Shown here: piece after piece, positions 1-64,000 of the stretch
Layout: each line of letters starts with the position of its first letter
Numbering within the stretch: position 1 is the first letter of the stretch
Assembly: GCF_003570985.1 (NCBI RefSeq)
Contig: NZ_QXIW01000031.1
Span: forward strand, 193,441-257,440
Direction of reading: 5' to 3'
DNA length: 64,000 nucleotides
DNA from: Candidatus Cryosericum hinesii
Lineage (GTDB): Bacteria > Caldisericota > Caldisericia > Cryosericales > Cryosericaceae
Program-made: the position numbers and the translations under genes
Notes under the pieces: model-generated
What the model saw: the letters and a program-made list of their open reading frames with translations, nothing else
The model's database searches: none
What the model was told of the DNA's origin: nothing

Positions 1-71
1 TCAGACGCAGACTTCGGGATTGAAGTATACTCTCGATACATAGTGGTCACTTGTTTCCTGGAGACAATGTC

Positions 72-926
72 ATGAGAAAGACGAAGTCGTGGAAATTCCT
101 CAAAGACATATATGCCAGATTTATGAATGATGATCTCCTTTCAATAGGAGCCCAGGCAAGTTTCTATCTGCTTTTTTCCCTTTTCCCGTTTCTCATCTTC
201 CTGATTGTGCTTCTTGCCTATATGCCTATGGTCAATTTTCAGGACAGTATTCAAGCCCTTGCCGCGCTTATGCCTGCAAATGCCTATCTGATCCTGCGGG
301 ATATGGTCAATCAGACAATAGCCAGCAGGAGCGTTACCCTGTTATCCTTTGGCATGTTGTCTGCATTGTGGTCGTCTGCCAGTGGCGTTACTACTCTTAT
401 TCAGGGCATAAACAGGGCCTATGATCAGGAAGAAACGCGTCGCTCCTGGAAGGTATCAGCTGTTTCCCTGTATTTCACATTCGAACTCGCCATCGCGATC
501 ATATTCTCCCTGGTCCTTATCGTTTTTGGTAAAGTTCTGGGAACGCAGCTGTTTCGCTTTTTGGGTTTCTCGGATGTATCCTTAGCAATTTGGAGCTACC
601 TCGGATACATCATTACCCTGATCACGACCATCCTTGTTTTTGTATCCCTTTATCAAAATACCCCAAACCGTCGATTGGGGTTTAGAGAGGTCGTACCTGG
701 TGCAGTGATTGCTTCCCTCGGCTGGATCATTGTTTCTATTGCCTTTTCCTACTACATCGACAACTTCGGCAATTACTCGAAGGTATACGGAAGCCTTGGC
801 GGTATCATTGCGTTGCTCATGTGGCTCTATGTGAGCAGCATCATCATTTTGATGGGCGCTGAAATAAATGCTTCTCTCATGTTTTCAAAGACGGGACTCG
901 AAAAACTGAAGCTCAGGCGATTCTAA
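72..926 (+). CDS. YihY/BrkB-family integral membrane protein
   Basis: A 284-residue polytopic membrane protein of the YihY/BrkB family, once mis-named ribonuclease BN; the molecular function is unsettled. About six hydrophobic segments are visible, with the family's aromatic 'ASFYLLFSLFPFL' first helix and a C-terminal 'GSLGGIIALLMWLYVSS' followed by 'GAEINA', both typical. I chose ATG 72 because GGAG at 60-63 lies 8 nt upstream; an in-frame TTG at 51 would add seven residues without a ribosome site. A TATACT -10 box is visible at 26-31. The gene is noticeably more A+T-rich than the operon that follows, so it may be a recent arrival. It is convergent with mogA. Confidence 0.85.
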   Translation: MRKTKSWKFLKDIYARFMNDDLLSIGAQASFYLLFSLFPFLIFLIVLLAYMPMVNFQDSIQALAALMPANAYLILRDMVNQTIASRSVTLLSFGMLSALWSSASGVTTLIQGINRAYDQEETRRSWKVSAVSLYFTFELAIAIIFSLVLIVFGKVLGTQLFRFLGFSDVSLAIWSYLGYIITLITTILVFVSLYQNTPNRRLGFREVVPGAVIASLGWIIVSIAFSYYIDNFGNYSKVYGSLGGIIALLMWLYVSSIIILMGAEINASLMFSKTGLEKLKLRRF

Positions 927-985
927 CATCATGGCCTCTTTCCCGTATCTGTTGAAGACAGACTGATAGGTCTCTCTATGCTGCT

Positions 986-1462
986 CTAATGTCCCTTCCC
1001 CGCGATCATCTCCAATGCATGAGGGAGGAGAGGGATGAGGACGTCCATGCCGTCCTGAACCGCCTTGAGGCTGCCGGGAAGGTTGACGATGAGGGTGGTG
1101 GCTCGCAGGCCGGCCTCGGCGCGGGAGAGGCAGGCGGTCGGGACGCCCTTGTTGAGGCCGTAGAGACGGATGGCTTCGCTGATGCCGGGCGCGCGGCGGT
1201 CGACGACGGAGAGCGTCGCCTCGGGGGTAACGTCACGGGTAGAGAAGCCCGTGCCGCCCGTGGTGATGATGGCGTTCACGTGGCGTTCCGTGGACCACTG
1301 CTCAAGGATCCCGGCAATTTCGGCCTGCTCGTCGGGGACGATCGTCGCTTCCTCGATGGCCCAGCCGGCATCTGTGAGACGCTTTACAATAGCGGGCCCG
1401 CTCTCGTCGACGCGGCTCCCGGCGGCGCAACTGTCGCTGACGGTCAGAACTGCTGCTTTCAT
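986..1462 (-). CDS. mogA: MogA/MoaB-type molybdopterin adenylyltransferase
   Basis: This 158-residue protein should adenylylate molybdopterin, preparing the cofactor for metal insertion by MoeA. The MoCF-domain fold is recognisable from 'TTGGTGFSTRDVTPEA' at about residues 67-82 and 'NLPGSLKA' at 127-134, which bind the pterin and nucleotide. The length matches MogA/MoaB. Its ATG overlaps the stop of the MOSC gene by 4 nt (ATGA), so translation is probably coupled. It is the last gene of the tungstate/cofactor operon. Whether it is a true MogA or the related MoaB cannot be decided from sequence alone; both perform the same step in different lineages. Confidence 0.88.
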   Translation of the reverse strand: MKAAVLTVSDSCAAGSRVDESGPAIVKRLTDAGWAIEEATIVPDEQAEIAGILEQWSTERHVNAIITTGGTGFSTRDVTPEATLSVVDRRAPGISEAIRLYGLNKGVPTACLSRAEAGLRATTLIVNLPGSLKAVQDGMDVLIPLLPHALEMIAGKGH

Positions 1463-1914
1463 AGGGTTCCTCCTTTGCTGATAACGGTGATGATGTCGCC
1501 GGCCTCAAGTGTGCCGGGCGTGATGACGCGGGCGAAGATGCCCTCGCGGGGCATGACGCAGTCGCCGACCAGCTTGCGGATCTCACAGCCCAGGTGGCAC
1601 TCCTTGCCGATCTGGGTGATCTCCATCGTGACATCGTTGCCGATCTGGAGGCGTGTCCCGATTGGCAGGGTCAGCAGGTCCAGGCCCTGTGTGGTGATAT
1701 TCTCAGCGAAGTCGCCGGGCTGCAGTACCAGACCGTGGCCCTGCATCTTGTCGATGCTCTCCTGCGCCAGCAGGCTGAGTTGACGGTGCCAGTCGCCTGC
1801 GTGGGCATCGCCCTGCATGCCCAGCATGGTGATGGTGACGGGGCCCTGCAGGGGATGTTTGCGTGTGCCTTTCTGCTCAGAGATGTTGACCGAGACCACG
1901 ACGGGATGGTTCAT
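1459..1914 (-). CDS. MOSC domain protein
   Basis: A 151-residue stand-alone MOSC (molybdenum cofactor sulfurase C-terminal) domain. Family signatures are visible: 'GDAHAGDWHRQLSLL' near residues 35-49, 'PGDFAENITT' at 66-75, and the Cys pair in 'KECHLGC' (C106, C110), one of which is the expected sulfur carrier. MOSC proteins are thought to deliver sulfur to, or handle, pterin-bound Mo/W. The start at 1914 gives the usual N-terminus and overlaps the moaC stop by 4 nt. A longer in-frame reading runs back inside moaC and is not needed. Position between moaC and mogA supports a role in cofactor maturation; the exact reaction is unknown. Confidence 0.85.
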   Translation of the reverse strand: MNHPVVVSVNISEQKGTRKHPLQGPVTITMLGMQGDAHAGDWHRQLSLLAQESIDKMQGHGLVLQPGDFAENITTQGLDLLTLPIGTRLQIGNDVTMEITQIGKECHLGCEIRKLVGDCVMPREGIFARVITPGTLEAGDIITVISKGGTL

Positions 1915-2393
1915 GCGCCCTCCCACAGACCCGACTGGCCGCCGCTCTTGCGGACAAGGCGCAGGTCGGTAATGCGGATACCCCGTTCGACAGCCTTGCA
2001 CATGTCATACACGGTGAGTGCGGCGGTGGAGGCGGCGACCAGGGTTTCCATCTCGACGCCGGTCTCAGACTTGGTACGCGCGGTCGCTTCAATATCAACG
2101 GCATGATCGGTCTCGTTCAGTATCAGCGTCACACCGACGAAGGTCATGTTGATCTGGTGGCAGAGGGGAATCAGTTCCCACGTACGTTTCGCGGCCTGGA
2201 TGCCGGCAACCTGCGCAACCGTCAGGACGTCGCCTTTCTTGAGGTTGCCCGCCTTGATCAGCTCGAAGGTCGCGGGCGCCAGCAGGACACGGCAGCGGGC
2301 GACGGCCTCACGGACTGTCTCCAACTTGCCACCGACGTCTACCATGCGCGCGTTGCCCTTGTCGTCCAGATGTGTCAGTTCATTGCTTTCCAT
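1911..2393 (-). CDS. moaC: Cyclic pyranopterin monophosphate synthase MoaC
   Basis: MoaC turns the MoaA product (3',8-cyclo-GTP) into cyclic pyranopterin monophosphate, the second half of the first pterin step. The 160 residues cover the whole family length. Conserved blocks are 'LTHLDDKGNARMVDVG' near the N-terminus, 'ELIPLCHQI' around residue 75, 'TGVEMETL', 'YDMCKAVE' with the catalytic-region residues, and the closing 'RLVRKSGG'. It lies 1 nt downstream of moaA and overlaps the MOSC gene, so it is an internal operon member. Nothing unusual is seen. Confidence 0.95.
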   Translation of the reverse strand: MESNELTHLDDKGNARMVDVGGKLETVREAVARCRVLLAPATFELIKAGNLKKGDVLTVAQVAGIQAAKRTWELIPLCHQINMTFVGVTLILNETDHAVDIEATARTKSETGVEMETLVAASTAALTVYDMCKAVERGIRITDLRLVRKSGGQSGLWEGA

Positions 2394-2394
2394 G

Positions 2395-3360
2395 CTATCC
2401 TCCTATGCTTCCCATGGCGCGGCCATAGTCGCGGGCCGTCTCCGGCATACACTCGGGTTTTTGCTGCATCGCCCGCACAAGCAGCGCGCGCAGCGCCTCC
2501 TCGTTGACGACGGGGCGCAGGGCTGGCCGGATGTCGATCTCGTCGGCGCCGAACAGGCACAGCCGCAGGTGGCCGTCGGCGACCAGACGCAGACGGTTGC
2601 ACGTGGGACAGAAATGCTCGGTGACGGGCGCGATGACAGCCACTGTCCCAGGCGCTCCCGGGATACGGCGATACTCCTGCGCGGGGCCGTTGCCTCGTGG
2701 CTTGTCGGCTGGTTCCAGAGGGGCCAGTGCTTCCAGCTTGCGTCGCAGCTCGGCGGCGGGTACCAGGCAGTTGTCCTCCCCCAGTGGGCCGATGGGCATG
2801 TACTCGATGAAGCGGACCTCGATTGGCAGGCGCCTGGTAAGGTCGAGGTACGGCGCCAGGTCGTCGTTGACGCCACGCAGGACGACGACGTTGAGCTTGA
2901 TGGGGCTGAACCCTGTGTCGACGGCCGCTTTGAGGCCGGCAAGGGCGGTGTCCAGTGAGCCGAGACGTGTCAGGTGAGCGTAGACGGCGGGGTCCAGCGA
3001 GGGAAGGCCGATGTTGACACGTTTCAATCCTGCAGCCTTGAGTTGGCCGGCAAACTGAGGAAGCAGGATGCCGTTGGTGGTGAGCGAGAGGTCCTGCAGG
3101 CCGGGGACGGCCAGCAGCATATGCACCAGATCGACAATGCCGGGGCGGCGCAGCGGTTCACCACCGGTGAGGCGCACCTTGACGATGCCCTCGGAAACGG
3201 CGACGCGCATGAATGCGACGATCTCCTCGAACCGCAGGATGTCCTCGTGCTCCAGCATGGGCACACCCTCTTCGGGCATGCAGTAGCGGCACCGCAGGTT
3301 GCAGCGGTCGGTGACGGAGATGCGTATGTAATCGATGGTGCGTCCGAAACGGTCGGTCAT
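2395..3360 (-). CDS. moaA: GTP 3',8-cyclase MoaA (radical SAM)
   Basis: MoaA carries out the radical-SAM rearrangement of GTP that opens pterin synthesis. The radical-SAM triad is C20, C24, C27 in 'DRCNLRCRYCMPEEG'; the second [4Fe-4S] ligand set is C251, C254 and C268 in 'FCPTCNRLRLVADGHLRLC'. The protein ends in the Gly-Gly tail that the family needs for activity. At 321 residues it has normal length. Its ATG shares one base with the moeA stop (TGATG), indicating coupling. It is transcribed with the tup genes, so the pterin is probably made for tungsten as well as molybdenum. Confidence 0.96.
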   Translation of the reverse strand: MTDRFGRTIDYIRISVTDRCNLRCRYCMPEEGVPMLEHEDILRFEEIVAFMRVAVSEGIVKVRLTGGEPLRRPGIVDLVHMLLAVPGLQDLSLTTNGILLPQFAGQLKAAGLKRVNIGLPSLDPAVYAHLTRLGSLDTALAGLKAAVDTGFSPIKLNVVVLRGVNDDLAPYLDLTRRLPIEVRFIEYMPIGPLGEDNCLVPAAELRRKLEALAPLEPADKPRGNGPAQEYRRIPGAPGTVAVIAPVTEHFCPTCNRLRLVADGHLRLCLFGADEIDIRPALRPVVNEEALRALLVRAMQQKPECMPETARDYGRAMGSIGG

Positions 3361-4589
3361 CAGTGGTCCTCCGGCAAGTCGGTGAGCTGTACGTGAACGG
3401 TCTGGCCGGCTTCGACGACGATCGTATCCTCGGGGATGACCGCAATGCCGGCAGCGAGTGCCATGGACGTGAGGATGCCGGATCCCTGGGGACCGGTCGA
3501 CGTCGTGTGCAGGACTCCGTCACGCTCCTGCAGGCGGACCCGCACGAAGTGGGTACGTCCAGCGTCGACACCTTTGGCATAACGTTCGTCGAGAACGGCG
3601 GTGCGGACAGGACGGTACAACAGGGCGTGGCCCATCATGTGACGCACCAGGGGGCGCACGTATTCCTCCGCGCAGACCATGCAGGAGACGGGGTTGCCGG
3701 GCAGTCCGACAATACGTTTGGAACCCATGGTCCAGAACGCCATCGGCTTGCCGGGTTTCTGCTTGACACGCCAGAAGACCAGCTCTGCGCCCATCTCCTG
3801 CAGGACGTCCTTCACGAAATCGTAGTCGCCAACCGAGACGCCGCCGTTGGTGAGAACGACGTCGGTCTGGGCAAGTGCCCCTTCGAGCGCGGACCTCACG
3901 GCTTCACGCGTGTCGGGCACACGGGCGAAGACGACTGGTTCTGCCCCCATCGCGGCGACCTGTGCACGCAGCGAGTGTGCGTTGGCATCGCGGATCTGTC
4001 CGGGTCCAGGTATCTGAGCGGCGTCGACCAGCTCGCTGCCCGTGGTCAGGATGGCAACGCGTGTGCGTGGGTGGACTGTGACAGTGGCATGACCCGCAGC
4101 GGCGCACACGCCGACCTCGCCGGGGCGGAGGACTGTGCCGGCGGTGAGGACGACTACACCGTCCATCATGTCTTCGCCTGCCCGGCGAACGTTGACGCCG
4201 GTCTTGAGGGCCAGGAGGATGAACACGTCGTCGCCTTCCGCGCGGGTCACCTCGACGTGGACGACGGTGTCGGCGCCGTCGGGGAGGGGTGCACCTGTCA
4301 TGATACGGATGGCGGTGCCGGGCCGAACAGGCTGGGTCGCGACACTGCCTGCAGGGACATCTTCCAGGATGTGCAGGCGGACAGGCGTAGCCTCGGATGC
4401 CTGCTGAATGTCGGCGGCGATGACGGCGAACCCGTCCATGGCGGAGTTGGCGAAGGGGGGCACGTTTCCGTGTGCAATCACATCCTCCGCAAGTACCAGT
4501 CCTGCAGCCTCGTCGAGCAGCATGGTGACAGGGGTCAGCGGCGTTGCGTGGTCCAGTATCGCCTTGAGCGCTTCCTCGATGTTCAGCAT
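3360..4589 (-). CDS. moeA: Molybdopterin molybdenumtransferase MoeA
   Basis: MoeA inserts molybdate or tungstate into adenylylated molybdopterin. The 409 residues contain the full domain order: an N-terminal linker with 'PPFANSAMDGFAV' near residue 45, a beta-rich domain, the MoCF core with 'ILTTGSELVD' and 'TNGGVSVGDYDFV', then 'QKPGKPMAF' and 'GLPGNPVS', and a C-terminal barrel. It sits 45 nt downstream of tupC and directly before moaA. Grouping the metal insertase with a tungstate transporter suggests a tungsten role, but MoeA sequence alone does not reveal metal preference. Confidence 0.95.
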   Translation of the reverse strand: MLNIEEALKAILDHATPLTPVTMLLDEAAGLVLAEDVIAHGNVPPFANSAMDGFAVIAADIQQASEATPVRLHILEDVPAGSVATQPVRPGTAIRIMTGAPLPDGADTVVHVEVTRAEGDDVFILLALKTGVNVRRAGEDMMDGVVVLTAGTVLRPGEVGVCAAAGHATVTVHPRTRVAILTTGSELVDAAQIPGPGQIRDANAHSLRAQVAAMGAEPVVFARVPDTREAVRSALEGALAQTDVVLTNGGVSVGDYDFVKDVLQEMGAELVFWRVKQKPGKPMAFWTMGSKRIVGLPGNPVSCMVCAEEYVRPLVRHMMGHALLYRPVRTAVLDERYAKGVDAGRTHFVRVRLQERDGVLHTTSTGPQGSGILTSMALAAGIAVIPEDTIVVEAGQTVHVQLTDLPEDH

Positions 4590-4634
4590 TATTCCTCCAG
4601 TGACAGATGTTACAAGAATGCCGTGTGTCTCATG

Positions 4635-5420
4635 TTACACAAGCAGCTCGCCTGCCACGAAGCGGCGGGTCCGGTCGTCGCGCGGATGGGTGAAGAAGTC
4701 GTCGCGTGGCGCCTGTTCTATGATACGTCCCTCGTGCAGGAACGCCACCTGGTCGGCGACACGACGGGCTTCAAAGATGTCCTGTGTCACGACGACAGCT
4801 GTCATGCCCAGGTCATCCCTCATGTGAAGCAGCAGGTCCTCGAGCAACTTGGTGCCGTAGGGGTCCAGGCTGGCAGACGGCTCGTCGAGGAAGAGCAGGC
4901 GTGGCTGCAGAGCGAGGGCGCGGGCTACCGACAGGCGTGCCGCTTCACCGCCGGAAAGCGACGAAGCGTGCTGGCGGGCGCGCTCTGCGATGCCGACCTC
5001 GCGCAGGGCGGCCATGGATCGCTCCTCTGCCTCGGCGCGGCTCACGCCACGCAATTGCAGCCCATACATCACATTGCTGAGGACCGAGCTGCTGAAGATC
5101 GCTGGGTGTTGAAACGCGAGCAGCATCCGGCGTCGCAGGGGCAGGTAGTGTGGGTCCTGAGTAGGGTTCCTGGTTGAAGCGTCGTAGGTGACGGTCGACA
5201 CACCTGGGACAATGCCGTCGTAGGCGACAGTACCTTCGTCGGCAGGTTCCAGCAACCCCAGGATGCGCAGGAGCGTCGTCTTTCCGGCTCCGTTCGTGCC
5301 AAGGATGACGGTAATGCTGCCTGCGGAGACGCTGAGGTCGATGTCCTGCAGGACCTCCCGGGCTCCGAAGCGTTTACGCAGGCCTCGCGCTGTGACCAGA
5401 TCAGTCGAGATGGCGGACAT
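4635..5420 (-). CDS. tupC: Tungstate ABC transporter ATP-binding protein
   Basis: The ATPase subunit of a TupABC-type oxyanion importer, 261 residues. It shows Walker A 'LGTNGAGKTTLL', signature 'LSGGEAARLSVARAL', Walker B 'LLFLDEPSASLDP' and an H-loop region after 'VVVTQDIFEA'. The ATG at 5420 lies inside the 3' end of tupB (20-nt overlap); the longer frame upstream encodes tupB in another frame and is not part of this protein. It lacks the C-terminal TOBE/molybdate-binding extension of ModC, consistent with Tup rather than Mod transporters. It is preceded by tupB and followed by moeA. Confidence 0.9.
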   Translation of the reverse strand: MSAISTDLVTARGLRKRFGAREVLQDIDLSVSAGSITVILGTNGAGKTTLLRILGLLEPADEGTVAYDGIVPGVSTVTYDASTRNPTQDPHYLPLRRRMLLAFQHPAIFSSSVLSNVMYGLQLRGVSRAEAEERSMAALREVGIAERARQHASSLSGGEAARLSVARALALQPRLLFLDEPSASLDPYGTKLLEDLLLHMRDDLGMTAVVVTQDIFEARRVADQVAFLHEGRIIEQAPRDDFFTHPRDDRTRRFVAGELLV

Positions 5421-6120
5421 TGCCGACCTCCGACGTGCCCTCGCCCAGGAGGGACAGGAGAGCGTTGACGAGAAAGGAGACGAGGAGCAGGATGATGCCC
5501 AGTGCAATGGCGCGGTCGAAGCTGCCCTCACGGGTCTCAAGCACAAGGGCCGTGGTGAGGGTTCGCGTCGCGCCCTGGATGTTGCCACCTACCAGCATGG
5601 CTGCACCAACCTCACTGATAGCGTTGCCAAACGCTGTAATGACGGCGCCCAGGATGGCCAGCCGTGCCTCGCGGAGCAGGGCAATGGACGCCTGCGTGCG
5701 TGTCGCGCCGAGCGTGAGCGCGAGATCAAAGACGCCCTTGTCGGCACCGCGCAGTCCAAGGACCGAAAGGCCTACGATGACCGGGAGAGCCAACGCGATC
5801 TGGGCGATCACCATCGCCGTTGGCGTGTAGAGCAGTCCCAGCGGCCCGAGAGGGCCGCTGCGGGACAACAGGAGGTATACCAGGAGGCCCGCCACTACGG
5901 GTGGAAACCCCATCAGGGTGTAGACGATGTTCATGACGCCCTGCTTGCCCCGGAAGTGGGAAAAAGCGAGCAGGATGCCGAGAGGGAACCCTGCGAGCGC
6001 CGACCAGAACAGGGCGCTCAACGTGACGCGGAGGGACGTTCCCAGGGCCTCGTACGTACCGGGGTCCAGGGAGACGATGAGCCGTACGGCCTGAACGAAG
6101 CCCCGGCCGATATCACCCAT
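5401..6120 (-). CDS. tupB: Tungstate ABC transporter permease
   Basis: A 239-residue inner-membrane permease with about five to six helices and a binding-protein-dependent transport signature around 'TLGATRTQASIALLREAR', the cytoplasmic loop that contacts the ATPase. The pattern 'SEVGAAMLVGGNI' is typical of TupB/WtpB-like permeases. It follows tupA after a 26-nt gap and its 3' end overlaps tupC. Together the three genes form a complete high-affinity tungstate uptake system. Confidence 0.9.
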   Translation of the reverse strand: MGDIGRGFVQAVRLIVSLDPGTYEALGTSLRVTLSALFWSALAGFPLGILLAFSHFRGKQGVMNIVYTLMGFPPVVAGLLVYLLLSRSGPLGPLGLLYTPTAMVIAQIALALPVIVGLSVLGLRGADKGVFDLALTLGATRTQASIALLREARLAILGAVITAFGNAISEVGAAMLVGGNIQGATRTLTTALVLETREGSFDRAIALGIILLLVSFLVNALLSLLGEGTSEVGNVRHLD

Positions 6121-6146
6121 CGGTGTCCTTCCGCGTCGTTTGCATC

Positions 6147-7958
6147 CTACTTGGAGATCTCGAGACGGTAGATGTACTTGACGGTATTCACGAGGAACGT
6201 ACCATTCGTGGTCATGAGAGCCATGAAGCCGTCATCGGTCGAGAGTGTCGCACCGCCTTTGAGGTAGACGACTGTGATCTTCGTGCCGGTGCTTGTGTTG
6301 TAGATGTCGTTGTAATCCAGCGTCACGTGACTGCCGTCGGTGGCGGTCGCGATAACAGTCAGGCGCTCAGCGGCTGCAAGATCAGGCGAGATGACCTTCA
6401 GGATGTCGATGAGCTGGACACCGCCGTACGAAACCGGTGTCAGTGACTGGTTGTTTTGTGGGTAGACCTTGATGGTCGTCACAGGGAACTTGCGCACGTC
6501 GTTCAGGCGGTAGGCAATTGTCTTGCCGCCGGGGAGAACAATGTCGAGACTGCGCGTAGCCTTCCATTCGGTGGAGTCCGGGAAAAAGAGGGTCTGCCCG
6601 TACTGCTCGACGCCGAAGCTCTTGATGAGTTCCTGACCGGGCAGGCCGGTCATGAAATCAGCGAATCGAACGGCGAGGTCGACCTTGACCGTTGGATACT
6701 TGGCGGGATTGATGGGCATGAGGCCGTAGGGATTGAGCAGCCCTTGGGACCCCTGGACGAGGATCGGCAGGTTGATCTTGCCGCCTTTCTGATACGCGAG
6801 GTACGTGGCGCGGTCGGTCAGTGTATAGGCCTGCTTCTGGTCGGTCATCATGAGGACTTCACCCATCCCCTGTCCCGCGCTGAGATACCAGGGCTTGCCG
6901 GCAGGCGTGATGCCCGCTGCTTTCCAGATGTCGAGCTCCTTGGTGTTGGTGCCGGAGTTGTCGCCACGGCTGATGAAGGTCGAACCGGAAGCGGCAAGCT
7001 TCGTGAATGCCGCGGTTGCGTTGGTCATGCCCTTGATCTTCGCAGGGTCGCTAGCCGGTCCGACGATGATAAAATCGTTGTACATGACGTCGTCGCGGAA
7101 GAGGCCAAAGCCGTCGGCCATAAACTGATCTTCCTGGGCACGCGCGTGTACGAGCAGGACATCGGCGTCGCCCTTGCGGCCAGTCGTGATGGCCTGACCG
7201 GTGCCGACGGAGATGATCTTGACCTTCACGTGGTTGGACTTCTCGAAAATGGGGATAAGGAAGGTCAGGAGTCCAGAGTCATAGGTGGACGTCGTCGTAG
7301 AGAGGATCATCGACTGCGTTGCGGGCTCTTTGTAGTCGAGGATGGCAGGGAAGTAGGCGGCAGTCTGAGCACGGGTGATGGCAGAGGTCGGCTTGGTCAC
7401 ATCGGTGACCATACCTTCCTGTACACAGGCAGCAGCAGCTGTCCGGGCCCACTCTGAGAGATCATCTGATCCTGCGACCTTGTCCAGGACGACGTGCGTC
7501 GCCATACCGCGGATCTCGAAACCCATGCGCTGTGCGACGACAGCCATCGATTCCTCACGTGTGATATTGGCTGTGGGGTGAAAAGTCCCGTCCGGGTATC
7601 CGGAGACCCAGCCCTTGGCGATAGCGGCGTAGACAAGAGGAGCAGCCCAGTTGCTCGTGGGCAGGTCCTTGAGCATTTTGGCGGGCGACTGCACGGGGTC
7701 GAGCCCTGCAGAGCGCGCAAGTGCCACGATGAACTCGGCACGGGTGACAGAGGCGTCGGGGCGGAACGTCCCGTCCGGATAGCCCTTCATGAACCCTTTG
7801 GCGACGACCCGTTCGATGACGGCCTGGTCGGGACGCCCAGCAATGTCGGACAATGTTGCGGCGCGCGCCGGGAGAGCGGACGCCATAGACAGAAACGCGA
7901 GAATGAGTGCCGCCGCAAGGATGCGACGGACCAGCAGACGTGACAGACCTCGTTTCAT
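6147..7958 (-). CDS. tupA: SLH-anchored tungstate-binding protein TupA with C-terminal extension
   Basis: A 603-residue fusion. Residues 1-33 are a signal peptide. Three SLH repeats follow (about 37-86, 97-146, 158-206; 'GYPDGTFRPDASVTRAEF' is diagnostic), which bind secondary cell-wall polymer. A TupA-type binding domain starts near residue 217 with the tungstate-site motif 'STTTSTYDSGLL' and runs to about 460, with 'FISRGDNSGTNTKE' inside. The last ~135 residues ('PVSYGGVQLIDILKVI' and 'TVIATATDGSHVTL') resemble the molybdopterin-binding fold of sulfite-oxidase-type proteins. TupA proteins are usually about 270 residues, so this one is unusual. ATG 7958 follows AGGAGA; in-frame codons further upstream lie in the structured leader. 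Riboswitch control is proposed. Confidence 0.88.
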   Translation of the reverse strand: MKRGLSRLLVRRILAAALILAFLSMASALPARAATLSDIAGRPDQAVIERVVAKGFMKGYPDGTFRPDASVTRAEFIVALARSAGLDPVQSPAKMLKDLPTSNWAAPLVYAAIAKGWVSGYPDGTFHPTANITREESMAVVAQRMGFEIRGMATHVVLDKVAGSDDLSEWARTAAAACVQEGMVTDVTKPTSAITRAQTAAYFPAILDYKEPATQSMILSTTTSTYDSGLLTFLIPIFEKSNHVKVKIISVGTGQAITTGRKGDADVLLVHARAQEDQFMADGFGLFRDDVMYNDFIIVGPASDPAKIKGMTNATAAFTKLAASGSTFISRGDNSGTNTKELDIWKAAGITPAGKPWYLSAGQGMGEVLMMTDQKQAYTLTDRATYLAYQKGGKINLPILVQGSQGLLNPYGLMPINPAKYPTVKVDLAVRFADFMTGLPGQELIKSFGVEQYGQTLFFPDSTEWKATRSLDIVLPGGKTIAYRLNDVRKFPVTTIKVYPQNNQSLTPVSYGGVQLIDILKVISPDLAAAERLTVIATATDGSHVTLDYNDIYNTSTGTKITVVYLKGGATLSTDDGFMALMTTNGTFLVNTVKYIYRLEISK

Positions 7959-8079
7959 TAGTTCTCCTTTCCACAATGGGAGGCACGGCCGTTTCCCGCC
8001 GTACCCTGTCGGCTGTACGCCATGGCTTGCACCAAAGGTCGGACAGCTCGAAGAATTATTCTCTGCACTTGCAGAGAAC
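7959..8079 (-). promoter_or_regulatory. Moco/Tuco-type riboswitch leader of the tupA operon
   Basis: The tupA leader is nearly identical to the leader at 9842-9960: nine substitutions plus the last few bases before the ATG, and no gaps. Two stems show compensating changes: CUGUC/GACAG here (8042-8046 with 8006-8010) is CUGCC/GGCAG there, and GGUACGGC/GCCGUGCC here (7998-8005 with 7982-7989) gains a U-A in place of U-G there. The 3' part, GCCUCCCAUUGUGGAAAGG, closely matches what I remember of the Moco RNA upstream of E. coli moaA, and the Shine-Dalgarno GGAG can pair with CUCC. Known Moco RNAs switch genes off when cofactor is present. Family assignment is from memory, not a covariance search. 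Confidence 0.75.
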
Positions 8080-8082
8080 AAT

Positions 8083-8110
8083 AGTATAAACGTCTGCACC
8101 GGTACGGCAA
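8083..8110 (-). promoter_or_regulatory. Promoter of the tupA operon
   Basis: Reading the minus strand, TTGCCG (-35, plus 8105-8110) and TATACT (-10, plus 8083-8088) are separated by 16 bp. The same boxes and spacing occur before the aldehyde dehydrogenase leader. A 28-bp palindrome (8055-8082, arms TTCTCTGCA/TGCAGAGAA) overlaps the expected start point. It could be the first hairpin of the RNA or a repressor operator. Confidence 0.65.
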
Positions 8111-8123
8111 GAAACGGGGCAGC

Positions 8124-8173
8124 AACAGCGAAGAGGGTTGAGGCGTTGTACGGCCTCAACCCTCTTCGCTGTT
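8124..8173 (-). terminator. Terminator-like hairpin after the aldehyde dehydrogenase gene
   Basis: A perfect 20-bp inverted repeat (8124-8143 with 8154-8173) with a 10-nt loop lies 15 bp past the aldehyde dehydrogenase stop and just upstream of the tupA promoter. There is no long U-tract on the minus strand. It probably separates the two transcription units. Confidence 0.7.
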
Positions 8174-8188
8174 AAAACCGACTGTCTG

Positions 8189-9841
8189 TCAGTCGATCTT
8201 CTCGATCGTCACCTGTATCTGTTCGTGCATGTAGAGAGGCAGATAATAGACGCCGCCCGCATTCTTGCCGGTGGAACCCGAAGCTTTCCATCCACCGAAC
8301 GGCTGGAATCCCGGCCAGGCTCCCGTTGTGGCTCCCTGCGGGCGATTGGCGTAGGTGACGCCTGCCTGGATGTGGTCGAAGAACCAGTCGGTTTCCTCTC
8401 TGCTTCCATAGAAACCGGCGGTCAGCCCATAGTCAACGCTGTTGGTAATCTTCATGGCCTCGTCAAGCGATGATACACGTCCAATCATCGTGATCGGCAG
8501 GAACATCTCCGTGCTCCACAGGGAGTGCGTGAACGGGACGTCTGCCACGACCGTGGGAGCGCAGAAGAAACCATGCTCGCATGGCCCGTCCTGCAGGATC
8601 TTGCCGCCGCAGACAATCCGGCCGACCGCCTGGAGCTCTGCGCAGTAAGCGGTGTAGTCTTGCTGCGCCTTGCGGTTGATGACGGGGCCACACGCGACGG
8701 CAGCTTCGACGGGATTCCCCACGACAAGATGTGACGTCATGTCCGCGAGACGCTTCAGGAGTTCGTCATAGACGTCGTCCTCGACCAGTACCCGGGAGCA
8801 GGCTGAGCATTTCTGTCCCTGTAGTCCAAAGGCACTGCGCACGATACCTGTCGCGGCGTCATCCAGATTTGCGTGACGAGAGACAATCGTGGCGTTCTTC
8901 CCTCCCATCTCGAGCACAAGGGGTCTGACCCACTTTCCGCCCGCGAACGAGTGGTAGATGCCCATGCCGATTTCATATGATCCCGTGAACGTCAGCCCGT
9001 CGACCTCTGGGCTGTCGGTGAGTGTCTTACCGAGTGTTGAGCCGGGACCCGTCACGAAGTTGACGACACCTGCCGGCACTCCCGCATCCAGCAGAGTTCT
9101 GGCGATGAACCACGGTCCCCACGGCGTATCGGTTGCCGGTTTGATGACAACGGTATTGCCTGCAACCAGCGCTGTGCCTGTGGGACCTGCCGTGAGGGAA
9201 GCCGGGAAGTTGAATGGGCTGATAACCACCCAGACGCCGTATGGTCGCAATACGGACATGTTTGTACCGCGGTAGCCACGCAGTGGGTCGGACTCCATCG
9301 GCAGAGCTAGTCCATTGGCCCGTTCCATCTGACTGCACGCATAACGGATCATCTCGATAGCCTCGGCGCCATCACCAAGGCTTTCCATACGGTTCTTGCC
9401 GACTTCGAGCGACAGAATGGCTCCCAGAGTGAACACGCGTTCCTCAAGCAGATCGGCTGCGGCACGCATGACGCGCACGCGTTCCTTCCAAGGGGTTGCA
9501 GCCCACAGCGGTGCCGCCGCGCGGGCTGCTGTCAGTGCATCGGTCGCGTCCTGTTCCGTTCCTTTCTGGAAGTACCCGAGGACTGTTCCATCAGTGGGCG
9601 AGCGATCCTCGAACACGTCCGGACTGTAGTGCGACTCCCCGCCCCACAGCATGGGGTAGGCTGCTCCAAGAGTCGGTGTGAGGGTTTCAAGGGCACGTTC
9701 AAACCTTGCATGGAGTTCGGGTGGAGGCTCAAACATGGTCGCGTAGGTCAGCTTAAAGGGAATTTTATCTGTAGTCTGGCCACGTATAGACACTGCCGGA
9801 TGATCATAATCACCCGTTGCTGCTTTCGTGCATTCGTTCAT
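8189..9841 (-). CDS. NAD(P)-dependent aldehyde dehydrogenase, P5C-dehydrogenase-like
   Basis: A 550-residue ALDH-superfamily enzyme oxidising an aldehyde to an acid with NAD(P)+. Catalytic residues are visible: N211 in 'SPFNFP', E311 in 'LEMGGKN' and the nucleophile C345 in 'GQKCSACSR'. 'GQKCSACSR' and the C-terminal 'FQPFGGWKASGSTGKNAGG' place it with the RocA/PruA (L-glutamate gamma-semialdehyde dehydrogenase) branch, but substrate is not certain and no proline dehydrogenase gene is near. ATG 9841 follows GGAGAAG. Its leader is a near copy of the tupA leader, so expression is probably tied to Mo/W-cofactor status. That is odd for a metal-free enzyme and suggests it substitutes for a tungsten aldehyde oxidoreductase. 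Confidence 0.88.
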   Translation of the reverse strand: MNECTKAATGDYDHPAVSIRGQTTDKIPFKLTYATMFEPPPELHARFERALETLTPTLGAAYPMLWGGESHYSPDVFEDRSPTDGTVLGYFQKGTEQDATDALTAARAAAPLWAATPWKERVRVMRAAADLLEERVFTLGAILSLEVGKNRMESLGDGAEAIEMIRYACSQMERANGLALPMESDPLRGYRGTNMSVLRPYGVWVVISPFNFPASLTAGPTGTALVAGNTVVIKPATDTPWGPWFIARTLLDAGVPAGVVNFVTGPGSTLGKTLTDSPEVDGLTFTGSYEIGMGIYHSFAGGKWVRPLVLEMGGKNATIVSRHANLDDAATGIVRSAFGLQGQKCSACSRVLVEDDVYDELLKRLADMTSHLVVGNPVEAAVACGPVINRKAQQDYTAYCAELQAVGRIVCGGKILQDGPCEHGFFCAPTVVADVPFTHSLWSTEMFLPITMIGRVSSLDEAMKITNSVDYGLTAGFYGSREETDWFFDHIQAGVTYANRPQGATTGAWPGFQPFGGWKASGSTGKNAGGVYYLPLYMHEQIQVTIEKID

Positions 9842-9960
9842 GTCTTCTCCTTTCCACAATGGGAGGCATGGCCGTTTCCCGCCGTACCCTGCCGGCTGTA
9901 CGCCATGGCTTGCGCCGAAGGTCGGGCAGCTCGAAGAATTGTTCTCTGCAGTTGCAGAGA
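9842..9960 (-). promoter_or_regulatory. Second Moco/Tuco-type riboswitch leader, before the aldehyde dehydrogenase
   Basis: This is the sister of the tupA leader, with the same stems at plus 9925-9929/9889-9893 and 9881-9888/9865-9872, and the same GCCUCCC...GGAAAGGAG end running into the start codon. Differences from the other copy preserve or improve pairing, which argues for selection on RNA structure rather than a recent unselected copy. Moco and tungsten-cofactor (Tuco) versions differ by one stem; I cannot assign which without a covariance model. Confidence 0.72.
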
Positions 9961-9965
9961 ACAAT

Positions 9966-9993
9966 AGTATAGACGTCCGCACCGGTACGGCAA
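9966..9993 (-). promoter_or_regulatory. Promoter of the aldehyde dehydrogenase gene
   Basis: On the minus strand TTGCCG (plus 9988-9993) and TATACT (plus 9966-9971) are spaced 16 bp, identical to the tupA promoter. A perfect palindrome with arms ATTGTTCTCTGCA/TGCAGAGAACAAT lies at the start point. Confidence 0.65.
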
Positions 9994-10008
9994 GAACCCG
10001 TGTCTTCA

Positions 10009-10037
10009 TTGACCTCAGGGCGGTTTGGCTGTATACC
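10009..10037 (+). promoter_or_regulatory. Candidate promoter of the subtilase gene
   Basis: TTGACC (10009-10014) and TATACC (10032-10037) are spaced 17 bp and lie 62 bp before the subtilase ATG. The gene is divergent from the aldehyde dehydrogenase. Confidence 0.45.
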
Positions 10038-10098
10038 CAACACATCTGCCTCTGTGCGGGTTGAGCATGCGGTCCGCCGGCGGCGCAGGAGGAAAACG

Positions 10099-13000
10099 AT
10101 GACGAAGCGACTGCAGTGGTGTCTGAGAATCATGGTAGTGGTGGCTCTGGTATTAGCGTGTGCGCTGTCAGGGAAGCCGGTTCTCAGTGCAGTGAACCTG
10201 CCCACGATCGACGCCGAATTTCTGGCCCGTGCCGGGTCATCGCCATCACCACAGGACGTCATCGTCCGCATGCAGGGTCTTCCGTTGGTCGGTAGAGTCC
10301 AGGATGCAGGAGCGGAAGGGTGGCTGGACACCGTGACCACGCACGCATCGGAAGCAGCGATCTCGCAGGAGCAAAATGTATTTTTGTTGTCGCTGGCGGC
10401 ACAGGGTGTCAGGTATACGATCAAGCAGCGACTGAGCGTGACCTTCAATGGTCTCGCACTGAGCGTTGTGGGGTATGACCTCGCAGCGGTTGCGGGGACG
10501 AACCATGTCTCGTTTGTCTACGAATCTCAGCAGGCGCAAGTCCTGGACGAGGATACAAATGCCGCCATGGGAGTGGATCAGGCGTTGTGGAACCGCACAT
10601 CGGCGGGGGGGCAAAAACTTGACGGAACCGGTACGACCATTGGCATCATCGACACAGGTATCGACTACATGCATCCGGACCTTGGCGGAGCGAAATTTCC
10701 CAATGCAAAGGTGGTGGGAGGATACGACTTCGCCGACAAGGACAGCGACCCCATTGACATTCAGGGCCACGGTACACACGTTGCAGGCATTGCCGCCGCG
10801 GACGGCAAGGTGCAGGGTGTCGCGCCAAAGGCGAAGCTTTATGCCTACAAGGTTTTCAGTGACCAGGGAGGAGGAGCTGCTGATGGGGACATCATTGCGG
10901 CACTTGACCGCTCCGTGCGGAACCGCTGCACAGTGGTCAACCTGTCCCTGGGCACGTCTGGGGGAACCGCCGATACGCCCGAGAACGAGTCGATCAACAA
11001 CGCGGTCAAGGCGGGTGTCGTAGTCGTCGCAGCGACGGGCAACTCCGGCCCACGTAACCCCGAGACCAACTGGCCCCTGGGTTCGCCGGCGACAGCGCTG
11101 AATGCCATCGCGGTAGCCGCCTCCAACGACGGCCCGTATCCAGTAGTGGAGGTTGTAACGCCGACCGGAACGGGGTTGGACAACATCATGGGTAGTTATG
11201 CCGACATCGCTCCAGCGTTCAAGGAAGGCTCCATGTACAGCATCGTGGATGCCGGGTATGGCTCGAAGGCGGATTTCGCTGCTGTGAACGTCACGGGCAA
11301 GGTCGCACTTGTCGAGCGGGGCCCTGTCGGGACCAGCGGGATCTACTTCCGCGACAAAGTCCTGAATGCGCAGGCGGCGGGAGCTGCCGGTGTCATCATC
11401 TACAACCACAGCCCTGGAGTCATTTCTATGACGCTCAGGGTAGCGGCTGGCGACGAGACCAGGAACTATATCCCCTGCATTGGCATCACCCAGGACGCAG
11501 GACTGGACCTCAAGATGTTGACGACGAGGGGACTTGTCGTCCGGTTTGGGACACGGAGCGACCTGGGGACGCTTGCAGACTTCAGCTCCATGGGTCCCAC
11601 CGAGGACTTTCACTTCAAGCCGGAGGTGTCTGCGCCCGGTGTCACGGTGAACTCGACGTTTCTGGGCGGCGAGTATGCCAGGCTGGACGGCACGTCGATG
11701 GCTTCGCCGGGGGTGGCCGGAGCCGTCGCGCTGATCAAGGCGGCACATCCCGACTGGACACCGCAGACGGTCAAGCTGGCGCTGATGAACACCTCCAATG
11801 TTCTTCGCAACTGGCAGAATGGCGAAGTCATCACGTGGACATTGCAGGGAGCCGGCCGGGTCGATGTACCGGCTGCCATCGACACTCCAGCCGTGGCCGA
11901 GGTAGCCACATCCGACGGAACGACGACGTTTCAGACAGGGACCGTTCTTGTCGACGATGACAGCATTGCGACTGCGACGACGATCACTATACGCAGTCTC
12001 TCGGATCATAGTGTGACTTTCTCGCCTTCGTTCGGCTGGACGATGGACGCGCGGGCAGGCGTGGAGGTGACTGTAGTCCCGTCATCTGTCGTCGTCGCAC
12101 CCGGCGGGACCGCGCAGGTGAGCGTGACCACGACTGTGAACCCGGCAACCGTCAAAGATGGGCCACACGAGGGGATGATCACCCTGCAGTCGATCAGCGG
12201 AATCTTGCACGTGCCCTACATCTTCTGGCGTGCGAGTGTTAAGGTCCCTGAACAGTTGAGCGAGATGCAGACGAGCACAGCAACCTTGGCGGCGCCCGGT
12301 GGCACGATGGACGTTCAGTTCAACATTGGCTACGGTGGCGTGCGACCTGCCGTGGAGGCAGGTGAAGGCCCCCAGGGTTCCAGCTTTGCATCGGAGGTCG
12401 TGGCTGCGGTCACGGGCATAGATGGCGTGACAACGTTCGGGACCGTGTACCGGAGGTCGCTGTTGCTCGTGGGCGACCACGGGTTTACGTGGAACGGTCG
12501 GGATGTTCACGGCAACCTCTTCCTGACCGACGGAGACTATCTCCTGAGGACATCGGTCCTCGAGAGTAACAACGATCCGGCCAACCTGCAGATCTCCGAG
12601 GCGGCGCATCAGTCGGTGCCCATTCATGTCATGGGCATGGCAGGTGTTCCGGTGCTCAGTCTGAACATCGTGGGCGGGAATCTGCGCGTGGGCCAGGACG
12701 TGACAGTCAGCCTGAGTGCCGACACCACGACGAGCATTGCAGGCATAGCGGCTGCCGTGCAATTCGAACCATGGTACCTATCGGTGAAGTCGGTCCAGGA
12801 AGGCGACTTCCTGAACCAGGGGGGAACAACCCCGTCGAGCTTTGCCTCCACTGTTGACGCCTTGGCGGGCAGCGTTGCAGTCAAAGGCGCGACAGGGATG
12901 GCCCAGGTCCAGGGGCACGGCAATGTGTGTACGATCACATTTACTGTCCTGCACGACGGTTCTACGGAATTGTGGCTTGGGAAGCCTCTGGCGACGAATA

Positions 13001-13245
13001 GCAGCGGGACGGTAGAAACGATCGCCCAGTCGCTGGCTGTGACGTTGCGGTCGGGAGCGAACGTCTGGGATATCGACGGCAACAAGCGCGTGGACCTTGG
13101 TGACATGGTCATTCTTGCCCGTGCCTATGGTTCGAAGGTCGGGGACAAGCAGTATGACAACACGGCAGACCTCAACGGCGATGGTCGCGTCGACGACGCC
13201 GACCTGCAGATCCTGCGCCAGCACTATGGCGACGTGTACCCCTAG
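10099..13245 (+). CDS. Secreted subtilisin-like protease with PA, cohesin and dockerin domains
   Basis: A 1048-residue exported S8 serine protease. An N-terminal signal peptide ('VVVALVLACALSG') and propeptide precede the catalytic domain: D185 in 'IIDTGIDYMHPDL', H224 in 'GHGTHVAGIAA', S533 in 'GTSMASPGVAGA'. A protease-associated (PA) insert lies at about 367-487. C-terminal beta-domains follow, including an FlgD-like Ig near 787-824, a cohesin-like domain at about 854-989, and a type I dockerin from about 990 with two Ca-binding loops ('DIDGNKRVDLGDM', 'DLNGDGRVDDADL'). ATG 10099 is preceded by AGGAGG. The next gene starts 9 nt later and has its own cohesin domain. Role: extracellular proteolysis, probably in a complex. 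Confidence 0.92.
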   Translation: MTKRLQWCLRIMVVVALVLACALSGKPVLSAVNLPTIDAEFLARAGSSPSPQDVIVRMQGLPLVGRVQDAGAEGWLDTVTTHASEAAISQEQNVFLLSLAAQGVRYTIKQRLSVTFNGLALSVVGYDLAAVAGTNHVSFVYESQQAQVLDEDTNAAMGVDQALWNRTSAGGQKLDGTGTTIGIIDTGIDYMHPDLGGAKFPNAKVVGGYDFADKDSDPIDIQGHGTHVAGIAAADGKVQGVAPKAKLYAYKVFSDQGGGAADGDIIAALDRSVRNRCTVVNLSLGTSGGTADTPENESINNAVKAGVVVVAATGNSGPRNPETNWPLGSPATALNAIAVAASNDGPYPVVEVVTPTGTGLDNIMGSYADIAPAFKEGSMYSIVDAGYGSKADFAAVNVTGKVALVERGPVGTSGIYFRDKVLNAQAAGAAGVIIYNHSPGVISMTLRVAAGDETRNYIPCIGITQDAGLDLKMLTTRGLVVRFGTRSDLGTLADFSSMGPTEDFHFKPEVSAPGVTVNSTFLGGEYARLDGTSMASPGVAGAVALIKAAHPDWTPQTVKLALMNTSNVLRNWQNGEVITWTLQGAGRVDVPAAIDTPAVAEVATSDGTTTFQTGTVLVDDDSIATATTITIRSLSDHSVTFSPSFGWTMDARAGVEVTVVPSSVVVAPGGTAQVSVTTTVNPATVKDGPHEGMITLQSISGILHVPYIFWRASVKVPEQLSEMQTSTATLAAPGGTMDVQFNIGYGGVRPAVEAGEGPQGSSFASEVVAAVTGIDGVTTFGTVYRRSLLLVGDHGFTWNGRDVHGNLFLTDGDYLLRTSVLESNNDPANLQISEAAHQSVPIHVMGMAGVPVLSLNIVGGNLRVGQDVTVSLSADTTTSIAGIAAAVQFEPWYLSVKSVQEGDFLNQGGTTPSSFASTVDALAGSVAVKGATGMAQVQGHGNVCTITFTVLHDGSTELWLGKPLATNSSGTVETIAQSLAVTLRSGANVWDIDGNKRVDLGDMVILARAYGSKVGDKQYDNTADLNGDGRVDDADLQILRQHYGDVYP

Positions 13246-13254
13246 GAGACGGGA

Positions 13255-16200
13255 ATGAAGAGAACAATTGGCCTGCTGTGTGTGATTGCGCTTCTTGGAG
13301 CGTTGCTGGTACCAGGCACGGGAATGGCGAGGGGCGCTGTCGCGTTGACTGAGGTCGATATGATTGGCGTGATGCCCTCTGACTATGTCGGGACACTGAC
13401 CATCGAAAGTGTCAACACTGTCGAGAAGGATTACCCATCGGCACGAGCATTCCCGTCGCAAGGCGTGGCTGTTCTGCCGAATGGGGATGTCGTCGTGTGC
13501 GACACTGGGTATGGCCGCATCCACATTCTCTCGGTCGACCTTGTCCACAAGCGCGTCATCGGGTCGCTGGGGAGTGGGCGCGGTCAGTTGCAGTACCCGG
13601 CCGACGTCGCCGTGGACAGCGCCGGCAACATCTATGTCGCTGATTTCTTTGGCAACAAGGTTGTCAAGTATCGCAACGACGGTTCGGTCCTCATGGAGTT
13701 CGGCAAGGAAGGCAAGGGAGCCGGCCAGTTCGAAGGGCCCGCCGGCATTGCGGTGACACCGGACGGCAGCATCTGGGTCGCAGACCAGTTGAACGATCGC
13801 CTGGAGCAGTTCACCGCGACAGGCGCCTATGTGACAACCGTGACAGGCATCTCTCGTCCCGCCGGCATGACCTTGGCGGGCCTTGTCCCTTACGTCGTTT
13901 CCAGTGGCAACAGCGCTGTCTATCGGTTGAGCGGAACAAAGGCTGTGCGTATCTTTGCTGCCCCGGGAGAAGCGGAGAACCTCATTGCCAGCGCCGCCGA
14001 CCTCGCGGTCGATGCTCGTGGCAACATCTATGTCGCGGACCGCGGGACCGGTCCACTGCCGGTTCCTGCCGTCAAGGTCTTCTCCAGCAGCGGGCAGTAT
14101 CTGCGCAGCTTCGGAGAGTACCCAGCCGACATGACCGACATCCAGGACGGCGAAGTTCTCAGCCCCGGCGGTGTCGCCGTCACGCCTGACGGCATAGTCT
14201 ACGTCATGAACAGCGGGTTCTTCCGCGACGCAACCAATCCCTTCGGCAGTGGCTTCCACGCGAAACTCATCGAGTATGCACCTGGCGGCGGCGTGGTGGC
14301 TGTCCAGGACTATGCCATCGACGTTCCGGGACGGCTGAACAACCCTCAGGATGTCGCAATGGACGGCAAAGGTCAGCTGTGGGTAGCCTGCAGCTCGCCC
14401 GTCATCTCCACCGACGGTCAGACGATCGGGTGGAACCGCGGATACGTGGACGTTCTGGATCACAGTGGCAACGAGCTGTTCACCGTCATGCAGGCAGGTT
14501 CCCGTTCGATGCAGCTGGTGGAGTCTGTCGCTGCAGGCGGTACGGGATTGGTGTATGTCGCGGCGCAGGACGTCAACGGCGGATTCATCGCTGTCTACGA
14601 TGAAGCCGGCAACTATGTCCGGACTATTGCCGCCGGCAAAGTTGACGGACCGGGCGATCTCGAGGTGGCAAGCGACGGGACGCTATGGGCCTGCAACCAG
14701 GGCGACGGGTCTGTTGTGCATCTGGCGGCCGATGGCACGGAGCTGGGCCGGTTCAAAACTGCCGGCGTGCCCGGCGGACTGACCGTTCTTCCCAACGGAG
14801 ACCTGCTCGTCTGCCTGTGGGGTGAATCTTCGGAAGTTCAACAGGTGGTTCGCTACAGCTCCAAAGGAGCCATTATCCGGGTGTTCGGAGTAAAGGGCGG
14901 AGGTCGCGGCACCGGCCAGATGTACTATCCTCACGATGCGATGCTGCTGCCTGACGGCCTTATCCTGGTAAGCGACGCCGAGAATGGGCGCTTCGTCGCG
15001 TTCCGTCAGGACGGATCGGTCGCCTGGACTACGGCCAGGTCCTGGTATCTGCCGGGCAGGATGGCGTGGTCGGCGCAGGGCACCCTTTATGTGACCGACG
15101 CTTTCCATAATGTGATCCGTGAACTCAGTTATGGCCAGCCAAAGGCGCCACAGGGGACCGCCGTGACCGTTCGGCTGGACACCGTGGAGCGTGCAGTTTC
15201 CGCTGGAACGACGACCGGTTTCCAGGTGAGTCTTCGCAACCGGAGTGCCCGGACAGACACATTCACAGTCAAGTCGACCGTCAGTGGCGGAAGCGGGTGG
15301 TCGAGTTCGGTCAGTCCCGCGTCGGTTAGAGTGTCGTCTGGAGCGACAGGCACGGTTGAGGTGACGGTTCATGTCCCGGTGGGCCTCGCGCCGGGGACAG
15401 TTGGTGCCGTGGATGTTCAAGTTCACAGTGCTCTGGACCCCGCGAATGCCACGACCGTCCATGCCAAAGTTGTGATTCGTACTGCTCCCCCTGTGGTTGT
15501 CGGCGGGGGGTTGGTCGAGACGTCCATGGGAGCGACGGTACAAGTGTCGCTGGATGCACAGGATGCGGAGAATCTGTATGGAGCGGGATGCCGTGTCACC
15601 TATGACGGCAAGGCGCTGCAATTCGTGAGTATCGCGAAGGGGGACCTCATGGGCCCCGATACGCTGTTCATCGAGGAACACGGCATCGCAGGCGAAGTTC
15701 GCATCGCGTCGACACTCAAGGGCGACGCCCAGCCGGTCAGCGGAAACGGTAGTATCGCTGTCCTGACGTTTCGTGCACTTGAGGGTGGAACGACACAGCT
15801 GAATGTCGACGAGCTTCAGTTGTTTGGCGGAGACGGAGGGAGGGAGGCACTTGCAGGAAAGGCGCGTTCCATTCCCGTGCGTGTCCTCGCAGAACAACCC
15901 CGGACGGTTCTTGTCCTTCGCGTCGGCTTGCCAACCATGAAAGTCGGCAGCTCCAGCATCGTTCTGGATGCGCCGCCGGTCATTGTCGAGGGGCGCACGC
16001 TGATCCCGATCCGGACAATCATCGAATCACTTGGTGGAACCGTTGCCTGGGATGCCGGCAGTCGGACGGTGACCATATCGCTGGGCGGGACTAAACTGAA
16101 TCTCGTCATCGGGAAGTCGAGCGCATTGGTGAATGGCAAATCGATGCCCATTGACAGCACAAACCCAAAGGTCGTGCCTCAGATCCTGAACAGCCGCACG

Positions 16201-16296
16201 ATGCTCCCACTGCGCTTCGTCGCCGAGAGCCTGGGCGCCGACGTGCAGTGGCAAAGCTCGACCCAGACGATCACCATCACATACCCCAAACCCTGA
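13255..16296 (+). CDS. Secreted NHL beta-propeller protein with cohesin and copper-amine-oxidase-N domains
   Basis: A 1013-residue exported protein. After a signal peptide, residues ~55-620 form serial NHL-type propeller blades ('GVAVLPNGDVVVCDTGYGR', 'DVAVDSAGNIYVADF', 'GIAVTPDGSIWVAD'). A NEW3/NPCBM-associated Ig-like domain lies at about 637-740, a cohesin-like domain at about 742-867 ('ATVQVSLDAQDAENLYGAG'), and a copper-amine-oxidase N-terminal-like domain at 885-1013 ('PPVIVEGRTLIPIRTI', 'MLPLRFVAESLGADV'), often found on cell-surface proteins. It is translated 9 nt after the dockerin-bearing protease, so it is a plausible scaffold or receptor for it. Ligand and function are unknown. 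Confidence 0.88.
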   Translation: MKRTIGLLCVIALLGALLVPGTGMARGAVALTEVDMIGVMPSDYVGTLTIESVNTVEKDYPSARAFPSQGVAVLPNGDVVVCDTGYGRIHILSVDLVHKRVIGSLGSGRGQLQYPADVAVDSAGNIYVADFFGNKVVKYRNDGSVLMEFGKEGKGAGQFEGPAGIAVTPDGSIWVADQLNDRLEQFTATGAYVTTVTGISRPAGMTLAGLVPYVVSSGNSAVYRLSGTKAVRIFAAPGEAENLIASAADLAVDARGNIYVADRGTGPLPVPAVKVFSSSGQYLRSFGEYPADMTDIQDGEVLSPGGVAVTPDGIVYVMNSGFFRDATNPFGSGFHAKLIEYAPGGGVVAVQDYAIDVPGRLNNPQDVAMDGKGQLWVACSSPVISTDGQTIGWNRGYVDVLDHSGNELFTVMQAGSRSMQLVESVAAGGTGLVYVAAQDVNGGFIAVYDEAGNYVRTIAAGKVDGPGDLEVASDGTLWACNQGDGSVVHLAADGTELGRFKTAGVPGGLTVLPNGDLLVCLWGESSEVQQVVRYSSKGAIIRVFGVKGGGRGTGQMYYPHDAMLLPDGLILVSDAENGRFVAFRQDGSVAWTTARSWYLPGRMAWSAQGTLYVTDAFHNVIRELSYGQPKAPQGTAVTVRLDTVERAVSAGTTTGFQVSLRNRSARTDTFTVKSTVSGGSGWSSSVSPASVRVSSGATGTVEVTVHVPVGLAPGTVGAVDVQVHSALDPANATTVHAKVVIRTAPPVVVGGGLVETSMGATVQVSLDAQDAENLYGAGCRVTYDGKALQFVSIAKGDLMGPDTLFIEEHGIAGEVRIASTLKGDAQPVSGNGSIAVLTFRALEGGTTQLNVDELQLFGGDGGREALAGKARSIPVRVLAEQPRTVLVLRVGLPTMKVGSSSIVLDAPPVIVEGRTLIPIRTIIESLGGTVAWDAGSRTVTISLGGTKLNLVIGKSSALVNGKSMPIDSTNPKVVPQILNSRTMLPLRFVAESLGADVQWQSSTQTITITYPKP

Positions 16297-16318
16297 GATT
16301 CCCCTGGCCCGCAGGCAT

Positions 16319-16347
16319 GAAGATGCCCCCACGCATGGGGGTGTTTT
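16319..16347 (+). terminator. Intrinsic terminator after the NHL gene
   Basis: ATGCCCCC and GGGGGTGT pair around a short ACGCA loop, and TTTT follows. It closes the subtilase/NHL operon. Confidence 0.75.
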
Positions 16348-16391
16348 CATATCCGGTGCTGCCGCGCGATGCGCATGAATCAGTCGTCTGC

Positions 16392-16452
16392 GGTTGTCTC
16401 GAATGGTGAACGGCTTAGACTGTCATAGAAAGTTTTCCGTGGTCTCGATGTG
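16392..16452 (+). repeat. Promoter-bearing direct repeat, copy A
   Basis: About 60 bp closely matching copy B at 19472-19532, identical over GGTGAACGGCTTAGACTGTC. It contains a possible promoter, TTGTCT (16394-16399), 16 bp, TAGACT (16416-16421), 70 bp upstream of the ABC exporter genes. The two copies bracket the ABC genes and the TnpB element. Confidence 0.7.
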
Positions 16453-16491
16453 TATCTTCAAACCAACTTTCGAACATGGAGGCAGGTAAGA

Positions 16492-17406
16492 ATGACTGAA
16501 TCGGCAGTTTCTATAAAGGGTCTTGTGAAACGGTACGGCTCGTTTACTGCGGTAAACGGGATCGACATTGAAGTCGGCCGTGGTGAGGTGTTCGGGCTTT
16601 TGGGACCAAACGGTGCGGGCAAGACTACGACACTGGAATGTCTGGAAGGCATGCGAAAAGCTAATGGCGGTAAACTGCGTGTTGCCGGATGTGACCCGCA
16701 GTCGGATCAGCGTGAACTTCGCAGTAAACTGGGTGTCCAGCTTCAATCCTCGTCGCTGCCGGACAGCATCCGGGTAGGTGAAGCGATAGCGCTGATTTGT
16801 GCCTGGCATGGTCTATCCGAACGTCTCGACCTGATTCAGAAATTTGAGATAAGCGATTTGCTAAAGAAACAGTACAGGGAACTGTCGGCCGGCCAGAAAA
16901 GGCGGCTTCACCTTGTGCTTGCGCTGTTGAACAACCCGGATGTGCTTGTTCTGGATGAGCCGACAGCCGGGCTGGACGTACAGAGCAGGGCACAACTTCA
17001 TGAAGAGATACGGACCATCAGGTTGCAGGGCATTACCGTGCTGCTTGCCACCCACGACATGGCGGAGGCCGAAGAACTCTGTGACCGCATCGCCATCATG
17101 ATTCATGGCAAGATTGCCGTGTGTGGAACTCCTGCACAGGTGACGGCGGCCGGCAGCAAAGAGACACGTATCCGTATGCGTACGACCAAAGGTTCCCTGC
17201 TGCCCGGCGGCGATATCGGAGGCGCTACGTTTGTGAAAGCCAATGACGGCTATCTCGAATGGAACTGCCGTGATATTGCACCTTCGGTTACTGAACTATT
17301 AAAGCGGGTACAGGACGCCGACGATACGGTTGAAGATCTGCGGGTAGAACGGCCGTCTCTTGAAGAACGCTTTCTTGAACTAGTGAAAGGGGTTGAAAAC
17401 AGATGA
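16492..17406 (+). CDS. ABC-2 type exporter ATP-binding protein
   Basis: A 304-residue ATPase of the ABC-2 exporter class (drug, lipid or antibiotic efflux). It shows Walker A '[16 protein letters not shown]', signature 'LSAGQKRRLHLVLAL', Walker B 'VLVLDEPTAGLD' and an H-loop in 'LLATHDMAEAEELCDRI', plus the C-terminal accessory domain common in this class. ATG 16492 lies 9 nt after GGAGG; upstream in-frame codons lack a ribosome site. Its stop overlaps the permease start (ATGA). Codon use is more A+T-rich than the flanking genes, suggesting acquisition. Substrate is unknown. Confidence 0.92.
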   Translation: MTESAVSIKGLVKRYGSFTAVNGIDIEVGRGEVFGLLGPNGAGKTTTLECLEGMRKANGGKLRVAGCDPQSDQRELRSKLGVQLQSSSLPDSIRVGEAIALICAWHGLSERLDLIQKFEISDLLKKQYRELSAGQKRRLHLVLALLNNPDVLVLDEPTAGLDVQSRAQLHEEIRTIRLQGITVLLATHDMAEAEELCDRIAIMIHGKIAVCGTPAQVTAAGSKETRIRMRTTKGSLLPGGDIGGATFVKANDGYLEWNCRDIAPSVTELLKRVQDADDTVEDLRVERPSLEERFLELVKGVENR

Positions 17407-18149
17407 AAGCCTTTTTTAAGTACCTATGGATTCAGTTGAAAATGGATCTGCGGGACAAGGGGACTCTGCTGGTTTTTTATCTTGTGCCACTCATATTTTT
17501 CTTTGTAATGGGCGCGGTCTTTTCATCGATCAATCCATTGATGAAAACGACGCTTGCAGCCTCAATGACCATTTTCTCCGTAACAATGGGCGCGGTTATG
17601 GGTTGCCCTGCGCCAATCGTCAAAATGCGGGAATCGGGAACATTGCGCGCCTTCAAGGTGAATGGCATACCCGACATGGCCGTGCTGTCTGTCCAGGCCA
17701 TCAGTGCTTTCCTTCACCTGTTTCTGGTCTCTGTGATTATCTATGTGGTGTCACCGCTTGCCTTTCACTCAGCAATACCGAGATCTCCAGCACTCTATTT
17801 CGCTGTTCTGGCAGTATTTCTGTTTGCAAGTATCGGAATTGGGTTGCTCATCGGCGTCGTTGCACGCGACCAACCTTTTGCAACCATGCTTTCCATGGTC
17901 ATATTCCTTCCGTCGTTGCTCTTAAGTGGCATTATGTTCCCTGCAACCATGCTGCCCAAGTCGCTTATGTGGTTGGGACGCATTTTCCCTGCCACACATG
18001 CTTTACAGTCCTTTGTGGGGCTTGCCTACCAGACGAAGACCGATATGAATGCAAATCTTTCACTTGGTATCATCGCAGGGATCGGCCTGCTCATGTTTGT
18101 GCTTGCTACATGGCGATTCAATAACGTCCGGAGGAGTGAACAACTCTAA
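17403..18149 (+). CDS. ABC-2 type transporter permease
   Basis: A 248-residue membrane subunit with six predicted helices, beginning with a cytoplasmic 'YLWIQLKMDLRDKGTL' stretch and containing the ABC-2 pattern 'LLSGIMFPATMLPKSLMWL'. It is translationally coupled to the ATPase upstream. The pair forms a complete half-transporter exporter. The left end of the TnpB element begins almost immediately after the stop codon. Confidence 0.88.
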   Translation: MKAFFKYLWIQLKMDLRDKGTLLVFYLVPLIFFFVMGAVFSSINPLMKTTLAASMTIFSVTMGAVMGCPAPIVKMRESGTLRAFKVNGIPDMAVLSVQAISAFLHLFLVSVIIYVVSPLAFHSAIPRSPALYFAVLAVFLFASIGIGLLIGVVARDQPFATMLSMVIFLPSLLLSGIMFPATMLPKSLMWLGRIFPATHALQSFVGLAYQTKTDMNANLSLGIIAGIGLLMFVLATWRFNNVRRSEQL

Positions 18150-18259
18150 CAATATTTGTGCAAGAGTTCTCCCACTTCTAAAGTGGCGAGATGAATTGCA
18201 TACATCTGCAACACTTTCGTTCTGCGGTATAATTAATAGTAGCAAAGGAGGTGAGCATC

Positions 18260-19405
18260 ATGCGTAAAGCGTACAAATTCCGGCTTTACCCGAATACCGA
18301 ACAGCAGGCAATGTTCGCAAAGGCTTTCGGATGCGCCAGGTTCGTCTACAACCAGATGCTCGCAGACAAGATCGTGCAGTATAAGACTGACAAGACCGTG
18401 CTGCACAATACTCCGGCACAGTACAAAGGACGTTTCAAGTGGTTGCGAGAGGTCGACGCATTCGCTCTTTGCAATGCTCAACTCCAATTGCAGACAGCAT
18501 ATACCAACTTCTTTCGACACAAGTCGGTTGGATTCCCCAACTTCAGGAGCAGGAAATCACATCGTGACAGCTACACCACGAATCTCATACATGACAATAT
18601 TTGCATCGAGAACGGACACCTGAAGTTGCCGAAGACCGGTCTAGTTTGTATCAAACTGCACCGGCAGATACCGGTAGATCACAAGATCAAATCCGTTACC
18701 ATTTCATGCACTTCGTCCGGCAGATACTATGCCGCTATTCTCACAGAGTACGAGTTCACACCTCCTGTAGTTGCGTTGGATGAATCCAAAGCTCTCGGTC
18801 TGGATTACAGCAGTCCCCACTTCTACGTCGATAGCCAAGACACGGAAGCCGATATGCCGCATTTCTACCGGGAAGCCGAAAGTATCTTGAACAGAGAGCA
18901 ACGCAGACTTTCAAGAATGGTTCGAGGCAGCAACAACTATGCCCGGCAGAAACGAAGGATTGCGGTGATGCTCGAACGCGTGTCGGACTGCCGCAAAGAC
19001 TGGCTTCACAAGCAGAGCACGGAACTTGCCAATAAGTGGGACTACGTCTGTGTTGAGGACATCAACCTGCGCGGGATGGCCGGATCGCTGAAATTGGGAA
19101 AATCAACCAATGACAACGGCTTCGGTATGTTCCGCCTGTTCCTTGACTACAAATTGGCAGAGAGAGGGAAACGACTGGTTACTATCAACAAGTGGTTTCC
19201 GTCAAGCAAGACGTGCCATGTTTGTGGAGCAGTTAATCATGCGTTGACGCTCAAGGATCGCGAATGGGATTGCGCTTGCGGCGCACATCTTCTCCGAGAT
19301 CTGAATGCGGCAATCAACATCAAGAACGCTGGTTTGTCTTTAGTCAACACGAACCGTGGGGTACACGGGGATAGCTCGTTGATACTGAGCAGATCTTGCT
19401 CTTGA
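18260..19405 (+). CDS. tnpB: TnpB RNA-guided endonuclease (IS200/IS605 OrfB)
   Basis: A 381-residue TnpB, the compact ancestor-like relative of Cas12 nucleases that uses an RNA from the element's 3' end. The RuvC residues are intact: D182 in 'ALGLDYSSPHF', E266 in 'YVCVEDINL', D347 in 'LLRDLNAAINI'. The zinc ribbon is C319, C322, C338 and C340. The N-terminal 'KAYKFRLYPNTEQ' is typical. ATG 18260 follows a strong AAAGGAGGTGA; GTG 18251 lies inside that site. A perfect TATAAT box is at 18228-18233. The gene appears functional rather than decayed. Confidence 0.93.
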   Translation: MRKAYKFRLYPNTEQQAMFAKAFGCARFVYNQMLADKIVQYKTDKTVLHNTPAQYKGRFKWLREVDAFALCNAQLQLQTAYTNFFRHKSVGFPNFRSRKSHRDSYTTNLIHDNICIENGHLKLPKTGLVCIKLHRQIPVDHKIKSVTISCTSSGRYYAAILTEYEFTPPVVALDESKALGLDYSSPHFYVDSQDTEADMPHFYREAESILNREQRRLSRMVRGSNNYARQKRRIAVMLERVSDCRKDWLHKQSTELANKWDYVCVEDINLRGMAGSLKLGKSTNDNGFGMFRLFLDYKLAERGKRLVTINKWFPSSKTCHVCGAVNHALTLKDREWDCACGAHLLRDLNAAINIKNAGLSLVNTNRGVHGDSSLILSRSCS

Positions 19406-19446
19406 GCGAGAAGCCCCCACTTCTAAAAGTGGTGGGAGCAAGTCAC
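19290..19446 (+). ncRNA. Possible omega RNA (reRNA) at the right end of the TnpB element
   Basis: TnpB elements of this family transcribe a guide RNA spanning the end of tnpB and the right-end hairpin, with the guide derived from sequence just past the element. The hairpin at about 19409-19438 and the TCAC end are visible; the 5' boundary is inferred by analogy. The predicted guide begins at about 19447. Confidence 0.35.
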
Positions 19447-19471
19447 GCAAAGCTGTTTGCCAAGCCGTCAG

Positions 19472-19532
19472 CGTTGTCTCGGCCGGTGAACGGCTTAGAC
19501 TGTCATAAGGAGTCTTCCATGCTCTCGACGGC
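19472..19532 (+). repeat. Promoter-bearing direct repeat, copy B
   Basis: Matches copy A at 16392-16452. It holds TTGTCT (19474-19479), a 16-bp spacer and TAGACT (19496-19501), 148 bp before the UPF0182 gene, which it probably drives. Confidence 0.7.
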
Positions 19533-19648
19533 GTGGGGTGATGCGGGTGTTCTCCCTATTGTTGCAGGAACCTGATCGACTCCAGCTGCGTGCACATTGA
19601 TTTGCTCCAGAGTAATCGCTCTGCTTTGAAACAGGAGGTTGACATATC

Positions 19649-22522
19649 ATGACTGGACAGACGGCAATGATATCGGCGTTCGGCGTACTGCTGCTGGTGG
19701 CTGTCGCTATCTTCATCTGGGTGCGCAGGAGCAAGTTCGGGGGCTGGGCCCTGGGGCTCAGCGTAGCGCTCCTGCTCGTCGCAGTCGCGGGACTGCTGTT
19801 CTCGGCGCTGGCAGGTATCTACACCGATTTCCTGTTCTTCACCGAGGTCGGCTACCGGCAGGTCTTCTGGACAAGGACACTGGCGCGAATCGCCGCCTAT
19901 GTGGCGGGGGCCGTCGTGGCCTATGCCATAGTGTGGGCAGTTACAGGACTTCCGCGCGGCCTGTTCGCTGGGATGAACGCGGACGACGCTCGCCACACGT
20001 CCCAGGTCCTCAAATGGACGCGTATCGTTATCGCCTTTGTCGCGGCGAATTTCGTCGGGCTGGGCGCAAGCGGTCTCAGTCTGCAGCTGCTGGCGGCTGT
20101 ACGCCAGGTGGCCTCGACGATGTACACTGACCCCATCTTCGGACACAGCATCAGCTTCTACTTCTTCACCTATCCGGTCGTGCGAGGGCTCCTGGGCATT
20201 CTTGCGGGTATCGTCGTGGGTGGAATGGCAGTGATCGGCGCAAGTTTCCTCATGGCGAGTTCCGTGCCGGGCGACGCCGCACTGCGCCGTGGGCTGCGCA
20301 ACCGCCTGAGCTTCTTCGCAGGCATCCTGCTGCTGATCGCGGCTGTGGGAGTCTGGATCTCGATGTATGGACTCCTGTTCCAGAGCAACGGCGTCGTGTT
20401 CGGTGTGAGCAACACAGATCAGGTCGTCCGCATTCCGCTCATCAAGGTGACGGCTGTGGGGGTCCTGTTATGTGGCATCGTATTCCTGCTGGCTTCGTTC
20501 AAGCCACGATTGGCCAACCCGAAATTCCTCGGCTGGGTGGGCGCCGTCACGCTCATCGCGTATATTCTGCTTGTGTCCGGTATTCCAGCGCTCTATCAGC
20601 GCTTTGTCGTCAAACCCAACGAACTCGCGCGCGAGACGCCCTATCTGGCCAACAACATCGCGGCGACCAACACTGCTTTCGACCTGTCGGCCGTCAACGT
20701 GATCCCCGATCCCGGCACGCAGACGACCTTGACTACAAGCGCCGTCATCGCCAACAAGGACGTGCTTCAGAACGTGCGGCTGTGGGACTGGCGTGCACTG
20801 GCCGATACTAACGAACAGCTGCAGTCCATCCGCAGCTACTACAAGTTCAATGACATCGACATCGACCGCTACACATTGAACGGGACGTCGCAGGAGGTCA
20901 TGATCGCTGCGCGTGAACTGGACCAGTCACTGTTGCCAGATGCGTCGCGCAGTTTCGTCAACGATCGCCTGGTCTACACCCATGGGTTCGGTGTGGTCGT
21001 GAATGGTGTCAGCGACTTCTCGTCCGAAGGCGCACCCGTGTACGCAGTGAAGGACATTCCCCCCGTCAGCAGCGGTGGTTTTGCCAATATTTCCGAGCCA
21101 CGCATTTACTATGGTGAAAGCACGAGCGGGTTTGCCATCGTCAAGGGCAACTCGTCGGAATTCGACTATCCGCAGGGCGATGCCAACAAACAGTACCAGT
21201 ACACGGGCAACGGCGGCATCCGTCTGTCGCTGCTCAACCGGCTTGCCTTCTCCTTCGTCAACCAGGACGTCAACATCCTGATATCGGGACAGATCAGCAG
21301 CGAATCACGCATCATGGTCTACCGCAATCTCCAGGAACGCATCAAGCACATCGCGCCATTCCTCGAGGTGGACAGTGATCCCTACATCGTCGCGGACCCC
21401 GAGGGCAAGCTCTTCTGGTTTGGCCAGGGATATACGACGTCGCAGTACTTTCCCTATAGCGAGTACTACAATTCCAGTACAGAATTGAACGGCAAGGCTG
21501 TCAACTACATTCGCAACAGTTTCATGTACACCGTGAACGCATTCGATGGAACGACGACCTTCTACCTCATTGACAAAGCCGATCCCATTGCGGCTACCAT
21601 CGACCGCGTCTACCCGGGGTTGTTCAAGTCGCTCGATGACGCTCCCTCGTTCGTCAAGGACCACTATCGGTATCCATCCGGGCTGGGTGCCCTGCAGAGC
21701 AATGTATTCTCGAAGTACCACATGACGGACCCCCGCGTGTTCTATGGACAGGAAGACCAGTGGGCGGTGGCAAAGGAACGCTACCTGGGAACGGATACCG
21801 CTATCGAGCCCTACTACATCTTTTTCAGACTGCCGGGGTCGACGAAGCCTGTGTTCTCGCTGGTCACGCCATTTACACCGGTCGGTAAGGACAACCTTGT
21901 GGCGCTCATGGCAATCAGTTCTGACGTCAGCAGTCCCAACCGTGTGTCTGTCATCAAGTTCAGCAAGGATCGTGTCGTCTATGGTCCGTTCCAGGTCGAG
22001 GCCCGCATCGACCAGGATACGGAGATCTCCCAGACGTTGACGCTCTGGAACCAGCAGGGTTCGCAAGTCTTGCGGGGCAACATGCTCATCCTTCCGGTCG
22101 ACGGCTCACTGCTGTATATCGAGCCCATCTACCTGCAGTCGAGCAGTTCCAAGATGCCGCAGATCAAGAAGATCGTCGCGGCCACCAAAGACAAGCTGGT
22201 GTGGGGGGATAATCTGGATCAGGCTCTGAGCAGTTTGCTGGGAACTCCGGTGGACATTGGCGGGGTAGGACCTGCGACCACCGAACCTGGGCCGGTTGTA
22301 ACACCTGGTCCGGTCGTACCACCAGGGACGGGGACGACGGGTGGGAATGTCACGCCCGAGACGGTGACTGCTGAACAGAAGGCGCTCATCGCAGAAGCAG
22401 TCGCCACGATGACCCGGTACAAGCAGTACACGGCGACAGGCGACTTCGCGAATGCCGGACTGGAACTCAAGGCGCTCGAGGATGTCCTGGCAAAACTGGA
22501 CGCCCTGAAGACGACACCATAG
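19649..22522 (+). CDS. UPF0182 family large membrane protein
   Basis: A 957-residue member of UPF0182 (COG1615). Residues 1-330 hold about seven hydrophobic helices ('YTDFLFFTEVGYRQVFWTR' is a family signature), followed by a large, mainly beta extracytoplasmic region, then a Pro/Gly/Thr-rich linker near 860-890 and a short charged helical C-terminus. The family is widespread in Actinobacteria and anaerobic Firmicutes; its function is unknown. ATG 19649 follows AGGAGG. It appears monocistronic, with a strong terminator after it. Confidence 0.9.
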   Translation: MTGQTAMISAFGVLLLVAVAIFIWVRRSKFGGWALGLSVALLLVAVAGLLFSALAGIYTDFLFFTEVGYRQVFWTRTLARIAAYVAGAVVAYAIVWAVTGLPRGLFAGMNADDARHTSQVLKWTRIVIAFVAANFVGLGASGLSLQLLAAVRQVASTMYTDPIFGHSISFYFFTYPVVRGLLGILAGIVVGGMAVIGASFLMASSVPGDAALRRGLRNRLSFFAGILLLIAAVGVWISMYGLLFQSNGVVFGVSNTDQVVRIPLIKVTAVGVLLCGIVFLLASFKPRLANPKFLGWVGAVTLIAYILLVSGIPALYQRFVVKPNELARETPYLANNIAATNTAFDLSAVNVIPDPGTQTTLTTSAVIANKDVLQNVRLWDWRALADTNEQLQSIRSYYKFNDIDIDRYTLNGTSQEVMIAARELDQSLLPDASRSFVNDRLVYTHGFGVVVNGVSDFSSEGAPVYAVKDIPPVSSGGFANISEPRIYYGESTSGFAIVKGNSSEFDYPQGDANKQYQYTGNGGIRLSLLNRLAFSFVNQDVNILISGQISSESRIMVYRNLQERIKHIAPFLEVDSDPYIVADPEGKLFWFGQGYTTSQYFPYSEYYNSSTELNGKAVNYIRNSFMYTVNAFDGTTTFYLIDKADPIAATIDRVYPGLFKSLDDAPSFVKDHYRYPSGLGALQSNVFSKYHMTDPRVFYGQEDQWAVAKERYLGTDTAIEPYYIFFRLPGSTKPVFSLVTPFTPVGKDNLVALMAISSDVSSPNRVSVIKFSKDRVVYGPFQVEARIDQDTEISQTLTLWNQQGSQVLRGNMLILPVDGSLLYIEPIYLQSSSSKMPQIKKIVAATKDKLVWGDNLDQALSSLLGTPVDIGGVGPATTEPGPVVTPGPVVPPGTGTTGGNVTPETVTAEQKALIAEAVATMTRYKQYTATGDFANAGLELKALEDVLAKLDALKTTP

Positions 22523-22545
22523 CAATAATTTCCGAGCGTTCATCT

Positions 22546-22575
22546 GGGCCACGGCGCACGCCGTGGCCCGTTTTT
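22546..22575 (+). terminator. Intrinsic terminator after the UPF0182 gene
   Basis: GGGCCACGGC and GCCGTGGCCC form a perfect 10-bp stem with a GCAC loop, followed by GTTTTT. Confidence 0.9.
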
Positions 22576-22641
22576 GCATATACTGGACGAAAGGCGCCGG
22601 CTCTCCTCTGAAATCGCGGTGTCTTTGGTGGAGACCTGGAC

Positions 22642-23553
22642 ATGATGCGACAACCTGACGTACGGCGTGGAATTCCACTGGCATTGTGCGCCGGTACGCT
22701 GCTGGGAGCAGGAGCTCCTCTTTCAAAGCTGCTGGTCTCCCGGATGGACCCCGTAGCCCTTGCAGGAGCGTTGTTTACCGGTCCGACGCTTATCGCCGCA
22801 CTGGCGCTGCTGCTGGGATTCGGCAACCGAAGGCGGTATGTGCCCGTCACGCACCGGGATGTTCCACGTCTCACTGTCGCAGTGCTGACCGGGACGATCG
22901 CGGCACCTGTCCTCCTCATGTATGGGATCCGTATTTCCAGCGGATTTGCTGCTTCGCTCATGCTGAACATGGAGGCGGTCGCAACGGCGCTTATCGCACT
23001 GGCATTTTTCGGCGAGCGTGTGTCTCCATCGATCTGGCTTGCTGTTCTGTGCATGACGGTCATGGGGATCCTGGTCACCGGCACGGGAGGTGCAGGATCA
23101 GCGCCTGTTGCCGGAGCAATGCTCATTCTCGGCTCCTGCGTCGCATGGGGGATCGAAACAAATGTCGTGACGACGCTGTCGTCACGTGATCCGTTGTTGA
23201 TCACGCTCTTCGAGTGCCTGCCTGCAGCATTGATACTCACGCTGGTGGCCGCTGTCCGCATGGGTGGCCTGCTCCCGGTGCGCGATCTCCTGCTGGGAAT
23301 ACTGTTGGGATCCGTGTCCAACGGAGCAGGCCTGCTGCTCTACTTCGTGTCCCTGCGGACCATGGGCGCAGCACGGACAGCCGCTTTCGCAGGCATCGGG
23401 CCGCTGGCTGGTGCCCTGCTGTCGCTCGTGCTGTTTAAAACGCCTGTCACCTGGGTTGTCGTTGCTGCGCTCGTGCTGACGGCGGCAGCCATTGTTGTCG
23501 TCGGACGTGACGACGAGCGGCGTTCACTGGCGTGGGAGACAGCGGAGCGATGA
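22642..23553 (+). CDS. EamA/DMT-family transporter (first of a tandem pair)
   Basis: A 303-residue drug/metabolite-transporter superfamily protein with ten hydrophobic segments arranged as two EamA repeats (about 10-140 and 160-295). Conserved end-of-repeat patterns such as 'ASLMLNMEAVATALIALAF' are visible. Substrates of this family range from amino acids to sugars and cannot be predicted here. Its stop overlaps the start of a paralog with the same opening residues ('VRRGIPLAL'), so the two arose by tandem duplication and are co-translated. Confidence 0.88.
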   Translation: MMRQPDVRRGIPLALCAGTLLGAGAPLSKLLVSRMDPVALAGALFTGPTLIAALALLLGFGNRRRYVPVTHRDVPRLTVAVLTGTIAAPVLLMYGIRISSGFAASLMLNMEAVATALIALAFFGERVSPSIWLAVLCMTVMGILVTGTGGAGSAPVAGAMLILGSCVAWGIETNVVTTLSSRDPLLITLFECLPAALILTLVAAVRMGGLLPVRDLLLGILLGSVSNGAGLLLYFVSLRTMGAARTAAFAGIGPLAGALLSLVLFKTPVTWVVVAALVLTAAAIVVVGRDDERRSLAWETAER

Positions 23554-24455
23554 ACGTCCGCCGAGGCATCCCGCTTGCGCTGGGAGCAGGAGTCCTGTTC
23601 GGACTCAGTGCCCCGTTGTCGAAACTCATCGTCGCCGGCATGGATCCGATTGCACTCGCGGGTGTCCTCTATCTCGGTGCATTTGCGGCCGTGTCTGTCG
23701 GCCGTCTGCTCGGGGTGACACGTGGACTGCACAGCGAACCACTCCGACGCCTGGACGTGCCGTATGTGCTCACGATGATCATCGTCGGCGGGATCATGGC
23801 TCCGGTGCTCCTGATGTTCGGCGTGCGCGCGGCGTCGGGGTTCACGGCGTCGCTGCTCCTGAACCTCGAGGGCGTTACTACAGCGCTTATCGCGTGGATG
23901 TTCTTCAAGGAGCGTGTTTCGCCGCTGGTCTGGGAGGCGGTCGTGCTGATGACGATGACTGGTGTCCTGCTCACCGGGGTCACCACGGGAGGGAGGTCCA
24001 GTATGATCGGACCGCTGCTGATCGTGGGTGCTGCCATTGGATGGGGCGTTGACAACAACGTGTCCGCGCGGCTATCCCGCTGCGATCCGCTTATTTTGGT
24101 CAGTATCAAGGGACTGGCGGCGGGGCTCTTCTCTTTGGGACTCTCGTGGGCGATCAGAGGCAGTCTGCCTGCACTGGGCAGCCTCCTGGCCGGTCTCGGC
24201 GTTGGCTGCATCTCGTATGGGGTCTCTCTGGTGCTGTTCATCCTTTCACTCAAGGTCATGGGCGCAGCCCGCACGGGAGCTTTCTTTGCCGTTGGTCCTC
24301 TGGCCGGAGCCCTGTTGTCGCTGGTCATCTTCCGCAGTCCGTTCACGTGGTCGATGGCGGTGGCACTCGTCCTGACAGCAGTGTCGATTGCGCTGGTGGC
24401 AAGCGAGGGCTTGCGCACCGATGGAAGACAAGGAACCGACCAGTTGACCGATTGA
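23550..24455 (+). CDS. EamA/DMT-family transporter (second of a tandem pair)
   Basis: A 301-residue paralog of the upstream gene, with matching ten-helix architecture ('MNVRRGIPLALGAGVLFGL', 'ASLLLNLEGVTTALIAWMF'). I placed the start at 23550 (ATGA overlap with the preceding stop) because it aligns with the upstream paralog; an in-frame ATG at 23532 adds six residues. DMT proteins can work as homodimers or heterodimers, and coupled tandem copies are compatible with a heterodimer. Confidence 0.88.
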   Translation: MNVRRGIPLALGAGVLFGLSAPLSKLIVAGMDPIALAGVLYLGAFAAVSVGRLLGVTRGLHSEPLRRLDVPYVLTMIIVGGIMAPVLLMFGVRAASGFTASLLLNLEGVTTALIAWMFFKERVSPLVWEAVVLMTMTGVLLTGVTTGGRSSMIGPLLIVGAAIGWGVDNNVSARLSRCDPLILVSIKGLAAGLFSLGLSWAIRGSLPALGSLLAGLGVGCISYGVSLVLFILSLKVMGAARTGAFFAVGPLAGALLSLVIFRSPFTWSMAVALVLTAVSIALVASEGLRTDGRQGTDQLTD

Positions 24456-24509
24456 CCGTTCCGGGCAAACTGTACTATCTGAAGGAAGTTCGTCATCGGG
24501 GAGGCTCAT

Positions 24510-24947
24510 ATGAAGTGGGTAACGCGCGCGCACGTGCATGTGGACAGGGTCGCGTGTCCATGGCTGATCAGCCGGTTCGTCGACAATAACGCGGAGTTCG
24601 TGTTTGTGGCGCCCGACATCGTGGATCAGTTTGCCAAGAACGAGGTTGCGATACCGTTCGACATTGAAGGCGCCGAGTTGGGTCATCAAGACGGTCACTG
24701 TAGCTTTGTCTCCATCATGGAGAAGTATCATCTCACAGAAAAGGCATTGTTGCAGCTTGCCGACGTCGTCAACGCCGCGGACACGGATCAGCTGGACACG
24801 AACCCGTACGCCAGGGGGCTCGAAGCGCTAGCGCAGGGATTCTCGCTGATGTATCCGGACGACACCGACAACCTGGAGGTTCAATTCGCCGTCTATGATG
24901 CCTTGTACGCGTTCTTCCGGCTCAAGGTCGCCCGCGAGAACACGTAA
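24510..24947 (+). CDS. ChrB C-terminal domain protein (chromate-resistance family)
   Basis: A 145-residue protein equal to the C-terminal domain of ChrB ('WVTRAHVHVDRVACPWLI', 'IPFDIEGAELGHQDGHCSF'). The conserved D/R/C and H residues suggest a metal- or anion-binding site. Full-length ChrB proteins have an N-terminal regulator-like domain, absent here, and there is no chrA transporter nearby, so a role in chromate resistance is doubtful. RBS GGGGAGG precedes ATG 24510. It lies between the EamA pair and enolase. Confidence 0.8.
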   Translation: MKWVTRAHVHVDRVACPWLISRFVDNNAEFVFVAPDIVDQFAKNEVAIPFDIEGAELGHQDGHCSFVSIMEKYHLTEKALLQLADVVNAADTDQLDTNPYARGLEALAQGFSLMYPDDTDNLEVQFAVYDALYAFFRLKVARENT

Positions 24948-24978
24948 ACTCACACATCACTCACACTGGAAACACTGA

Positions 24979-26316
<1,338 letters not shown>

Positions 26317-26337
26317 GTAGCGAGTAAGAATAATTGA

Positions 26338-26392
26338 ACGGCGCGGCATGACTCCTGTCGACAAGATGAATCAGGAGCGCGTGCCGCGCCGT
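26338..26392 (+). terminator. Terminator-like inverted repeat after eno
   Basis: ACGGCGCGGCAtgaCTCCTG pairs with CAGGAG...TGCCGCGCCGT. There is no U-tract, so it may act as a bidirectional or factor-assisted stop between convergent eno and the PAP2 gene. Confidence 0.55.
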
Positions 26393-26516
26393 GGCATTAC
26401 CGGTGCCATTCGCAGCCTGTCGTCTCGGTCGCCGCATTTGGCGCCGCCTGGTTGTGGAACAGGGGACCGGGAGTGAACTTCTTCACCGCTGCGGCCTTCG
26501 GGGCGGCCGGCACAAT

Positions 26517-27251
26517 CTACTTCGCGGTCTTCGGGCGTGACCTCAAGTCTGCTGCCTGACGTTTCATGCCTCTCCGCCGACGGACAAAGCCGGGTATACC
26601 CAGAACAAGAATGGACCACCACAGCCCGACACCCCATCCTGCGAGGACGTCCGACAGGTAGTGCGCGCCGAGGTACAGGCGACTGAACCCGATCAGCAGC
26701 GGGAAGAGAAATGCCAGGGCAAGCCAGAGTTTCCTGAGGCGCGATGAGCGCGTGGCGCGGAACAGCAGGTAGAAGCCCAGCGCGTAAAGGGCGACTGAGA
26801 TGTTCGCGTGGCCTGAAGGGAAGCTGCCATCCAACTCTGTCACGACAGAGAGAATTGCCGGTGGACGCGGGCGTCCGAAACCAGCCTTGCCAAAGTAGAC
26901 GACCAGTTCTGATCCGGCGCATACCAGTGCAATCGTCAGGGCTGTCCGTCGTCTGCGGTTCCACAGGAAGATGACTGCGGCAACCACCACTAGAGTTGCC
27001 ACTTCCCAGTTGCCCACAAACGAGACTGCATCGAAGAAACCTATGCCGAACGGCGTACGGTGCGCGGCCAACCAGTGCACGAGCCAGCCGTCTACGCGGA
27101 CGATGCTCTCATTGTCGAGTATCTCCTCCGCGAGACCCGAAGCAAGGAAGGCGACATAGATCAGCGCTGTACCGACAAGCACCGCAAACGGCCATGGGTT
27201 CTCCAGCCACTGATGGGCACGGTTCGCGATGAACGAAGCCTGTTTTCTCAT
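26517..27251 (-). CDS. PAP2-family membrane phosphatase
   Basis: A 244-residue, six-helix type 2 phosphatidic acid phosphatase. The three catalytic motifs are complete: 'KAGFGRPRP' (KX6RP), 'PSGH' and 'SRLYLGAH' (SRX5H). Likely substrates are lipid phosphates such as undecaprenyl diphosphate or phosphatidate. The ATG at 27251 gives a cytoplasmic N-terminus before the first helix; no clear Shine-Dalgarno is visible there. The frame stays open for 38 codons past the TAG stop (to about 26400) with a Lys/Ala/Pro-rich stretch; see findings. Confidence 0.88.
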   Translation of the reverse strand: MRKQASFIANRAHQWLENPWPFAVLVGTALIYVAFLASGLAEEILDNESIVRVDGWLVHWLAAHRTPFGIGFFDAVSFVGNWEVATLVVVAAVIFLWNRRRRTALTIALVCAGSELVVYFGKAGFGRPRPPAILSVVTELDGSFPSGHANISVALYALGFYLLFRATRSSRLRKLWLALAFLFPLLIGFSRLYLGAHYLSDVLAGWGVGLWWSILVLGIPGFVRRRRGMKRQAADLRSRPKTAK

Positions 27252-27367
27252 GCAGACATGATAGCAGAATAGACGCGAAAATATGCAAGCCCGGGCTTGC
27301 CTGAAGGGGTTGTCCCGATACACTTCAGACGCAGGAGTCCATTTTCGGAGGACTCCGGGAGGTACGA

Positions 27368-28087
27368 GTGCACGACGCGAAGACCAGAGAAGCCTTTACT
27401 GCCGAACACCATGCGCTGCTGTTCGCGTGGATCGCCCGGGAGGCGATCGTGCATATTGGCGAGGAGGAGGCCGCGCCTGTCATACGCGCGGCCGTTCGAC
27501 TGTATGGCGAACAGTGCGGCCATCGCATGGCGTTGCGGGCACAGCAGGATGGACAGCCTCTCTCAATGGCGAGCTATCTCTCATATCGCGAATGGGAGGT
27601 TCCTGTGGGCGAGATGCAGCAGACAGGCCTGCCCTGGCGAGGAGACCTCCGAACTCAGGTGCGTCGCTGCTGCTGGGCCACGACGTGGCAGCAGGAAGGA
27701 CTCACTGACTACGGCAAGTACTACTGCCAGGAGATCGACAAGGCTGTTGTGCGTGGGTTCAACGCCGACCTGATCATCGATGTGAAGGGGACGAGGACGA
27801 ATGGAAGCCGGTTGTGCCAGTTCGTCTATCAGGGTGCGTTCGAGGGCATCCTGGTCCACGAAGAGGCACAGCGTGCTCAGGAGACGCGCATTCTCCCATG
27901 GAGTTACCACACGGCACACCTCTATTCCACCATGAGTGCAGTACTGCAGCGGGAGCTGGGTTCTGCCGGTTTTGCAGCCTCGCAGGCGGCGCTGGAGACC
28001 TTTGCCGTACGATTCGGCACCGCCATGGTAGATGTCCTCGCCGGGGATGCCGGTACCGATTTCGACGTGCTGCCGGAGGGACGGTGA
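27368..28087 (+). CDS. L-2-amino-thiazoline-4-carboxylate (ATC) hydrolase-family protein
   Basis: A 239-residue protein matching the ATC-hydrolase family, whose founding Pseudomonas enzyme opens a thiazoline ring to N-carbamoyl-L-cysteine. The typical run 'HRMALRAQQDGQPL' and the Cys/Trp-rich 'RRCCWATTWQQEGL' followed by 'YGKYYCQEIDKAVVRGFN' are visible. Most family members are uncharacterised, so the reaction here is unknown. GTG 27368 is supported by GGGAGG. Its stop overlaps the next start (GTGA), coupling it to a PLP enzyme. Confidence 0.75.
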   Translation: MHDAKTREAFTAEHHALLFAWIAREAIVHIGEEEAAPVIRAAVRLYGEQCGHRMALRAQQDGQPLSMASYLSYREWEVPVGEMQQTGLPWRGDLRTQVRRCCWATTWQQEGLTDYGKYYCQEIDKAVVRGFNADLIIDVKGTRTNGSRLCQFVYQGAFEGILVHEEAQRAQETRILPWSYHTAHLYSTMSAVLQRELGSAGFAASQAALETFAVRFGTAMVDVLAGDAGTDFDVLPEGR

Positions 28088-29205
28088 GTCATTCCCTGTG
28101 CTGCGTCCGGTGCGGCCGGGACTACGATGATGATGGGAGACGCCTGCGCTGCGAGTGTGGAGGCATGCTGGACCTGTGGTTCGAGCCGTCCTTCCGACCC
28201 GGGATGACGGCTGGCCGACCGTACGACCAGTGGCGCTACCGCGAGGCACTGCCTGTCGGTGATGACGTTGTGACGATGGGAGAGGGCTGGACGCCCCTCC
28301 TTCCGGTGACGTTCGAGGGCCGGCAGCTTCTCGTCAAGCAGGAGCAGTTGTTCCCCACCGGTTCCTACAAGGACCGGGGCGCGGCAGTGCTCATGACCCA
28401 TCTGCGCGAGCTCGGCGTGAAGCGTGTCGTCGAAGACTCCTCAGGGAACGCAGGGTGTGCGGTGGCTGCTTATGCTGCTCGCGCGGGTATTGCCTGCGAC
28501 ATCTATGTCCCTATGGACACGTCCCCGGCCAAGACGGCGCAGATCGAGGCATATGGGGCGACGCTGCACCGTGTCCCCGGAACGCGTGAAGACACGGCGC
28601 GCGCGGCGCTCGAGGTGGCTGTGACGTGTGTGTACGCCAGCCATGTGTACAGCCCGTGGTTTCTGCAGGGGACCAAGACGTTTGCGTATGAGGTCGCCGA
28701 ACAGCTCGGCTGGACGGTCCCCGATATCCTGGTCCTGCCCGCAGGCAACGGCACCTTGCTGCTGGGAGCGTATCTGGGGTTCACGGAGCTGGCACGGGCG
28801 GGAATCGTGAGTCATATGCCGCGCATCATCGCTGTACAGGCTGCGGCATGCGCGCCTCTTGCCGGCGCGTTCGCAGAGGGCCTGGATGAACCCGTCGAGA
28901 TCCATGCGAGTCATACGGCTGCCGAGGGCATCGCCATTGCGACCCCCGCGCGTGGTTCGCAGGTGCTGGCCGCAGTGCGTGCCACCGATGGATCGTTCGT
29001 GGCAGTTTCCGAACACGAGATCGTCGCAAGTCTTCGGGATTGCTGTCGAGACGGCTGGTTCATCGAGCCGACGTCCGCAGCGGTTATCGCGGGCGCACGC
29101 AGGTATGCCCGCACCGCAGCGTCGGGCGAGACGATCGTCACAGCGTTTACTGGACATGGGTTGAAGGCGGCGGCCAAGATCGCCGAACTAGTGGAGTCTC
29201 TTTGA
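28084..29205 (+). CDS. Threonine-synthase-like PLP enzyme with N-terminal zinc ribbon
   Basis: A 373-residue fold-type II PLP enzyme. A small Cys motif (C7, C10, C23, C25) opens the protein, as in archaeal-type threonine and cysteate synthases. The PLP lysine is K96 in 'PTGSYKDRGA'; the phosphate loop is 'PAGNGTLLLGA'. GTG 28084 overlaps the ATC-hydrolase stop; codons upstream in this frame are out-of-frame sequence of that gene. Threonine synthase, cysteate synthase or a diaminopropionate lyase are all possible. No other threonine genes are adjacent, so a biosynthetic threonine role is not supported. Confidence 0.82.
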   Translation: MSHSLCCVRCGRDYDDDGRRLRCECGGMLDLWFEPSFRPGMTAGRPYDQWRYREALPVGDDVVTMGEGWTPLLPVTFEGRQLLVKQEQLFPTGSYKDRGAAVLMTHLRELGVKRVVEDSSGNAGCAVAAYAARAGIACDIYVPMDTSPAKTAQIEAYGATLHRVPGTREDTARAALEVAVTCVYASHVYSPWFLQGTKTFAYEVAEQLGWTVPDILVLPAGNGTLLLGAYLGFTELARAGIVSHMPRIIAVQAAACAPLAGAFAEGLDEPVEIHASHTAAEGIAIATPARGSQVLAAVRATDGSFVAVSEHEIVASLRDCCRDGWFIEPTSAAVIAGARRYARTAASGETIVTAFTGHGLKAAAKIAELVESL

Positions 29206-29221
29206 CAGGAGGAGGTGAGTC

Positions 29222-30103
29222 ATGCATCTAGCAACATTCTCGTACCTTGGTCGTGAGGAAGTGGGACTCGTTGTGCAGGACCATACCAGGATCCTGCCGC
29301 TCAGTCAACTGCTGGGTGTCGATGCTCCCGCGACGATGATCGAGATCATCGAACAGTGGAGGGATCTGGGTCCCCAATTGCAGGCGGTATCGGTCTCACC
29401 GGACACGGGCTTGCCCGTGGCAGATGTCGGGCTCGTCGCTCCCATCCCGCATCCACGACGCAACATCATCTGCCTGGGCAAGAACTACCGAGATCACGTG
29501 GAGGAAGCTGCGGTCCTTGGCGGTCTCACATCAGGCATTCCAACTGCTCCTGTCTACTTCTCCAAGATGATCGACCATGTGCGCGGCTCAACCGAGTCCG
29601 TTCCCGTCCACGCGGATGTCACGAGTATGCTGGACTACGAGGCCGAGCTTGCCGTCATCATCGGAAGGGCTGGCCACGACATCGACCCAGCGAGTGTGCC
29701 CGAGTATATCTTCGGCTACTCCGTCCTTAACGACATCTCGGCACGGGACCTGCAGAAGAGCCACGATCAGTGGTTCAAGGGGAAAAGTCTGGACGGTGCG
29801 TGCGCAATGGGCCCCGTCATTATCACCGCAGACGAGATCGCGTATCCGCCGGCTCTGGACATCGAGTGCAGTGTCAATGGTGAGTTGCGGCAGAAGGCAG
29901 CTACGTCGGACCTCATCTTTGACATCACGGAGATTGTCAGTGATTTCAGCAAAGGTCTGACCCTGATGCCGGGCGATATCATCAGCACAGGGACGCCGGC
30001 GGGTGTCGGCATGGGCTTCCGTCCGTTTAGATGGCTCAAAAGCGGTGATGTCGTCGAATGCCGGATCGAGGGTATCGGTGTCCTCAGGAACACGATCGAA
30101 TAA
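29222..30103 (+). CDS. Fumarylacetoacetate hydrolase (FAH) family protein
   Basis: A 293-residue FAH-family hydrolase/isomerase acting on acyl-pyruvate-like compounds. Metal ligands are visible in 'LDYEAELAVIIG' (two Glu) and 'SARDLQKSHDQWFKGKSLDG'; the C-terminal 'LMPGDIISTGTPAGVGMG' is diagnostic. ATG 29222 follows AGGAGGTGA. It is 16 nt downstream of the PLP enzyme in a three-gene operon, so it may process a 2-oxo acid made by its neighbours. Substrate is unknown. Confidence 0.88.
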   Translation: MHLATFSYLGREEVGLVVQDHTRILPLSQLLGVDAPATMIEIIEQWRDLGPQLQAVSVSPDTGLPVADVGLVAPIPHPRRNIICLGKNYRDHVEEAAVLGGLTSGIPTAPVYFSKMIDHVRGSTESVPVHADVTSMLDYEAELAVIIGRAGHDIDPASVPEYIFGYSVLNDISARDLQKSHDQWFKGKSLDGACAMGPVIITADEIAYPPALDIECSVNGELRQKAATSDLIFDITEIVSDFSKGLTLMPGDIISTGTPAGVGMGFRPFRWLKSGDVVECRIEGIGVLRNTIE

Positions 30104-30106
30104 GCG

Positions 30107-30403
30107 TCAGGCGACTTTGAGGGCTCGGAACAGAATCCAGGAACTCAGGATAACCAGTGCGGCTATGGAAAGGGCGAGTGTTGCCCGGTACTCCTTGCGT
30201 TCTTCTTCAATCATTTGGCCGTGGTCGCGCAGCAGCATGGTCGCGGCCACTGAACCGGCGATCACCAGGAGCAACACCGACACGATATTGCTGGGAACAT
30301 AGAGATTGCGCCCGCCGGATGCCATGGCCCATCCGTCCCAGACGTAGTTGCCCAGTCCCAGCAAGCCTCCTGCGAAGGCCATGATCGTCATAAGTCTTCT
30401 CAT
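30107..30403 (-). CDS. Small hypothetical membrane protein
   Basis: A 98-residue protein with hydrophobic segments at about 3-20, 38-58 and 75-93, separated by a charged 'RDHGQMIEEERKEYR' stretch. I do not recognise a family. ATG 30403 is well placed after GAGGAG; the reading frame upstream lacks support. It is convergent with the FAH gene, leaving only 3 bp between the stops. Confidence 0.65.
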   Translation of the reverse strand: MRRLMTIMAFAGGLLGLGNYVWDGWAMASGGRNLYVPSNIVSVLLLVIAGSVAATMLLRDHGQMIEEERKEYRATLALSIAALVILSSWILFRALKVA

Positions 30404-30499
30404 CCAACACTCTCCTCGTTGCCGGCTGATTACTCCAACATACAGGTTATTATATCCGGATTGCGCCAACAAACGGGTCGGCGCCTTCGCGGGAACATG

Positions 30500-30543
30500 A
30501 AAAGGGGGCAAGGACACCAGGAGGGCACCTGGTCTCCTTGCCC
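30500..30543 (-). terminator. Intrinsic terminator on the minus strand in a divergent region
   Basis: GGGCAAGGAGACCAGG and CCTGGTGTCCTTGCCC pair, followed on the minus strand by CCTTTT. It lies upstream, not downstream, of the small membrane gene, so it must end some other minus-strand transcript starting between here and about 30715. Apart from this hairpin and the promoter at 30607, the 311-bp intergenic stretch shows nothing I can name. Confidence 0.6.
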
Positions 30544-30606
30544 ACAATAATTGGACTGCGTACCGTCCGCATTTGTTCACAGCGATGGTCACGTCATGGT
30601 CTCTCG

Positions 30607-30635
30607 TTGTCGGGACACCGCAGTTATGATAGAAT
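30607..30635 (+). promoter_or_regulatory. Candidate promoter of the formate dehydrogenase operon
   Basis: TTGTCG (30607-30612), 17-bp spacer, TAGAAT (30630-30635), 79 bp before the FrhB-like start. Confidence 0.5.
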
Positions 30636-30714
30636 TCACATGGTGCGAGGTGTCTGTGGCCCGTCGCGTGGCAGCCGGCGTGGAATATGGTGTGATGGAA
30701 CCGAGGTGGCAACA

Positions 30715-31770
30715 ATGACAACAATTGGTGATCATCTGTACGCGCGCAGTACCCATGAGGAACTGCTGACTCGTGCCACGAACGGGGCGTTCGTGACGAC
30801 AGCCATGTGGTATCTGCTGTCGACAAAGCGGGTGGACGCGGTGCTGGGTGTAGAGCATGATCGGGAACGCAACTTGACGCATACCCGGTTCATCGATGAC
30901 CCTCGGGAAATATCTGAGCTTGCGGGTACGGTTGTCACCGCGCCCCTCAACATCGTCCAGACATTGCGCAAGTACGCCGGCAGTGGGCGCGTGGCCCTGC
31001 CGGTCATGCCCTGCGAGGAGAAGCTGCTGGACGTCCTCATTCACAAAGATGAACTGCCCGTGCAGCTGTTCCGCATCGGACTCGTATGCGGCGGCCTCTT
31101 CAGCGCGAACGACCTCGGCAAGGAGGTGAAGCGTCTCGGAAAGTCGCTGCTGGACGTCGAGCGCGTCATCCATGGTGAGGGGGGATACTCCGTCTCATTC
31201 CGGGGCGAGGAGCAGGTCCACGAGTTTCCGGAGCGGAAGACCGTGCGTCCGGCCTGCGAGCGCTGTGTGACGCCCGAGCCCGTCACCTCGCATTTTTCCT
31301 GCGGGTACTGGGGGACTGGAAGTGACCGGGGCAGGACGTACGTGACGGTGAACACGGCGGAGGCGGCCGAGCTTGTCGACGCAATGGTGCGCGACCGGGC
31401 CCTGGTGGTCGAGCCGGTTCCCGACGATGCCCGCGCCATGCGCAAGCACCTGCTGGACCTCAAGACGGACGCGTCATGGCGATATCGGCGCCGGCAGTTC
31501 GAGACCGACCTGGTGGAGACGGGTGAGCAGATCAACGCGTGTCCGCTCTGTGGCGAGTGCATGAAGGCCTGTCCTCTCCGGACCGATGAATATGTCCAGC
31601 ACCTGCTGGAGGGGGTGAAATCTCCAGCCGAATGGCTGGCCGCATTTGTCCTCGACCTGTACGATGAATGCGCCGAGTGTGGCCTGTGCAGTGAGCACTG
31701 TCCCATCACGTTGCCGTATGACCTGGTCATCGAGCATCAGCGTGAACTGAGGAAGACCCTGCCTCGATGA
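30715..31770 (+). CDS. FrhB/FdhB-like iron-sulfur flavoprotein, formate dehydrogenase beta subunit
   Basis: A 351-residue member of the coenzyme F420 hydrogenase/dehydrogenase beta-subunit family. The central region has the family pattern 'VMPCEEKLLDVL' and 'IGLVCGGLFS', followed by Cys positions near 'ACERC' that probably bind another cluster. Two ferredoxin-type [4Fe-4S] motifs lie at 276-286 ('CPLCGECMKAC') and 319-329 ('CAECGLCSEHC'). In bacteria such subunits use flavin to pass electrons between formate dehydrogenase and NAD(P)H or ferredoxin. ATG 30715 is the first start after the promoter at 30607; fdhA overlaps its stop (ATGA). Confidence 0.82.
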   Translation: MTTIGDHLYARSTHEELLTRATNGAFVTTAMWYLLSTKRVDAVLGVEHDRERNLTHTRFIDDPREISELAGTVVTAPLNIVQTLRKYAGSGRVALPVMPCEEKLLDVLIHKDELPVQLFRIGLVCGGLFSANDLGKEVKRLGKSLLDVERVIHGEGGYSVSFRGEEQVHEFPERKTVRPACERCVTPEPVTSHFSCGYWGTGSDRGRTYVTVNTAEAAELVDAMVRDRALVVEPVPDDARAMRKHLLDLKTDASWRYRRRQFETDLVETGEQINACPLCGECMKACPLRTDEYVQHLLEGVKSPAEWLAAFVLDLYDECAECGLCSEHCPITLPYDLVIEHQRELRKTLPR

Positions 31771-33812
31771 GTACAAACGTTGTCCAGACCATCTGCCCGT
31801 TCTGCGGGGTTGGATGTGGCATGTACCTGGTCATCGACCATGGGCGTATCGCCGGTGCCGAAGGCTGGCCTGAGCACCCGGTGAACCGTGGCATGCTCTG
31901 CCCGAAAGGCCGGTTCAGCTATGCTCTCGTCAACAGGCCAGACCGCTTGAAGTATCCCATGCGGCGCGATGGGGATACGTGGAAACAGATATCGTGGGAC
32001 GACGCCCTTGGTATGATGCGCGAGCACCTCGGCCCGCTGCGTGAACGGGACCCCGACAGCATTTACGTGTTTGCATCGGCACGGTGCACCAACGAGGAGT
32101 CGTATCTGGCGCAGAAATTTGCACGAGTGGTCATCGGGACCAACAACGTCGACAATTGTACACGCATGTGCCATGCACCCTCAGGATATGCGCTGACGCG
32201 GGTCTTCGGCGGAGGCGCCTCGACAAACAGCATGGACGATCTCGAGGAGGCAGGTTGTGTCCTCGTCTGGGGCTATAACCCATTTGAGACGCACCCGATG
32301 CTGTTCCAGCACGTCATTGCCGCCCGGAAGGCGGGGGCGAAGCTGATCGTGGTTGATCCGCGCATCACACAGACAGCCAAGGTCGCAAACTTGCACCTGC
32401 AGCCCATACCCGGCACCGACATCGCGCTTCTCGCCGGCATGATCAACTATGTCATCCAGACGGGCCTGCTGGACCGCAAGTTCATTGAGCGCCGTACTGA
32501 AGGGTTTGAAGAGCTGGCGAAGTCGGTGGAGCTCTATACACTCGAGCTGACGTCGTCGCTGACGGGTGTCCCCGCCGCGCTCATCCGGGAGGCTGCTCTC
32601 GCGTATGGGACGTCGCCCGCCAGCTCCATCCTGTTTGGCATGGGCCTGACCCAGCATGTAGGGAGTACAGCGACGATCGCCGCGCTGTGCCAGCTGGCCG
32701 TCGTGACCGGTAACATCGGGCGTCCCGGTACGGGTGTGAACCCCGCGCGTGGCCAGAACAACGTCCAGGGCACCGTCGACATGGGGGCCGTTCCAGACGG
32801 ACTGCCCGGTGGGTCCATGTCTGACACGTCCGTTCGCACGATCGTTGAACAGGAATGGCACGCACCGCTGCCCCAGCGGCCCGGGCTGTTCGCGACGCAG
32901 GTATGGGAGGCGGCACAGGCGGGGACCGTGAAGGCAGCCTACATCATCGGCGAGAACCCGGTGCTGTCAGAGGCGGACGGCGCTGCTGTCGTCCGCGGGC
33001 TGGAGGCCATGGACTTTGTGGTCGTGCAGGACATCTTCATGACGGAGACTGCCCGGTATGCCGATCTCGTCCTGCCGGCGTCGCTGTGGGCCGAGAAGGA
33101 CGGTACCTTCACCAATACAGAGCGGCGGGTTCAGCGCGTCCGCAAGGTGGTGGAGAGCCCCGAGGCTGCAAACCGAGACTGGCGCATCCTTATTGACATA
33201 GCAGACGCACTTGGAGCGGACTGGTATTACCGCAAGCCCGAGGACATCTTCGAGGAGATCCGCCGGGTTGTCCCCGCGTACGCCGGCATCACGTATCCCC
33301 TGCTCAACACGCCCGGCTTCGGCCTGCAGTGGCCGGTCGGGGAGGGAGGAGATGAGACCGAGATCTTGTATGCGGAACGATTTGCGACCCCGTCCGGAAA
33401 GGCCCGTCTGTCGGCGCTGGAGACAGTTGACCTGACCAGCAGATTGACGGCGGAATTTCCGTTCACCCTCATCACTGGGCGCCTCATGGCGCAGTACAAC
33501 ACCGGCACCATGTCCCGGCGCATCGACCAGCTGAACCGCATCGCTCCGGCCGGCTACGTCGAGCTCAACCGCGACGATGCGTCCCAGATCGGCGCAGTAT
33601 CAGGCGATGTGGTGAGGGTAACCTCGAGGCAGGGTACGCTGATTGCGCCAGCACGAATCGGCACCGGCGTGCCGAGGGGGTTCGTGTTTATCCCCAACCA
33701 CTACGAGGATACGGCACTGAACGTTCTTGTGCCCAACGATACTGACCCGGTCGCACACACGCCGGCCTACAAGGGCGTGCCGGTACGCATCGAAAAGGAG
33801 GAACAGTTGTGA
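31767..33812 (+). CDS. fdhA: Molybdopterin formate dehydrogenase alpha subunit
   Basis: A 681-residue DMSO-reductase-superfamily enzyme, most like formate dehydrogenase (formate to CO2). The N-terminal [4Fe-4S] ligands are C10, C13, C17 and C45 in 'CPFCGVGCG' and 'GMLCPKG'. The metal ligand is C135 in 'TRMCHAPSG' followed by the essential His; the codon is TGC, so this is a Cys rather than selenocysteine enzyme. 'GWNPFE'-like 'GYNPFETHP', 'VDPRITQTA' and the C-terminal dinucleotide domain with 'TGRLMAQYNTGTMSRR' are present. It lacks the long ferredoxin-rich N-terminus of NAD-linked FdhA; electrons must leave through the FrhB-like partner. It depends on cofactor from the tup-moa operon. Confidence 0.92.
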   Translation: MSTNVVQTICPFCGVGCGMYLVIDHGRIAGAEGWPEHPVNRGMLCPKGRFSYALVNRPDRLKYPMRRDGDTWKQISWDDALGMMREHLGPLRERDPDSIYVFASARCTNEESYLAQKFARVVIGTNNVDNCTRMCHAPSGYALTRVFGGGASTNSMDDLEEAGCVLVWGYNPFETHPMLFQHVIAARKAGAKLIVVDPRITQTAKVANLHLQPIPGTDIALLAGMINYVIQTGLLDRKFIERRTEGFEELAKSVELYTLELTSSLTGVPAALIREAALAYGTSPASSILFGMGLTQHVGSTATIAALCQLAVVTGNIGRPGTGVNPARGQNNVQGTVDMGAVPDGLPGGSMSDTSVRTIVEQEWHAPLPQRPGLFATQVWEAAQAGTVKAAYIIGENPVLSEADGAAVVRGLEAMDFVVVQDIFMTETARYADLVLPASLWAEKDGTFTNTERRVQRVRKVVESPEAANRDWRILIDIADALGADWYYRKPEDIFEEIRRVVPAYAGITYPLLNTPGFGLQWPVGEGGDETEILYAERFATPSGKARLSALETVDLTSRLTAEFPFTLITGRLMAQYNTGTMSRRIDQLNRIAPAGYVELNRDDASQIGAVSGDVVRVTSRQGTLIAPARIGTGVPRGFVFIPNHYEDTALNVLVPNDTDPVAHTPAYKGVPVRIEKEEQL

Positions 33813-34063
33813 AGTCACTGTACATCTGCATGGGAAGCGCTTGTCATCTGAAGTCTGCACAGTCGATCGTCGACGTGTTCCGCAGGAAAATCCAAGAGCA
33901 CCAGTTGGAGGATATCGTCGAGCTGAAGGGCTCCTTCTGCCTTGGGATGTGTGCCGAGGCGGTCCCGGTCAAGGTCGATGACACGATCGTCCACGGGATC
34001 ACCGTCGAAAATGCTTCCGAGATGTTTGACAGGGAGGTCATGCCTCTTATCCGGGGAGCATAA
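33809..34063 (+). CDS. Thioredoxin-like [2Fe-2S] ferredoxin
   Basis: An 84-residue protein of the NuoE/HoxE-type [2Fe-2S] thioredoxin-like family, with cluster ligands C7, C12, C44 and C48 (C-x4-C...C-x3-C). Similar stand-alone proteins occur in hydrogenase and formate dehydrogenase operons as electron carriers. GTG 33809 overlaps the fdhA stop (GTGA). Confidence 0.85.
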   Translation: MKSLYICMGSACHLKSAQSIVDVFRRKIQEHQLEDIVELKGSFCLGMCAEAVPVKVDDTIVHGITVENASEMFDREVMPLIRGA

Positions 34064-34064
34064 G

Positions 34065-34208
34065 ATGGACCCTGCCAACGACACATGGGCCGTGAACGAG
34101 TTCCTGCAAACGCTTAGTTAGAAGGTCGCCTGCGGCGGCACGACCACAACCATTGTTTCCCGCGAGACAGGGCGCACGGCCGAAGTCGAGAGGAATACTG
34201 CGCCCTGA
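34065..34208 (+). pseudogene. Relic of a SpoIIE-type serine phosphatase C-terminus
   Basis: One nucleotide after the ferredoxin stop, ATG 34065 opens 18 codons ending in TAG (34119-34121); the same frame continues as 'KVACGGTTTTIVSRETGRTA' to TGA at 34206-34208. The 'CGG-TT-x-IVSR' pattern resembles the C-terminal region of SpoIIE-like phosphatases that sit beside [2Fe-2S] ferredoxins in hydrogenase clusters (known gene order, recalled from memory). The catalytic domain is missing, so this is a decayed 3' fragment joined to an operon end. Confidence 0.5.
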
Positions 34209-34216
34209 CTACCTGC

Positions 34217-34906
34217 CTATGCGCCAACCGGCGATGAGGAGCTGGTCGAGCGAGATCCCTGGATTTCGCGCAGGTCGATCACCGTCTCCTCGGACTTGAG
34301 GAGACGGCGCATTGTGTCCTGGTTTACATCTGCCACCTTGAGGATGATCCGGAGACGATGTGGCGATGTTGCAGGGAACGACGACACGGTCGTGACACCC
34401 CCGCCCGCTTCCACGATACGGTTGAACAGCGACGCGAGAGCACCCTTGCGGTTGTCTATCTCAAGAGATGCGCGGACTCCTGGTGCACGTGAACCGAGCA
34501 TCTCGATGAACAACCTGAAGATGTCCGTCTCGGTGATGATCCCCACAAGCGTACGCGACTCTGGAGGGCTCACGACGGGCAATGCGCCGATCTTGTGGTC
34601 AGCCATGGTCGCAGCAGCCAACTCGACGGGACAGTCAGGACCGACCGTGACCAGGTCCTGCTGCATGATCTGACGCACAGGCAGGGCAGCGGCCTGGGCG
34701 CTGGCCTCCACCCAGCTGATGGGTCGGTCCGCAGAGGGCAGCGCATACAGCAGGTCCTTCTCGGAGACGATGCCGATCAGCAGATTGTCTTCGATGACAG
34801 GAAGACGGTGAATGTTGTGCGTGCGCATAGTTTTGAGAGCGTCGGACAACCGTGATTCGGGCTCGACTGTCACAAGGTCGTGTGTCATGTAGTCACGGAC
34901 AAGCAT
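34217..34906 (-). CDS. Tandem CBS domain protein with C-terminal ACT domain
   Basis: A 229-residue AcuB-like protein. Two CBS domains ('LVRDYMTHDLVTVEPESRL' and 'VRQIMQQDLVTVGPDCPV') form an adenosyl-nucleotide sensor at about 1-62 and 75-135; an ACT domain ('RASLEIDNRKGALASLF') follows at about 142-205, then a Ser-rich tail. It probably senses energy state plus an amino acid; the target is unknown. It is followed on the same strand by nothing and preceded, 18 bp away, by a methyltransferase. Confidence 0.88.
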   Translation of the reverse strand: MLVRDYMTHDLVTVEPESRLSDALKTMRTHNIHRLPVIEDNLLIGIVSEKDLLYALPSADRPISWVEASAQAAALPVRQIMQQDLVTVGPDCPVELAAATMADHKIGALPVVSPPESRTLVGIITETDIFRLFIEMLGSRAPGVRASLEIDNRKGALASLFNRIVEAGGGVTTVSSFPATSPHRLRIILKVADVNQDTMRRLLKSEETVIDLREIQGSRSTSSSSPVGA

Positions 34907-34924
34907 CAGTTTCTCCCCGAGACC

Positions 34925-35632
34925 CTAGCGCTTACGCGCGGTGGCGACCAGGAATGCACCGGTCAGCGGCCTGAACATGCGACCGAAGAACTCCTGCCGC
35001 GAGGCGGTGCTGTCCTGAAACTCGTCCACGTCAGGAAACGTATAGATGCAGCTTTCCATCGTCAGGGCGCCAAAGGTACCCGTCCGGTGGAACAGCAAGC
35101 GCAGGTCGGACGACGAGAAAAAATGGGCTGTCCCGTAGATGGACTCCTCGCGTTTGGCGTGTTCGCGGCGAGCGTCGGCCCATGGAGAATCGTTGTTGAG
35201 GACGCCGATGACCAGCTTGCCACCTGGTCGTAGTACCCGGGCCATTTCCATGAGAACCGGCAGCGGGTCCGCGGCAAACTCGAGCGCGGTAATCGACACG
35301 ACCATATCGAAGGTCCTGTTTTCGTAGGGGAGTTTGGCCATGTCGGCTTGGTCATACCAGATGTACTGACCGCGGTCTTTGGCCTTGCGGCGTGCTATCT
35401 CGATCATCTTCGAGGAGATATCGACGGCAGTAACGTCGGCGCCACTTTCGGACAACCGGATACTGTACAGTCCGGTGCCACATCCGACGTCCAGGACGGT
35501 CTTGCCTCGCACGACACCCACATGCTTGAAGACCAGTGCGTTTTCGAGCTCATCCTCGTAGGCACCCAAGGGTGTCATGTACCAGTTGTCATAAGTGTCG
35601 GCCTTGCTGTCGAACAATGCGTCATCTGCCAT
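34925..35632 (-). CDS. Class I SAM-dependent methyltransferase
   Basis: A 235-residue methyltransferase with motif I 'VLDVGCGTGLYSIRL', an acidic SAM ribose ligand in 'VTAVDIS', motif II-like 'FDMVVSITALEF' and 'VLRPGGKLVIGVL'. It resembles the Methyltransf_11 group; the substrate (small molecule, quinone or lipid) cannot be told. ATG 35632 follows AGGAGGTG. An in-frame upstream ATG adds ten residues without a ribosome site. Confidence 0.88.
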   Translation of the reverse strand: MADDALFDSKADTYDNWYMTPLGAYEDELENALVFKHVGVVRGKTVLDVGCGTGLYSIRLSESGADVTAVDISSKMIEIARRKAKDRGQYIWYDQADMAKLPYENRTFDMVVSITALEFAADPLPVLMEMARVLRPGGKLVIGVLNNDSPWADARREHAKREESIYGTAHFFSSSDLRLLFHRTGTFGALTMESCIYTFPDVDEFQDSTASRQEFFGRMFRPLTGAFLVATARKR

Positions 35633-35742
35633 GTGGCACCTCCTGGAGAAAATCCTCTCCATTCATTCTCTGCGAGACAGGCAGGAATGCAAGACAGAGG
35701 AATGCAGGTGGTACTATTATAGATCGTCTGACCAGCGGAGAC

Positions 35743-36384
35743 TCAGTGTTCCGTCTTCAGGTTGAAGATGTGATAGGCCAGAAGGTACAGCGCAATGGCG
35801 AGCAGGCTGCCGACGGTGTCCGCGATAACATGCTGCTTGAGGACCTGAGTCGCCACGACCGTGACCACGGCAAAAATCGTCATCAGCCAGGCGACGGGAC
35901 GGTAGCGCCTCTTGACCCACCAGAAGCTTGCGGCAAGAGCAGACAGGCCACAGTGCAGCGATGGGAAGCAGTTGTAAGGGTTGTCGTGGAGATAAACGGC
36001 TAGCAGTGCGTCGACGTACCTGCTGCTACCGGCGACCAGGTTGGTCGGGCGGGGTACGTACGTCTGAAATACGATGTAGACGCCGTTGCTGATAGCCTGG
36101 ATGGCGATGAAGGCGACGCCGAATGCCGTGAAGATCTTCGGATGGAAGACGAAGAAGAACAGGAGACAGAAGTAGAGGACGGGTTCCAGCCAGTTGTACG
36201 GGACGATGAATTGGGGGATGACCGGGACCCACCGATCGAAGGCCGTTTGCAAGACGTGCACGTTCGCGGTCGTATGGTTGGTCATGGTGTACCAGGTCGA
36301 GGACCAGTAGACACCGCCGGCGAGAACGATGTTCATCAGGTATCTCCACCAGTTCTCTTTCATGAATCTTCGCAGTTTGTCCAT
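35743..36384 (-). CDS. PAP2-like membrane phosphatase/transferase
   Basis: A 213-residue protein with five to six helices. 'CFPSLHCGLSALAA' and 'VLKQHVIADTVGS' correspond to the second and third PAP2 motifs, in the variant form seen in inositol phosphorylceramide synthase-like and related acid-phosphatase/haloperoxidase membrane proteins. 'YVPRPTNL' may be the first motif. It is separated from nfnB by 13 bp on the same strand, so it may be the last gene of that operon; the role is unknown. Confidence 0.82.
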   Translation of the reverse strand: MDKLRRFMKENWWRYLMNIVLAGGVYWSSTWYTMTNHTTANVHVLQTAFDRWVPVIPQFIVPYNWLEPVLYFCLLFFFVFHPKIFTAFGVAFIAIQAISNGVYIVFQTYVPRPTNLVAGSSRYVDALLAVYLHDNPYNCFPSLHCGLSALAASFWWVKRRYRPVAWLMTIFAVVTVVATQVLKQHVIADTVGSLLAIALYLLAYHIFNLKTEH

Positions 36385-36397
36385 ACGTAAGCCTGGT

Positions 36398-37825
36398 CTA
36401 GCGTCTGGCCGTCTCGGTGGTTCTCATGAGCCATGCGTGGATGGCACGTGCAGCCTTGCGGCCCTGGCCCATGGCCAGGATGACTGTCGCAGCGCCCAGC
36501 ACGATGTCGCCACCCGCGAAGACTCCCGGAACCGACGTCTCCATGGTGTCTTCGTCGGTGATGATGCCCCCGTGCTTGTTCACTTGCAGACCCGGGAGGG
36601 CGGCGGGGATCAGTGGATTGGGGTCGTTGCCGATAGCTACGACGACAACGTCCGCAGGGACATTGCTGGTCTGGCCGGCTATGGGCAGGGGGCGCCTGCG
36701 ACCAGAAGCGTCCGGTTCCCCGAGCTGCATCTGCTGCACAGTCAGGCCGGTGACCCATCCCTCACCATTGCCGAGGATCTCCACAGGGTTCTGGAGAAAA
36801 TGGAACTCGACTCCCTCCTGGATTGCATGGTGATATTCTTCTTTGCGAGCGGGCATTTCCTCCTCCGAGCGTCGATAGATGACCATGACCCTGAGGGCTC
36901 CCAGCCGCAGCGCCGTCCGGGCCGAGTCCATGGCGACATTGCCGCCGCCGAGGACCGCCACAGACTTACCACGCAGGATGGGAGTGTCAGAGTTCTCGTC
37001 GTAGGCGTGCATGAGGTTGGTGCGTGTCAGGTACTCGTTGGCGGAATACACGCCAAGCAGGTTCTCGCCCGGGATGTGCAGGAAATTGGGAAGCCCGGCG
37101 CCACTCCCGATGAAAATGACGTCGTAGTCCTTGCGCACTTCGTCGACCGTGAGAGATTTGCCGATGACCATGTTGTACTGGAAATCGACGCCGAGCCTGG
37201 TCAGGTAGGCAACCTCCTGGTAGACGATCTCCTTTGGCAGACGGAACTCGGGGATGCCATATCCCAGGACGCCTCCCGGCATGTGCAGCGCTTCGAACAC
37301 GGTGACGGCGTGCCCCAGCTTGATGAGGTCGCCGGCCACGGTGAGTCCTGCGGGACCACTGCCGATGACGGCCACTCGCTTGCCGGTCGAAGGTGAAATC
37401 TGGGGGATGACTGCTGCGTGGTTCTCCCGTTCCCAGTCGGCCAGGAATCGTTCCAGCTTGCCGATTTGTACAGCCTGCCCGACGTCCCGGTGTGCCTTGC
37501 CTACCGTGCAGTTCTTCTGGCACTGTTCTTCCTGGGGGCACACACGCCCGCAGACCGCCGGCAGCAGATTGGTCTGCTTGATGATTCCTATCCCGGCGAG
37601 ATAGTCGCCGGACTCGATGGCCTGGATGAACTCGGGAATGCGCACGCCGACGGGGCATCCTTCGACGCAGGGCTGGTTGGTGCACTGAAGGCAGCGCTGC
37701 GCTTCCTGCAACGCCATCTCGGGTGTGAACCCCAGTGGCACCTCACGGACGTTGTGGACGCGTTCGGCAGGGTCCTGCTCGGGCATGACGACGGGTGGCA
37801 GCTTGAACCGAGTGGCAGCGTTCAT
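36398..37825 (-). CDS. nfnB: NADH-dependent ferredoxin:NADP+ oxidoreductase, large subunit (NfnB/GltD-like)
   Basis: A 475-residue flavoprotein of the GltD/SudA family. N-terminal [4Fe-4S] ligands are in 'CLQCTNQPCVEGCPVGV' and 'CGRVCPQEEQCQKNC'; FAD binds at 'VIGSGPAGLTVAGDL' and NADPH at 'VLGGGNVAMDSARTALRLG'. With NfnA it bifurcates electrons between NADPH, NAD+ and ferredoxin. The start at 37825 overlaps the nfnA stop (ATGA). A glutamate synthase small subunit is the alternative, but the adjacent nfnA decides for Nfn (or sulfide dehydrogenase SudAB, the same protein family). Confidence 0.9.
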   Translation of the reverse strand: MNAATRFKLPPVVMPEQDPAERVHNVREVPLGFTPEMALQEAQRCLQCTNQPCVEGCPVGVRIPEFIQAIESGDYLAGIGIIKQTNLLPAVCGRVCPQEEQCQKNCTVGKAHRDVGQAVQIGKLERFLADWERENHAAVIPQISPSTGKRVAVIGSGPAGLTVAGDLIKLGHAVTVFEALHMPGGVLGYGIPEFRLPKEIVYQEVAYLTRLGVDFQYNMVIGKSLTVDEVRKDYDVIFIGSGAGLPNFLHIPGENLLGVYSANEYLTRTNLMHAYDENSDTPILRGKSVAVLGGGNVAMDSARTALRLGALRVMVIYRRSEEEMPARKEEYHHAIQEGVEFHFLQNPVEILGNGEGWVTGLTVQQMQLGEPDASGRRRPLPIAGQTSNVPADVVVVAIGNDPNPLIPAALPGLQVNKHGGIITDEDTMETSVPGVFAGGDIVLGAATVILAMGQGRKAARAIHAWLMRTTETARR

Positions 37826-38679
37826 CGTGACTCCCCGGCGTCCAGGCCGACGCGGCACTCGTGGTCATAGCGGTCAGCAGCAACCTGCTCCGCTGTGCGG
37901 TAGGTCCCGAGACGACGGATCATGCTGTCCCAGTCTACCTCGTGCGCATCGAACTCGGGGCCGTCCACGCAGGCGAACTTGATCTCGCCGCCCACGGTGA
38001 CGCGGCATCCGCCGCACATGCCGGTCCCGTCGATCATGATGGGGTTCAGGGAGGCCATCGTGGGGATACCGAGTTCCTTAGTGAGAAGAGACGTGAACTT
38101 CATCATGAGAGGGGGACCGATGACGACAGCCTGGTCAATGTGGTTTCCGTCGCTCACCAGAGAGCGGATCGCGTCGGTCACGAGTCCCTTGGTGCCGTAT
38201 GACCCGTCGTCGGTCGTGACGATGAGTTCGTCGCTGACATTGCGCATGTCGTCTTCGAGAATGAGCAGGTCGTGGGTCCTGGCTCCGAGGACCGTGATGA
38301 CACGGTTGCGAGCTTCCTTCATGCCCTTCGCGATAGGGTAGAGCGGGGCTATTCCGATGCCACCGCCCACGCATAGCACGGTCCCGAACCGCTGGATATG
38401 TGTCGGTCGACCCAGGGGTCCCACGATGTCGTGGATGGCATTCCCAGGCTTGAGCATGGCCATCTCGCGCGTGGTCTTGCCGACGGACTGGACGATCAAG
38501 GAAATGGTCCCCATCTCGGGGTTTGCGTCGGCAATCGTCAGCGGGATCCGCTCACCGTGGTCCGTCACGCGGATGATGACAAATTGCCCGGGTTTTCTGT
38601 GTGTTGCGACGAGTGGCGCGTCGACGACACATCTGACGACGTTGTGCCCCAGTTCTTCTCTTTTGCGGATCGTGTTCAT
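37822..38679 (-). CDS. nfnA: NADH-dependent ferredoxin:NADP+ oxidoreductase, small subunit (NfnA)
   Basis: A 285-residue FNR-like flavoprotein related to dihydroorotate dehydrogenase electron-transfer subunits. FAD is bound near 'RIPLTIADANPEMGTI', NAD(H) at 'VLCVGGGIGIAPLYPIAKG', and a [2Fe-2S] cluster at 'DGTGMCGGCRV' plus the later Cys in 'FACVDGPEF'; the family uses an Asp and three Cys. ATG 38679 follows AGGGG and lies about 40 bp after a TATACT box. The longer frame upstream runs through the non-coding leader. Confidence 0.9.
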   Translation of the reverse strand: MNTIRKREELGHNVVRCVVDAPLVATHRKPGQFVIIRVTDHGERIPLTIADANPEMGTISLIVQSVGKTTREMAMLKPGNAIHDIVGPLGRPTHIQRFGTVLCVGGGIGIAPLYPIAKGMKEARNRVITVLGARTHDLLILEDDMRNVSDELIVTTDDGSYGTKGLVTDAIRSLVSDGNHIDQAVVIGPPLMMKFTSLLTKELGIPTMASLNPIMIDGTGMCGGCRVTVGGEIKFACVDGPEFDAHEVDWDSMIRRLGTYRTAEQVAADRYDHECRVGLDAGESR

Positions 38680-38717
38680 GCGGACCCCTTGGTTTTCCTG
38701 GCGTATGATTTCGCTAC

Positions 38718-38747
38718 AGTATATTCCAAAAAGACGGGAGGCATCAA
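38718..38747 (-). promoter_or_regulatory. Promoter of nfnAB
   Basis: On the minus strand TTGATG (plus 38742-38747) and TATACT (plus 38718-38723) are spaced 18 bp, about 40 bp before the nfnA ATG. Confidence 0.5.
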
Positions 38748-38790
38748 ACCTGTTACTGCGAAGACGCCGGGAGCTGAGGGTGCGCGCGGG

Positions 38791-38828
38791 AAAACTGGAG
38801 AGCAGGCAGCCGAAGCTGTCCGCTCTCC
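38791..38828 (-). terminator. Minus-strand intrinsic terminator upstream of nfnA
   Basis: GGAGAGC and GCTCTCC (38797-38803, 38822-38828) enclose a UUCG-capped CAGC/GCTG stem, and the minus strand continues AGTTTTCC. It lies upstream of the nfnAB promoter, so it ends a separate minus-strand transcript, perhaps a small RNA from the 38830-39020 interval. Confidence 0.6.
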
Positions 38829-38921
38829 GAGGAAGGTTGGGTGGTGAGGGAAAGCCGCAGCCTTCCCTTCCATGACCGTGCACAATCATATGTAGTGCGA
38901 CATCCGATGCAAGCAAGGCCG

Positions 38922-38940
38922 TGTGATAGGCTTTATCACA
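38922..38940. promoter_or_regulatory. 19-bp perfect palindrome, candidate operator
   Basis: TGTGATA-GGCTT-TATCACA, in the divergent region between nfnA and moxR. The arms resemble CRP/FNR-type half sites but the centre is 5 bp (9 bp between TGTGA and TCACA), so the regulator is not identified. The rest of the 397-bp gap (38680-39076) holds the nfn promoter, a minus-strand terminator and the moxR promoter. Confidence 0.45.
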
Positions 38941-39025
38941 ATCTGCAAGGTTTGATGGCGCTAAAACTTCCATGAAGACTGACACCTCCCGGCTGCTCCG
39001 ACAGGACGGCGTGGCTGTTCACAGG

Positions 39026-39055
39026 TTTGCAGTTCTTTCTCAATTGTTGTATAAC
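39026..39055 (+). promoter_or_regulatory. Candidate promoter of the moxR operon
   Basis: TTTGCA (39026-39031), 18-bp spacer, TATAAC (39050-39055), leaving a leader of only about 15 nt before the GTG start at 39077. Confidence 0.45.
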
Positions 39056-39076
39056 CTAAGCAAGAGAGGAGTGGAT

Positions 39077-40024
39077 GTGAGCGAGAAAACAGACAGACTG
39101 CAGGCAGCGATGGATACGGTGACCGCGATAGCGGCCAGCGTCGAGACCGTGGTGCGGGGCAAGCATGAGCAGGTCCTGCTGGCCCTGATTCCCATGATTG
39201 CAGGTGGACACCTGCTCTTGCAGGACGTGCCGGGCGTCGGAAAGTCGACACTTGCACAGGCGCTGGGGCAATCCATCGGCGCTTCCTACAGCCGCATCCA
39301 GTTTACGTCCGACCTCCTTCCCGCCGATATCCTCGGCGTCAACATCTATGAGGCTGCTACCGGGGAGTTCCGGTTTCGGCGCGGCCCGATCTTCGCGAAT
39401 GTCGTCATGGCCGACGAGATCAACAGAGCCAGTCCCAAGACCCAGTCCGCTCTTCTCGAGGCTATGAACGATCGACGCATCACCATCGACGGGACGACAT
39501 GGGAGTTGCCGGACCCGTTCTTCGTCATCGCCACGCAGAATCCCATCGAGTATGCGGGGACGTATCCTCTTCCCGAGAGCGAACTGGACCGCTTCCAGCT
39601 GTGCATGGGCATTGGATACCCGGACGTCGAGGCGGAACGCAGGATCCTGACCGAACGCCCCGTACGACAGCATTCCATCAATCTGCAGCCGGTAGCCTCG
39701 GTCCAGCAGGTACTGGACGCACAGACTGCGGTCGACCAGGTGACGGTGACGCCGGCGATGCTGGACTATGTCCTCGCGTTTGCGCGCGCGACCCGTTCCG
39801 AAACGCTGTTCGAGGTGGGCGTCAGCCCTCGGGGCGCGATCGATCTGCTCAAGGCAGTTCGCGCATGGGCGCTGCTTCAGGGTCGCGCGTTCGTCGTCCC
39901 TGACGACGTCAAGAGGATGGCTCCCTATGTGGCGTCTCACCGCATCCTGCGTCGCGGCAGCCGAAAAGGGGCATCGCGTGCCGATATCGACCGCATCTTT
40001 GAGCAGGTGCCGGCGCCTGCGTGA
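39077..40024 (+). CDS. MoxR-family AAA+ ATPase
   Basis: A 315-residue MoxR ATPase, a chaperone-like partner of von-Willebrand/DUF58 proteins. Walker A is 'DVPGVGKSTLAQAL', Walker B 'VVMADEINRASPKTQSALLE', sensor 1 'FFVIATQNPIEYAGTYPLPE' and the C-terminal lid contains 'VGVSPRGAIDLLKAVRAWA'. GTG 39077 lies six bases after GAGGAG, better than upstream alternatives. It starts a three-gene coupled operon with DUF58 and transglutaminase proteins, a widely conserved set of unclear cell-envelope function. Confidence 0.92.
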   Translation: MSEKTDRLQAAMDTVTAIAASVETVVRGKHEQVLLALIPMIAGGHLLLQDVPGVGKSTLAQALGQSIGASYSRIQFTSDLLPADILGVNIYEAATGEFRFRRGPIFANVVMADEINRASPKTQSALLEAMNDRRITIDGTTWELPDPFFVIATQNPIEYAGTYPLPESELDRFQLCMGIGYPDVEAERRILTERPVRQHSINLQPVASVQQVLDAQTAVDQVTVTPAMLDYVLAFARATRSETLFEVGVSPRGAIDLLKAVRAWALLQGRAFVVPDDVKRMAPYVASHRILRRGSRKGASRADIDRIFEQVPAPA

Positions 40025-41046
40025 CGAGGGTCTCCGGCAGCCGGAGCACCATGAGTCTGGTCGAGGTGCGTTTCAGGAAGTACCACCGGGCTGAACGGCT
40101 GACGCGCAGCGGCCTGTTGTTTTTCCTTGCCATCATCGGCATTGGGGCGGTCGCCGTCAACTCGGGCAACAACCTTCTCTATCTCGTCTTCAGTGCACTC
40201 CTTTCTGCACTTATCTTCTCGGGACTGTTGTCGGTCGCCAACCTTCGCCGTCTCGAGATCTCGCTCGACACGGTCGACGAGGTCTACGCAGGCCGTCCGG
40301 CGTCGTTGGCCGTCCGGGTTCGCAATACCGGTTCGTTCCCGTTGTTCTTCGCGCGCGTCAGTGTCCGGGCGGGTGGAGACACTGTATCGCTGAGTGTCCC
40401 CTTTGTGGGCGCTCGTTCTGCAGTGGAACTTCCGCTCACGCTTACCCTGCCCACGCGTGGCCGTGTGAAGGGATTGCGGGCGGGCATCGCGTCGGCGTTC
40501 CCCTTTGGTATCGTCGAGATGAGCAGAGACGTAGCTGTCGGCGGCGAACTGATCGTATACCCACAGGTCCACCCTGTCCTTCTGCAGCGACAAGACGAAC
40601 AGGGTGAGCACCGTCTCGAGAGGGCGAGGGCAGGCGGCGATGGCGATTTCTTTTCTCTACGCAGGTACCATGCGGGGGACGATTCCCGCCACATCGACTG
40701 GAAGGTGTCGGCGCGGAGGGGCGACCCTTACGTTGTGGAACAGGAAGCCAGGTACCAGCAGGAGACCGTGTTCTACCTCGACACGGCAAAGGGCGCGTGG
40801 CCTGACAGCCAAGTGTTCGAACTGGGGGTCTCCAAGATCGCAAGTGGCCTGACATCGGCTTTTGAATCGGGAGAGGCCATCGCGCTTGCGCTTCCCGGAT
40901 CGTTTCTGGACGGACGTGACCGCAGGGCGTGGCAGCAGGCAATGGAACTGCTGGCCCTGGCGGAACTCACCGAGGACCCACCCCATCCTGGACCTCTGCA
41001 CAGCTTCACGCACGAAGACATCAGCTTCGTGAACGGTGCCCCATGA
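40021..41046 (+). CDS. DUF58 domain protein
   Basis: A 341-residue protein with two N-terminal helices ('LLFFLAIIGIGAVAV', 'NNLLYLVFSALLSALIFSG') and a DUF58 domain with the signature 'DDSRHIDWKVSARRGDPYV'. GTG 40021 overlaps the moxR stop; an ATG at 40051 with GGAG four bases upstream is an equally possible start and would remove ten residues. DUF58 proteins pair with MoxR ATPases and transglutaminase-like membrane proteins, as here. Confidence 0.85.
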   Translation: MTRVSGSRSTMSLVEVRFRKYHRAERLTRSGLLFFLAIIGIGAVAVNSGNNLLYLVFSALLSALIFSGLLSVANLRRLEISLDTVDEVYAGRPASLAVRVRNTGSFPLFFARVSVRAGGDTVSLSVPFVGARSAVELPLTLTLPTRGRVKGLRAGIASAFPFGIVEMSRDVAVGGELIVYPQVHPVLLQRQDEQGEHRLERARAGGDGDFFSLRRYHAGDDSRHIDWKVSARRGDPYVVEQEARYQQETVFYLDTAKGAWPDSQVFELGVSKIASGLTSAFESGEAIALALPGSFLDGRDRRAWQQAMELLALAELTEDPPHPGPLHSFTHEDISFVNGAP

Positions 41047-42962
41047 GGAACTCGCTGGACATCCGGCGCGTGCTGGGGTTTCTGCTCGGCCTCACGGCGT
41101 GCGGGTTTCTGTCCGTCGTCGAGCCATGGTATGCTCTGTATGCTGTCGCATTCCTCATAGCCCTGCCCTTGGCCGGACACGTTCATGGGCGCTGGGGACG
41201 GCGTGTTCTCGAAGCACTTCCCCTTGTCTGGTTTCTCGTCCTCATGGTCCTGGGGACCCAGCTCTTCGCCCTCCTGGCGCAGGCGATGCTGGCAGCAATG
41301 GCGTGCCGATTCGTCCTGACGGACAATACGCGCGACTATCAGGGGCTGGTGCTCATCGCTGTCTTCGTGACTGTCCTGTCCGCCGCCGGGTCCATTTCGG
41401 TGGCGTTCGGGCTTCTGCTGCTTGCTGAGTTTCTGATCGCGACTGTCCTGCTGATCATGGCGCAGTTCGAAGGCAGGGTCCCGCATATCACCCGGGGATT
41501 CTATAGCGCCATCGTCGTGTCTGCGCTCGTGTCGTTTGTATTTGCGTTTGGCGTATTCTTTGCCCTTCCGCGGTGGACACTGGGCTATATCAAAGGCAGT
41601 CCTGCACTGGCGACCCAGACGACAGGCTTCTCCAAGGACATCACGATCAGTCCTGGGGAGGTACAGCAGGACAATACCGTTGTCATGCGTGTCGATCCCG
41701 GGAAGGGTGGGTCCCGGTTGCCCCTGCCTGCCTATATCTCGGGTATGCGCTACACGACCTTTAGTGGCAAGCAGTGGCTGGTCGCGGCCGGTCACCCCGA
41801 GTCCCTGTATGCGTCCTCCGGGATCGATTCGTTCATAGTAAGCGACCAGCAGCCCGATACGCAGACGACCGTATACCTCGAGCCGACCGGGACGGATGTC
41901 GTCTTTGGGCTGGAACACATTACTGGTCTGCGAGGGCAGTTCCAGTACCTCCGCCGCGACGCGGAGAGCAATCTGTTCACGGATGCGCCCTACTACAAGA
42001 CCATCCGGTATGACGTCTCGTCACTCGATCAGGACACGGTCCCTGTCGACAGTCTCGTGGCCGGCCGGCCGGTGCTGCTGGATAGATACCTTCAGGTCCC
42101 GGAGCTTTCGCAGGCTTTCAGGGACGTTGCCGCACGTGTCGTGCGGGGCCTGACGGTCAGAGACAAGGCGCAGACGACCCGCGACTATCTCCTTGCCAAC
42201 TATGAGTACTCACTGAACCCGACAGCAACGTCGATCGAGGACTTCGTCGTCAACCGGCGCTCCGGGTACTGCGAACACTTTGCCACGTCCATGGTGTTGC
42301 TGCTGCGTTCCCAGGGCGTCCGCGCCCGCCTGGTGTCAGGCTTTGTGGCCACAGAGTGGAACAAAGCCTCAGGGTATCTCATTGTGCGGGCCAAGGACGC
42401 GCACACGTGGGTGGAAGTCCTGGACGGGGACACCTGGGTCCGCTACGACCCGACGCCCAGTTCCTTCCAGCAGGTGTCGCTGATCACGAATATCCTGGAC
42501 AACGTTCGTATGGCCTGGTACCGGAACGTCGTCACGTATGATCTGGCCAGGCAGGTGCAGACGGCCAACAGTCTCGGCCGGTTTTTCACAGGTAGCGGCC
42601 GTGCCATCACCTCTGCATTCGAGTCCTTCCGGACGGTGGCGTCGCGCTTGCTGCGCGATTGGCGTGTCCTTTCCGGTATTGTGGTTACAGCCGTCCTGGC
42701 ACTCCTGTTCCTGCGCCGTCGGGCAGAGGACAGGCGTGGTCGGCTCGCTTCAGCGCTAGAGGACCTTGTCGGAGAACGGCGACTGCCCGGCGAGACGCTT
42801 CTCGAGCTTGTTCATCGTGCTGCGCCGTCTCCTGACATTGAAGGTCTTGTCTGGCGTATCTATGACGTCGACTTCGCCGGGGAGCAGGCGGTGGAGGAAG
42901 AGAAAGCTGTCCTGCGGTTACTGCGCGATATGCGGCGTTCCCGGGCAACCGCTCATCCTTAA
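41043..42962 (+). CDS. TgpA-like membrane protein with extracytoplasmic transglutaminase domain
   Basis: A 639-residue protein: about six N-terminal helices, an extracytoplasmic beta-rich region, a transglutaminase-like core, one helix near residue 555 and a cytoplasmic C-terminus. The catalytic triad is visible: Cys in 'RRSGYCEHFATSMVLLLRS', His in 'DAHTWVEVLDG' and Asp in 'RYDPTPS'. The ATG overlaps the DUF58 stop (ATGA). The function is probably envelope protein processing or crosslinking, known mainly by association. Confidence 0.88.
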   Translation: MRNSLDIRRVLGFLLGLTACGFLSVVEPWYALYAVAFLIALPLAGHVHGRWGRRVLEALPLVWFLVLMVLGTQLFALLAQAMLAAMACRFVLTDNTRDYQGLVLIAVFVTVLSAAGSISVAFGLLLLAEFLIATVLLIMAQFEGRVPHITRGFYSAIVVSALVSFVFAFGVFFALPRWTLGYIKGSPALATQTTGFSKDITISPGEVQQDNTVVMRVDPGKGGSRLPLPAYISGMRYTTFSGKQWLVAAGHPESLYASSGIDSFIVSDQQPDTQTTVYLEPTGTDVVFGLEHITGLRGQFQYLRRDAESNLFTDAPYYKTIRYDVSSLDQDTVPVDSLVAGRPVLLDRYLQVPELSQAFRDVAARVVRGLTVRDKAQTTRDYLLANYEYSLNPTATSIEDFVVNRRSGYCEHFATSMVLLLRSQGVRARLVSGFVATEWNKASGYLIVRAKDAHTWVEVLDGDTWVRYDPTPSSFQQVSLITNILDNVRMAWYRNVVTYDLARQVQTANSLGRFFTGSGRAITSAFESFRTVASRLLRDWRVLSGIVVTAVLALLFLRRRAEDRRGRLASALEDLVGERRLPGETLLELVHRAAPSPDIEGLVWRIYDVDFAGEQAVEEEKAVLRLLRDMRRSRATAHP

Positions 42963-43005
42963 TTGTGAATCCCCATAGTACCAGGTACTTTGGGTATTCA
43001 CAATT
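42961..43005. terminator. Bidirectional terminator between convergent genes
   Basis: AATTGTGAAT and ATTCACAATT form a 10-bp stem, with a further partial pairing around TAGTACC/GGTACT inside. It covers both stops: the transglutaminase gene ends at 42962 and lpd at 42998. Confidence 0.65.
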
Positions 43006-44362
43006 GCAGAGGTAGTCCGATCGAGCCTTCTGTGGCCTCCATGATCATCTCTGTCATCGTCGGATGGGGGTGGATCGCCTCAAGCAGTTTCTCCGCCGTC
43101 ATCCCGAACTGTACGGCCAGGACCGATTCCATGACGAGGTCGGTGGCTTCGGGGCAATAGAGGGCGATCCCCAGGATCTCGTGGGTTTCGGCATGCGCCA
43201 GGACCTTGGCAAAACCGATGCTTTCCTCCATTGTCCGCGCCTTGCCGCTGGCGCTGACGGGGAATGTCCCTGCCTTGTACGGGATTCCTTCTGCCTTGAG
43301 TTCGTATTCTCTCTTGCCCACGACACTGATCTCCGGGTCGGTGAACACGACGGAAGGGACGGCGGTATAGACCATGTGAGTGTCATGCCCGGCGATGTTC
43401 TCGGCAGCGACGACTCCTTCTTTCTCGGCGACATGTGCCAGCATGTAGGTCCCTTTTACGTCACCGACAGCATAGACGCCGGGGACGCTGGTGCGCATGT
43501 GGTCGTCGACGACGATGCCTTTCTTTGACAGGGTGATCCCTGCCGCTTCCAGTTCCGGGCCGACGTTCGACCGCCGTCCGATAGAAAGCAGAACGTGATC
43601 ACCGTGGACTTCCTGCGTGACGCCGTTCACATCGAGTGTCAGGCTATAACCAGTCTCCGTGGGCATGACCGACTGGGTCTTCGCCCCGGTGATGATGGTG
43701 ATACCTCGCTTCTTGAGGGTTGCAGCGATGGCCAGTGCTACGTCCTCATCCTCGGCAGGCAGGATATGTGGCATGAGCTCGACGATGGTGACCTTTGTTC
43801 CGATGGCGCTGAAAAATGTCGCCATCTCCACGCCGATAACACCGCCACCGATCACGACCAGTTCTTTCGGCTGTTCCCTGTTGCGGAAGACGTCGTCACT
43901 GGTCCAGATGCCCGGGTCGGTGAAGGGGGGAAACTTGATGGGAGAGCTGCCAGTGGCAATGATGACGTTCTTCGCTTCAACGACCTCGCCGGTCGCGTCG
44001 ATGCAGACATGAGTCGGGTCTTTGAGTGTTGCGCGGCTCTTATACACCTGGATATTGTTCTTCTTCATCAGGAATTCGATGCCTTTGCGCAGCCGGACGA
44101 CGACCTGGTCCTTGCGGGTCATGACGGCGCCGAAGTCAACACCCACGTTGTCAGCAGTCAGACCAAACTTGCGCGCCTCCTGCATGCGCGTGAAGAGCTT
44201 GCTGCTGGCCAGCATTGTCTTGGTGGGGATACAGCCCCAGTTTGTGCAGACCCCGCCCATGTCGGCTTCTTCTGCCAGCGCGACCGACAGACCCAGCTGA
44301 GATGCCTTGATTGCAGCGACGTACCCTCCGGGTCCGCCACCGATAACAAAAACGTCGATCAT
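42998..44362 (-). CDS. lpd: Dihydrolipoyl dehydrogenase
   Basis: A 454-residue pyridine nucleotide-disulfide oxidoreductase. FAD motif 'VIGGGPGGYVAAIKA', redox disulfide C39/C44 in 'GGVCTNWGCIPTKTM', NAD motif 'VIGGGVIGVEMATFF' and the catalytic 'HPHPTMTE' near the C-terminus identify Lpd rather than glutathione or mercuric reductase. It regenerates lipoamide in 2-oxoacid dehydrogenase or glycine-cleavage complexes. No such complex genes are adjacent, so its partner is not given by context. Confidence 0.93.
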   Translation of the reverse strand: MIDVFVIGGGPGGYVAAIKASQLGLSVALAEEADMGGVCTNWGCIPTKTMLASSKLFTRMQEARKFGLTADNVGVDFGAVMTRKDQVVVRLRKGIEFLMKKNNIQVYKSRATLKDPTHVCIDATGEVVEAKNVIIATGSSPIKFPPFTDPGIWTSDDVFRNREQPKELVVIGGGVIGVEMATFFSAIGTKVTIVELMPHILPAEDEDVALAIAATLKKRGITIITGAKTQSVMPTETGYSLTLDVNGVTQEVHGDHVLLSIGRRSNVGPELEAAGITLSKKGIVVDDHMRTSVPGVYAVGDVKGTYMLAHVAEKEGVVAAENIAGHDTHMVYTAVPSVVFTDPEISVVGKREYELKAEGIPYKAGTFPVSASGKARTMEESIGFAKVLAHAETHEILGIALYCPEATDLVMESVLAVQFGMTAEKLLEAIHPHPTMTEMIMEATEGSIGLPLQL

Positions 44363-44468
44363 GTCAACCTCCGTGAACTGTGTCTTTTATCAATTCATGA
44401 TACCACTGGCATGGTGATGGCCCAAAGGAAGAATGTGCAGAACTGATATCTGACTTCAAATCTGTGGC

Positions 44469-44497
44469 TGGACACATCGCGTGAGTTGGCTTACAGT
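44469..44497 (+). promoter_or_regulatory. Candidate promoter of the MFS gene
   Basis: TGGACA (44469-44474), 17-bp spacer, TACAGT (44492-44497), 27 bp before the MFS start. Confidence 0.45.
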
Positions 44498-44524
44498 AGT
44501 GGCGTAACGTCCGGAGAGATGAGG

Positions 44525-45793
44525 ATGAAGCACCGACGATTCAGCAAGTGGGCCGTATTGGCAGTACTGACCCTTTTCACACTGCTTCATGAGGCAGACC
44601 GGCTGCTCATCGGCCCACTGACAAGTTCTATCATGGCCTCCTTCAGGATCGATGAGGGGCAGATGGGTGCGGTAGTCTCGGGGGCACTTATCGTCGGCGG
44701 TCTGCTTTTCCCGGTCTGGGGATATCTCTTTGACCGGTTTTCACGGGCGCGACTCATTGCACTGGCCGCGACCATCTGGGGCGCAACAACCTGGCTCTCG
44801 GCGCTCGCTCCCACCTTCGGCTGGTTCGTCGTGGCACGGGCGGCCACCGGTGTCGATGACGCCAGTACGCCTGGCGTCTACAGCCTGCTTGCCGACACGT
44901 TCGATCCGCGCGTGCGGGGGAGGGTGTATGCTCTGCTCAAGACGGCGATGCCGGCTGGGTATGTCCTTGGTGCGGTGCTGGCGACGACCCTCACTCCGCG
45001 CGTCGGCTGGCGGTGGATCTTCGTCATGACCGGAGGGGCGGGCCTGGTCGTTGCCGTGCTCGTCGCGCTCGTCGTCAAGGACGTTGCACGGGGAGCGACA
45101 GAGCCGGAGCTCGCAGGGGCACCGGCTGTGGCAGCACGGTTCAGCTGGGCGGTCGCGCGCAGCCTGCTGCGGCGAAGGACCCTCGTGGCACTGTATGCCC
45201 AGGGGTTCTTTGCCGTTCTGCCCATCAATGTTGTGACATTCTGGTTCTTTCGGTATCTCGAAACTGAACGGGGTTACACTGGTACAACGTCGCTCTCGGT
45301 GGCGACCCTGACAGTCCTGGGACTCGGCGTGGGCTTCCCGCTGGGGGGAGTGCTCGGTGACAGACTGTTCCGGAGGATGCCCCAGGGCCGTCTCCTTGCG
45401 GGCATAGCAACGCTCCCAGGGTCTGTTCTGCTGTGCACGGCGCTTCTTACACCGACAACGGAGCCGGTCCTGTTTGTCCTGCTGGCGGCGACCGGAGTCT
45501 TCCTGACCTCGTTCGCAGCTCCGAACATAGGGGCGACGATCAGTGACGTGAGCCTGCCAGAGGTTCGGAGTACCGCCCTTGCGATGCAGGGCCTGGTCGA
45601 GGCGACTGGCGCGGCCCTGGCACCGTTTCTGGCTGGGCTTGTTGCCGATCGGGCGAGTCTAGGCACGGCATTCATCGTGGTCGTCGCGGGTGCTGCGATG
45701 TGCTGGACACCTTTCTACCTGATTGCGCTTGCCAGCATCTCCCGCGATCTGGAACAGACGCGCTCGCAGCTGCGAGCGAGGTCCCGATCCTGA
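44525..45793 (+). CDS. Major facilitator superfamily transporter
   Basis: A 422-residue, 12-helix MFS permease. The loop 2-3 motif is 'GYLFDRFSRARLIALA', and 'ATGVDDASTPGVYSLLADTF' matches the transport signature of sugar-phosphate/organic-anion-like branches (spinster-type). ATG 44525 lies 8 nt after GGAG; an ATG two codons upstream overlaps that site. Substrate is unknown. It is convergent with the MBL hydrolase gene. Confidence 0.88.
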   Translation: MKHRRFSKWAVLAVLTLFTLLHEADRLLIGPLTSSIMASFRIDEGQMGAVVSGALIVGGLLFPVWGYLFDRFSRARLIALAATIWGATTWLSALAPTFGWFVVARAATGVDDASTPGVYSLLADTFDPRVRGRVYALLKTAMPAGYVLGAVLATTLTPRVGWRWIFVMTGGAGLVVAVLVALVVKDVARGATEPELAGAPAVAARFSWAVARSLLRRRTLVALYAQGFFAVLPINVVTFWFFRYLETERGYTGTTSLSVATLTVLGLGVGFPLGGVLGDRLFRRMPQGRLLAGIATLPGSVLLCTALLTPTTEPVLFVLLAATGVFLTSFAAPNIGATISDVSLPEVRSTALAMQGLVEATGAALAPFLAGLVADRASLGTAFIVVVAGAAMCWTPFYLIALASISRDLEQTRSQLRARSRS

Positions 45794-46447
45794 CTACAGC
45801 CAAAGATTCGCGCCCAGTTCGGCACCGATGCTCGTCGGTTCTCCGTGCCCCGGAAAGATGCGTGTGGCCGGGGGGAGCGTCATGAGGGTCACGCGTATCC
45901 CGTCAAGCAGCTGTTCGAACTCTTTCTGGTTGGGCGCGCGACCGACGCTACCGGCAAACAGTGTATCGCCGACAAATGCGTGGTCTCCCGCGATGAGGAC
46001 GCTACTGGCCGGCGTATGCCCTCGTATGGTCGCGATGCGATAGGTGATGAGTCCCAGGGGTACTTCCTGCCCGACAATCAGCGGAGATGGCTCAGCGTGC
46101 ATTGCGAATGTGGACCCCATCTGTGTGGCGTAGTTTGCCACTGGGTCTCTGGCGAGTTCAACCTCCAGAGGGTCCATGAGGAGCGTCGCGTCTGGGAAAC
46201 GCTTCATCGCCGTGTCGACGCCCGAGATGTGATCGAAATGCCCATGGGTACAGACGATCCACCGGAGGCGGGCGTTAGCGCTCTCGATGACGGTGGCCAC
46301 TTCCTCAAGCTCCCGGTTCCAGACCATGCCAGGGTCCACCAGCATGAGCTCCGTTCCTGACTGCACCAGGTAGCAATTGGTCAGCAGGGGGCCGACCGGC
46401 ATCCTCGTGACCGTTGCTCCACTCATTGTCTCATGAAACTGTTCCAT
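45794..46447 (-). CDS. Metallo-beta-lactamase fold hydrolase (glyoxalase II-like)
   Basis: A 217-residue hydrolase with the dinuclear-metal motif 'THGHFDH' (H68, H70, D72, H73), later ligand regions 'GHTPASS' and 'GDTLFAGSVG', and the C-terminal 'FPGHGEPTS'. This pattern is the glyoxalase-II/YcbL subgroup, which hydrolyses thioesters or related compounds. ATG 46447 follows GGGAGG. It has no operon partners. Confidence 0.88.
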   Translation of the reverse strand: MEQFHETMSGATVTRMPVGPLLTNCYLVQSGTELMLVDPGMVWNRELEEVATVIESANARLRWIVCTHGHFDHISGVDTAMKRFPDATLLMDPLEVELARDPVANYATQMGSTFAMHAEPSPLIVGQEVPLGLITYRIATIRGHTPASSVLIAGDHAFVGDTLFAGSVGRAPNQKEFEQLLDGIRVTLMTLPPATRIFPGHGEPTSIGAELGANLWL

Positions 46448-46751
46448 CAGAACCTCCCAGTACTGTAAAGAAAGTATATCCAAACCAGACCTTATACGAA
46501 CCACAGGGCCGCAGGCTCGCCAGAAAAGGAAACTTGACAGTCTGGTTTTGATGGTCGATGACTATTGTGGTTCTGGAGAGCGGCTTCTGGCCTGGAAGCA
46601 ATCAGTTCTGTGCTTCATGAGTTGACGGAACGATTCACGTGTATGTTGGATAAGTCACTATGTAAGCATGACATAGCCATACTGGACATATACTATAAAT
46701 GATCAGGCGGATGTAGCCACCAACAACGTAGCAGTGCAAGGAGAAGAATCC
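46448..46751. other. Intergenic region upstream of the AOR operon
   Basis: 304 bp between divergent genes. A minus-strand TATACT box close to the MBL gene and, on the plus strand, TATACT at 46689-46694 with a weak ATGACA 15 bp upstream are the only promoter-like signals. I see no copy of the Moco/Tuco leader here, no terminator and no ORF with a ribosome site. Confidence 0.5.
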
Positions 46752-47174
46752 ATGAGACTATCCGTCATTGACGCGGAACGCTGTACAGGCTGCCAGATAT
46801 GCATGTTTGCGTGCACTCGCCGGCTGGGCTATGCGGGAATGGGCAAGACGGCAATCCACGTCAAGTCCGTGGGCGGCATGGAACATGGTCTTTCGGTGGT
46901 CGTTTGTCGAGCATGCCAGGACCCCCCGTGTGCCAAGGTATGCCCGGAGGATGCATTGGTCCTGCGCAAGGGCGGAGGAGTCCTTCTGGATCCCTCGAAG
47001 TGCACCGGCTGTGGACTGTGCCGGCAAGCGTGCATCGTCAGTGCCATTTTCTGGGACAAGGAAGCAGAGAAGCCGATCATCTGTGTGCATTGTGGCTACT
47101 GTGCCAAGTACTGCCCGCATGGAGTACTGGCGCTCGAAGAACGCCGCCAAGAGGTCTCCAATGCTGCCAAATGA
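46752..47174 (+). CDS. Four-cluster polyferredoxin, electron partner of AOR
   Basis: A 140-residue ferredoxin with 16 Cys in four [4Fe-4S] sets: 11/14/17/21, 52/55/60/64, 84/87/90/94 and 111/114/117/121, each ending the classic C-x2-C-x2-C-x3-C or a close variant. It resembles the small HycB/DmsB-like subunits and the AorA subunit of Aromatoleum-type aldehyde oxidoreductases. The start at 46752 follows AAGGAG. Its 3' end overlaps the AOR gene by 14 nt, so the two should be translated together and assemble. Confidence 0.88.
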   Translation: MRLSVIDAERCTGCQICMFACTRRLGYAGMGKTAIHVKSVGGMEHGLSVVVCRACQDPPCAKVCPEDALVLRKGGGVLLDPSKCTGCGLCRQACIVSAIFWDKEAEKPIICVHCGYCAKYCPHGVLALEERRQEVSNAAK

Positions 47175-48927
47175 TCCGCTTGCCAACGTCCTGTACGTCG
47201 ACCTGAGCAAGAAGCGCTCATGGGTCGAGCGTCGCGAGGACCTGTTCGGGAAGTATTTCGGAGGGGCGGGAGTCGCTATTCAGCTTCTGACCGAGAACTG
47301 CCCAGCGGCCATGGATCCGCTGGCCCCCGAGGCGCCTGTCGTACTTGCGACCGGACCTCTGGATGGACTCTTCCCTCTCGGGTCCAAGACCGTGGCGATG
47401 TTCAAGTCGCCACACACTGGCAACCTGGGCGAATCGCATGCGGGCGGCCGTAGTGCAGTCGCCATCCGTATGTCGGGGATCGGCGCAATCGTCATCACCG
47501 GCGCCAACGTCAATCCGGGATACCTCAGCATCGAGGAAGGCAAGGCATATTTCCACGATGCCACCACACTGTGGGGCATGAGATCCAGCGTGACGGCAGG
47601 GCGCATACTACGGCAGAGCGAGAGTTCGGCGGGCCTGCGCAGCATCATGCGCATCGGTCGTGCAGGGGAGAACCTGGTAACCTACGCCGACGTCAGCACG
47701 GAGACCTACAGGCACTTCGGGCGGCTCGGCATGGGGGCGGTCTTTGGCAGTAAGAAGCTCAAGGCTGTCGTGGTATCGGGCAATCGGACGCTTGAAGTCG
47801 CGGACAAGGTCGTGTACCGGGCACTCTACGACGAGATCAACACCGCGGCGGTCAGAAGCCCCGTCATGAAGAAGTACCACGATCTGGGAACAGCGGAAAA
47901 CATCCAGCCGCTGTCCGCCCTCGGTGGGCTTCCTACGCGCAACGTGCAGGCGGGACACTTTGAGTCTGCTGAAGCTATTTCGGGCGAGCACTACGCCGAG
48001 CATTACCTCGGCCGTCGCCTGGCCTGCTCGCATTGCCCCGTCGCCTGTATCCACATCGCGGCGCTGCGTGAACCCTATCAGGATGAGGCGTACTATTACA
48101 AGACGACGATGATCTCCTATGATTATGAGCCTATCTATGCGCTCGGTTCGATGCTTGGCCTCAGCAATCCTGAGCAGGTGCTGAGCCTCATGGACAAGGT
48201 AGAAGTCCTGGGACTGGACGCCATGAGCTCCGGCGTGTGCCTGGCCTGGGCGACCGAAGCAATGGAAAAGGGATTGGTCACGGAACAGGACACGGGAGGC
48301 ATGAAGCTCGAGTTCGGGAAGGTCGATGGCTATGTCGCAGGCGTCGAGGCCATCACCAGCAAGGCCAACGAGTTCTGGAGCATTTTGAGCCATGGCGTCG
48401 ACGCAGCGGCTGCCCGTTATGGTGGCGCCGACTTTGCCATGGCGTTTGGTGGTAACGAGATGCCCGGGTACCACACGGGCCCGGCCGGCTACCTGGGGTT
48501 CATGCTGGGAGCACGTCACAGCCATCTGGACAATGCCGGTTATGCCATCGACCAGAAGGAGCTGATCAAAGGACTCATTCCGGCCGAACAGCTAGCTCAG
48601 AAGCTCATGGACGAGGAGCGCTGGCGCCAGGTGCTCAGTTCGCTCACGGTGTGTTTCTTCGCCCGTGGCATCTACACGCCGGAGCTGACACTGCGGGCGC
48701 TTGCCGCGGCGGGGTACGACCTGACGGCGGAACAGTTGGCAGCAACCGCAGACGATATCTATCGGGCGAAGTTCGCGTTCAAGTTTGCGAACGGCTTCGA
48801 CTTCAACAAATTGACGATCCCGCACCGGGTGTTTGAAACACCAGCCGTTCTAAGCGGGTTCGACGAGGCATACATGCGGCGCGCGATCGCGTTTGCCGCG
48901 GGTCAGCTGGCCAGTCCGCGCGCGTAG
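47161..48927 (+). CDS. aor: Tungsten-type aldehyde:ferredoxin oxidoreductase
   Basis: A 588-residue AOR-family enzyme, oxidising aldehydes to acids with ferredoxin as acceptor, or the reverse. The [4Fe-4S] ligands C289, C292, C296 and C498 fall close to the positions known in Pyrococcus AOR. The pterin-binding segments 'FKSPHTGNLGESHAGG', 'RIGRAGENLVTYA', 'GRLGMGAVFGSKKLKAVVV' and 'VLGLDAMSSG' are intact. ATG 47161 overlaps the ferredoxin gene; earlier codons in frame lie wholly inside that gene. Substrate subclass (AOR, FOR, GAPOR or WOR) cannot be fixed from motifs. It requires tungstate taken up by Tup and cofactor from moa/moe. Confidence 0.93.
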   Translation: MLPNDPLANVLYVDLSKKRSWVERREDLFGKYFGGAGVAIQLLTENCPAAMDPLAPEAPVVLATGPLDGLFPLGSKTVAMFKSPHTGNLGESHAGGRSAVAIRMSGIGAIVITGANVNPGYLSIEEGKAYFHDATTLWGMRSSVTAGRILRQSESSAGLRSIMRIGRAGENLVTYADVSTETYRHFGRLGMGAVFGSKKLKAVVVSGNRTLEVADKVVYRALYDEINTAAVRSPVMKKYHDLGTAENIQPLSALGGLPTRNVQAGHFESAEAISGEHYAEHYLGRRLACSHCPVACIHIAALREPYQDEAYYYKTTMISYDYEPIYALGSMLGLSNPEQVLSLMDKVEVLGLDAMSSGVCLAWATEAMEKGLVTEQDTGGMKLEFGKVDGYVAGVEAITSKANEFWSILSHGVDAAAARYGGADFAMAFGGNEMPGYHTGPAGYLGFMLGARHSHLDNAGYAIDQKELIKGLIPAEQLAQKLMDEERWRQVLSSLTVCFFARGIYTPELTLRALAAAGYDLTAEQLAATADDIYRAKFAFKFANGFDFNKLTIPHRVFETPAVLSGFDEAYMRRAIAFAAGQLASPRA

Positions 48928-48957
48928 CCGCGGCAGAGCAGCACAGGAGGACCAAAC

Positions 48958-49857
48958 ATGACAGACAAGAGCAGAGAACCCATGAGCAGCAGCGCGGAGG
49001 ACCGCAAGGACCGCAGACAGCGGGAACGCCTCGCCGAGCTGACGCGTTCGTTCAAGAAGGACCCCAAGGACTTCGTTCAGAAGGTGGAACAGGCGTGTCC
49101 GGTGGGCACGCCGCCTGCGACCGCGTTGCTGGATGCAGCGGTGGTTCTTGCGGAGCAGGACGAGTTCAAACCCGCGCTGGCCCTGCTGGACAGGGCGATC
49201 GCGCTGTACGAGGCCAAGCATGATAATGCCGGCTTGGCCCACGTCTATGTCAACATGGGTCCGTTGTATGGCATGCTCGACGAGATGGAGAAGGGCATTA
49301 CCTTCTCATTGAAGGCCGAAGCCCTGGCCAAGGACTTGCCGGCGGATCCTGAGCTCACGCTGCATTACGCGAGTGACCTCGGTGGCATGTATACGGAGAT
49401 GGAGGAGTGGGACAAGGCGATGCACTACTTCCAGGTCGCCTGTACCACATCGAAGAGTATGGGCAACAAGGACCTTGAAACTGATGCTCTTCTCATCATG
49501 AGCCAGGTGGCCATCGCCCAGGGAGATGCAGCCAAGGCACGTGAGCTGGCGGAAAAGGGTGGTGCTCTTGGCAAGGCTCTGCACGATAAGCTTTTTCAGG
49601 CGCGTGCACTGCAGACGATCGGCGATGCGAGCGCACTTGACGGGAACCATGAGCAGGCTGTCGTCCTGTTCCAGCAGGCGCTGGACCTCGAAGCCGACCA
49701 GCCCGATCTCGATCTTCGACAGCAGTTGTTCTGGGAAATGAGCGAGTCGTACGAGGAAGCGGGAAACAAAGAGCTGGCAGAAGACTATCGCAGCCGCGCT
49801 GCCGACCTCGACGAAACCGACGAGGATATGGACGAGCCGGACGACTCAGCCGACTGA
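48958..49857 (+). CDS. Tetratricopeptide-repeat protein
   Basis: A 299-residue soluble, mainly helical protein with about five TPR units ('ALALLDRAIALYEAKHDNA', 'EWDKAMHYFQVACTTSKSM', 'HEQAVVLFQQALDLEADQ') and a highly acidic C-terminal tail ('DETDEDMDEPDDSAD'). No catalytic domain is present; it should be a scaffold. ATG 48958 follows AGGAGG. It is 30 bp downstream of aor and may share its transcript, but a link to AOR is not shown. Confidence 0.82.
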   Translation: MTDKSREPMSSSAEDRKDRRQRERLAELTRSFKKDPKDFVQKVEQACPVGTPPATALLDAAVVLAEQDEFKPALALLDRAIALYEAKHDNAGLAHVYVNMGPLYGMLDEMEKGITFSLKAEALAKDLPADPELTLHYASDLGGMYTEMEEWDKAMHYFQVACTTSKSMGNKDLETDALLIMSQVAIAQGDAAKARELAEKGGALGKALHDKLFQARALQTIGDASALDGNHEQAVVLFQQALDLEADQPDLDLRQQLFWEMSESYEEAGNKELAEDYRSRAADLDETDEDMDEPDDSAD

Positions 49858-49918
49858 TCGTGTATTGGATGCGTATGTGCCGCATTGTCACAGATGACCT
49901 GCGGATAAGGAGGATGGT

Positions 49919-50938
49919 ATGTTGTACGAACGTGAGTTGAAGGAGACGGCCAGAGCTCTGGTGGCACCGCACAAGGGAATCCTGGCGGCCGACGAGAGTG
50001 TAGGAACCATCGGCAAGAGATTTGCGAAACTGGGCGTGGCGTCGACTGCCGAGACGCATCGCACTTATCGGGACATGCTGTTTACGACGCCCGGTGTCGA
50101 GGAATTTATCTCAGGCGTTATCCTCTATGACGAAACGATCCGCCAGGAGTCCCTCGGTGGAACGCTGTTTCCCAGGCTGCTGGCCGAGAAGGCTATCATC
50201 CCCGGCATCAAAGTCGACACGGGAACGGTTGAGTTGGCGCTTCACCCCGGGGAGAAGGTCACACAGGGACTGGATGGCCTTCGTGAACGGCTGGCCGAGT
50301 ATCGATCGCTGGGCGCGCGGTTCACCAAGTGGCGTGCCGTCATCACTATTGGGGCGGGTATCCCCAGCAGGGCATGTGTCAGTGCCAACGCACAGGCTCT
50401 TGCGCGCTATGCGGCCCTGGCACAGGAAGCTGGACTTGTTCCGATCGTCGAACCCGAAGTCCTCATGGATGGCGATCATGATCAGGAGCGGTGTGAACTC
50501 GTCACCCTGGGCGTCTTGAGGTCGGTCTTCAACGAGCTTGCCCGGCAAGGGGTCCTGCTCGAGGGTATACTACTCAAGCCGAGCATGACGATCTCTGGCA
50601 AGTCCTGCCCCCGGCAGGCGGGGGTCCAGGACGTGGCCGAGGCGACCGTGCGCACACTGCGCCGTACCGTTCCTGCCGCCGTTCCGGGCATCGTCTTCCT
50701 TTCGGGAGGGCAGTCGTCCGAACTGGCGACCGCTCATCTCAATGCGATGAACAAGCTGGGACCGCATCCGTGGGAACTGAGCTACTCGTACGGACGGGCA
50801 CTGCAGGAACCCGCGCTCACCATCTGGCACGGCGAGCAGGCAAACGTGGTGGCAGCGCAGGCGGCCTTCTATCATCGAAGCAAGTGCAATAGCGCGGCCC
50901 GTTCCGGCTCCTACGGTCCCGAACTGGAGCGCGCTTAG
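49919..50938 (+). CDS. Class I (Schiff-base) fructose-bisphosphate aldolase
   Basis: A 339-residue aldolase of the animal/plant class I type, cleaving or forming fructose 1,6-bisphosphate without metal. 'GILAADESVGTIGKR' at the N-terminus, K137 in 'TKWRAV', 'IVEPEVLMDGDHD' and the Schiff-base K220 in 'GILLKPSMT' are conserved, as is 'FLSGGQSSELAT'. Bacteria more often use class II or the DhnA type, so this one is less common. ATG 49919 follows AAGGAGG. With enolase it supports a glycolytic/gluconeogenic route. Confidence 0.93.
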   Translation: MLYERELKETARALVAPHKGILAADESVGTIGKRFAKLGVASTAETHRTYRDMLFTTPGVEEFISGVILYDETIRQESLGGTLFPRLLAEKAIIPGIKVDTGTVELALHPGEKVTQGLDGLRERLAEYRSLGARFTKWRAVITIGAGIPSRACVSANAQALARYAALAQEAGLVPIVEPEVLMDGDHDQERCELVTLGVLRSVFNELARQGVLLEGILLKPSMTISGKSCPRQAGVQDVAEATVRTLRRTVPAAVPGIVFLSGGQSSELATAHLNAMNKLGPHPWELSYSYGRALQEPALTIWHGEQANVVAAQAAFYHRSKCNSAARSGSYGPELERA

Positions 50939-50987
50939 TCCACAACGTGCTGAGGGGTCTGATCCCCTGGTTTGAAAGGTCGAGATA

Positions 50988-51021
50988 ACGAGCCCCTCCG
51001 TCAGGAGGGGCTCGTTGTTGC
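50988..51021 (+). terminator. Intrinsic terminator after the aldolase gene
   Basis: ACGAGCCCCTCC and GGAGGGGCTCGT form a perfect 12-bp stem with a GTCA loop, followed by TGTTG. It also lies between convergent units. Confidence 0.8.
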
Positions 51022-51104
51022 CGGGTGTCCAGAACATCGTGTCGGGCAGCGACTGCTCGTTTCCGCTGCCCGACAGGCCGTACAGGAGGAAAAGGGCGGG
51101 GAGG

Positions 51105-51812
51105 TTAGCCGCCCAGGTAGGCCTTCTTGACGTCGGGGTTGTCGCGCAGTTCCTTGGCCGTCCCTGACAGAACCAGGGAACCGGTTTCCAGCACGTATGC
51201 GCGGTGAGCGATAGACAGTGCCTTGAAAGCATTCTGCTCGACGAGCAGCACGGTCTTGCCCAATTGGTTGATCTCGACAATGATGCCGAAGATCTCCTCG
51301 ACCAGGACGGGCGACAGACCCATGGAAGGTTCATCGAGGAGCATGAACGGGTTGTTCTGCATGAGACCCCGGCCGACAGCCAGCATCTGTTGTTCACCGC
51401 CTGACAGTGTGCCAGAGACTTGTCGTCTGCGTTCCTTGAGACGCGGGAACAGCGAGAATACCTTGTCCAGGTTGGGGCCGGCCGTTTTCTTATCTTTGAC
51501 CGACGATAGAGCCACGTCCAGGTTCTCCTGTACCGTCAGGTTGCCGAAGATGCCACGGCCTTCGGGAACGTGGGAGATACCCATGCGTGCGATGAGATGC
51601 GGCGGCGTGTGGGTGATATCGTGTCCGTCATAAATAATACTGCCGGACGTTGCGCGCAGAATGCCGGAGATGGCGCGCAGCGTCGTCGACTTGCCGGCGC
51701 CATTGGCGCCGATGATTGAGACGATTTCGCCTTTTTCTACGCTGAAGGAGATGCCCTTCAACGCACGGATGGAGCCATAGAAAACGTCGATGTTCTTGAC
51801 TTCGAGTAACAT
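51105..51812 (-). CDS. livF: Branched-chain amino-acid ABC transporter ATPase LivF
   Basis: A 235-residue ATPase with Walker A 'IIGANGAGKSTTLRAI', signature 'LSGGEQQMLAVGRGLM' and 'MLLDEPSMGLSPVLVEEIF', the last being typical of LivF. ATG 51812 is one base from the livG stop and follows AGGGGG; an in-frame reading further upstream belongs to livG. Last gene of the liv operon. Confidence 0.93.
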   Translation of the reverse strand: MLLEVKNIDVFYGSIRALKGISFSVEKGEIVSIIGANGAGKSTTLRAISGILRATSGSIIYDGHDITHTPPHLIARMGISHVPEGRGIFGNLTVQENLDVALSSVKDKKTAGPNLDKVFSLFPRLKERRRQVSGTLSGGEQQMLAVGRGLMQNNPFMLLDEPSMGLSPVLVEEIFGIIVEINQLGKTVLLVEQNAFKALSIAHRAYVLETGSLVLSGTAKELRDNPDVKKAYLGG

Positions 51813-51813
51813 G

Positions 51814-52578
51814 TCAGGCCCCCTTTCCAAGGTATGCTTCGCAGACCCGGGGGTCGTTGCGGATGTACTCGGGCACGCCTTCGCAGATGGTTTCACCGAA
51901 GTCCATGACCTTGATGCGTTCGCACACGCCCATGACTACCCTCATCTGGTGTTCGATGAGCAGGATAGTCAGGTCGAACTTGTCACGGAGCCAGTGGATC
52001 ATTTCCATCAGTTCGTCTGCCTCTGCCGGGTTCATGCCGGCTGCGGGCTCGTCCAGGATGAGAAGCTTGGGTTTGGTGGCAAGAGCGCGGGCGATTTCCA
52101 GCCGGCGCTGAGCCCCGTAGGGGAGGGAACCCGAGATGTCGTCGGCATGTCCCTCCAAGTGAAACAGGCGCAGGAGGTCGATAGCGTAGTCGTCGACCTG
52201 CTGCTCACCCTGCCAATACTTGCGTGTGTGCAGGAACGCATCAGTGTTGCCATAGGACATTCGGAAATGATAGGCAATCTTGATGTTGTCGATAACACTG
52301 GACTGGCTGAACAGGCGGATGTTCTGGAACGTGCGGGCGATCCCTGCCTGGGTGATCTGGTAGGTTTTCCTGCCCACAATGCTCTGCCCGTCGAAGACGA
52401 TGGTACCCTTGGTCGGCGCATAAACGCCGGTGATCACGTTGAAGACGGTCGTCTTGCCGGCGCCGTTGGGTCCAATGAGGCCGACGATCTCACCATGCTC
52501 GAGCTGGATGTTGAAGTCGGAAACGGCACGCAGGCCACCGAAGAATTGCGTGAGATGTTGAATATCGAGGAGAGCCAT
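51814..52578 (-). CDS. livG: Branched-chain amino-acid ABC transporter ATPase LivG
   Basis: A 254-residue ATPase with Walker A '[18 protein letters not shown]', the LivG hallmark '[12 protein letters not shown]', signature '[16 protein letters not shown]' and '[14 protein letters not shown]'. Its start shares a base with the livM stop (TAATG). It pairs with LivF to energise LivHM. Confidence 0.94.
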
Positions 52579-53561
52579 TATGCGCTCACCTCCTTTCTCT
52601 GACGTTGGGGAATGAGGATGAAGCTAAATTCCTTGAGGCCCATGATGCCTTCCGTCCGGAAGATCATGGTCAGGATGAGGATCAGCGGATAGATGACCAT
52701 ACGCCACGACTGCAGGCTGCGCATTAGTTCGGGCAGGAGCGTGAAGATGACCGGGCCGACTATGGCACCGCTGATTGACATGGCACCGCCGACGTACAGA
52801 TAGATAAGATACTCCAGCGACTTCACGAAGGTAAAGCTACTCGGATCGATGAACTGAAGCAGGTGCGCGAAGACACCGCCCGACACGCCGGCGAAGAAGG
52901 CCGAGAAAACGAACACAAACACCTTCTGCTTTGTCGTGTTGATTCCGGTGGATTCAGCGGCGATCTCTGAGTCGCGGACCGCCTTCATGGAGCGTCCGGG
53001 CGAGGAGAACAGGTAGTTGCGCATGAGAGCGACGCTTACGATTGCAAACACGAAGACGACTTCCAAGTTGGTGAACTTGGGGATGCCGCCCAGGCCACGG
53101 GGGCCGCCGACGGCTTCAGTAGCGTTGAGGATCGCGTGGATCAGCTCGTTGGCCGATAGCGTCACGATCGCCAGATAGTCGCCCTTGAGACGGAGTGATG
53201 GCGCACCGACAAGATAGCCTACTCCTGCAGCCAGCAACCCGCCGGCAAGAAGTGATAGAACGAAGACAGGATAGCCGACCCATGGATTTGCCGTACTCAC
53301 ATGCAACCAGGTCGTGGTGATCATGGCTGACGTATAGGCGCCGACAGCCATGAAGCCGGCGTGTCCGATGGAGAATTGACCGGTGAAACCGTTGACCATA
53401 CCCAGGCTGACGGTCATGACGATGTTGATACCAACCAGGATGATGAGCTGGATGTAGTACGTGTTCAGGATACCCGTCAGATACAGGACCTTAAAGACGG
53501 CATACAACAGCACGAATGCAATGATTGTGGTTATGGTGCGGTGTGTACGGAGAAACGTCAT
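52578..53561 (-). CDS. livM: Branched-chain amino-acid ABC transporter permease LivM
   Basis: A 327-residue permease with about nine to ten helices and the LivM signature 'TGQFSIGHAGFMAVGAY', plus 'GDYLAIVTLSANELI' and 'SPGRSMKAVRDSEIAAES', the loop that contacts the ATPases. The ATG at 53561 overlaps the livH stop region; an upstream in-frame start adds only seven residues. Confidence 0.92.
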   Translation of the reverse strand: MTFLRTHRTITTIIAFVLLYAVFKVLYLTGILNTYYIQLIILVGINIVMTVSLGMVNGFTGQFSIGHAGFMAVGAYTSAMITTTWLHVSTANPWVGYPVFVLSLLAGGLLAAGVGYLVGAPSLRLKGDYLAIVTLSANELIHAILNATEAVGGPRGLGGIPKFTNLEVVFVFAIVSVALMRNYLFSSPGRSMKAVRDSEIAAESTGINTTKQKVFVFVFSAFFAGVSGGVFAHLLQFIDPSSFTFVKSLEYLIYLYVGGAMSISGAIVGPVIFTLLPELMRSLQSWRMVIYPLILILTMIFRTEGIMGLKEFSFILIPQRQRKEVSA

Positions 53562-53562
53562 T

Positions 53563-54468
53563 TCAGACCTTCTCTGGCACAAACTTGCCTAGCAGGCCGC
53601 TAGGTCGAATAAGCAGTATGGCAATAAGGATGACGAACGCGATACCATAACCCAGGTTGGAGTTGACCGACGTCGCAAATGCCTCCGAGATGCCCATGAC
53701 ATAGGCGCCGAGCACGGCGCCGGGGATGTTACCGATGCCGCCCAGGACCGCTGCGATGAACGCCTTCATACCCGGCCATATTCCCAGGAATGGGGATGCC
53801 AGCATGCCGTAGGTCGTGCCATAAAGGATACCGCCGGCGCCTGCCAGCGCAGGACCCACGATGAACGCCGTGCTGATGACAACGTCGATGTTAATGCCCA
53901 TGAGGCTGGCCGTCGGCTTGTCGAACGATACTGCGCGCATCTGCTTGCCCATGAGCGTCTTGTTGACAAACCAGAACAGCAGGACCATCAGGGAGACCGA
54001 AACGCCGACGTCGAGTAACAGCACATTGGAAATGACGAGGCCCAGGTTGCCCGGAATGGTGATGTTTCTGGCCACGATCATGCTAGGGAAGGCGCGGTAC
54101 GTAGGGCCGAAAACGAAGGGCATTGCACAGAAGTTCTCGAGGAATATGGAAACGCCCAGTGCCGTGATCAGTGCCGAAAGGCGGGACTTGTAGCGCAGCG
54201 GGCGATATGCAAGTTTCTCCATGATGAAGCCAAGCAGGCCGGTAATAAGCATGGCTGCGATGATTGTCGGGATGAAGGCGCCACCAAAGATCTTGGCCAT
54301 GACGGGGGCAAGGAAGAATCCCATGTATGCGCCAAACATGAAAATGTCGGCGTGGGCAAAGTTGATGAGGCGCACGATGCCATACACCATTGTATAGCCC
54401 AGGGCAATCAAGGCATAGATACTGCCTATTTGAATGCCGTTGATGAGTTGCTGCAGAAACTGACCCAT
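53563..54468 (-). CDS. livH: Branched-chain amino-acid ABC transporter permease LivH
   Basis: A 301-residue permease with the LivH opening 'QLINGIQIGSIYALIALGY' followed by 'INFAHADIFMFGAYMG', and 'MRAVSFDKPTASLMGINID' as the ATPase-contact loop. A hairpin at 54488-54521 separates it from livK. Confidence 0.93.
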   Translation of the reverse strand: MGQFLQQLINGIQIGSIYALIALGYTMVYGIVRLINFAHADIFMFGAYMGFFLAPVMAKIFGGAFIPTIIAAMLITGLLGFIMEKLAYRPLRYKSRLSALITALGVSIFLENFCAMPFVFGPTYRAFPSMIVARNITIPGNLGLVISNVLLLDVGVSVSLMVLLFWFVNKTLMGKQMRAVSFDKPTASLMGINIDVVISTAFIVGPALAGAGGILYGTTYGMLASPFLGIWPGMKAFIAAVLGGIGNIPGAVLGAYVMGISEAFATSVNSNLGYGIAFVILIAILLIRPSGLLGKFVPEKV

Positions 54469-54487
54469 GTTTTCTCCTCCAACAGGG

Positions 54488-54521
54488 GGCGCAGCGGGAG
54501 GTACCTGGTCCCCGCTGCGCC
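54488..54521 (-). terminator. Intercistronic hairpin between livK and livH
   Basis: GGCGCAGCGGG and CCCGCTGCGCC pair perfectly with no U-tract. Such hairpins commonly stabilise binding-protein mRNA or partly terminate, giving more LivK than permease. Confidence 0.6.
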
Positions 54522-54536
54522 GAGATGCGTGCCAGG

Positions 54537-55682
54537 TTACGGGTTGACAGTTGTCAGGAAGCTCTGCTGGCCGTTCACGATCTTGATGATGACTGCGGCC
54601 TTGATCGGGTCGCGATTTTCATCGAACTTGTAGGCGCCGGATATGCCCGAGAAGGTCGTGTTCTTCATGGCATCCCTGATGTCCGAGCCCTTGATCGATC
54701 CGCAAGTCTTGAAGGCGTCGAGGAGCAGTCCTGCAGCGTCATATGCAAGAGCACCCATTGAGTCGGGCGGTTCATTGTACTTGGCTGTGTATGCCTTGAC
54801 GAAAGTCTGAACTTTGGGGGCTGGGTCGTCTTTGGAGAAGTGGGTGGAGAAAACGCCACCCTCGACAGCCGCGCCACCTATCTTGACGAGGTCAGGTGAG
54901 TCCCAGCCATCGCCACCGCCGGCGGGGACGTTCAGACCCATCTCGCGTGCCTGCTTCAACTGGAGAGCAACCGAGCCGTAATAGTTGGGCAGATACAGGA
55001 ACGCAGGGTTGGCGGCCTTGATGACGGTCAGCTGGGCCTTGTAGTCGACCGTTTTCGCCTCGTCGGTGAATGCTTCGTAGGCGACGACTTTGCCGCCCAG
55101 CTTCTCAAAACTCGCCTTGAAGTTCTCGGCAAGACCCTTGTTGTAGTCGTTGCCGTTGTCGTACAGCACTGCGGCAGTCGTGACCTTGAGGGTATTGTAC
55201 GCGTAGTTGGCCATGACCGTGCCCTGGAATGGGTCGATGAAGCAGGCGCGGAAGATATAGTCACCGACCAGCGTGACCTTGGTATTGGTGGACGTGGGCG
55301 AGATCTCCGGCACGCCGGCAGCCTGCGCGATAGGCCCGATAGCCAGGCTGACCTTACTCATGACGGCACCGATAATACCAATGACCTTGTCCTGGTTGAT
55401 GAGCATCTGGGCGGCGCTGGCACCGACCTCTGGCAGACCAGTGTCGTCCTCGTTGATGTAGTTGACCGTCGTCTTGACGCCTCCGATCGTTGCTCCGCCG
55501 GCAGCGTTGAATTCCTCGACGGCCATGTCTACACCGTTCTTGCTGGAAGTACCGAAGGTGGCCGAGGCGCCGGTCATCGGGAAGATACCACCCAGGTTGA
55601 CAACCCCAGCTTTTGCTTTGCATCCAACGCCAACGCCGGCAATCAGTGTACAGACAAGAATAATGGCAAGTACTCTTCTCAT
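54537..55682 (-). CDS. Branched-chain amino-acid binding lipoprotein (livK paralog 1)
   Basis: A 381-residue periplasmic-binding-fold lipoprotein of the LivJ/LivK type, capturing branched-chain or related amino acids. Residues 1-20 are a lipoprotein signal with C21 in 'AGVGVGC'. Family landmarks are 'GIFPMTGASATFG', 'INEDDTGLPEVGASAAQML', 'YIFRACFIDPFQGTVMANY' and 'YDAAGLLLDAFK'. ATG 55682 follows GAGGAG. It is very similar to the gene at 56552. It is the first gene of livK-livHMGF, with a long structured leader. Confidence 0.93.
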   Translation of the reverse strand: MRRVLAIILVCTLIAGVGVGCKAKAGVVNLGGIFPMTGASATFGTSSKNGVDMAVEEFNAAGGATIGGVKTTVNYINEDDTGLPEVGASAAQMLINQDKVIGIIGAVMSKVSLAIGPIAQAAGVPEISPTSTNTKVTLVGDYIFRACFIDPFQGTVMANYAYNTLKVTTAAVLYDNGNDYNKGLAENFKASFEKLGGKVVAYEAFTDEAKTVDYKAQLTVIKAANPAFLYLPNYYGSVALQLKQAREMGLNVPAGGGDGWDSPDLVKIGGAAVEGGVFSTHFSKDDPAPKVQTFVKAYTAKYNEPPDSMGALAYDAAGLLLDAFKTCGSIKGSDIRDAMKNTTFSGISGAYKFDENRDPIKAAVIIKIVNGQQSFLTTVNP

Positions 55683-55990
55683 GTTTTCTCCTCTCTTGAT
55701 GCGGATGTGTAGAACCTGTTCGTGGAATGCCAGAGCATCGTCAGGCTTGCAGGCCTGTCGACACCCCCTTTCCAAGAAAGCGGAAAGGCCTCACGACATA
55801 TTTTCCGTGAGGTCTTCTAGTTACTGCACAAGCTGAGGGCTTGGGTCCCTGCTCACTGCAGATTCCGGGCAGAATCCTGTCCGGCGGGTCTGAGGCACAG
55901 CCATCTGGCACCAGGCGTGAGCATGAACCGAATGGGTGTGGCGAGTCAAGGTATGAGACAAGAAAAGGGAACCATTTGATGTCCATGGTG
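55683..55990 (-). promoter_or_regulatory. Long structured leader of livK paralog 1
   Basis: About 300 nt separate the promoter from the livK ATG. Two adjacent hairpins occur: CCTCACG/CGTGAGG (55789-55812) and CCTTTCC/GGAAAGG (55767-55788). The second sequesters a ribosome-site-like GGAAAGGGGGTG (plus 55762-55773) that opens an 8-codon reading frame (55741-55764). The livK2 leader has a comparable layout. No T-box or known riboswitch motif was recognised. Confidence 0.45.
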
Positions 55991-55991
55991 A

Positions 55992-56019
55992 ATTCTCGCA
56001 AAATCGACAAAAAAGTCAA
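55992..56019 (-). promoter_or_regulatory. Promoter of the livK1-livHMGF operon
   Basis: On the minus strand TTGACT (plus 56014-56019) and GAGAAT (plus 55992-55997) are spaced 16 bp. The same TTGACTTTTT start and spacing occur before livK paralog 2. Confidence 0.5.
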
Positions 56020-56497
56020 CAAACAGGGGCCAAGGACAGTAAAGGAGCTATAGGAGTGCATTTAGCGGCATCTTTCGGCATGACCGAGCACGTGGGTCTG
56101 TGAACAGACAACAGGGGAGAGGTTCGACGTGCTGTACTGTGACGTGTCTTTGTATAAGTCCCGGAGAGATGTTCAGAAGAATCGACATAGGCATACCAGC
56201 AACGTAAGGGGCGGATCCGATTGTGACGGAATAGATCTCTGTGCGCCGCATTTCAGCACCTCGCATCAGGTCTGATATTGCTAATTTGAGATATTCCAAG
56301 TGCCGTTTCATGTATTCAACCTTCTACCGCACACTATTGCGATGCCGTAAGAATTGTCAAGGTGTACGTGACCTCCTGTCCATGGGCCGCCCGAGTACCG
56401 ACATGCATGTCGAGGCGCAGATTGGCATAAATAAGGTCGCCAGGGATGCGTGCAGGGTCTGGATAAGGCTTGCGGCGCACGGACGTACGTCGCTGGT
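56020..56497. other. Non-coding interval between the two livK genes
   Basis: 478 bp, partly more A+T-rich than the surroundings. An 87-codon minus-strand frame (56048-56311) has a weak AGAAGG site but no family resemblance, so I do not call it a gene. No RNA gene or mobile-element signature is seen. Confidence 0.5.
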
Positions 56498-56544
56498 GAT
56501 GACAGTCACGGCGTGGGGCGTACCCTGTCGCCGCGACTGTCATC
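56498..56544 (-). terminator. Terminator-like hairpin after livK paralog 2
   Basis: GATGACAGTC and GACTGTCATC pair perfectly around an inner GGCG/CGCC stem, 7 bp past the stop codon. No U-tract follows. Confidence 0.6.
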
Positions 56545-56551
56545 GTATCGG

Positions 56552-57709
56552 TTACGGGTTGACGGTCGTCAGGTACGTCTGCTGGCCGTTCTTGATCTGC
56601 AGAATGACTGCGGATTTGATGGGGTTGCGGTTTGCGTCGAACTTGTAGGCGCCGGCGACGCCCGAGAAGATCGTATTCTTCATGGCATCCCTGATGTCCG
56701 AGCCCTTGATCGAGCCGGCAGTCTTAAATGCGTCGAGGAACAACCCCGCGGCGTCATATGCAAGAGCAGCGAGCGCGTCGGGTGCTGCCCCGTACTTGGT
56801 CGTGTATTTCGTGACGAAAGCCTGGACTTTGGGGCTGAGGTTGTCCTTGGAGAAGTGGTTAGAGAAGACGCCACCCTCGACAGCTGCACCACCTATCTTG
56901 ACGAGGTCGGGTGAGTCCCAGCCATCGCCACCGCCGGCGGGGACGTTCAGACCCATCTCGCGTGCCTGCTTCAACTGGAGGGCTACTGAGGCGTAGTAGT
57001 TGGGCAGATACAGGAACGCGGGGTTGGCGGCCTTGATAACGGTCAGCTGAGCCTTGTAGTCGACCGTTTTCGCTTCGTCCGTGAATGCTTCAAAGGCGAC
57101 GACTTTGCCGCCGTTCTTCTCAAAACCCGCCTTGAAGTACTCGGCAAGACCCTTGTTGTAATCATTACCATTATCATAAAGGACAGCCGCTGTCTTGAGC
57201 TTCAGTGTGTTCCAGACGTAGTTTGCCATCACCGTGCCCTGAAACGGGTCGATGAAGCAGGCACGGAAGATGTAGTCACCAACCAGTGTGACCTGTGTGG
57301 CAGTGGACCCTGTCGCGATCATGGGGACGCTGGCAGCTTGGCAGATAGGCGCGACAGCCAGGGAGACTTTGCTCATGAGGGGGCCGACAATACCAATGAC
57401 CTTGTCCTGGTTGATGAGCATCTGAGCAGCACTGGCGCCGACCTCGGGTAAACCAGTGTCGTCCTCGTTAATGTAATTGACCGTAGTCTTGACACCGCCG
57501 ATCGTTGCTCCGCCGGCAGCGTTGAACTCCTCGACGGCCATGGTTGCACCGTTCTTGCTGGAAACACCGAAGGTGGCTGCGGCGCCGGTCATCGGGAAGA
57601 TACCGCCCAGATTGACAACCTGGTCAGTTACTTTGGTGGCGGTGCTGCAACCGGTAACGCCTGCGACGAGTACTGTAAGAACAAGCAAAAATGCGATGGT
57701 TCGTTTCAT
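56552..57709 (-). CDS. Branched-chain amino-acid binding lipoprotein (livK paralog 2)
   Basis: A 385-residue paralog of the binding protein at 54537, nearly identical over long stretches such as 'YLPNYYASVALQLKQAREMG' and 'NVPAGGGDGWDSPDLVKIGG'. It is a lipoprotein with C21 in 'AGVTGC'. Differences concentrate around residues 120-150 (the ligand pocket region), suggesting a shifted specificity. The start is ATG 57709 (7 nt after GGAGG) or 57712. It has its own promoter and terminator and no permease, so it probably feeds the downstream LivHMGF complex. Confidence 0.92.
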   Translation of the reverse strand: MKRTIAFLLVLTVLVAGVTGCSTATKVTDQVVNLGGIFPMTGAAATFGVSSKNGATMAVEEFNAAGGATIGGVKTTVNYINEDDTGLPEVGASAAQMLINQDKVIGIVGPLMSKVSLAVAPICQAASVPMIATGSTATQVTLVGDYIFRACFIDPFQGTVMANYVWNTLKLKTAAVLYDNGNDYNKGLAEYFKAGFEKNGGKVVAFEAFTDEAKTVDYKAQLTVIKAANPAFLYLPNYYASVALQLKQAREMGLNVPAGGGDGWDSPDLVKIGGAAVEGGVFSNHFSKDNLSPKVQAFVTKYTTKYGAAPDALAALAYDAAGLFLDAFKTAGSIKGSDIRDAMKNTIFSGVAGAYKFDANRNPIKSAVILQIKNGQQTYLTTVNP

Positions 57710-58010
57710 CATGGTTCCTCCGGGATATAGGTTTGTGGTGTGTGGGTACAGAGGCTTTACGGAATCGCCGGTCGTGGCATCACCTCCTTCGACGAACGCA
57801 AACCGGCCTTGCAGAAATCTCCCCTGCAAGGCCGGTTTCGTCCGGTATGTTGGCGCGGTCAGACACGTGCGCTGGGTCAGTTGTGCTCGGCGTCGCTGTG
57901 GTCGTTCTCCTGCTGAGAACAGACGAACGGAAGACATGAAACGTGGCCATAGTGAGTGGGTGAGATGGTTCGACTGTCATGGAGAGCAGTACTGCACGTA
58001 TAACCATAAA
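57710..58010 (-). promoter_or_regulatory. Long structured leader of livK paralog 2
   Basis: About 300 nt. A perfect hairpin AACCGGCCTTGCAG/CTGCAAGGCCGGTT (within 57798-57838) is followed by GAAGGAGGTGAT (plus 57779-57790), which is almost fully complementary to the usual 3' end of 16S rRNA, yet sits about 75 nt before the real start. A 9-codon frame overlaps it (57757-57783). The layout parallels the livK1 leader. Confidence 0.45.
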
Positions 58011-58012
58011 AG

Positions 58013-58040
58013 ATTGTCGCACGCAGAAGGAAAAAGTCAA
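58013..58040 (-). promoter_or_regulatory. Promoter of livK paralog 2
   Basis: On the minus strand TTGACT (plus 58035-58040) and GACAAT (plus 58013-58018) are spaced 16 bp, matching the livK1 promoter in -35, spacing and -10 type. Confidence 0.5.
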
Positions 58041-58352
58041 CATGCGGGGCTGGGCGGTTCGAATTGCCGTCCAGGTCGTTTTGGAGAGCCATTCTTGGTC
58101 GAACAGGTATGTCACTTGTTCGTGAACCGATTGTGAACGAGATGCGTTTCTGGTCTCCCATCTTCTCAGCATCTCCTCGATGTGGTTTACTGCTCGCGGG
58201 AGTTCATTTCACCCAACGACGCGGAGGTTGCGCACGGGCGTCCTCACGCTACAGTAACTAAGAGATATAACACGTCAGGAGGAACAGATGAAGGATCATT
58301 GTATCGATCGAACAATAGAGCTGCGATGGCTGCAAACCGCAATGGAGCAGTC
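58041..58352. other. Divergent intergenic region, livK2 / DUF362 gene
   Basis: 312 bp. I see no confident promoter for the plus-strand gene. In-frame ATG codons at 58182 and 58326 precede the chosen start at 58353 but lack ribosome sites. Confidence 0.4.
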
Positions 58353-59462
58353 ATGAACGCATCGAAAGTGTGGTTCACGGACCTGCGTACGCGTCCCGGT
58401 CACAATTTGCTGGATAAGACCGAGGCTTTGATGCGCGCTGCCGGCATCGAAACCATCGACTTCAAGGACAAGTTCGTTGCCCTCAAGCTGCACCTGGGAG
58501 AGCCCGGTAATCTCGCCTACATTCGTCCCAATTATGTGGCGCGGGTCGTCAGGCTGATTCATGAACTGGGCGGCAGGCCCTTTCTTACCGACTGTAATAC
58601 GCTGTATTCGGGAGGCCGCTCCAACGCGGTCGATCACCTGCAGTCTGCCCAGGAGAACGGCTTCAACCGTATCGCCATCGGGGCAGATGTTATCATCGCC
58701 GACGGCCTCAAGGGCACGGACTACCGGGAGGTCCCCATCCACCTGAAGCGCTGCGAGACAGCCAAGATCGGCACTGCAATAGCCGACGCCGACATCATTG
58801 TCTCGCTCACGCACTTCAAGGGGCATGAGCAGGCCGGCTTCGGCGGCACGCTCAAAAATCTCGGCATGGGCAGTGGTTCGCGGGGCGGCAAGATGCAAAT
58901 GCATTCTGAATCCAAGCCGCGTATCGACGTCGTCAAGTGCACCGCTTGCGGTACCTGTGTCCGTTCCTGCCCGCAGGTCGCGATCGGATGGAATGCTGAC
59001 CACAAGGCCTTCATCGATTACACGAAGTGTGTCGGCTGTGGGCAGTGCGTCGCGGTCTGCATGTATGGCGCAGCGCGCCCCGTGTTCCAGGGGACCAATG
59101 ACGCGCTCAACGAGAAGATCGCGGAATACGCCTATGCCGTCCTGCATGGTAAGCCGGCGTTCCACGTCAGCTTCATCATGAACGTCAGCCCCAACTGCGA
59201 TTGCTGGGGCCTCAATGATGCGGCCATCGTGCCCGACATTGGCATCGCCGCGAGCTTCGACCCGGTGGCTCTCGACCAGGCATGCGTGGACCTTGTCAAC
59301 AAAGCCGTCGCCAATCAGGGGAGCGTCCTTGGGGACGTCCACTTCGAACAGGGCGACAAGTTCACCCATGTCCACCCTGATACGCACTGGGAATCCCAGG
59401 TCGCCCATGCCGAGGAGATCGGATTGGGTACGCGGCAGTACGAGATGGTGGTCGTCGAGTAG
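58353..59462 (+). CDS. DUF362 iron-sulfur protein
   Basis: A 369-residue protein with a DUF362 domain ('KLHLGEPGNLAYIRPNYVA', 'SLTHFKGHEQAGFGGTLKN') interrupted by two ferredoxin [4Fe-4S] motifs, 'CTACGTCVRSCPQVAI' and 'CVGCGQCVAVCMYGAA'. DUF362 ferredoxins are common in anaerobes and thought to be redox carriers or regulators; no reaction is established. ATG 58353 has GGAG 6 nt upstream. It appears monocistronic, with a strong terminator after it. Confidence 0.9.
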   Translation: MNASKVWFTDLRTRPGHNLLDKTEALMRAAGIETIDFKDKFVALKLHLGEPGNLAYIRPNYVARVVRLIHELGGRPFLTDCNTLYSGGRSNAVDHLQSAQENGFNRIAIGADVIIADGLKGTDYREVPIHLKRCETAKIGTAIADADIIVSLTHFKGHEQAGFGGTLKNLGMGSGSRGGKMQMHSESKPRIDVVKCTACGTCVRSCPQVAIGWNADHKAFIDYTKCVGCGQCVAVCMYGAARPVFQGTNDALNEKIAEYAYAVLHGKPAFHVSFIMNVSPNCDCWGLNDAAIVPDIGIAASFDPVALDQACVDLVNKAVANQGSVLGDVHFEQGDKFTHVHPDTHWESQVAHAEEIGLGTRQYEMVVVE

Positions 59463-59489
59463 ACATCTTCCTGCCGGCACGTTCTTTCC

Positions 59490-59526
59490 AGGCGCCGCAC
59501 CAAATTTGGTGCGGCGCCTTTCTCTT
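59490..59526 (+). terminator. Intrinsic terminator after the DUF362 gene
   Basis: GGCGCCGCACCAAA and TTTGGTGCGGCGCC form a perfect 14-bp stem followed by TTTCTCTT. Confidence 0.92.
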
Positions 59527-59615
59527 CCGGGCCGCCGCGCTTGTTGCAAAAGTCAAGGACGTCTCTATCCTCTGTGCACGAGCATTTAGTTGTAGAAACC
59601 CATAAGGAGGGCTCT

Positions 59616-60992
59616 ATGGCTCGAGTTCGACCGAAGGGAATGAAGGCGTTTACTCTCATCTGGGCTGGTCAGGTGGTCTCGCTGATCGGGTCCGCGATGA
59701 CTGCTTTTGGTGTGAGCGTGTGGGCGTGGCAGGTCACAGGTCGTGCAACCGCCCTGAGCATCGTCGCGTTCTGTAGTTTCACGCCCATTATCATTATGAG
59801 TCCGATTGCTGGAGCGCTGGTCGACCGGTGGAACCGCAAGGTGACCATGGGGGTCTCGGATGTAGCGTCAGGACTGGGTACGGTCATCATGCTTGTCCTG
59901 TATGCTACTGGGCACCTGCAGATCTGGCACCTCTGCGTCGTGGGGGCGTTGTCGGGGACGTTCCAGGCATTCCAGTGGCCTGCGTATCAGGCCGCGATCA
60001 GCACCATGATGCCCAGGGAGAAGTATGGCCAGGCTGCGGGCATGATGTCGCTGGCGCAGAGCGGCTCCGGCATCCTTGCGCCCATCATTGCGGGTGCGGT
60101 TGTCGTCATGTGGGGACTGGTGCCGATTTTCCTGTTCGACATCGCTTCATTCTGCATCGCCGTCGCATTGCTGCTGGCAGTCGCTGTTCCCCGTCCTTTG
60201 CGGTCACAGGCAGGTGAAGAGGCACACGGCAGCCTCTGGAAGGAAACAGTCTTCGGCTGGCGCTACATCGTGGCGCGTCGACCTTTGCTCTTGCTGCAGC
60301 TCAGCTTCTTCGTCTCGAACCTCATCGCGTCAGTATGCATGACGCTGTGGACTCCCATGATCCTGGCGCGTACAGGTGACAGGCCGACCACACTGGGCAT
60401 CATCAACACGGTGTCCGCTGTTGGTGGTGTCGTCGGAGGCGCTCTCATGACGGCCTGGGGTGGTCCACGCCGCAAGGTGTACGGCGTCCTGTGGGGCATG
60501 GTGTCTGTGTCCGCTCTGGGCATCATGCTCATGGGATTTGGTCGAACGTTGCCCATCTGGCTCGTCTCCGGATTTCTCGGATCGCTCATTATCCCGTTTC
60601 TCAACGGCTGCAACGACGCTATCTGGCAGACGAAGGTGCCCCACGACGTGCAGGGCAAGGTCTTTGGCACGCGCCTGATGATCGCGCAAGTCTCGGTGCC
60701 CGTGGCCATGCTGACGGCTGGACCACTGGCGGACCTCGTATTTGAGCCCCGGATGATGCCAGGAGGGATCCTGGCAGGAGTGTTTGGCCCACTGGTCGGC
60801 GTCGGTCGTGGTGCCGGCATGGCTCTCATGTTTGTGCTGTTTGGTGGCGTGGCGCTCGTGGTGAGCGTCGCGAGCTTCATGGTGCGCGATATCCGCGATG
60901 TGGAGGTTCTGATTCCGGACTATGCTCCACCGGACGAAGAAGTGCCCGGAGCAGCGATTTCTATGCCTTTCGAGACAAACGTCGACAATTGA
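59616..60992 (+). CDS. MFS transporter (MFS_3/enterobactin-exporter-like)
   Basis: A 458-residue, 12-helix MFS exporter of the MFS_3/TetV-like group, with 'IWAGQVVSLIGSAMTAFG' opening, 'GALVDRWNRKVTMGVSD' as loop 2-3 and 'PREKYGQAAGMMSLAQSGSG'. Such proteins export drugs, siderophores or peptides; the substrate here is unknown. ATG 59616 follows AAGGAGG. The remaining 198 bp before the next gene show no clear feature except T-rich runs. Confidence 0.88.
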   Translation: MARVRPKGMKAFTLIWAGQVVSLIGSAMTAFGVSVWAWQVTGRATALSIVAFCSFTPIIIMSPIAGALVDRWNRKVTMGVSDVASGLGTVIMLVLYATGHLQIWHLCVVGALSGTFQAFQWPAYQAAISTMMPREKYGQAAGMMSLAQSGSGILAPIIAGAVVVMWGLVPIFLFDIASFCIAVALLLAVAVPRPLRSQAGEEAHGSLWKETVFGWRYIVARRPLLLLQLSFFVSNLIASVCMTLWTPMILARTGDRPTTLGIINTVSAVGGVVGGALMTAWGGPRRKVYGVLWGMVSVSALGIMLMGFGRTLPIWLVSGFLGSLIIPFLNGCNDAIWQTKVPHDVQGKVFGTRLMIAQVSVPVAMLTAGPLADLVFEPRMMPGGILAGVFGPLVGVGRGAGMALMFVLFGGVALVVSVASFMVRDIRDVEVLIPDYAPPDEEVPGAAISMPFETNVDN

Positions 60993-61190
60993 ACCGTACG
61001 CGCAAAAACGTCACGAAGTCCGTATCGTATCTCCAGAAGCGGCGTTGGTGGTAGTGAGATGTTGCGACGTGCCCACGCGCGGGGGCTTGACATCTTTTAT
61101 GAAACTTGTTTTGTCGTAGAGTATTGACATCAAGTGCTGGTATCAACGTCAACATGAATCTCAACATGAATCTCAACAAAGGAGATGGCA

Positions 61191-61496
61191 ATGGCTGGAA
61201 CAACAAAGAAGTCTGCAGTAACAGTAAAGAAGGTCGTCGCTGCACCGAAGGCAGTGAAGAAGGTTACGCCGGTCGCCAAGAAGACTGTCAAGGCCGTGGC
61301 GAAGCCAGTGGCCAAGAAGACGGTTGTCAAGGCCGCGAAGCCGGCAGCCAAGAAGTTGGTCGTCAAAGCTCCGGCAAAGAAGATTGTTGCTGCCAAAGCT
61401 CCAGGGAAGAAGGTTGTTGCAGTCAAACCCGCTGTCAAGGCCGCGAAGCCCGTAGCCAAGAAGCCGGTCGTCAAGAAACTCGTAGCCAAGAAGTAG
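61191..61496 (+). CDS. Histone H1-like Lys/Ala-rich DNA-binding protein
   Basis: A 101-residue, extremely basic protein built from degenerate 'KPVAKK', 'PAKKIV' and 'KAAKPVAKK' repeats, with Lys, Ala, Val and Pro making up nearly everything. This composition matches bacterial histone H1-like (HctB/AlgP-type) nucleoid proteins. ATG 61191 is chosen because AAAGGAG (61177-61183) is 7 nt away; ATG 61185 is too close. There is no globular domain. It is followed by a strong terminator, so it is a single-gene unit. Confidence 0.8.
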   Translation: MAGTTKKSAVTVKKVVAAPKAVKKVTPVAKKTVKAVAKPVAKKTVVKAAKPAAKKLVVKAPAKKIVAAKAPGKKVVAVKPAVKAAKPVAKKPVVKKLVAKK

Positions 61497-61516
61497 TATA
61501 CTGATATAAGAACTGT

Positions 61517-61558
61517 CCTCGCTGTGCTGGCACACGTGCCGGCACAGCGAGGTTGTTT
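61517..61558 (+). terminator. Intrinsic terminator after the H1-like gene
   Basis: CCTCGCTGTGC and GCACAGCGAGG pair with a GC-rich inner stem, and TTGTTT follows. Confidence 0.88.
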
Positions 61559-61645
61559 CTCTGAGACGGTCGCCGCGCTCGTGGACGGTGTCCGCACAGG
61601 AAATGGCAGGCAGCCTGAACCTGGGCTTGGAGCTCACGATTCGAC

Positions 61646-61680
61646 ACCGCACCAGGAGTCTCTGGTGCGGTTTGTCATTC
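61646..61680. terminator. Second hairpin terminator in the 61497-61862 gap
   Basis: ACCGCACCAG and CTGGTGCGGT pair perfectly around GAGTCT, with TTGTCATT after it on the plus strand. What it terminates is unclear; between the two hairpins and beyond, to 61862, I see no gene or RNA. Confidence 0.55.
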
Positions 61681-61862
61681 TAAATCACACAAGCGACCCT
61701 GCTGCATCTACTCTGCTGAGGAAAATAGGTATACACAATTCCTAACATGACGAAGTGGTCGCTGGGGTCAGGACCGGTTGATGTTCAGTTCTCGAGAAGA
61801 GCCCGTGACAATATGGTATGCTGTTAGTTTTTCGACTGGGCGCACTAGGCGGAGGAGGACAA

Positions 61863-64000
61863 TTGAAACCAAATTCCGGTCTTTACGAGCAACTCATCGA
61901 CGAGTTGATGCGGAGAGAGTTGAGCGACCTCGATCCAACCCGATGGGCATGGACCCAGGAAGCCATTGATGCCGCAGAGAGCCCCATCATTCTGTCCCGA
62001 TATCTGGAAAGAGTGGTACGTCGCGCACTCGATGCATGTACTGGGGACCAAGCGCTGCAGCAGCGAGTGTCTCTCTGCAATGACATTGTCGAACTGACCA
62101 GCTCAAGGGTTCCCGCGGCCGAACTGGGTGGCAGCACCATACCTCCACAAGTTGAAATTCTTCTTGCACTGCTTGATAGACCAACATTACCAGACGTAAG
62201 CATCGATCGGCTGGGCGAGCTTCGACCCAAGACAGGCCTGAGCCAGTCCGCTCTACTCACGGGTTCTCCGCGGGAGCCAAGCCTGGCCAGTGAATTGAGG
62301 AAAGAAATCCTGTCATCAGACAGGATCGATATTCTTATGTCATTCATCAAGTGGAGCGGGCTACGCCTCATCGAAAAGGAGCTGCGCGAGTTTACGTCAC
62401 GCCCCAACGCAACATTGAGAATCATCACGACTTCGTATATGGGGGCAACTGACCTTCGGGCTGTGTCGCTGTTGGCCTCTCTGTCGCACACTCAGGTGCG
62501 GGTATCGTACGACACTGACCGCACACGTCTGCATGCCAAGGCATATTTGTTCCATCGCGACAGCGGGTTCACTACCGCTTATATCGGTTCGTCTAATATC
62601 TCAGGTGCCGCGATTACGAGTGGGCTGGAGTGGAACATCAAAGTCACTGCCAGAGACGCCGTAGAGATCATCAACAAATTCGTTGGGACGTTCGAGACCT
62701 ACTGGAGTGATGCCGAGTTTCGGGCTTACTCGCTAGAGGACGAACCTGCTCTCAGAGTAGCTCTGGGAAACGAGAGGACTACCGATCAACACCAATACCT
62801 AGTGGACATGCACCCTTACGGGTTTCAACAAGACATACTGGAAAGGCTGAACGCGGAAAGAGAACTGCACGGTCGAAGACGGAATCTCGTCGTTGCGGCA
62901 ACTGGCACTGGGAAGACAGTTGTTGCTGCCTTTGACTACAAGCGGTACTGCGAAGAGCATCCAGGAAAGAAGAATCGCCTACTGTTTGTCGCGCATCGAC
63001 AAGAGATCCTATGGCAGTCGCTGGCATGCTTTCGGAATGTCCTCCACGATGCGAACTTCGGCGACGTACTTGTAGGCAACTCGGAACCGTCGCAATCAGA
63101 CTACCTGTTTGTCTCGATCCAGATGCTCGCTGCACGAGGTTTGGGGGCGCTTTTTCGCGACCCCACGACATACGACTACGTCGTAGTCGATGAGTTCCAT
63201 CATGCTGAAGCGCCGACGTATGTCGATTTTCTGGAATATGCGCAGCCGGATATTCTCCTTGGACTCACTGCAACGCCAGAACGCATGGATGGCAAAGACA
63301 TACTCAGGTGGTTTGGGGGTCGCATAGCAGCTGAAATTCGGTTGCCGGAGGCCGTTGATCGCGGACTACTATGTTCCTTCCAGTACTTCGGCGTGACCGA
63401 CGTTGTTGACCTCAATACATTCCGATGGAGTCGTGGCGGATACGATATCCAACAGTTGAATCAAGCGTATTCAGCAAACGAGAGCAGGGCACGCCTCATA
63501 GTGGATGCCGTCCAACGCTACTGCAGAAAAGCGGAAGATACCCGTGGATTAGGTTTCTGTGTGAGTATCGAGCACGCAGAGTTCATGGCCGGCTTCTTCC
63601 GACGTGCGGGCATTCCCTCTGTTGCAGTCTCGGCTGCAACTGCCCCGACGGATCGCATCGCAGCCCAGAGTCTACTCCGTAACAAGGAAGTCAACTTCAT
63701 CTTCACCGTGGACCTGTACAACGAAGGCATCGATATCCCGGAAATCGACACGGTCCTGTTCCTTCGACCAACTGAAAGCCTTACAGTGTTTCTTCAACAA
63801 CTTGGGCGAGGGCTGCGAATCGATGAAGGAAAAGAGTGTCTGACGGTGCTTGATTTCATAGGGAAGGCGCAACAAAACTACAGTTTCGAGGCTCGCTTTC
63901 AAGCACTCCTTGGCCATACGGCCCGGTCAATCCAGGCAGAGGTCAATGACGACTTCCCATTTCTTCCCAAAGGATGCAACATACAACTTGAGCGCGTAGC
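61863..64000 (+). CDS. Phospholipase D-like/DEAD-type helicase fusion (partial, cut by window end)
   Basis: An uninterrupted frame of 712 codons with no stop before the window edge. TTG 61863 is the likely start: GGAGG lies 7 nt upstream and the opening 'KPNSGLYEQLIDELMRREL' suits the family. A PLD-like domain has 'LHAKAYLFH' and 'YIGSSNISGAA' (about 223-250). A superfamily 2 helicase follows, with motif I 'ATGTGKT' (~346), motif II 'DEFHH' (~442), 'LTATPER', 'YNEGIDIPEID' and motif VI 'QQLGRGLR' (~644). This PLD-plus-helicase arrangement, usually with a DUF3427 C-terminus, occurs in DNA-repair and defence-like loci. It is lower in G+C than the housekeeping genes. Confidence 0.85.
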   Translation, partial: MKPNSGLYEQLIDELMRRELSDLDPTRWAWTQEAIDAAESPIILSRYLERVVRRALDACTGDQALQQRVSLCNDIVELTSSRVPAAELGGSTIPPQVEILLALLDRPTLPDVSIDRLGELRPKTGLSQSALLTGSPREPSLASELRKEILSSDRIDILMSFIKWSGLRLIEKELREFTSRPNATLRIITTSYMGATDLRAVSLLASLSHTQVRVSYDTDRTRLHAKAYLFHRDSGFTTAYIGSSNISGAAITSGLEWNIKVTARDAVEIINKFVGTFETYWSDAEFRAYSLEDEPALRVALGNERTTDQHQYLVDMHPYGFQQDILERLNAERELHGRRRNLVVAATGTGKTVVAAFDYKRYCEEHPGKKNRLLFVAHRQEILWQSLACFRNVLHDANFGDVLVGNSEPSQSDYLFVSIQMLAARGLGALFRDPTTYDYVVVDEFHHAEAPTYVDFLEYAQPDILLGLTATPERMDGKDILRWFGGRIAAEIRLPEAVDRGLLCSFQYFGVTDVVDLNTFRWSRGGYDIQQLNQAYSANESRARLIVDAVQRYCRKAEDTRGLGFCVSIEHAEFMAGFFRRAGIPSVAVSAATAPTDRIAAQSLLRNKEVNFIFTVDLYNEGIDIPEIDTVLFLRPTESLTVFLQQLGRGLRIDEGKECLTVLDFIGKAQQNYSFEARFQALLGHTARSIQAEVNDDFPFLPKGCNIQLERV

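Follow-up and report, generated by a model that had tools for sequence, protein, structure and literature searches.

Introduction

In Regulski et al. 2008 (PMC2408646), riboswitches of the Moco/Tuco family (RF01055) that lack the P3 stem are correlated with tungsten-cofactor use, and the main text ties them almost exclusively to genes for MPT synthesis or Tuco use. An arrangement with the Shine–Dalgarno sequence (SD) inside P1 was argued there to repress E. coli moaA. The same text names no aldehyde dehydrogenase (ALDH), and it speculates that Tuco might repress putative Moco enzymes whose role a Tuco-using pathway can take over.

In B12 riboswitches, which offer the closest working model for the locus described here, a cofactor-sensing RNA represses a cofactor-independent enzyme (metE and other cobalamin-independent isozymes), and in the activating form a helix stabilised by the aptamer excludes a terminator (PMC10653944), the same logic as that predicted below for P1 in leaders of aldehyde:ferredoxin oxidoreductase (AOR) genes. 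For tungsten, the abstract of a study of Pelobacter carbinolicus reports that tungsten limitation switches isoenzymes in syntrophic ethanol/acetaldehyde oxidation (PMC4275255); the isoenzyme that takes over depends on molybdenum, and the abstract makes no mention of an RNA switch. A literature search that lay outside the supplements of PMC2408646 returned nothing relevant on Moco riboswitches with ALDH or P5C dehydrogenase. Opposite signs imposed by this riboswitch on AOR-family tungstoenzymes and ALDHs were likewise not found in the literature; prior notice is possible.

Two leaders of the Moco/Tuco family

The 64,000-nucleotide stretch of Candidatus Cryosericum hinesii DNA analysed here (the window) carries two near-identical leaders on its minus strand, each consisting of promoter, RNA and SD, one before tupA (8110-7956) and one before an ALDH gene (9993-9839). 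Their promoters are the same TTGCCG-16-TATACT, at 8083..8110 for the tupA operon and, as a duplicate, at 9966..9993 for the ALDH gene (both minus strand), and a promoter scan gave only these two promoter-like matches in the region (mean of shuffles 0.7). An earlier note on this DNA had described such a pair differing at nine sites. We also count nine differences from promoter to SD: the promoter spacer holds two of them and the RNA the other seven. The similarity ends immediately 3' of the SD. The description of the pair as tandem copies needs correction: there are two copies, but they serve separate transcription units, each with its own promoter and gene, so that what has been duplicated is a control region and not an aptamer within one UTR.

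The twin RNAs are members of RF01055. A covariance-model search (cmscan, gathering cut-off 36 bits) gave full-length minus-strand matches for both, at 7948..8065 for the tupA copy (63.7 bits, E 5.6e-13) and at 9831..9948 for the ALDH copy (57.7 bits, E 3.1e-11), each more than 20 bits above the cut-off and with the same gap at P3. They share with the family as presented in the main text of PMC2408646 the aptamer core, P1, P2, P4 and the GAAA loop, the absence of P3 typical of the Tuco type, tup and moa targets, and, like E. coli moaA, an SD inside P1; they differ from it by an extra stem, P0. The earlier note had named as grounds for abandoning its Moco assignment the lack of a Moco match together with the lack of a conserved stem in relatives. 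The assignment holds, and nine further genomes of the genus have an orthologous leader before tupA. In the phylum (a sample of 54 genomes from two classes) RF01055 copies are present in 32 genomes, and the leaders of the genus can be aligned.

The absence of P3, a TupA-like protein and five AOR-family genes in the genome suggest that the twin leaders belong to the Tuco subtype, with the tungsten cofactor as the likely ligand. The Moco/Tuco cofactor itself is unstable.

Both the Rfam structure and the alignment of genus leaders contradict the covariation that had been offered as evidence for Moco identity. The proposed stem CUGUC/GACAG is pairable on paper, but the Rfam structure pairs CUGU with the ACAG of GUACAG (P2); the claimed pair is U.G in 8 of 10 genus leaders, and the true P2 of the ALDH copy has a C.A mismatch. 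The change read as UG to UA in GGUACGGC/GCCGUGCC is actually C-G to C.A, and breaks P4. The ALDH leader thus has one C.A mismatch in P2 and another in P4, and its affinity may therefore be lower. The differences that do preserve pairing are U.G to C-G in P2b and G.U to G-C in P0. The conserved junction nucleotides, core, P0, P1 and SD are intact in the ALDH leader.

P0, which the earlier note did not mention, lies directly 5' of P1 in both leaders. It is a genus-specific stem of 13 bp including one G.U in the tupA leader (8055..8082, minus strand) and a perfect 13 bp in the ALDH leader (9938..9965, minus strand). Across the genus its arms keep G.U pairs and show one C-G/U-A exchange, and its loop measures 1-10 nt. 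This variation in loop length and the retained wobble pairs speak against a DNA operator, which we considered; an RNA stem appears more likely. P0 begins right after the -10 box in both copies and its outer pairs fall at the expected transcript start, an odd position for a stem that acts only as RNA.

Target genes and predicted repression

The tupA copy precedes a minus-strand operon in which profile matches identify a TupA-like tungstate-binding protein with SLH domains (6147..7958), a TupB-like permease (5401..6120), an ABC ATPase in the position of TupC (4635..5420, start approximate), MoeA (3360..4589), MoaA (2395..3360), MoaC (1911..2393), a MOSC-domain protein that elsewhere is fused to MoaC (1459..2001) and a MogA/MoaB-like protein (986..1462). 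This tupABC-moeA-moaA-moaC-MOSC-mogA series is a textbook target set for a Moco/Tuco riboswitch, and links the tupA copy to Mo/W cofactor genes.

The ALDH copy is the exception, and its target was not part of the earlier note. The gene (8189..9841, minus strand) encodes a P5CDH-like, NAD(P)-type aldehyde dehydrogenase of 550 aa (PF00171, E 8.5e-127). Its closest solved structures are 1-pyrroline-5-carboxylate dehydrogenases, but against the profile models of these enzymes it scores below the curated cut-offs (PRK03137, 407 bits against a cut-off of 648). Members of the ALDH superfamily work with NAD(P), without Mo or W. A pattern scan of the minus strand for intrinsic terminators found none in the interval separating the ALDH gene from the tupA promoter. 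An inverted repeat with arms of about 22 bp and no U-run on the minus strand lies between the ALDH stop and that promoter (8118-8172).

In both leaders P1 is formed by UUCUUC and GGAGAA, and GGAGAA, the 3' strand of P1, is also the SD (7962..7967 in the tupA leader and 9845..9850 in the ALDH leader, minus strand), with the start codon 9 nt after it. Because the SD is the 3' strand of P1, translation is predicted to be OFF when the cofactor is bound. Folding gave for both leaders a predicted SD exposure of about 0.33 when free and 0.00 with P1 formed. Nearly all tup/mod-linked copies in the phylum have the SD at P1 and a start 7-13 nt downstream (the leaders of G052, G018, G036 and G041a and the P1 register of G011_C57 were read by eye from sequences and alignments). 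Both leaders are thus modelled as translational OFF riboswitches, a sign that follows from the predicted fold.

AOR-linked leaders and predicted activation

A third RF01055 copy lies elsewhere in the genome, ahead of genes for a ferredoxin-like protein, an AOR and an oxidoreductase; upstream of the four remaining AOR genes a search gave no Moco RNA even when the threshold was relaxed. The P1 of this third copy is short, and its SD, GGGAGG, is separate from P1 and complementary to CCUCCC of the aptamer. In all eight leaders of this ferredoxin-AOR type, folding with P1 forced raised the predicted SD exposure, and they are therefore predicted to be ON. In the phylum's other AOR-linked type, 9 of 10 leaders have a terminator that uses the 3' strand of P1 as its 5' arm. 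Terminator and P1 are thus mutually exclusive, and ON is again predicted. In this model, bound tungsten cofactor would activate AOR genes through a P1 that either blocks the terminator or frees the SD. The AOR leaders of the phylum are interrelated and may go back to one or two ancestral events, and outside the phylum several AOR leaders have no recognisable platform. As a counter-case, an AOR gene of G018 lies inside the tup operon, behind an OFF-type leader.

One AOR-family tungstoenzyme gene lies in the window itself (46768-48927, plus strand, 719 aa from the first listed start), with no Moco RNA upstream. The same is true of an iron-sulfur subunit gene followed by one for a formate-dehydrogenase-like molybdo/tungstopterin enzyme (30538-33812, plus strand). 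Elsewhere, formate-dehydrogenase-like genes stand behind Moco RNAs in G160 (C44:24100, L173) and G296 (C1:1870146, L177), and strong terminators there draw on the 3' strand of P1, an ON-type layout again.

A probable enzyme swap

We consider it probable that the twin OFF leaders and the ON leader of the AOR operon form a tungsten enzyme-swap circuit. It builds on aptamers, SDs in P1, gene targets and a recurring ALDH link that are observed directly, and on a ligand, a regulatory sign and substrates shared by ALDH and AOR that we infer. Bound cofactor would stabilise P1 and sequester the SD, turning translation OFF in both leaders. At the tupA copy this would act as feedback on tungstate uptake and pterin-cofactor synthesis, and at the ALDH copy the cofactor-free aldehyde dehydrogenase would be made when the tungsten cofactor is short. 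The third copy would respond with the opposite sign, with the ferredoxin/AOR operon ON in the presence of cofactor. Aldehyde oxidation would then be W-dependent if cofactor is plentiful and would rely on the NAD(P)-dependent ALDH if it is not.

The parallel with B12 riboswitches and metE extends to the target, a PF00171 ALDH of an NAD(P)-dependent family that does not need the sensed cofactor, and to the presence in the genome of a cofactor-dependent counterpart, AOR. Aptamer and cofactor are different, and the isozyme relation is established for B12, whereas the substrate overlap is presumed here. Counting against a swap, glutamate semialdehyde, the usual substrate of P5C dehydrogenases, is to our knowledge not an established AOR substrate. 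If the swap is real, it would extend to tungsten the cofactor-independent-isozyme logic best known for B12 riboswitches, with a single aptamer regulating in opposite directions the enzymes that compete for one step. Two questions become testable: whether Moco RNAs without P3 respond to the tungsten cofactor, and which ordinary ALDHs replace AOR-family tungstoenzymes, for many of which no substrate is known.

Origin of the ALDH copy

In relatives a subtilase gene lies upstream of the tupA leader, whereas here the ALDH gene and the second leader lie in between. The subtilase of the window has PA, cohesin and dockerin domains (10099-13245, plus strand) and is divergent from the ALDH gene. The upstream flank of the ALDH leader resembles that of G007. 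The window ALDH was found in no other genome of the genus and groups in a tree with Anaerolineaceae, and no Moco RNA was found before its nearest homologues in the named genomes of that family, so that the link in this genome is a single case. The simplest story would be the gain of a foreign ALDH gene and duplication of the promoter-riboswitch block.

Such a history would also fit an accidental capture, in which the block was duplicated as the foreign ALDH inserted between the subtilase gene and tupA and supplied expression only, with cofactor control of no selective value. The end of the repeated block at the SD, the ancestral flank kept by the ALDH leader (as in G007), the lack of the ALDH elsewhere in the genus and the two C.A mismatches are all consistent with it. 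We nevertheless regard it as unlikely, given that core, P1 and SD are preserved in the ALDH copy and that other ALDH lineages were independently joined to such a riboswitch and have kept it across genera, as described below.

Recurrence of the link to aldehyde dehydrogenases

Within the phylum, three other genomes have an ALDH gene after a Moco RNA (G018, G036 and G052). The idea of an ALDH link arose from the phylum itself. An unselected sample of 386 genomes was then surveyed, and the genes after 86 copies outside the phylum were read. Six of the 86 copies are followed by ALDH genes, against 0.05-0.35 expected if ALDHs make up an assumed 0.06-0.4% of genes (binomial P < 2e-6 for assumed backgrounds up to 0.4%). 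Overall, 10 of 138 copies in seven families have the link, and in this first survey all nine other ALDH-linked genomes encode AOR.

In the class to which one of these genomes belongs, a Moco RNA lies 65-110 nt upstream of a P5CDH equivalog in 16 of the 54 genomes having that ALDH, and 15 of these 16 encode AOR. The ratio of AOR-positive to AOR-negative genomes is 15:1 when linked and 9:29 among the class's other P5CDH genomes (Fisher P 1.9e-6), although genomes of a class are related and the P values overstate their independence. One family of the class has the link in 13/13 AOR-positive and 1/13 AOR-negative genomes. Co-loss of the whole tungsten regulon could give the same pattern.

In a tree, riboswitch-linked ALDHs occupy four separate positions, and reconstruction forces at least five label changes. 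The recruited ALDHs come from three or more unrelated lineages. Most linked ALDHs elsewhere are of the P5C-dehydrogenase type, and many linked ALDHs outside this genome are reached via a short ORF starting at the P1 SD. G302 and G165 have non-P5CDH ALDHs, an ExaC-like one and another. In both, the riboswitch SD is followed by a short ORF of about 22 codons (MRF-x-x-SDY...FFYP), which seems to be conserved from one species to the other (L138 around 3472-3355 and L132 around 420-620). The ExaC-like ALDH behind this ORF in G165 seems lost save for its first codons.

The ALDH might not substitute for AOR but serve another need of cofactor-poor cells, such as proline, arginine or glutamate semialdehyde catabolism, or redox balance with idle formate dehydrogenase and AOR. 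Most linked ALDHs are P5CDH equivalogs, P5CDH is nearest to the window ALDH among solved structures, and the window encodes a formate-dehydrogenase-like enzyme. Since non-P5CDH ALDHs are linked too (G302/G165) and the link tracks the presence of AOR, we think this quite unlikely. That the ALDH leader is a decayed copy which has lost ligand binding and leaves ALDH constitutive would agree with its lower score than the tupA copy and its two helix mismatches, but is highly improbable given a score still 21 bits over the cut-off, conserved junction nucleotides that are kept and unchanged P0, P1 and SD. Extending the swap circuit to many anaerobes, with one aptamer class turning AOR ON and repeatedly recruited, unrelated NAD-dependent ALDHs OFF, is a tentative step for which we find the balance nearly even, tipped slightly towards doubt.

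Other features of the window

The window also contains a TnpB-like transposase ORF with a C-terminal zinc ribbon (18251-19405, plus strand). Two closely similar binding proteins of the branched-chain-amino-acid type are encoded on the minus strand (54537-55775 and 56552-57937), and both genes adjoin one Liv-type transporter.
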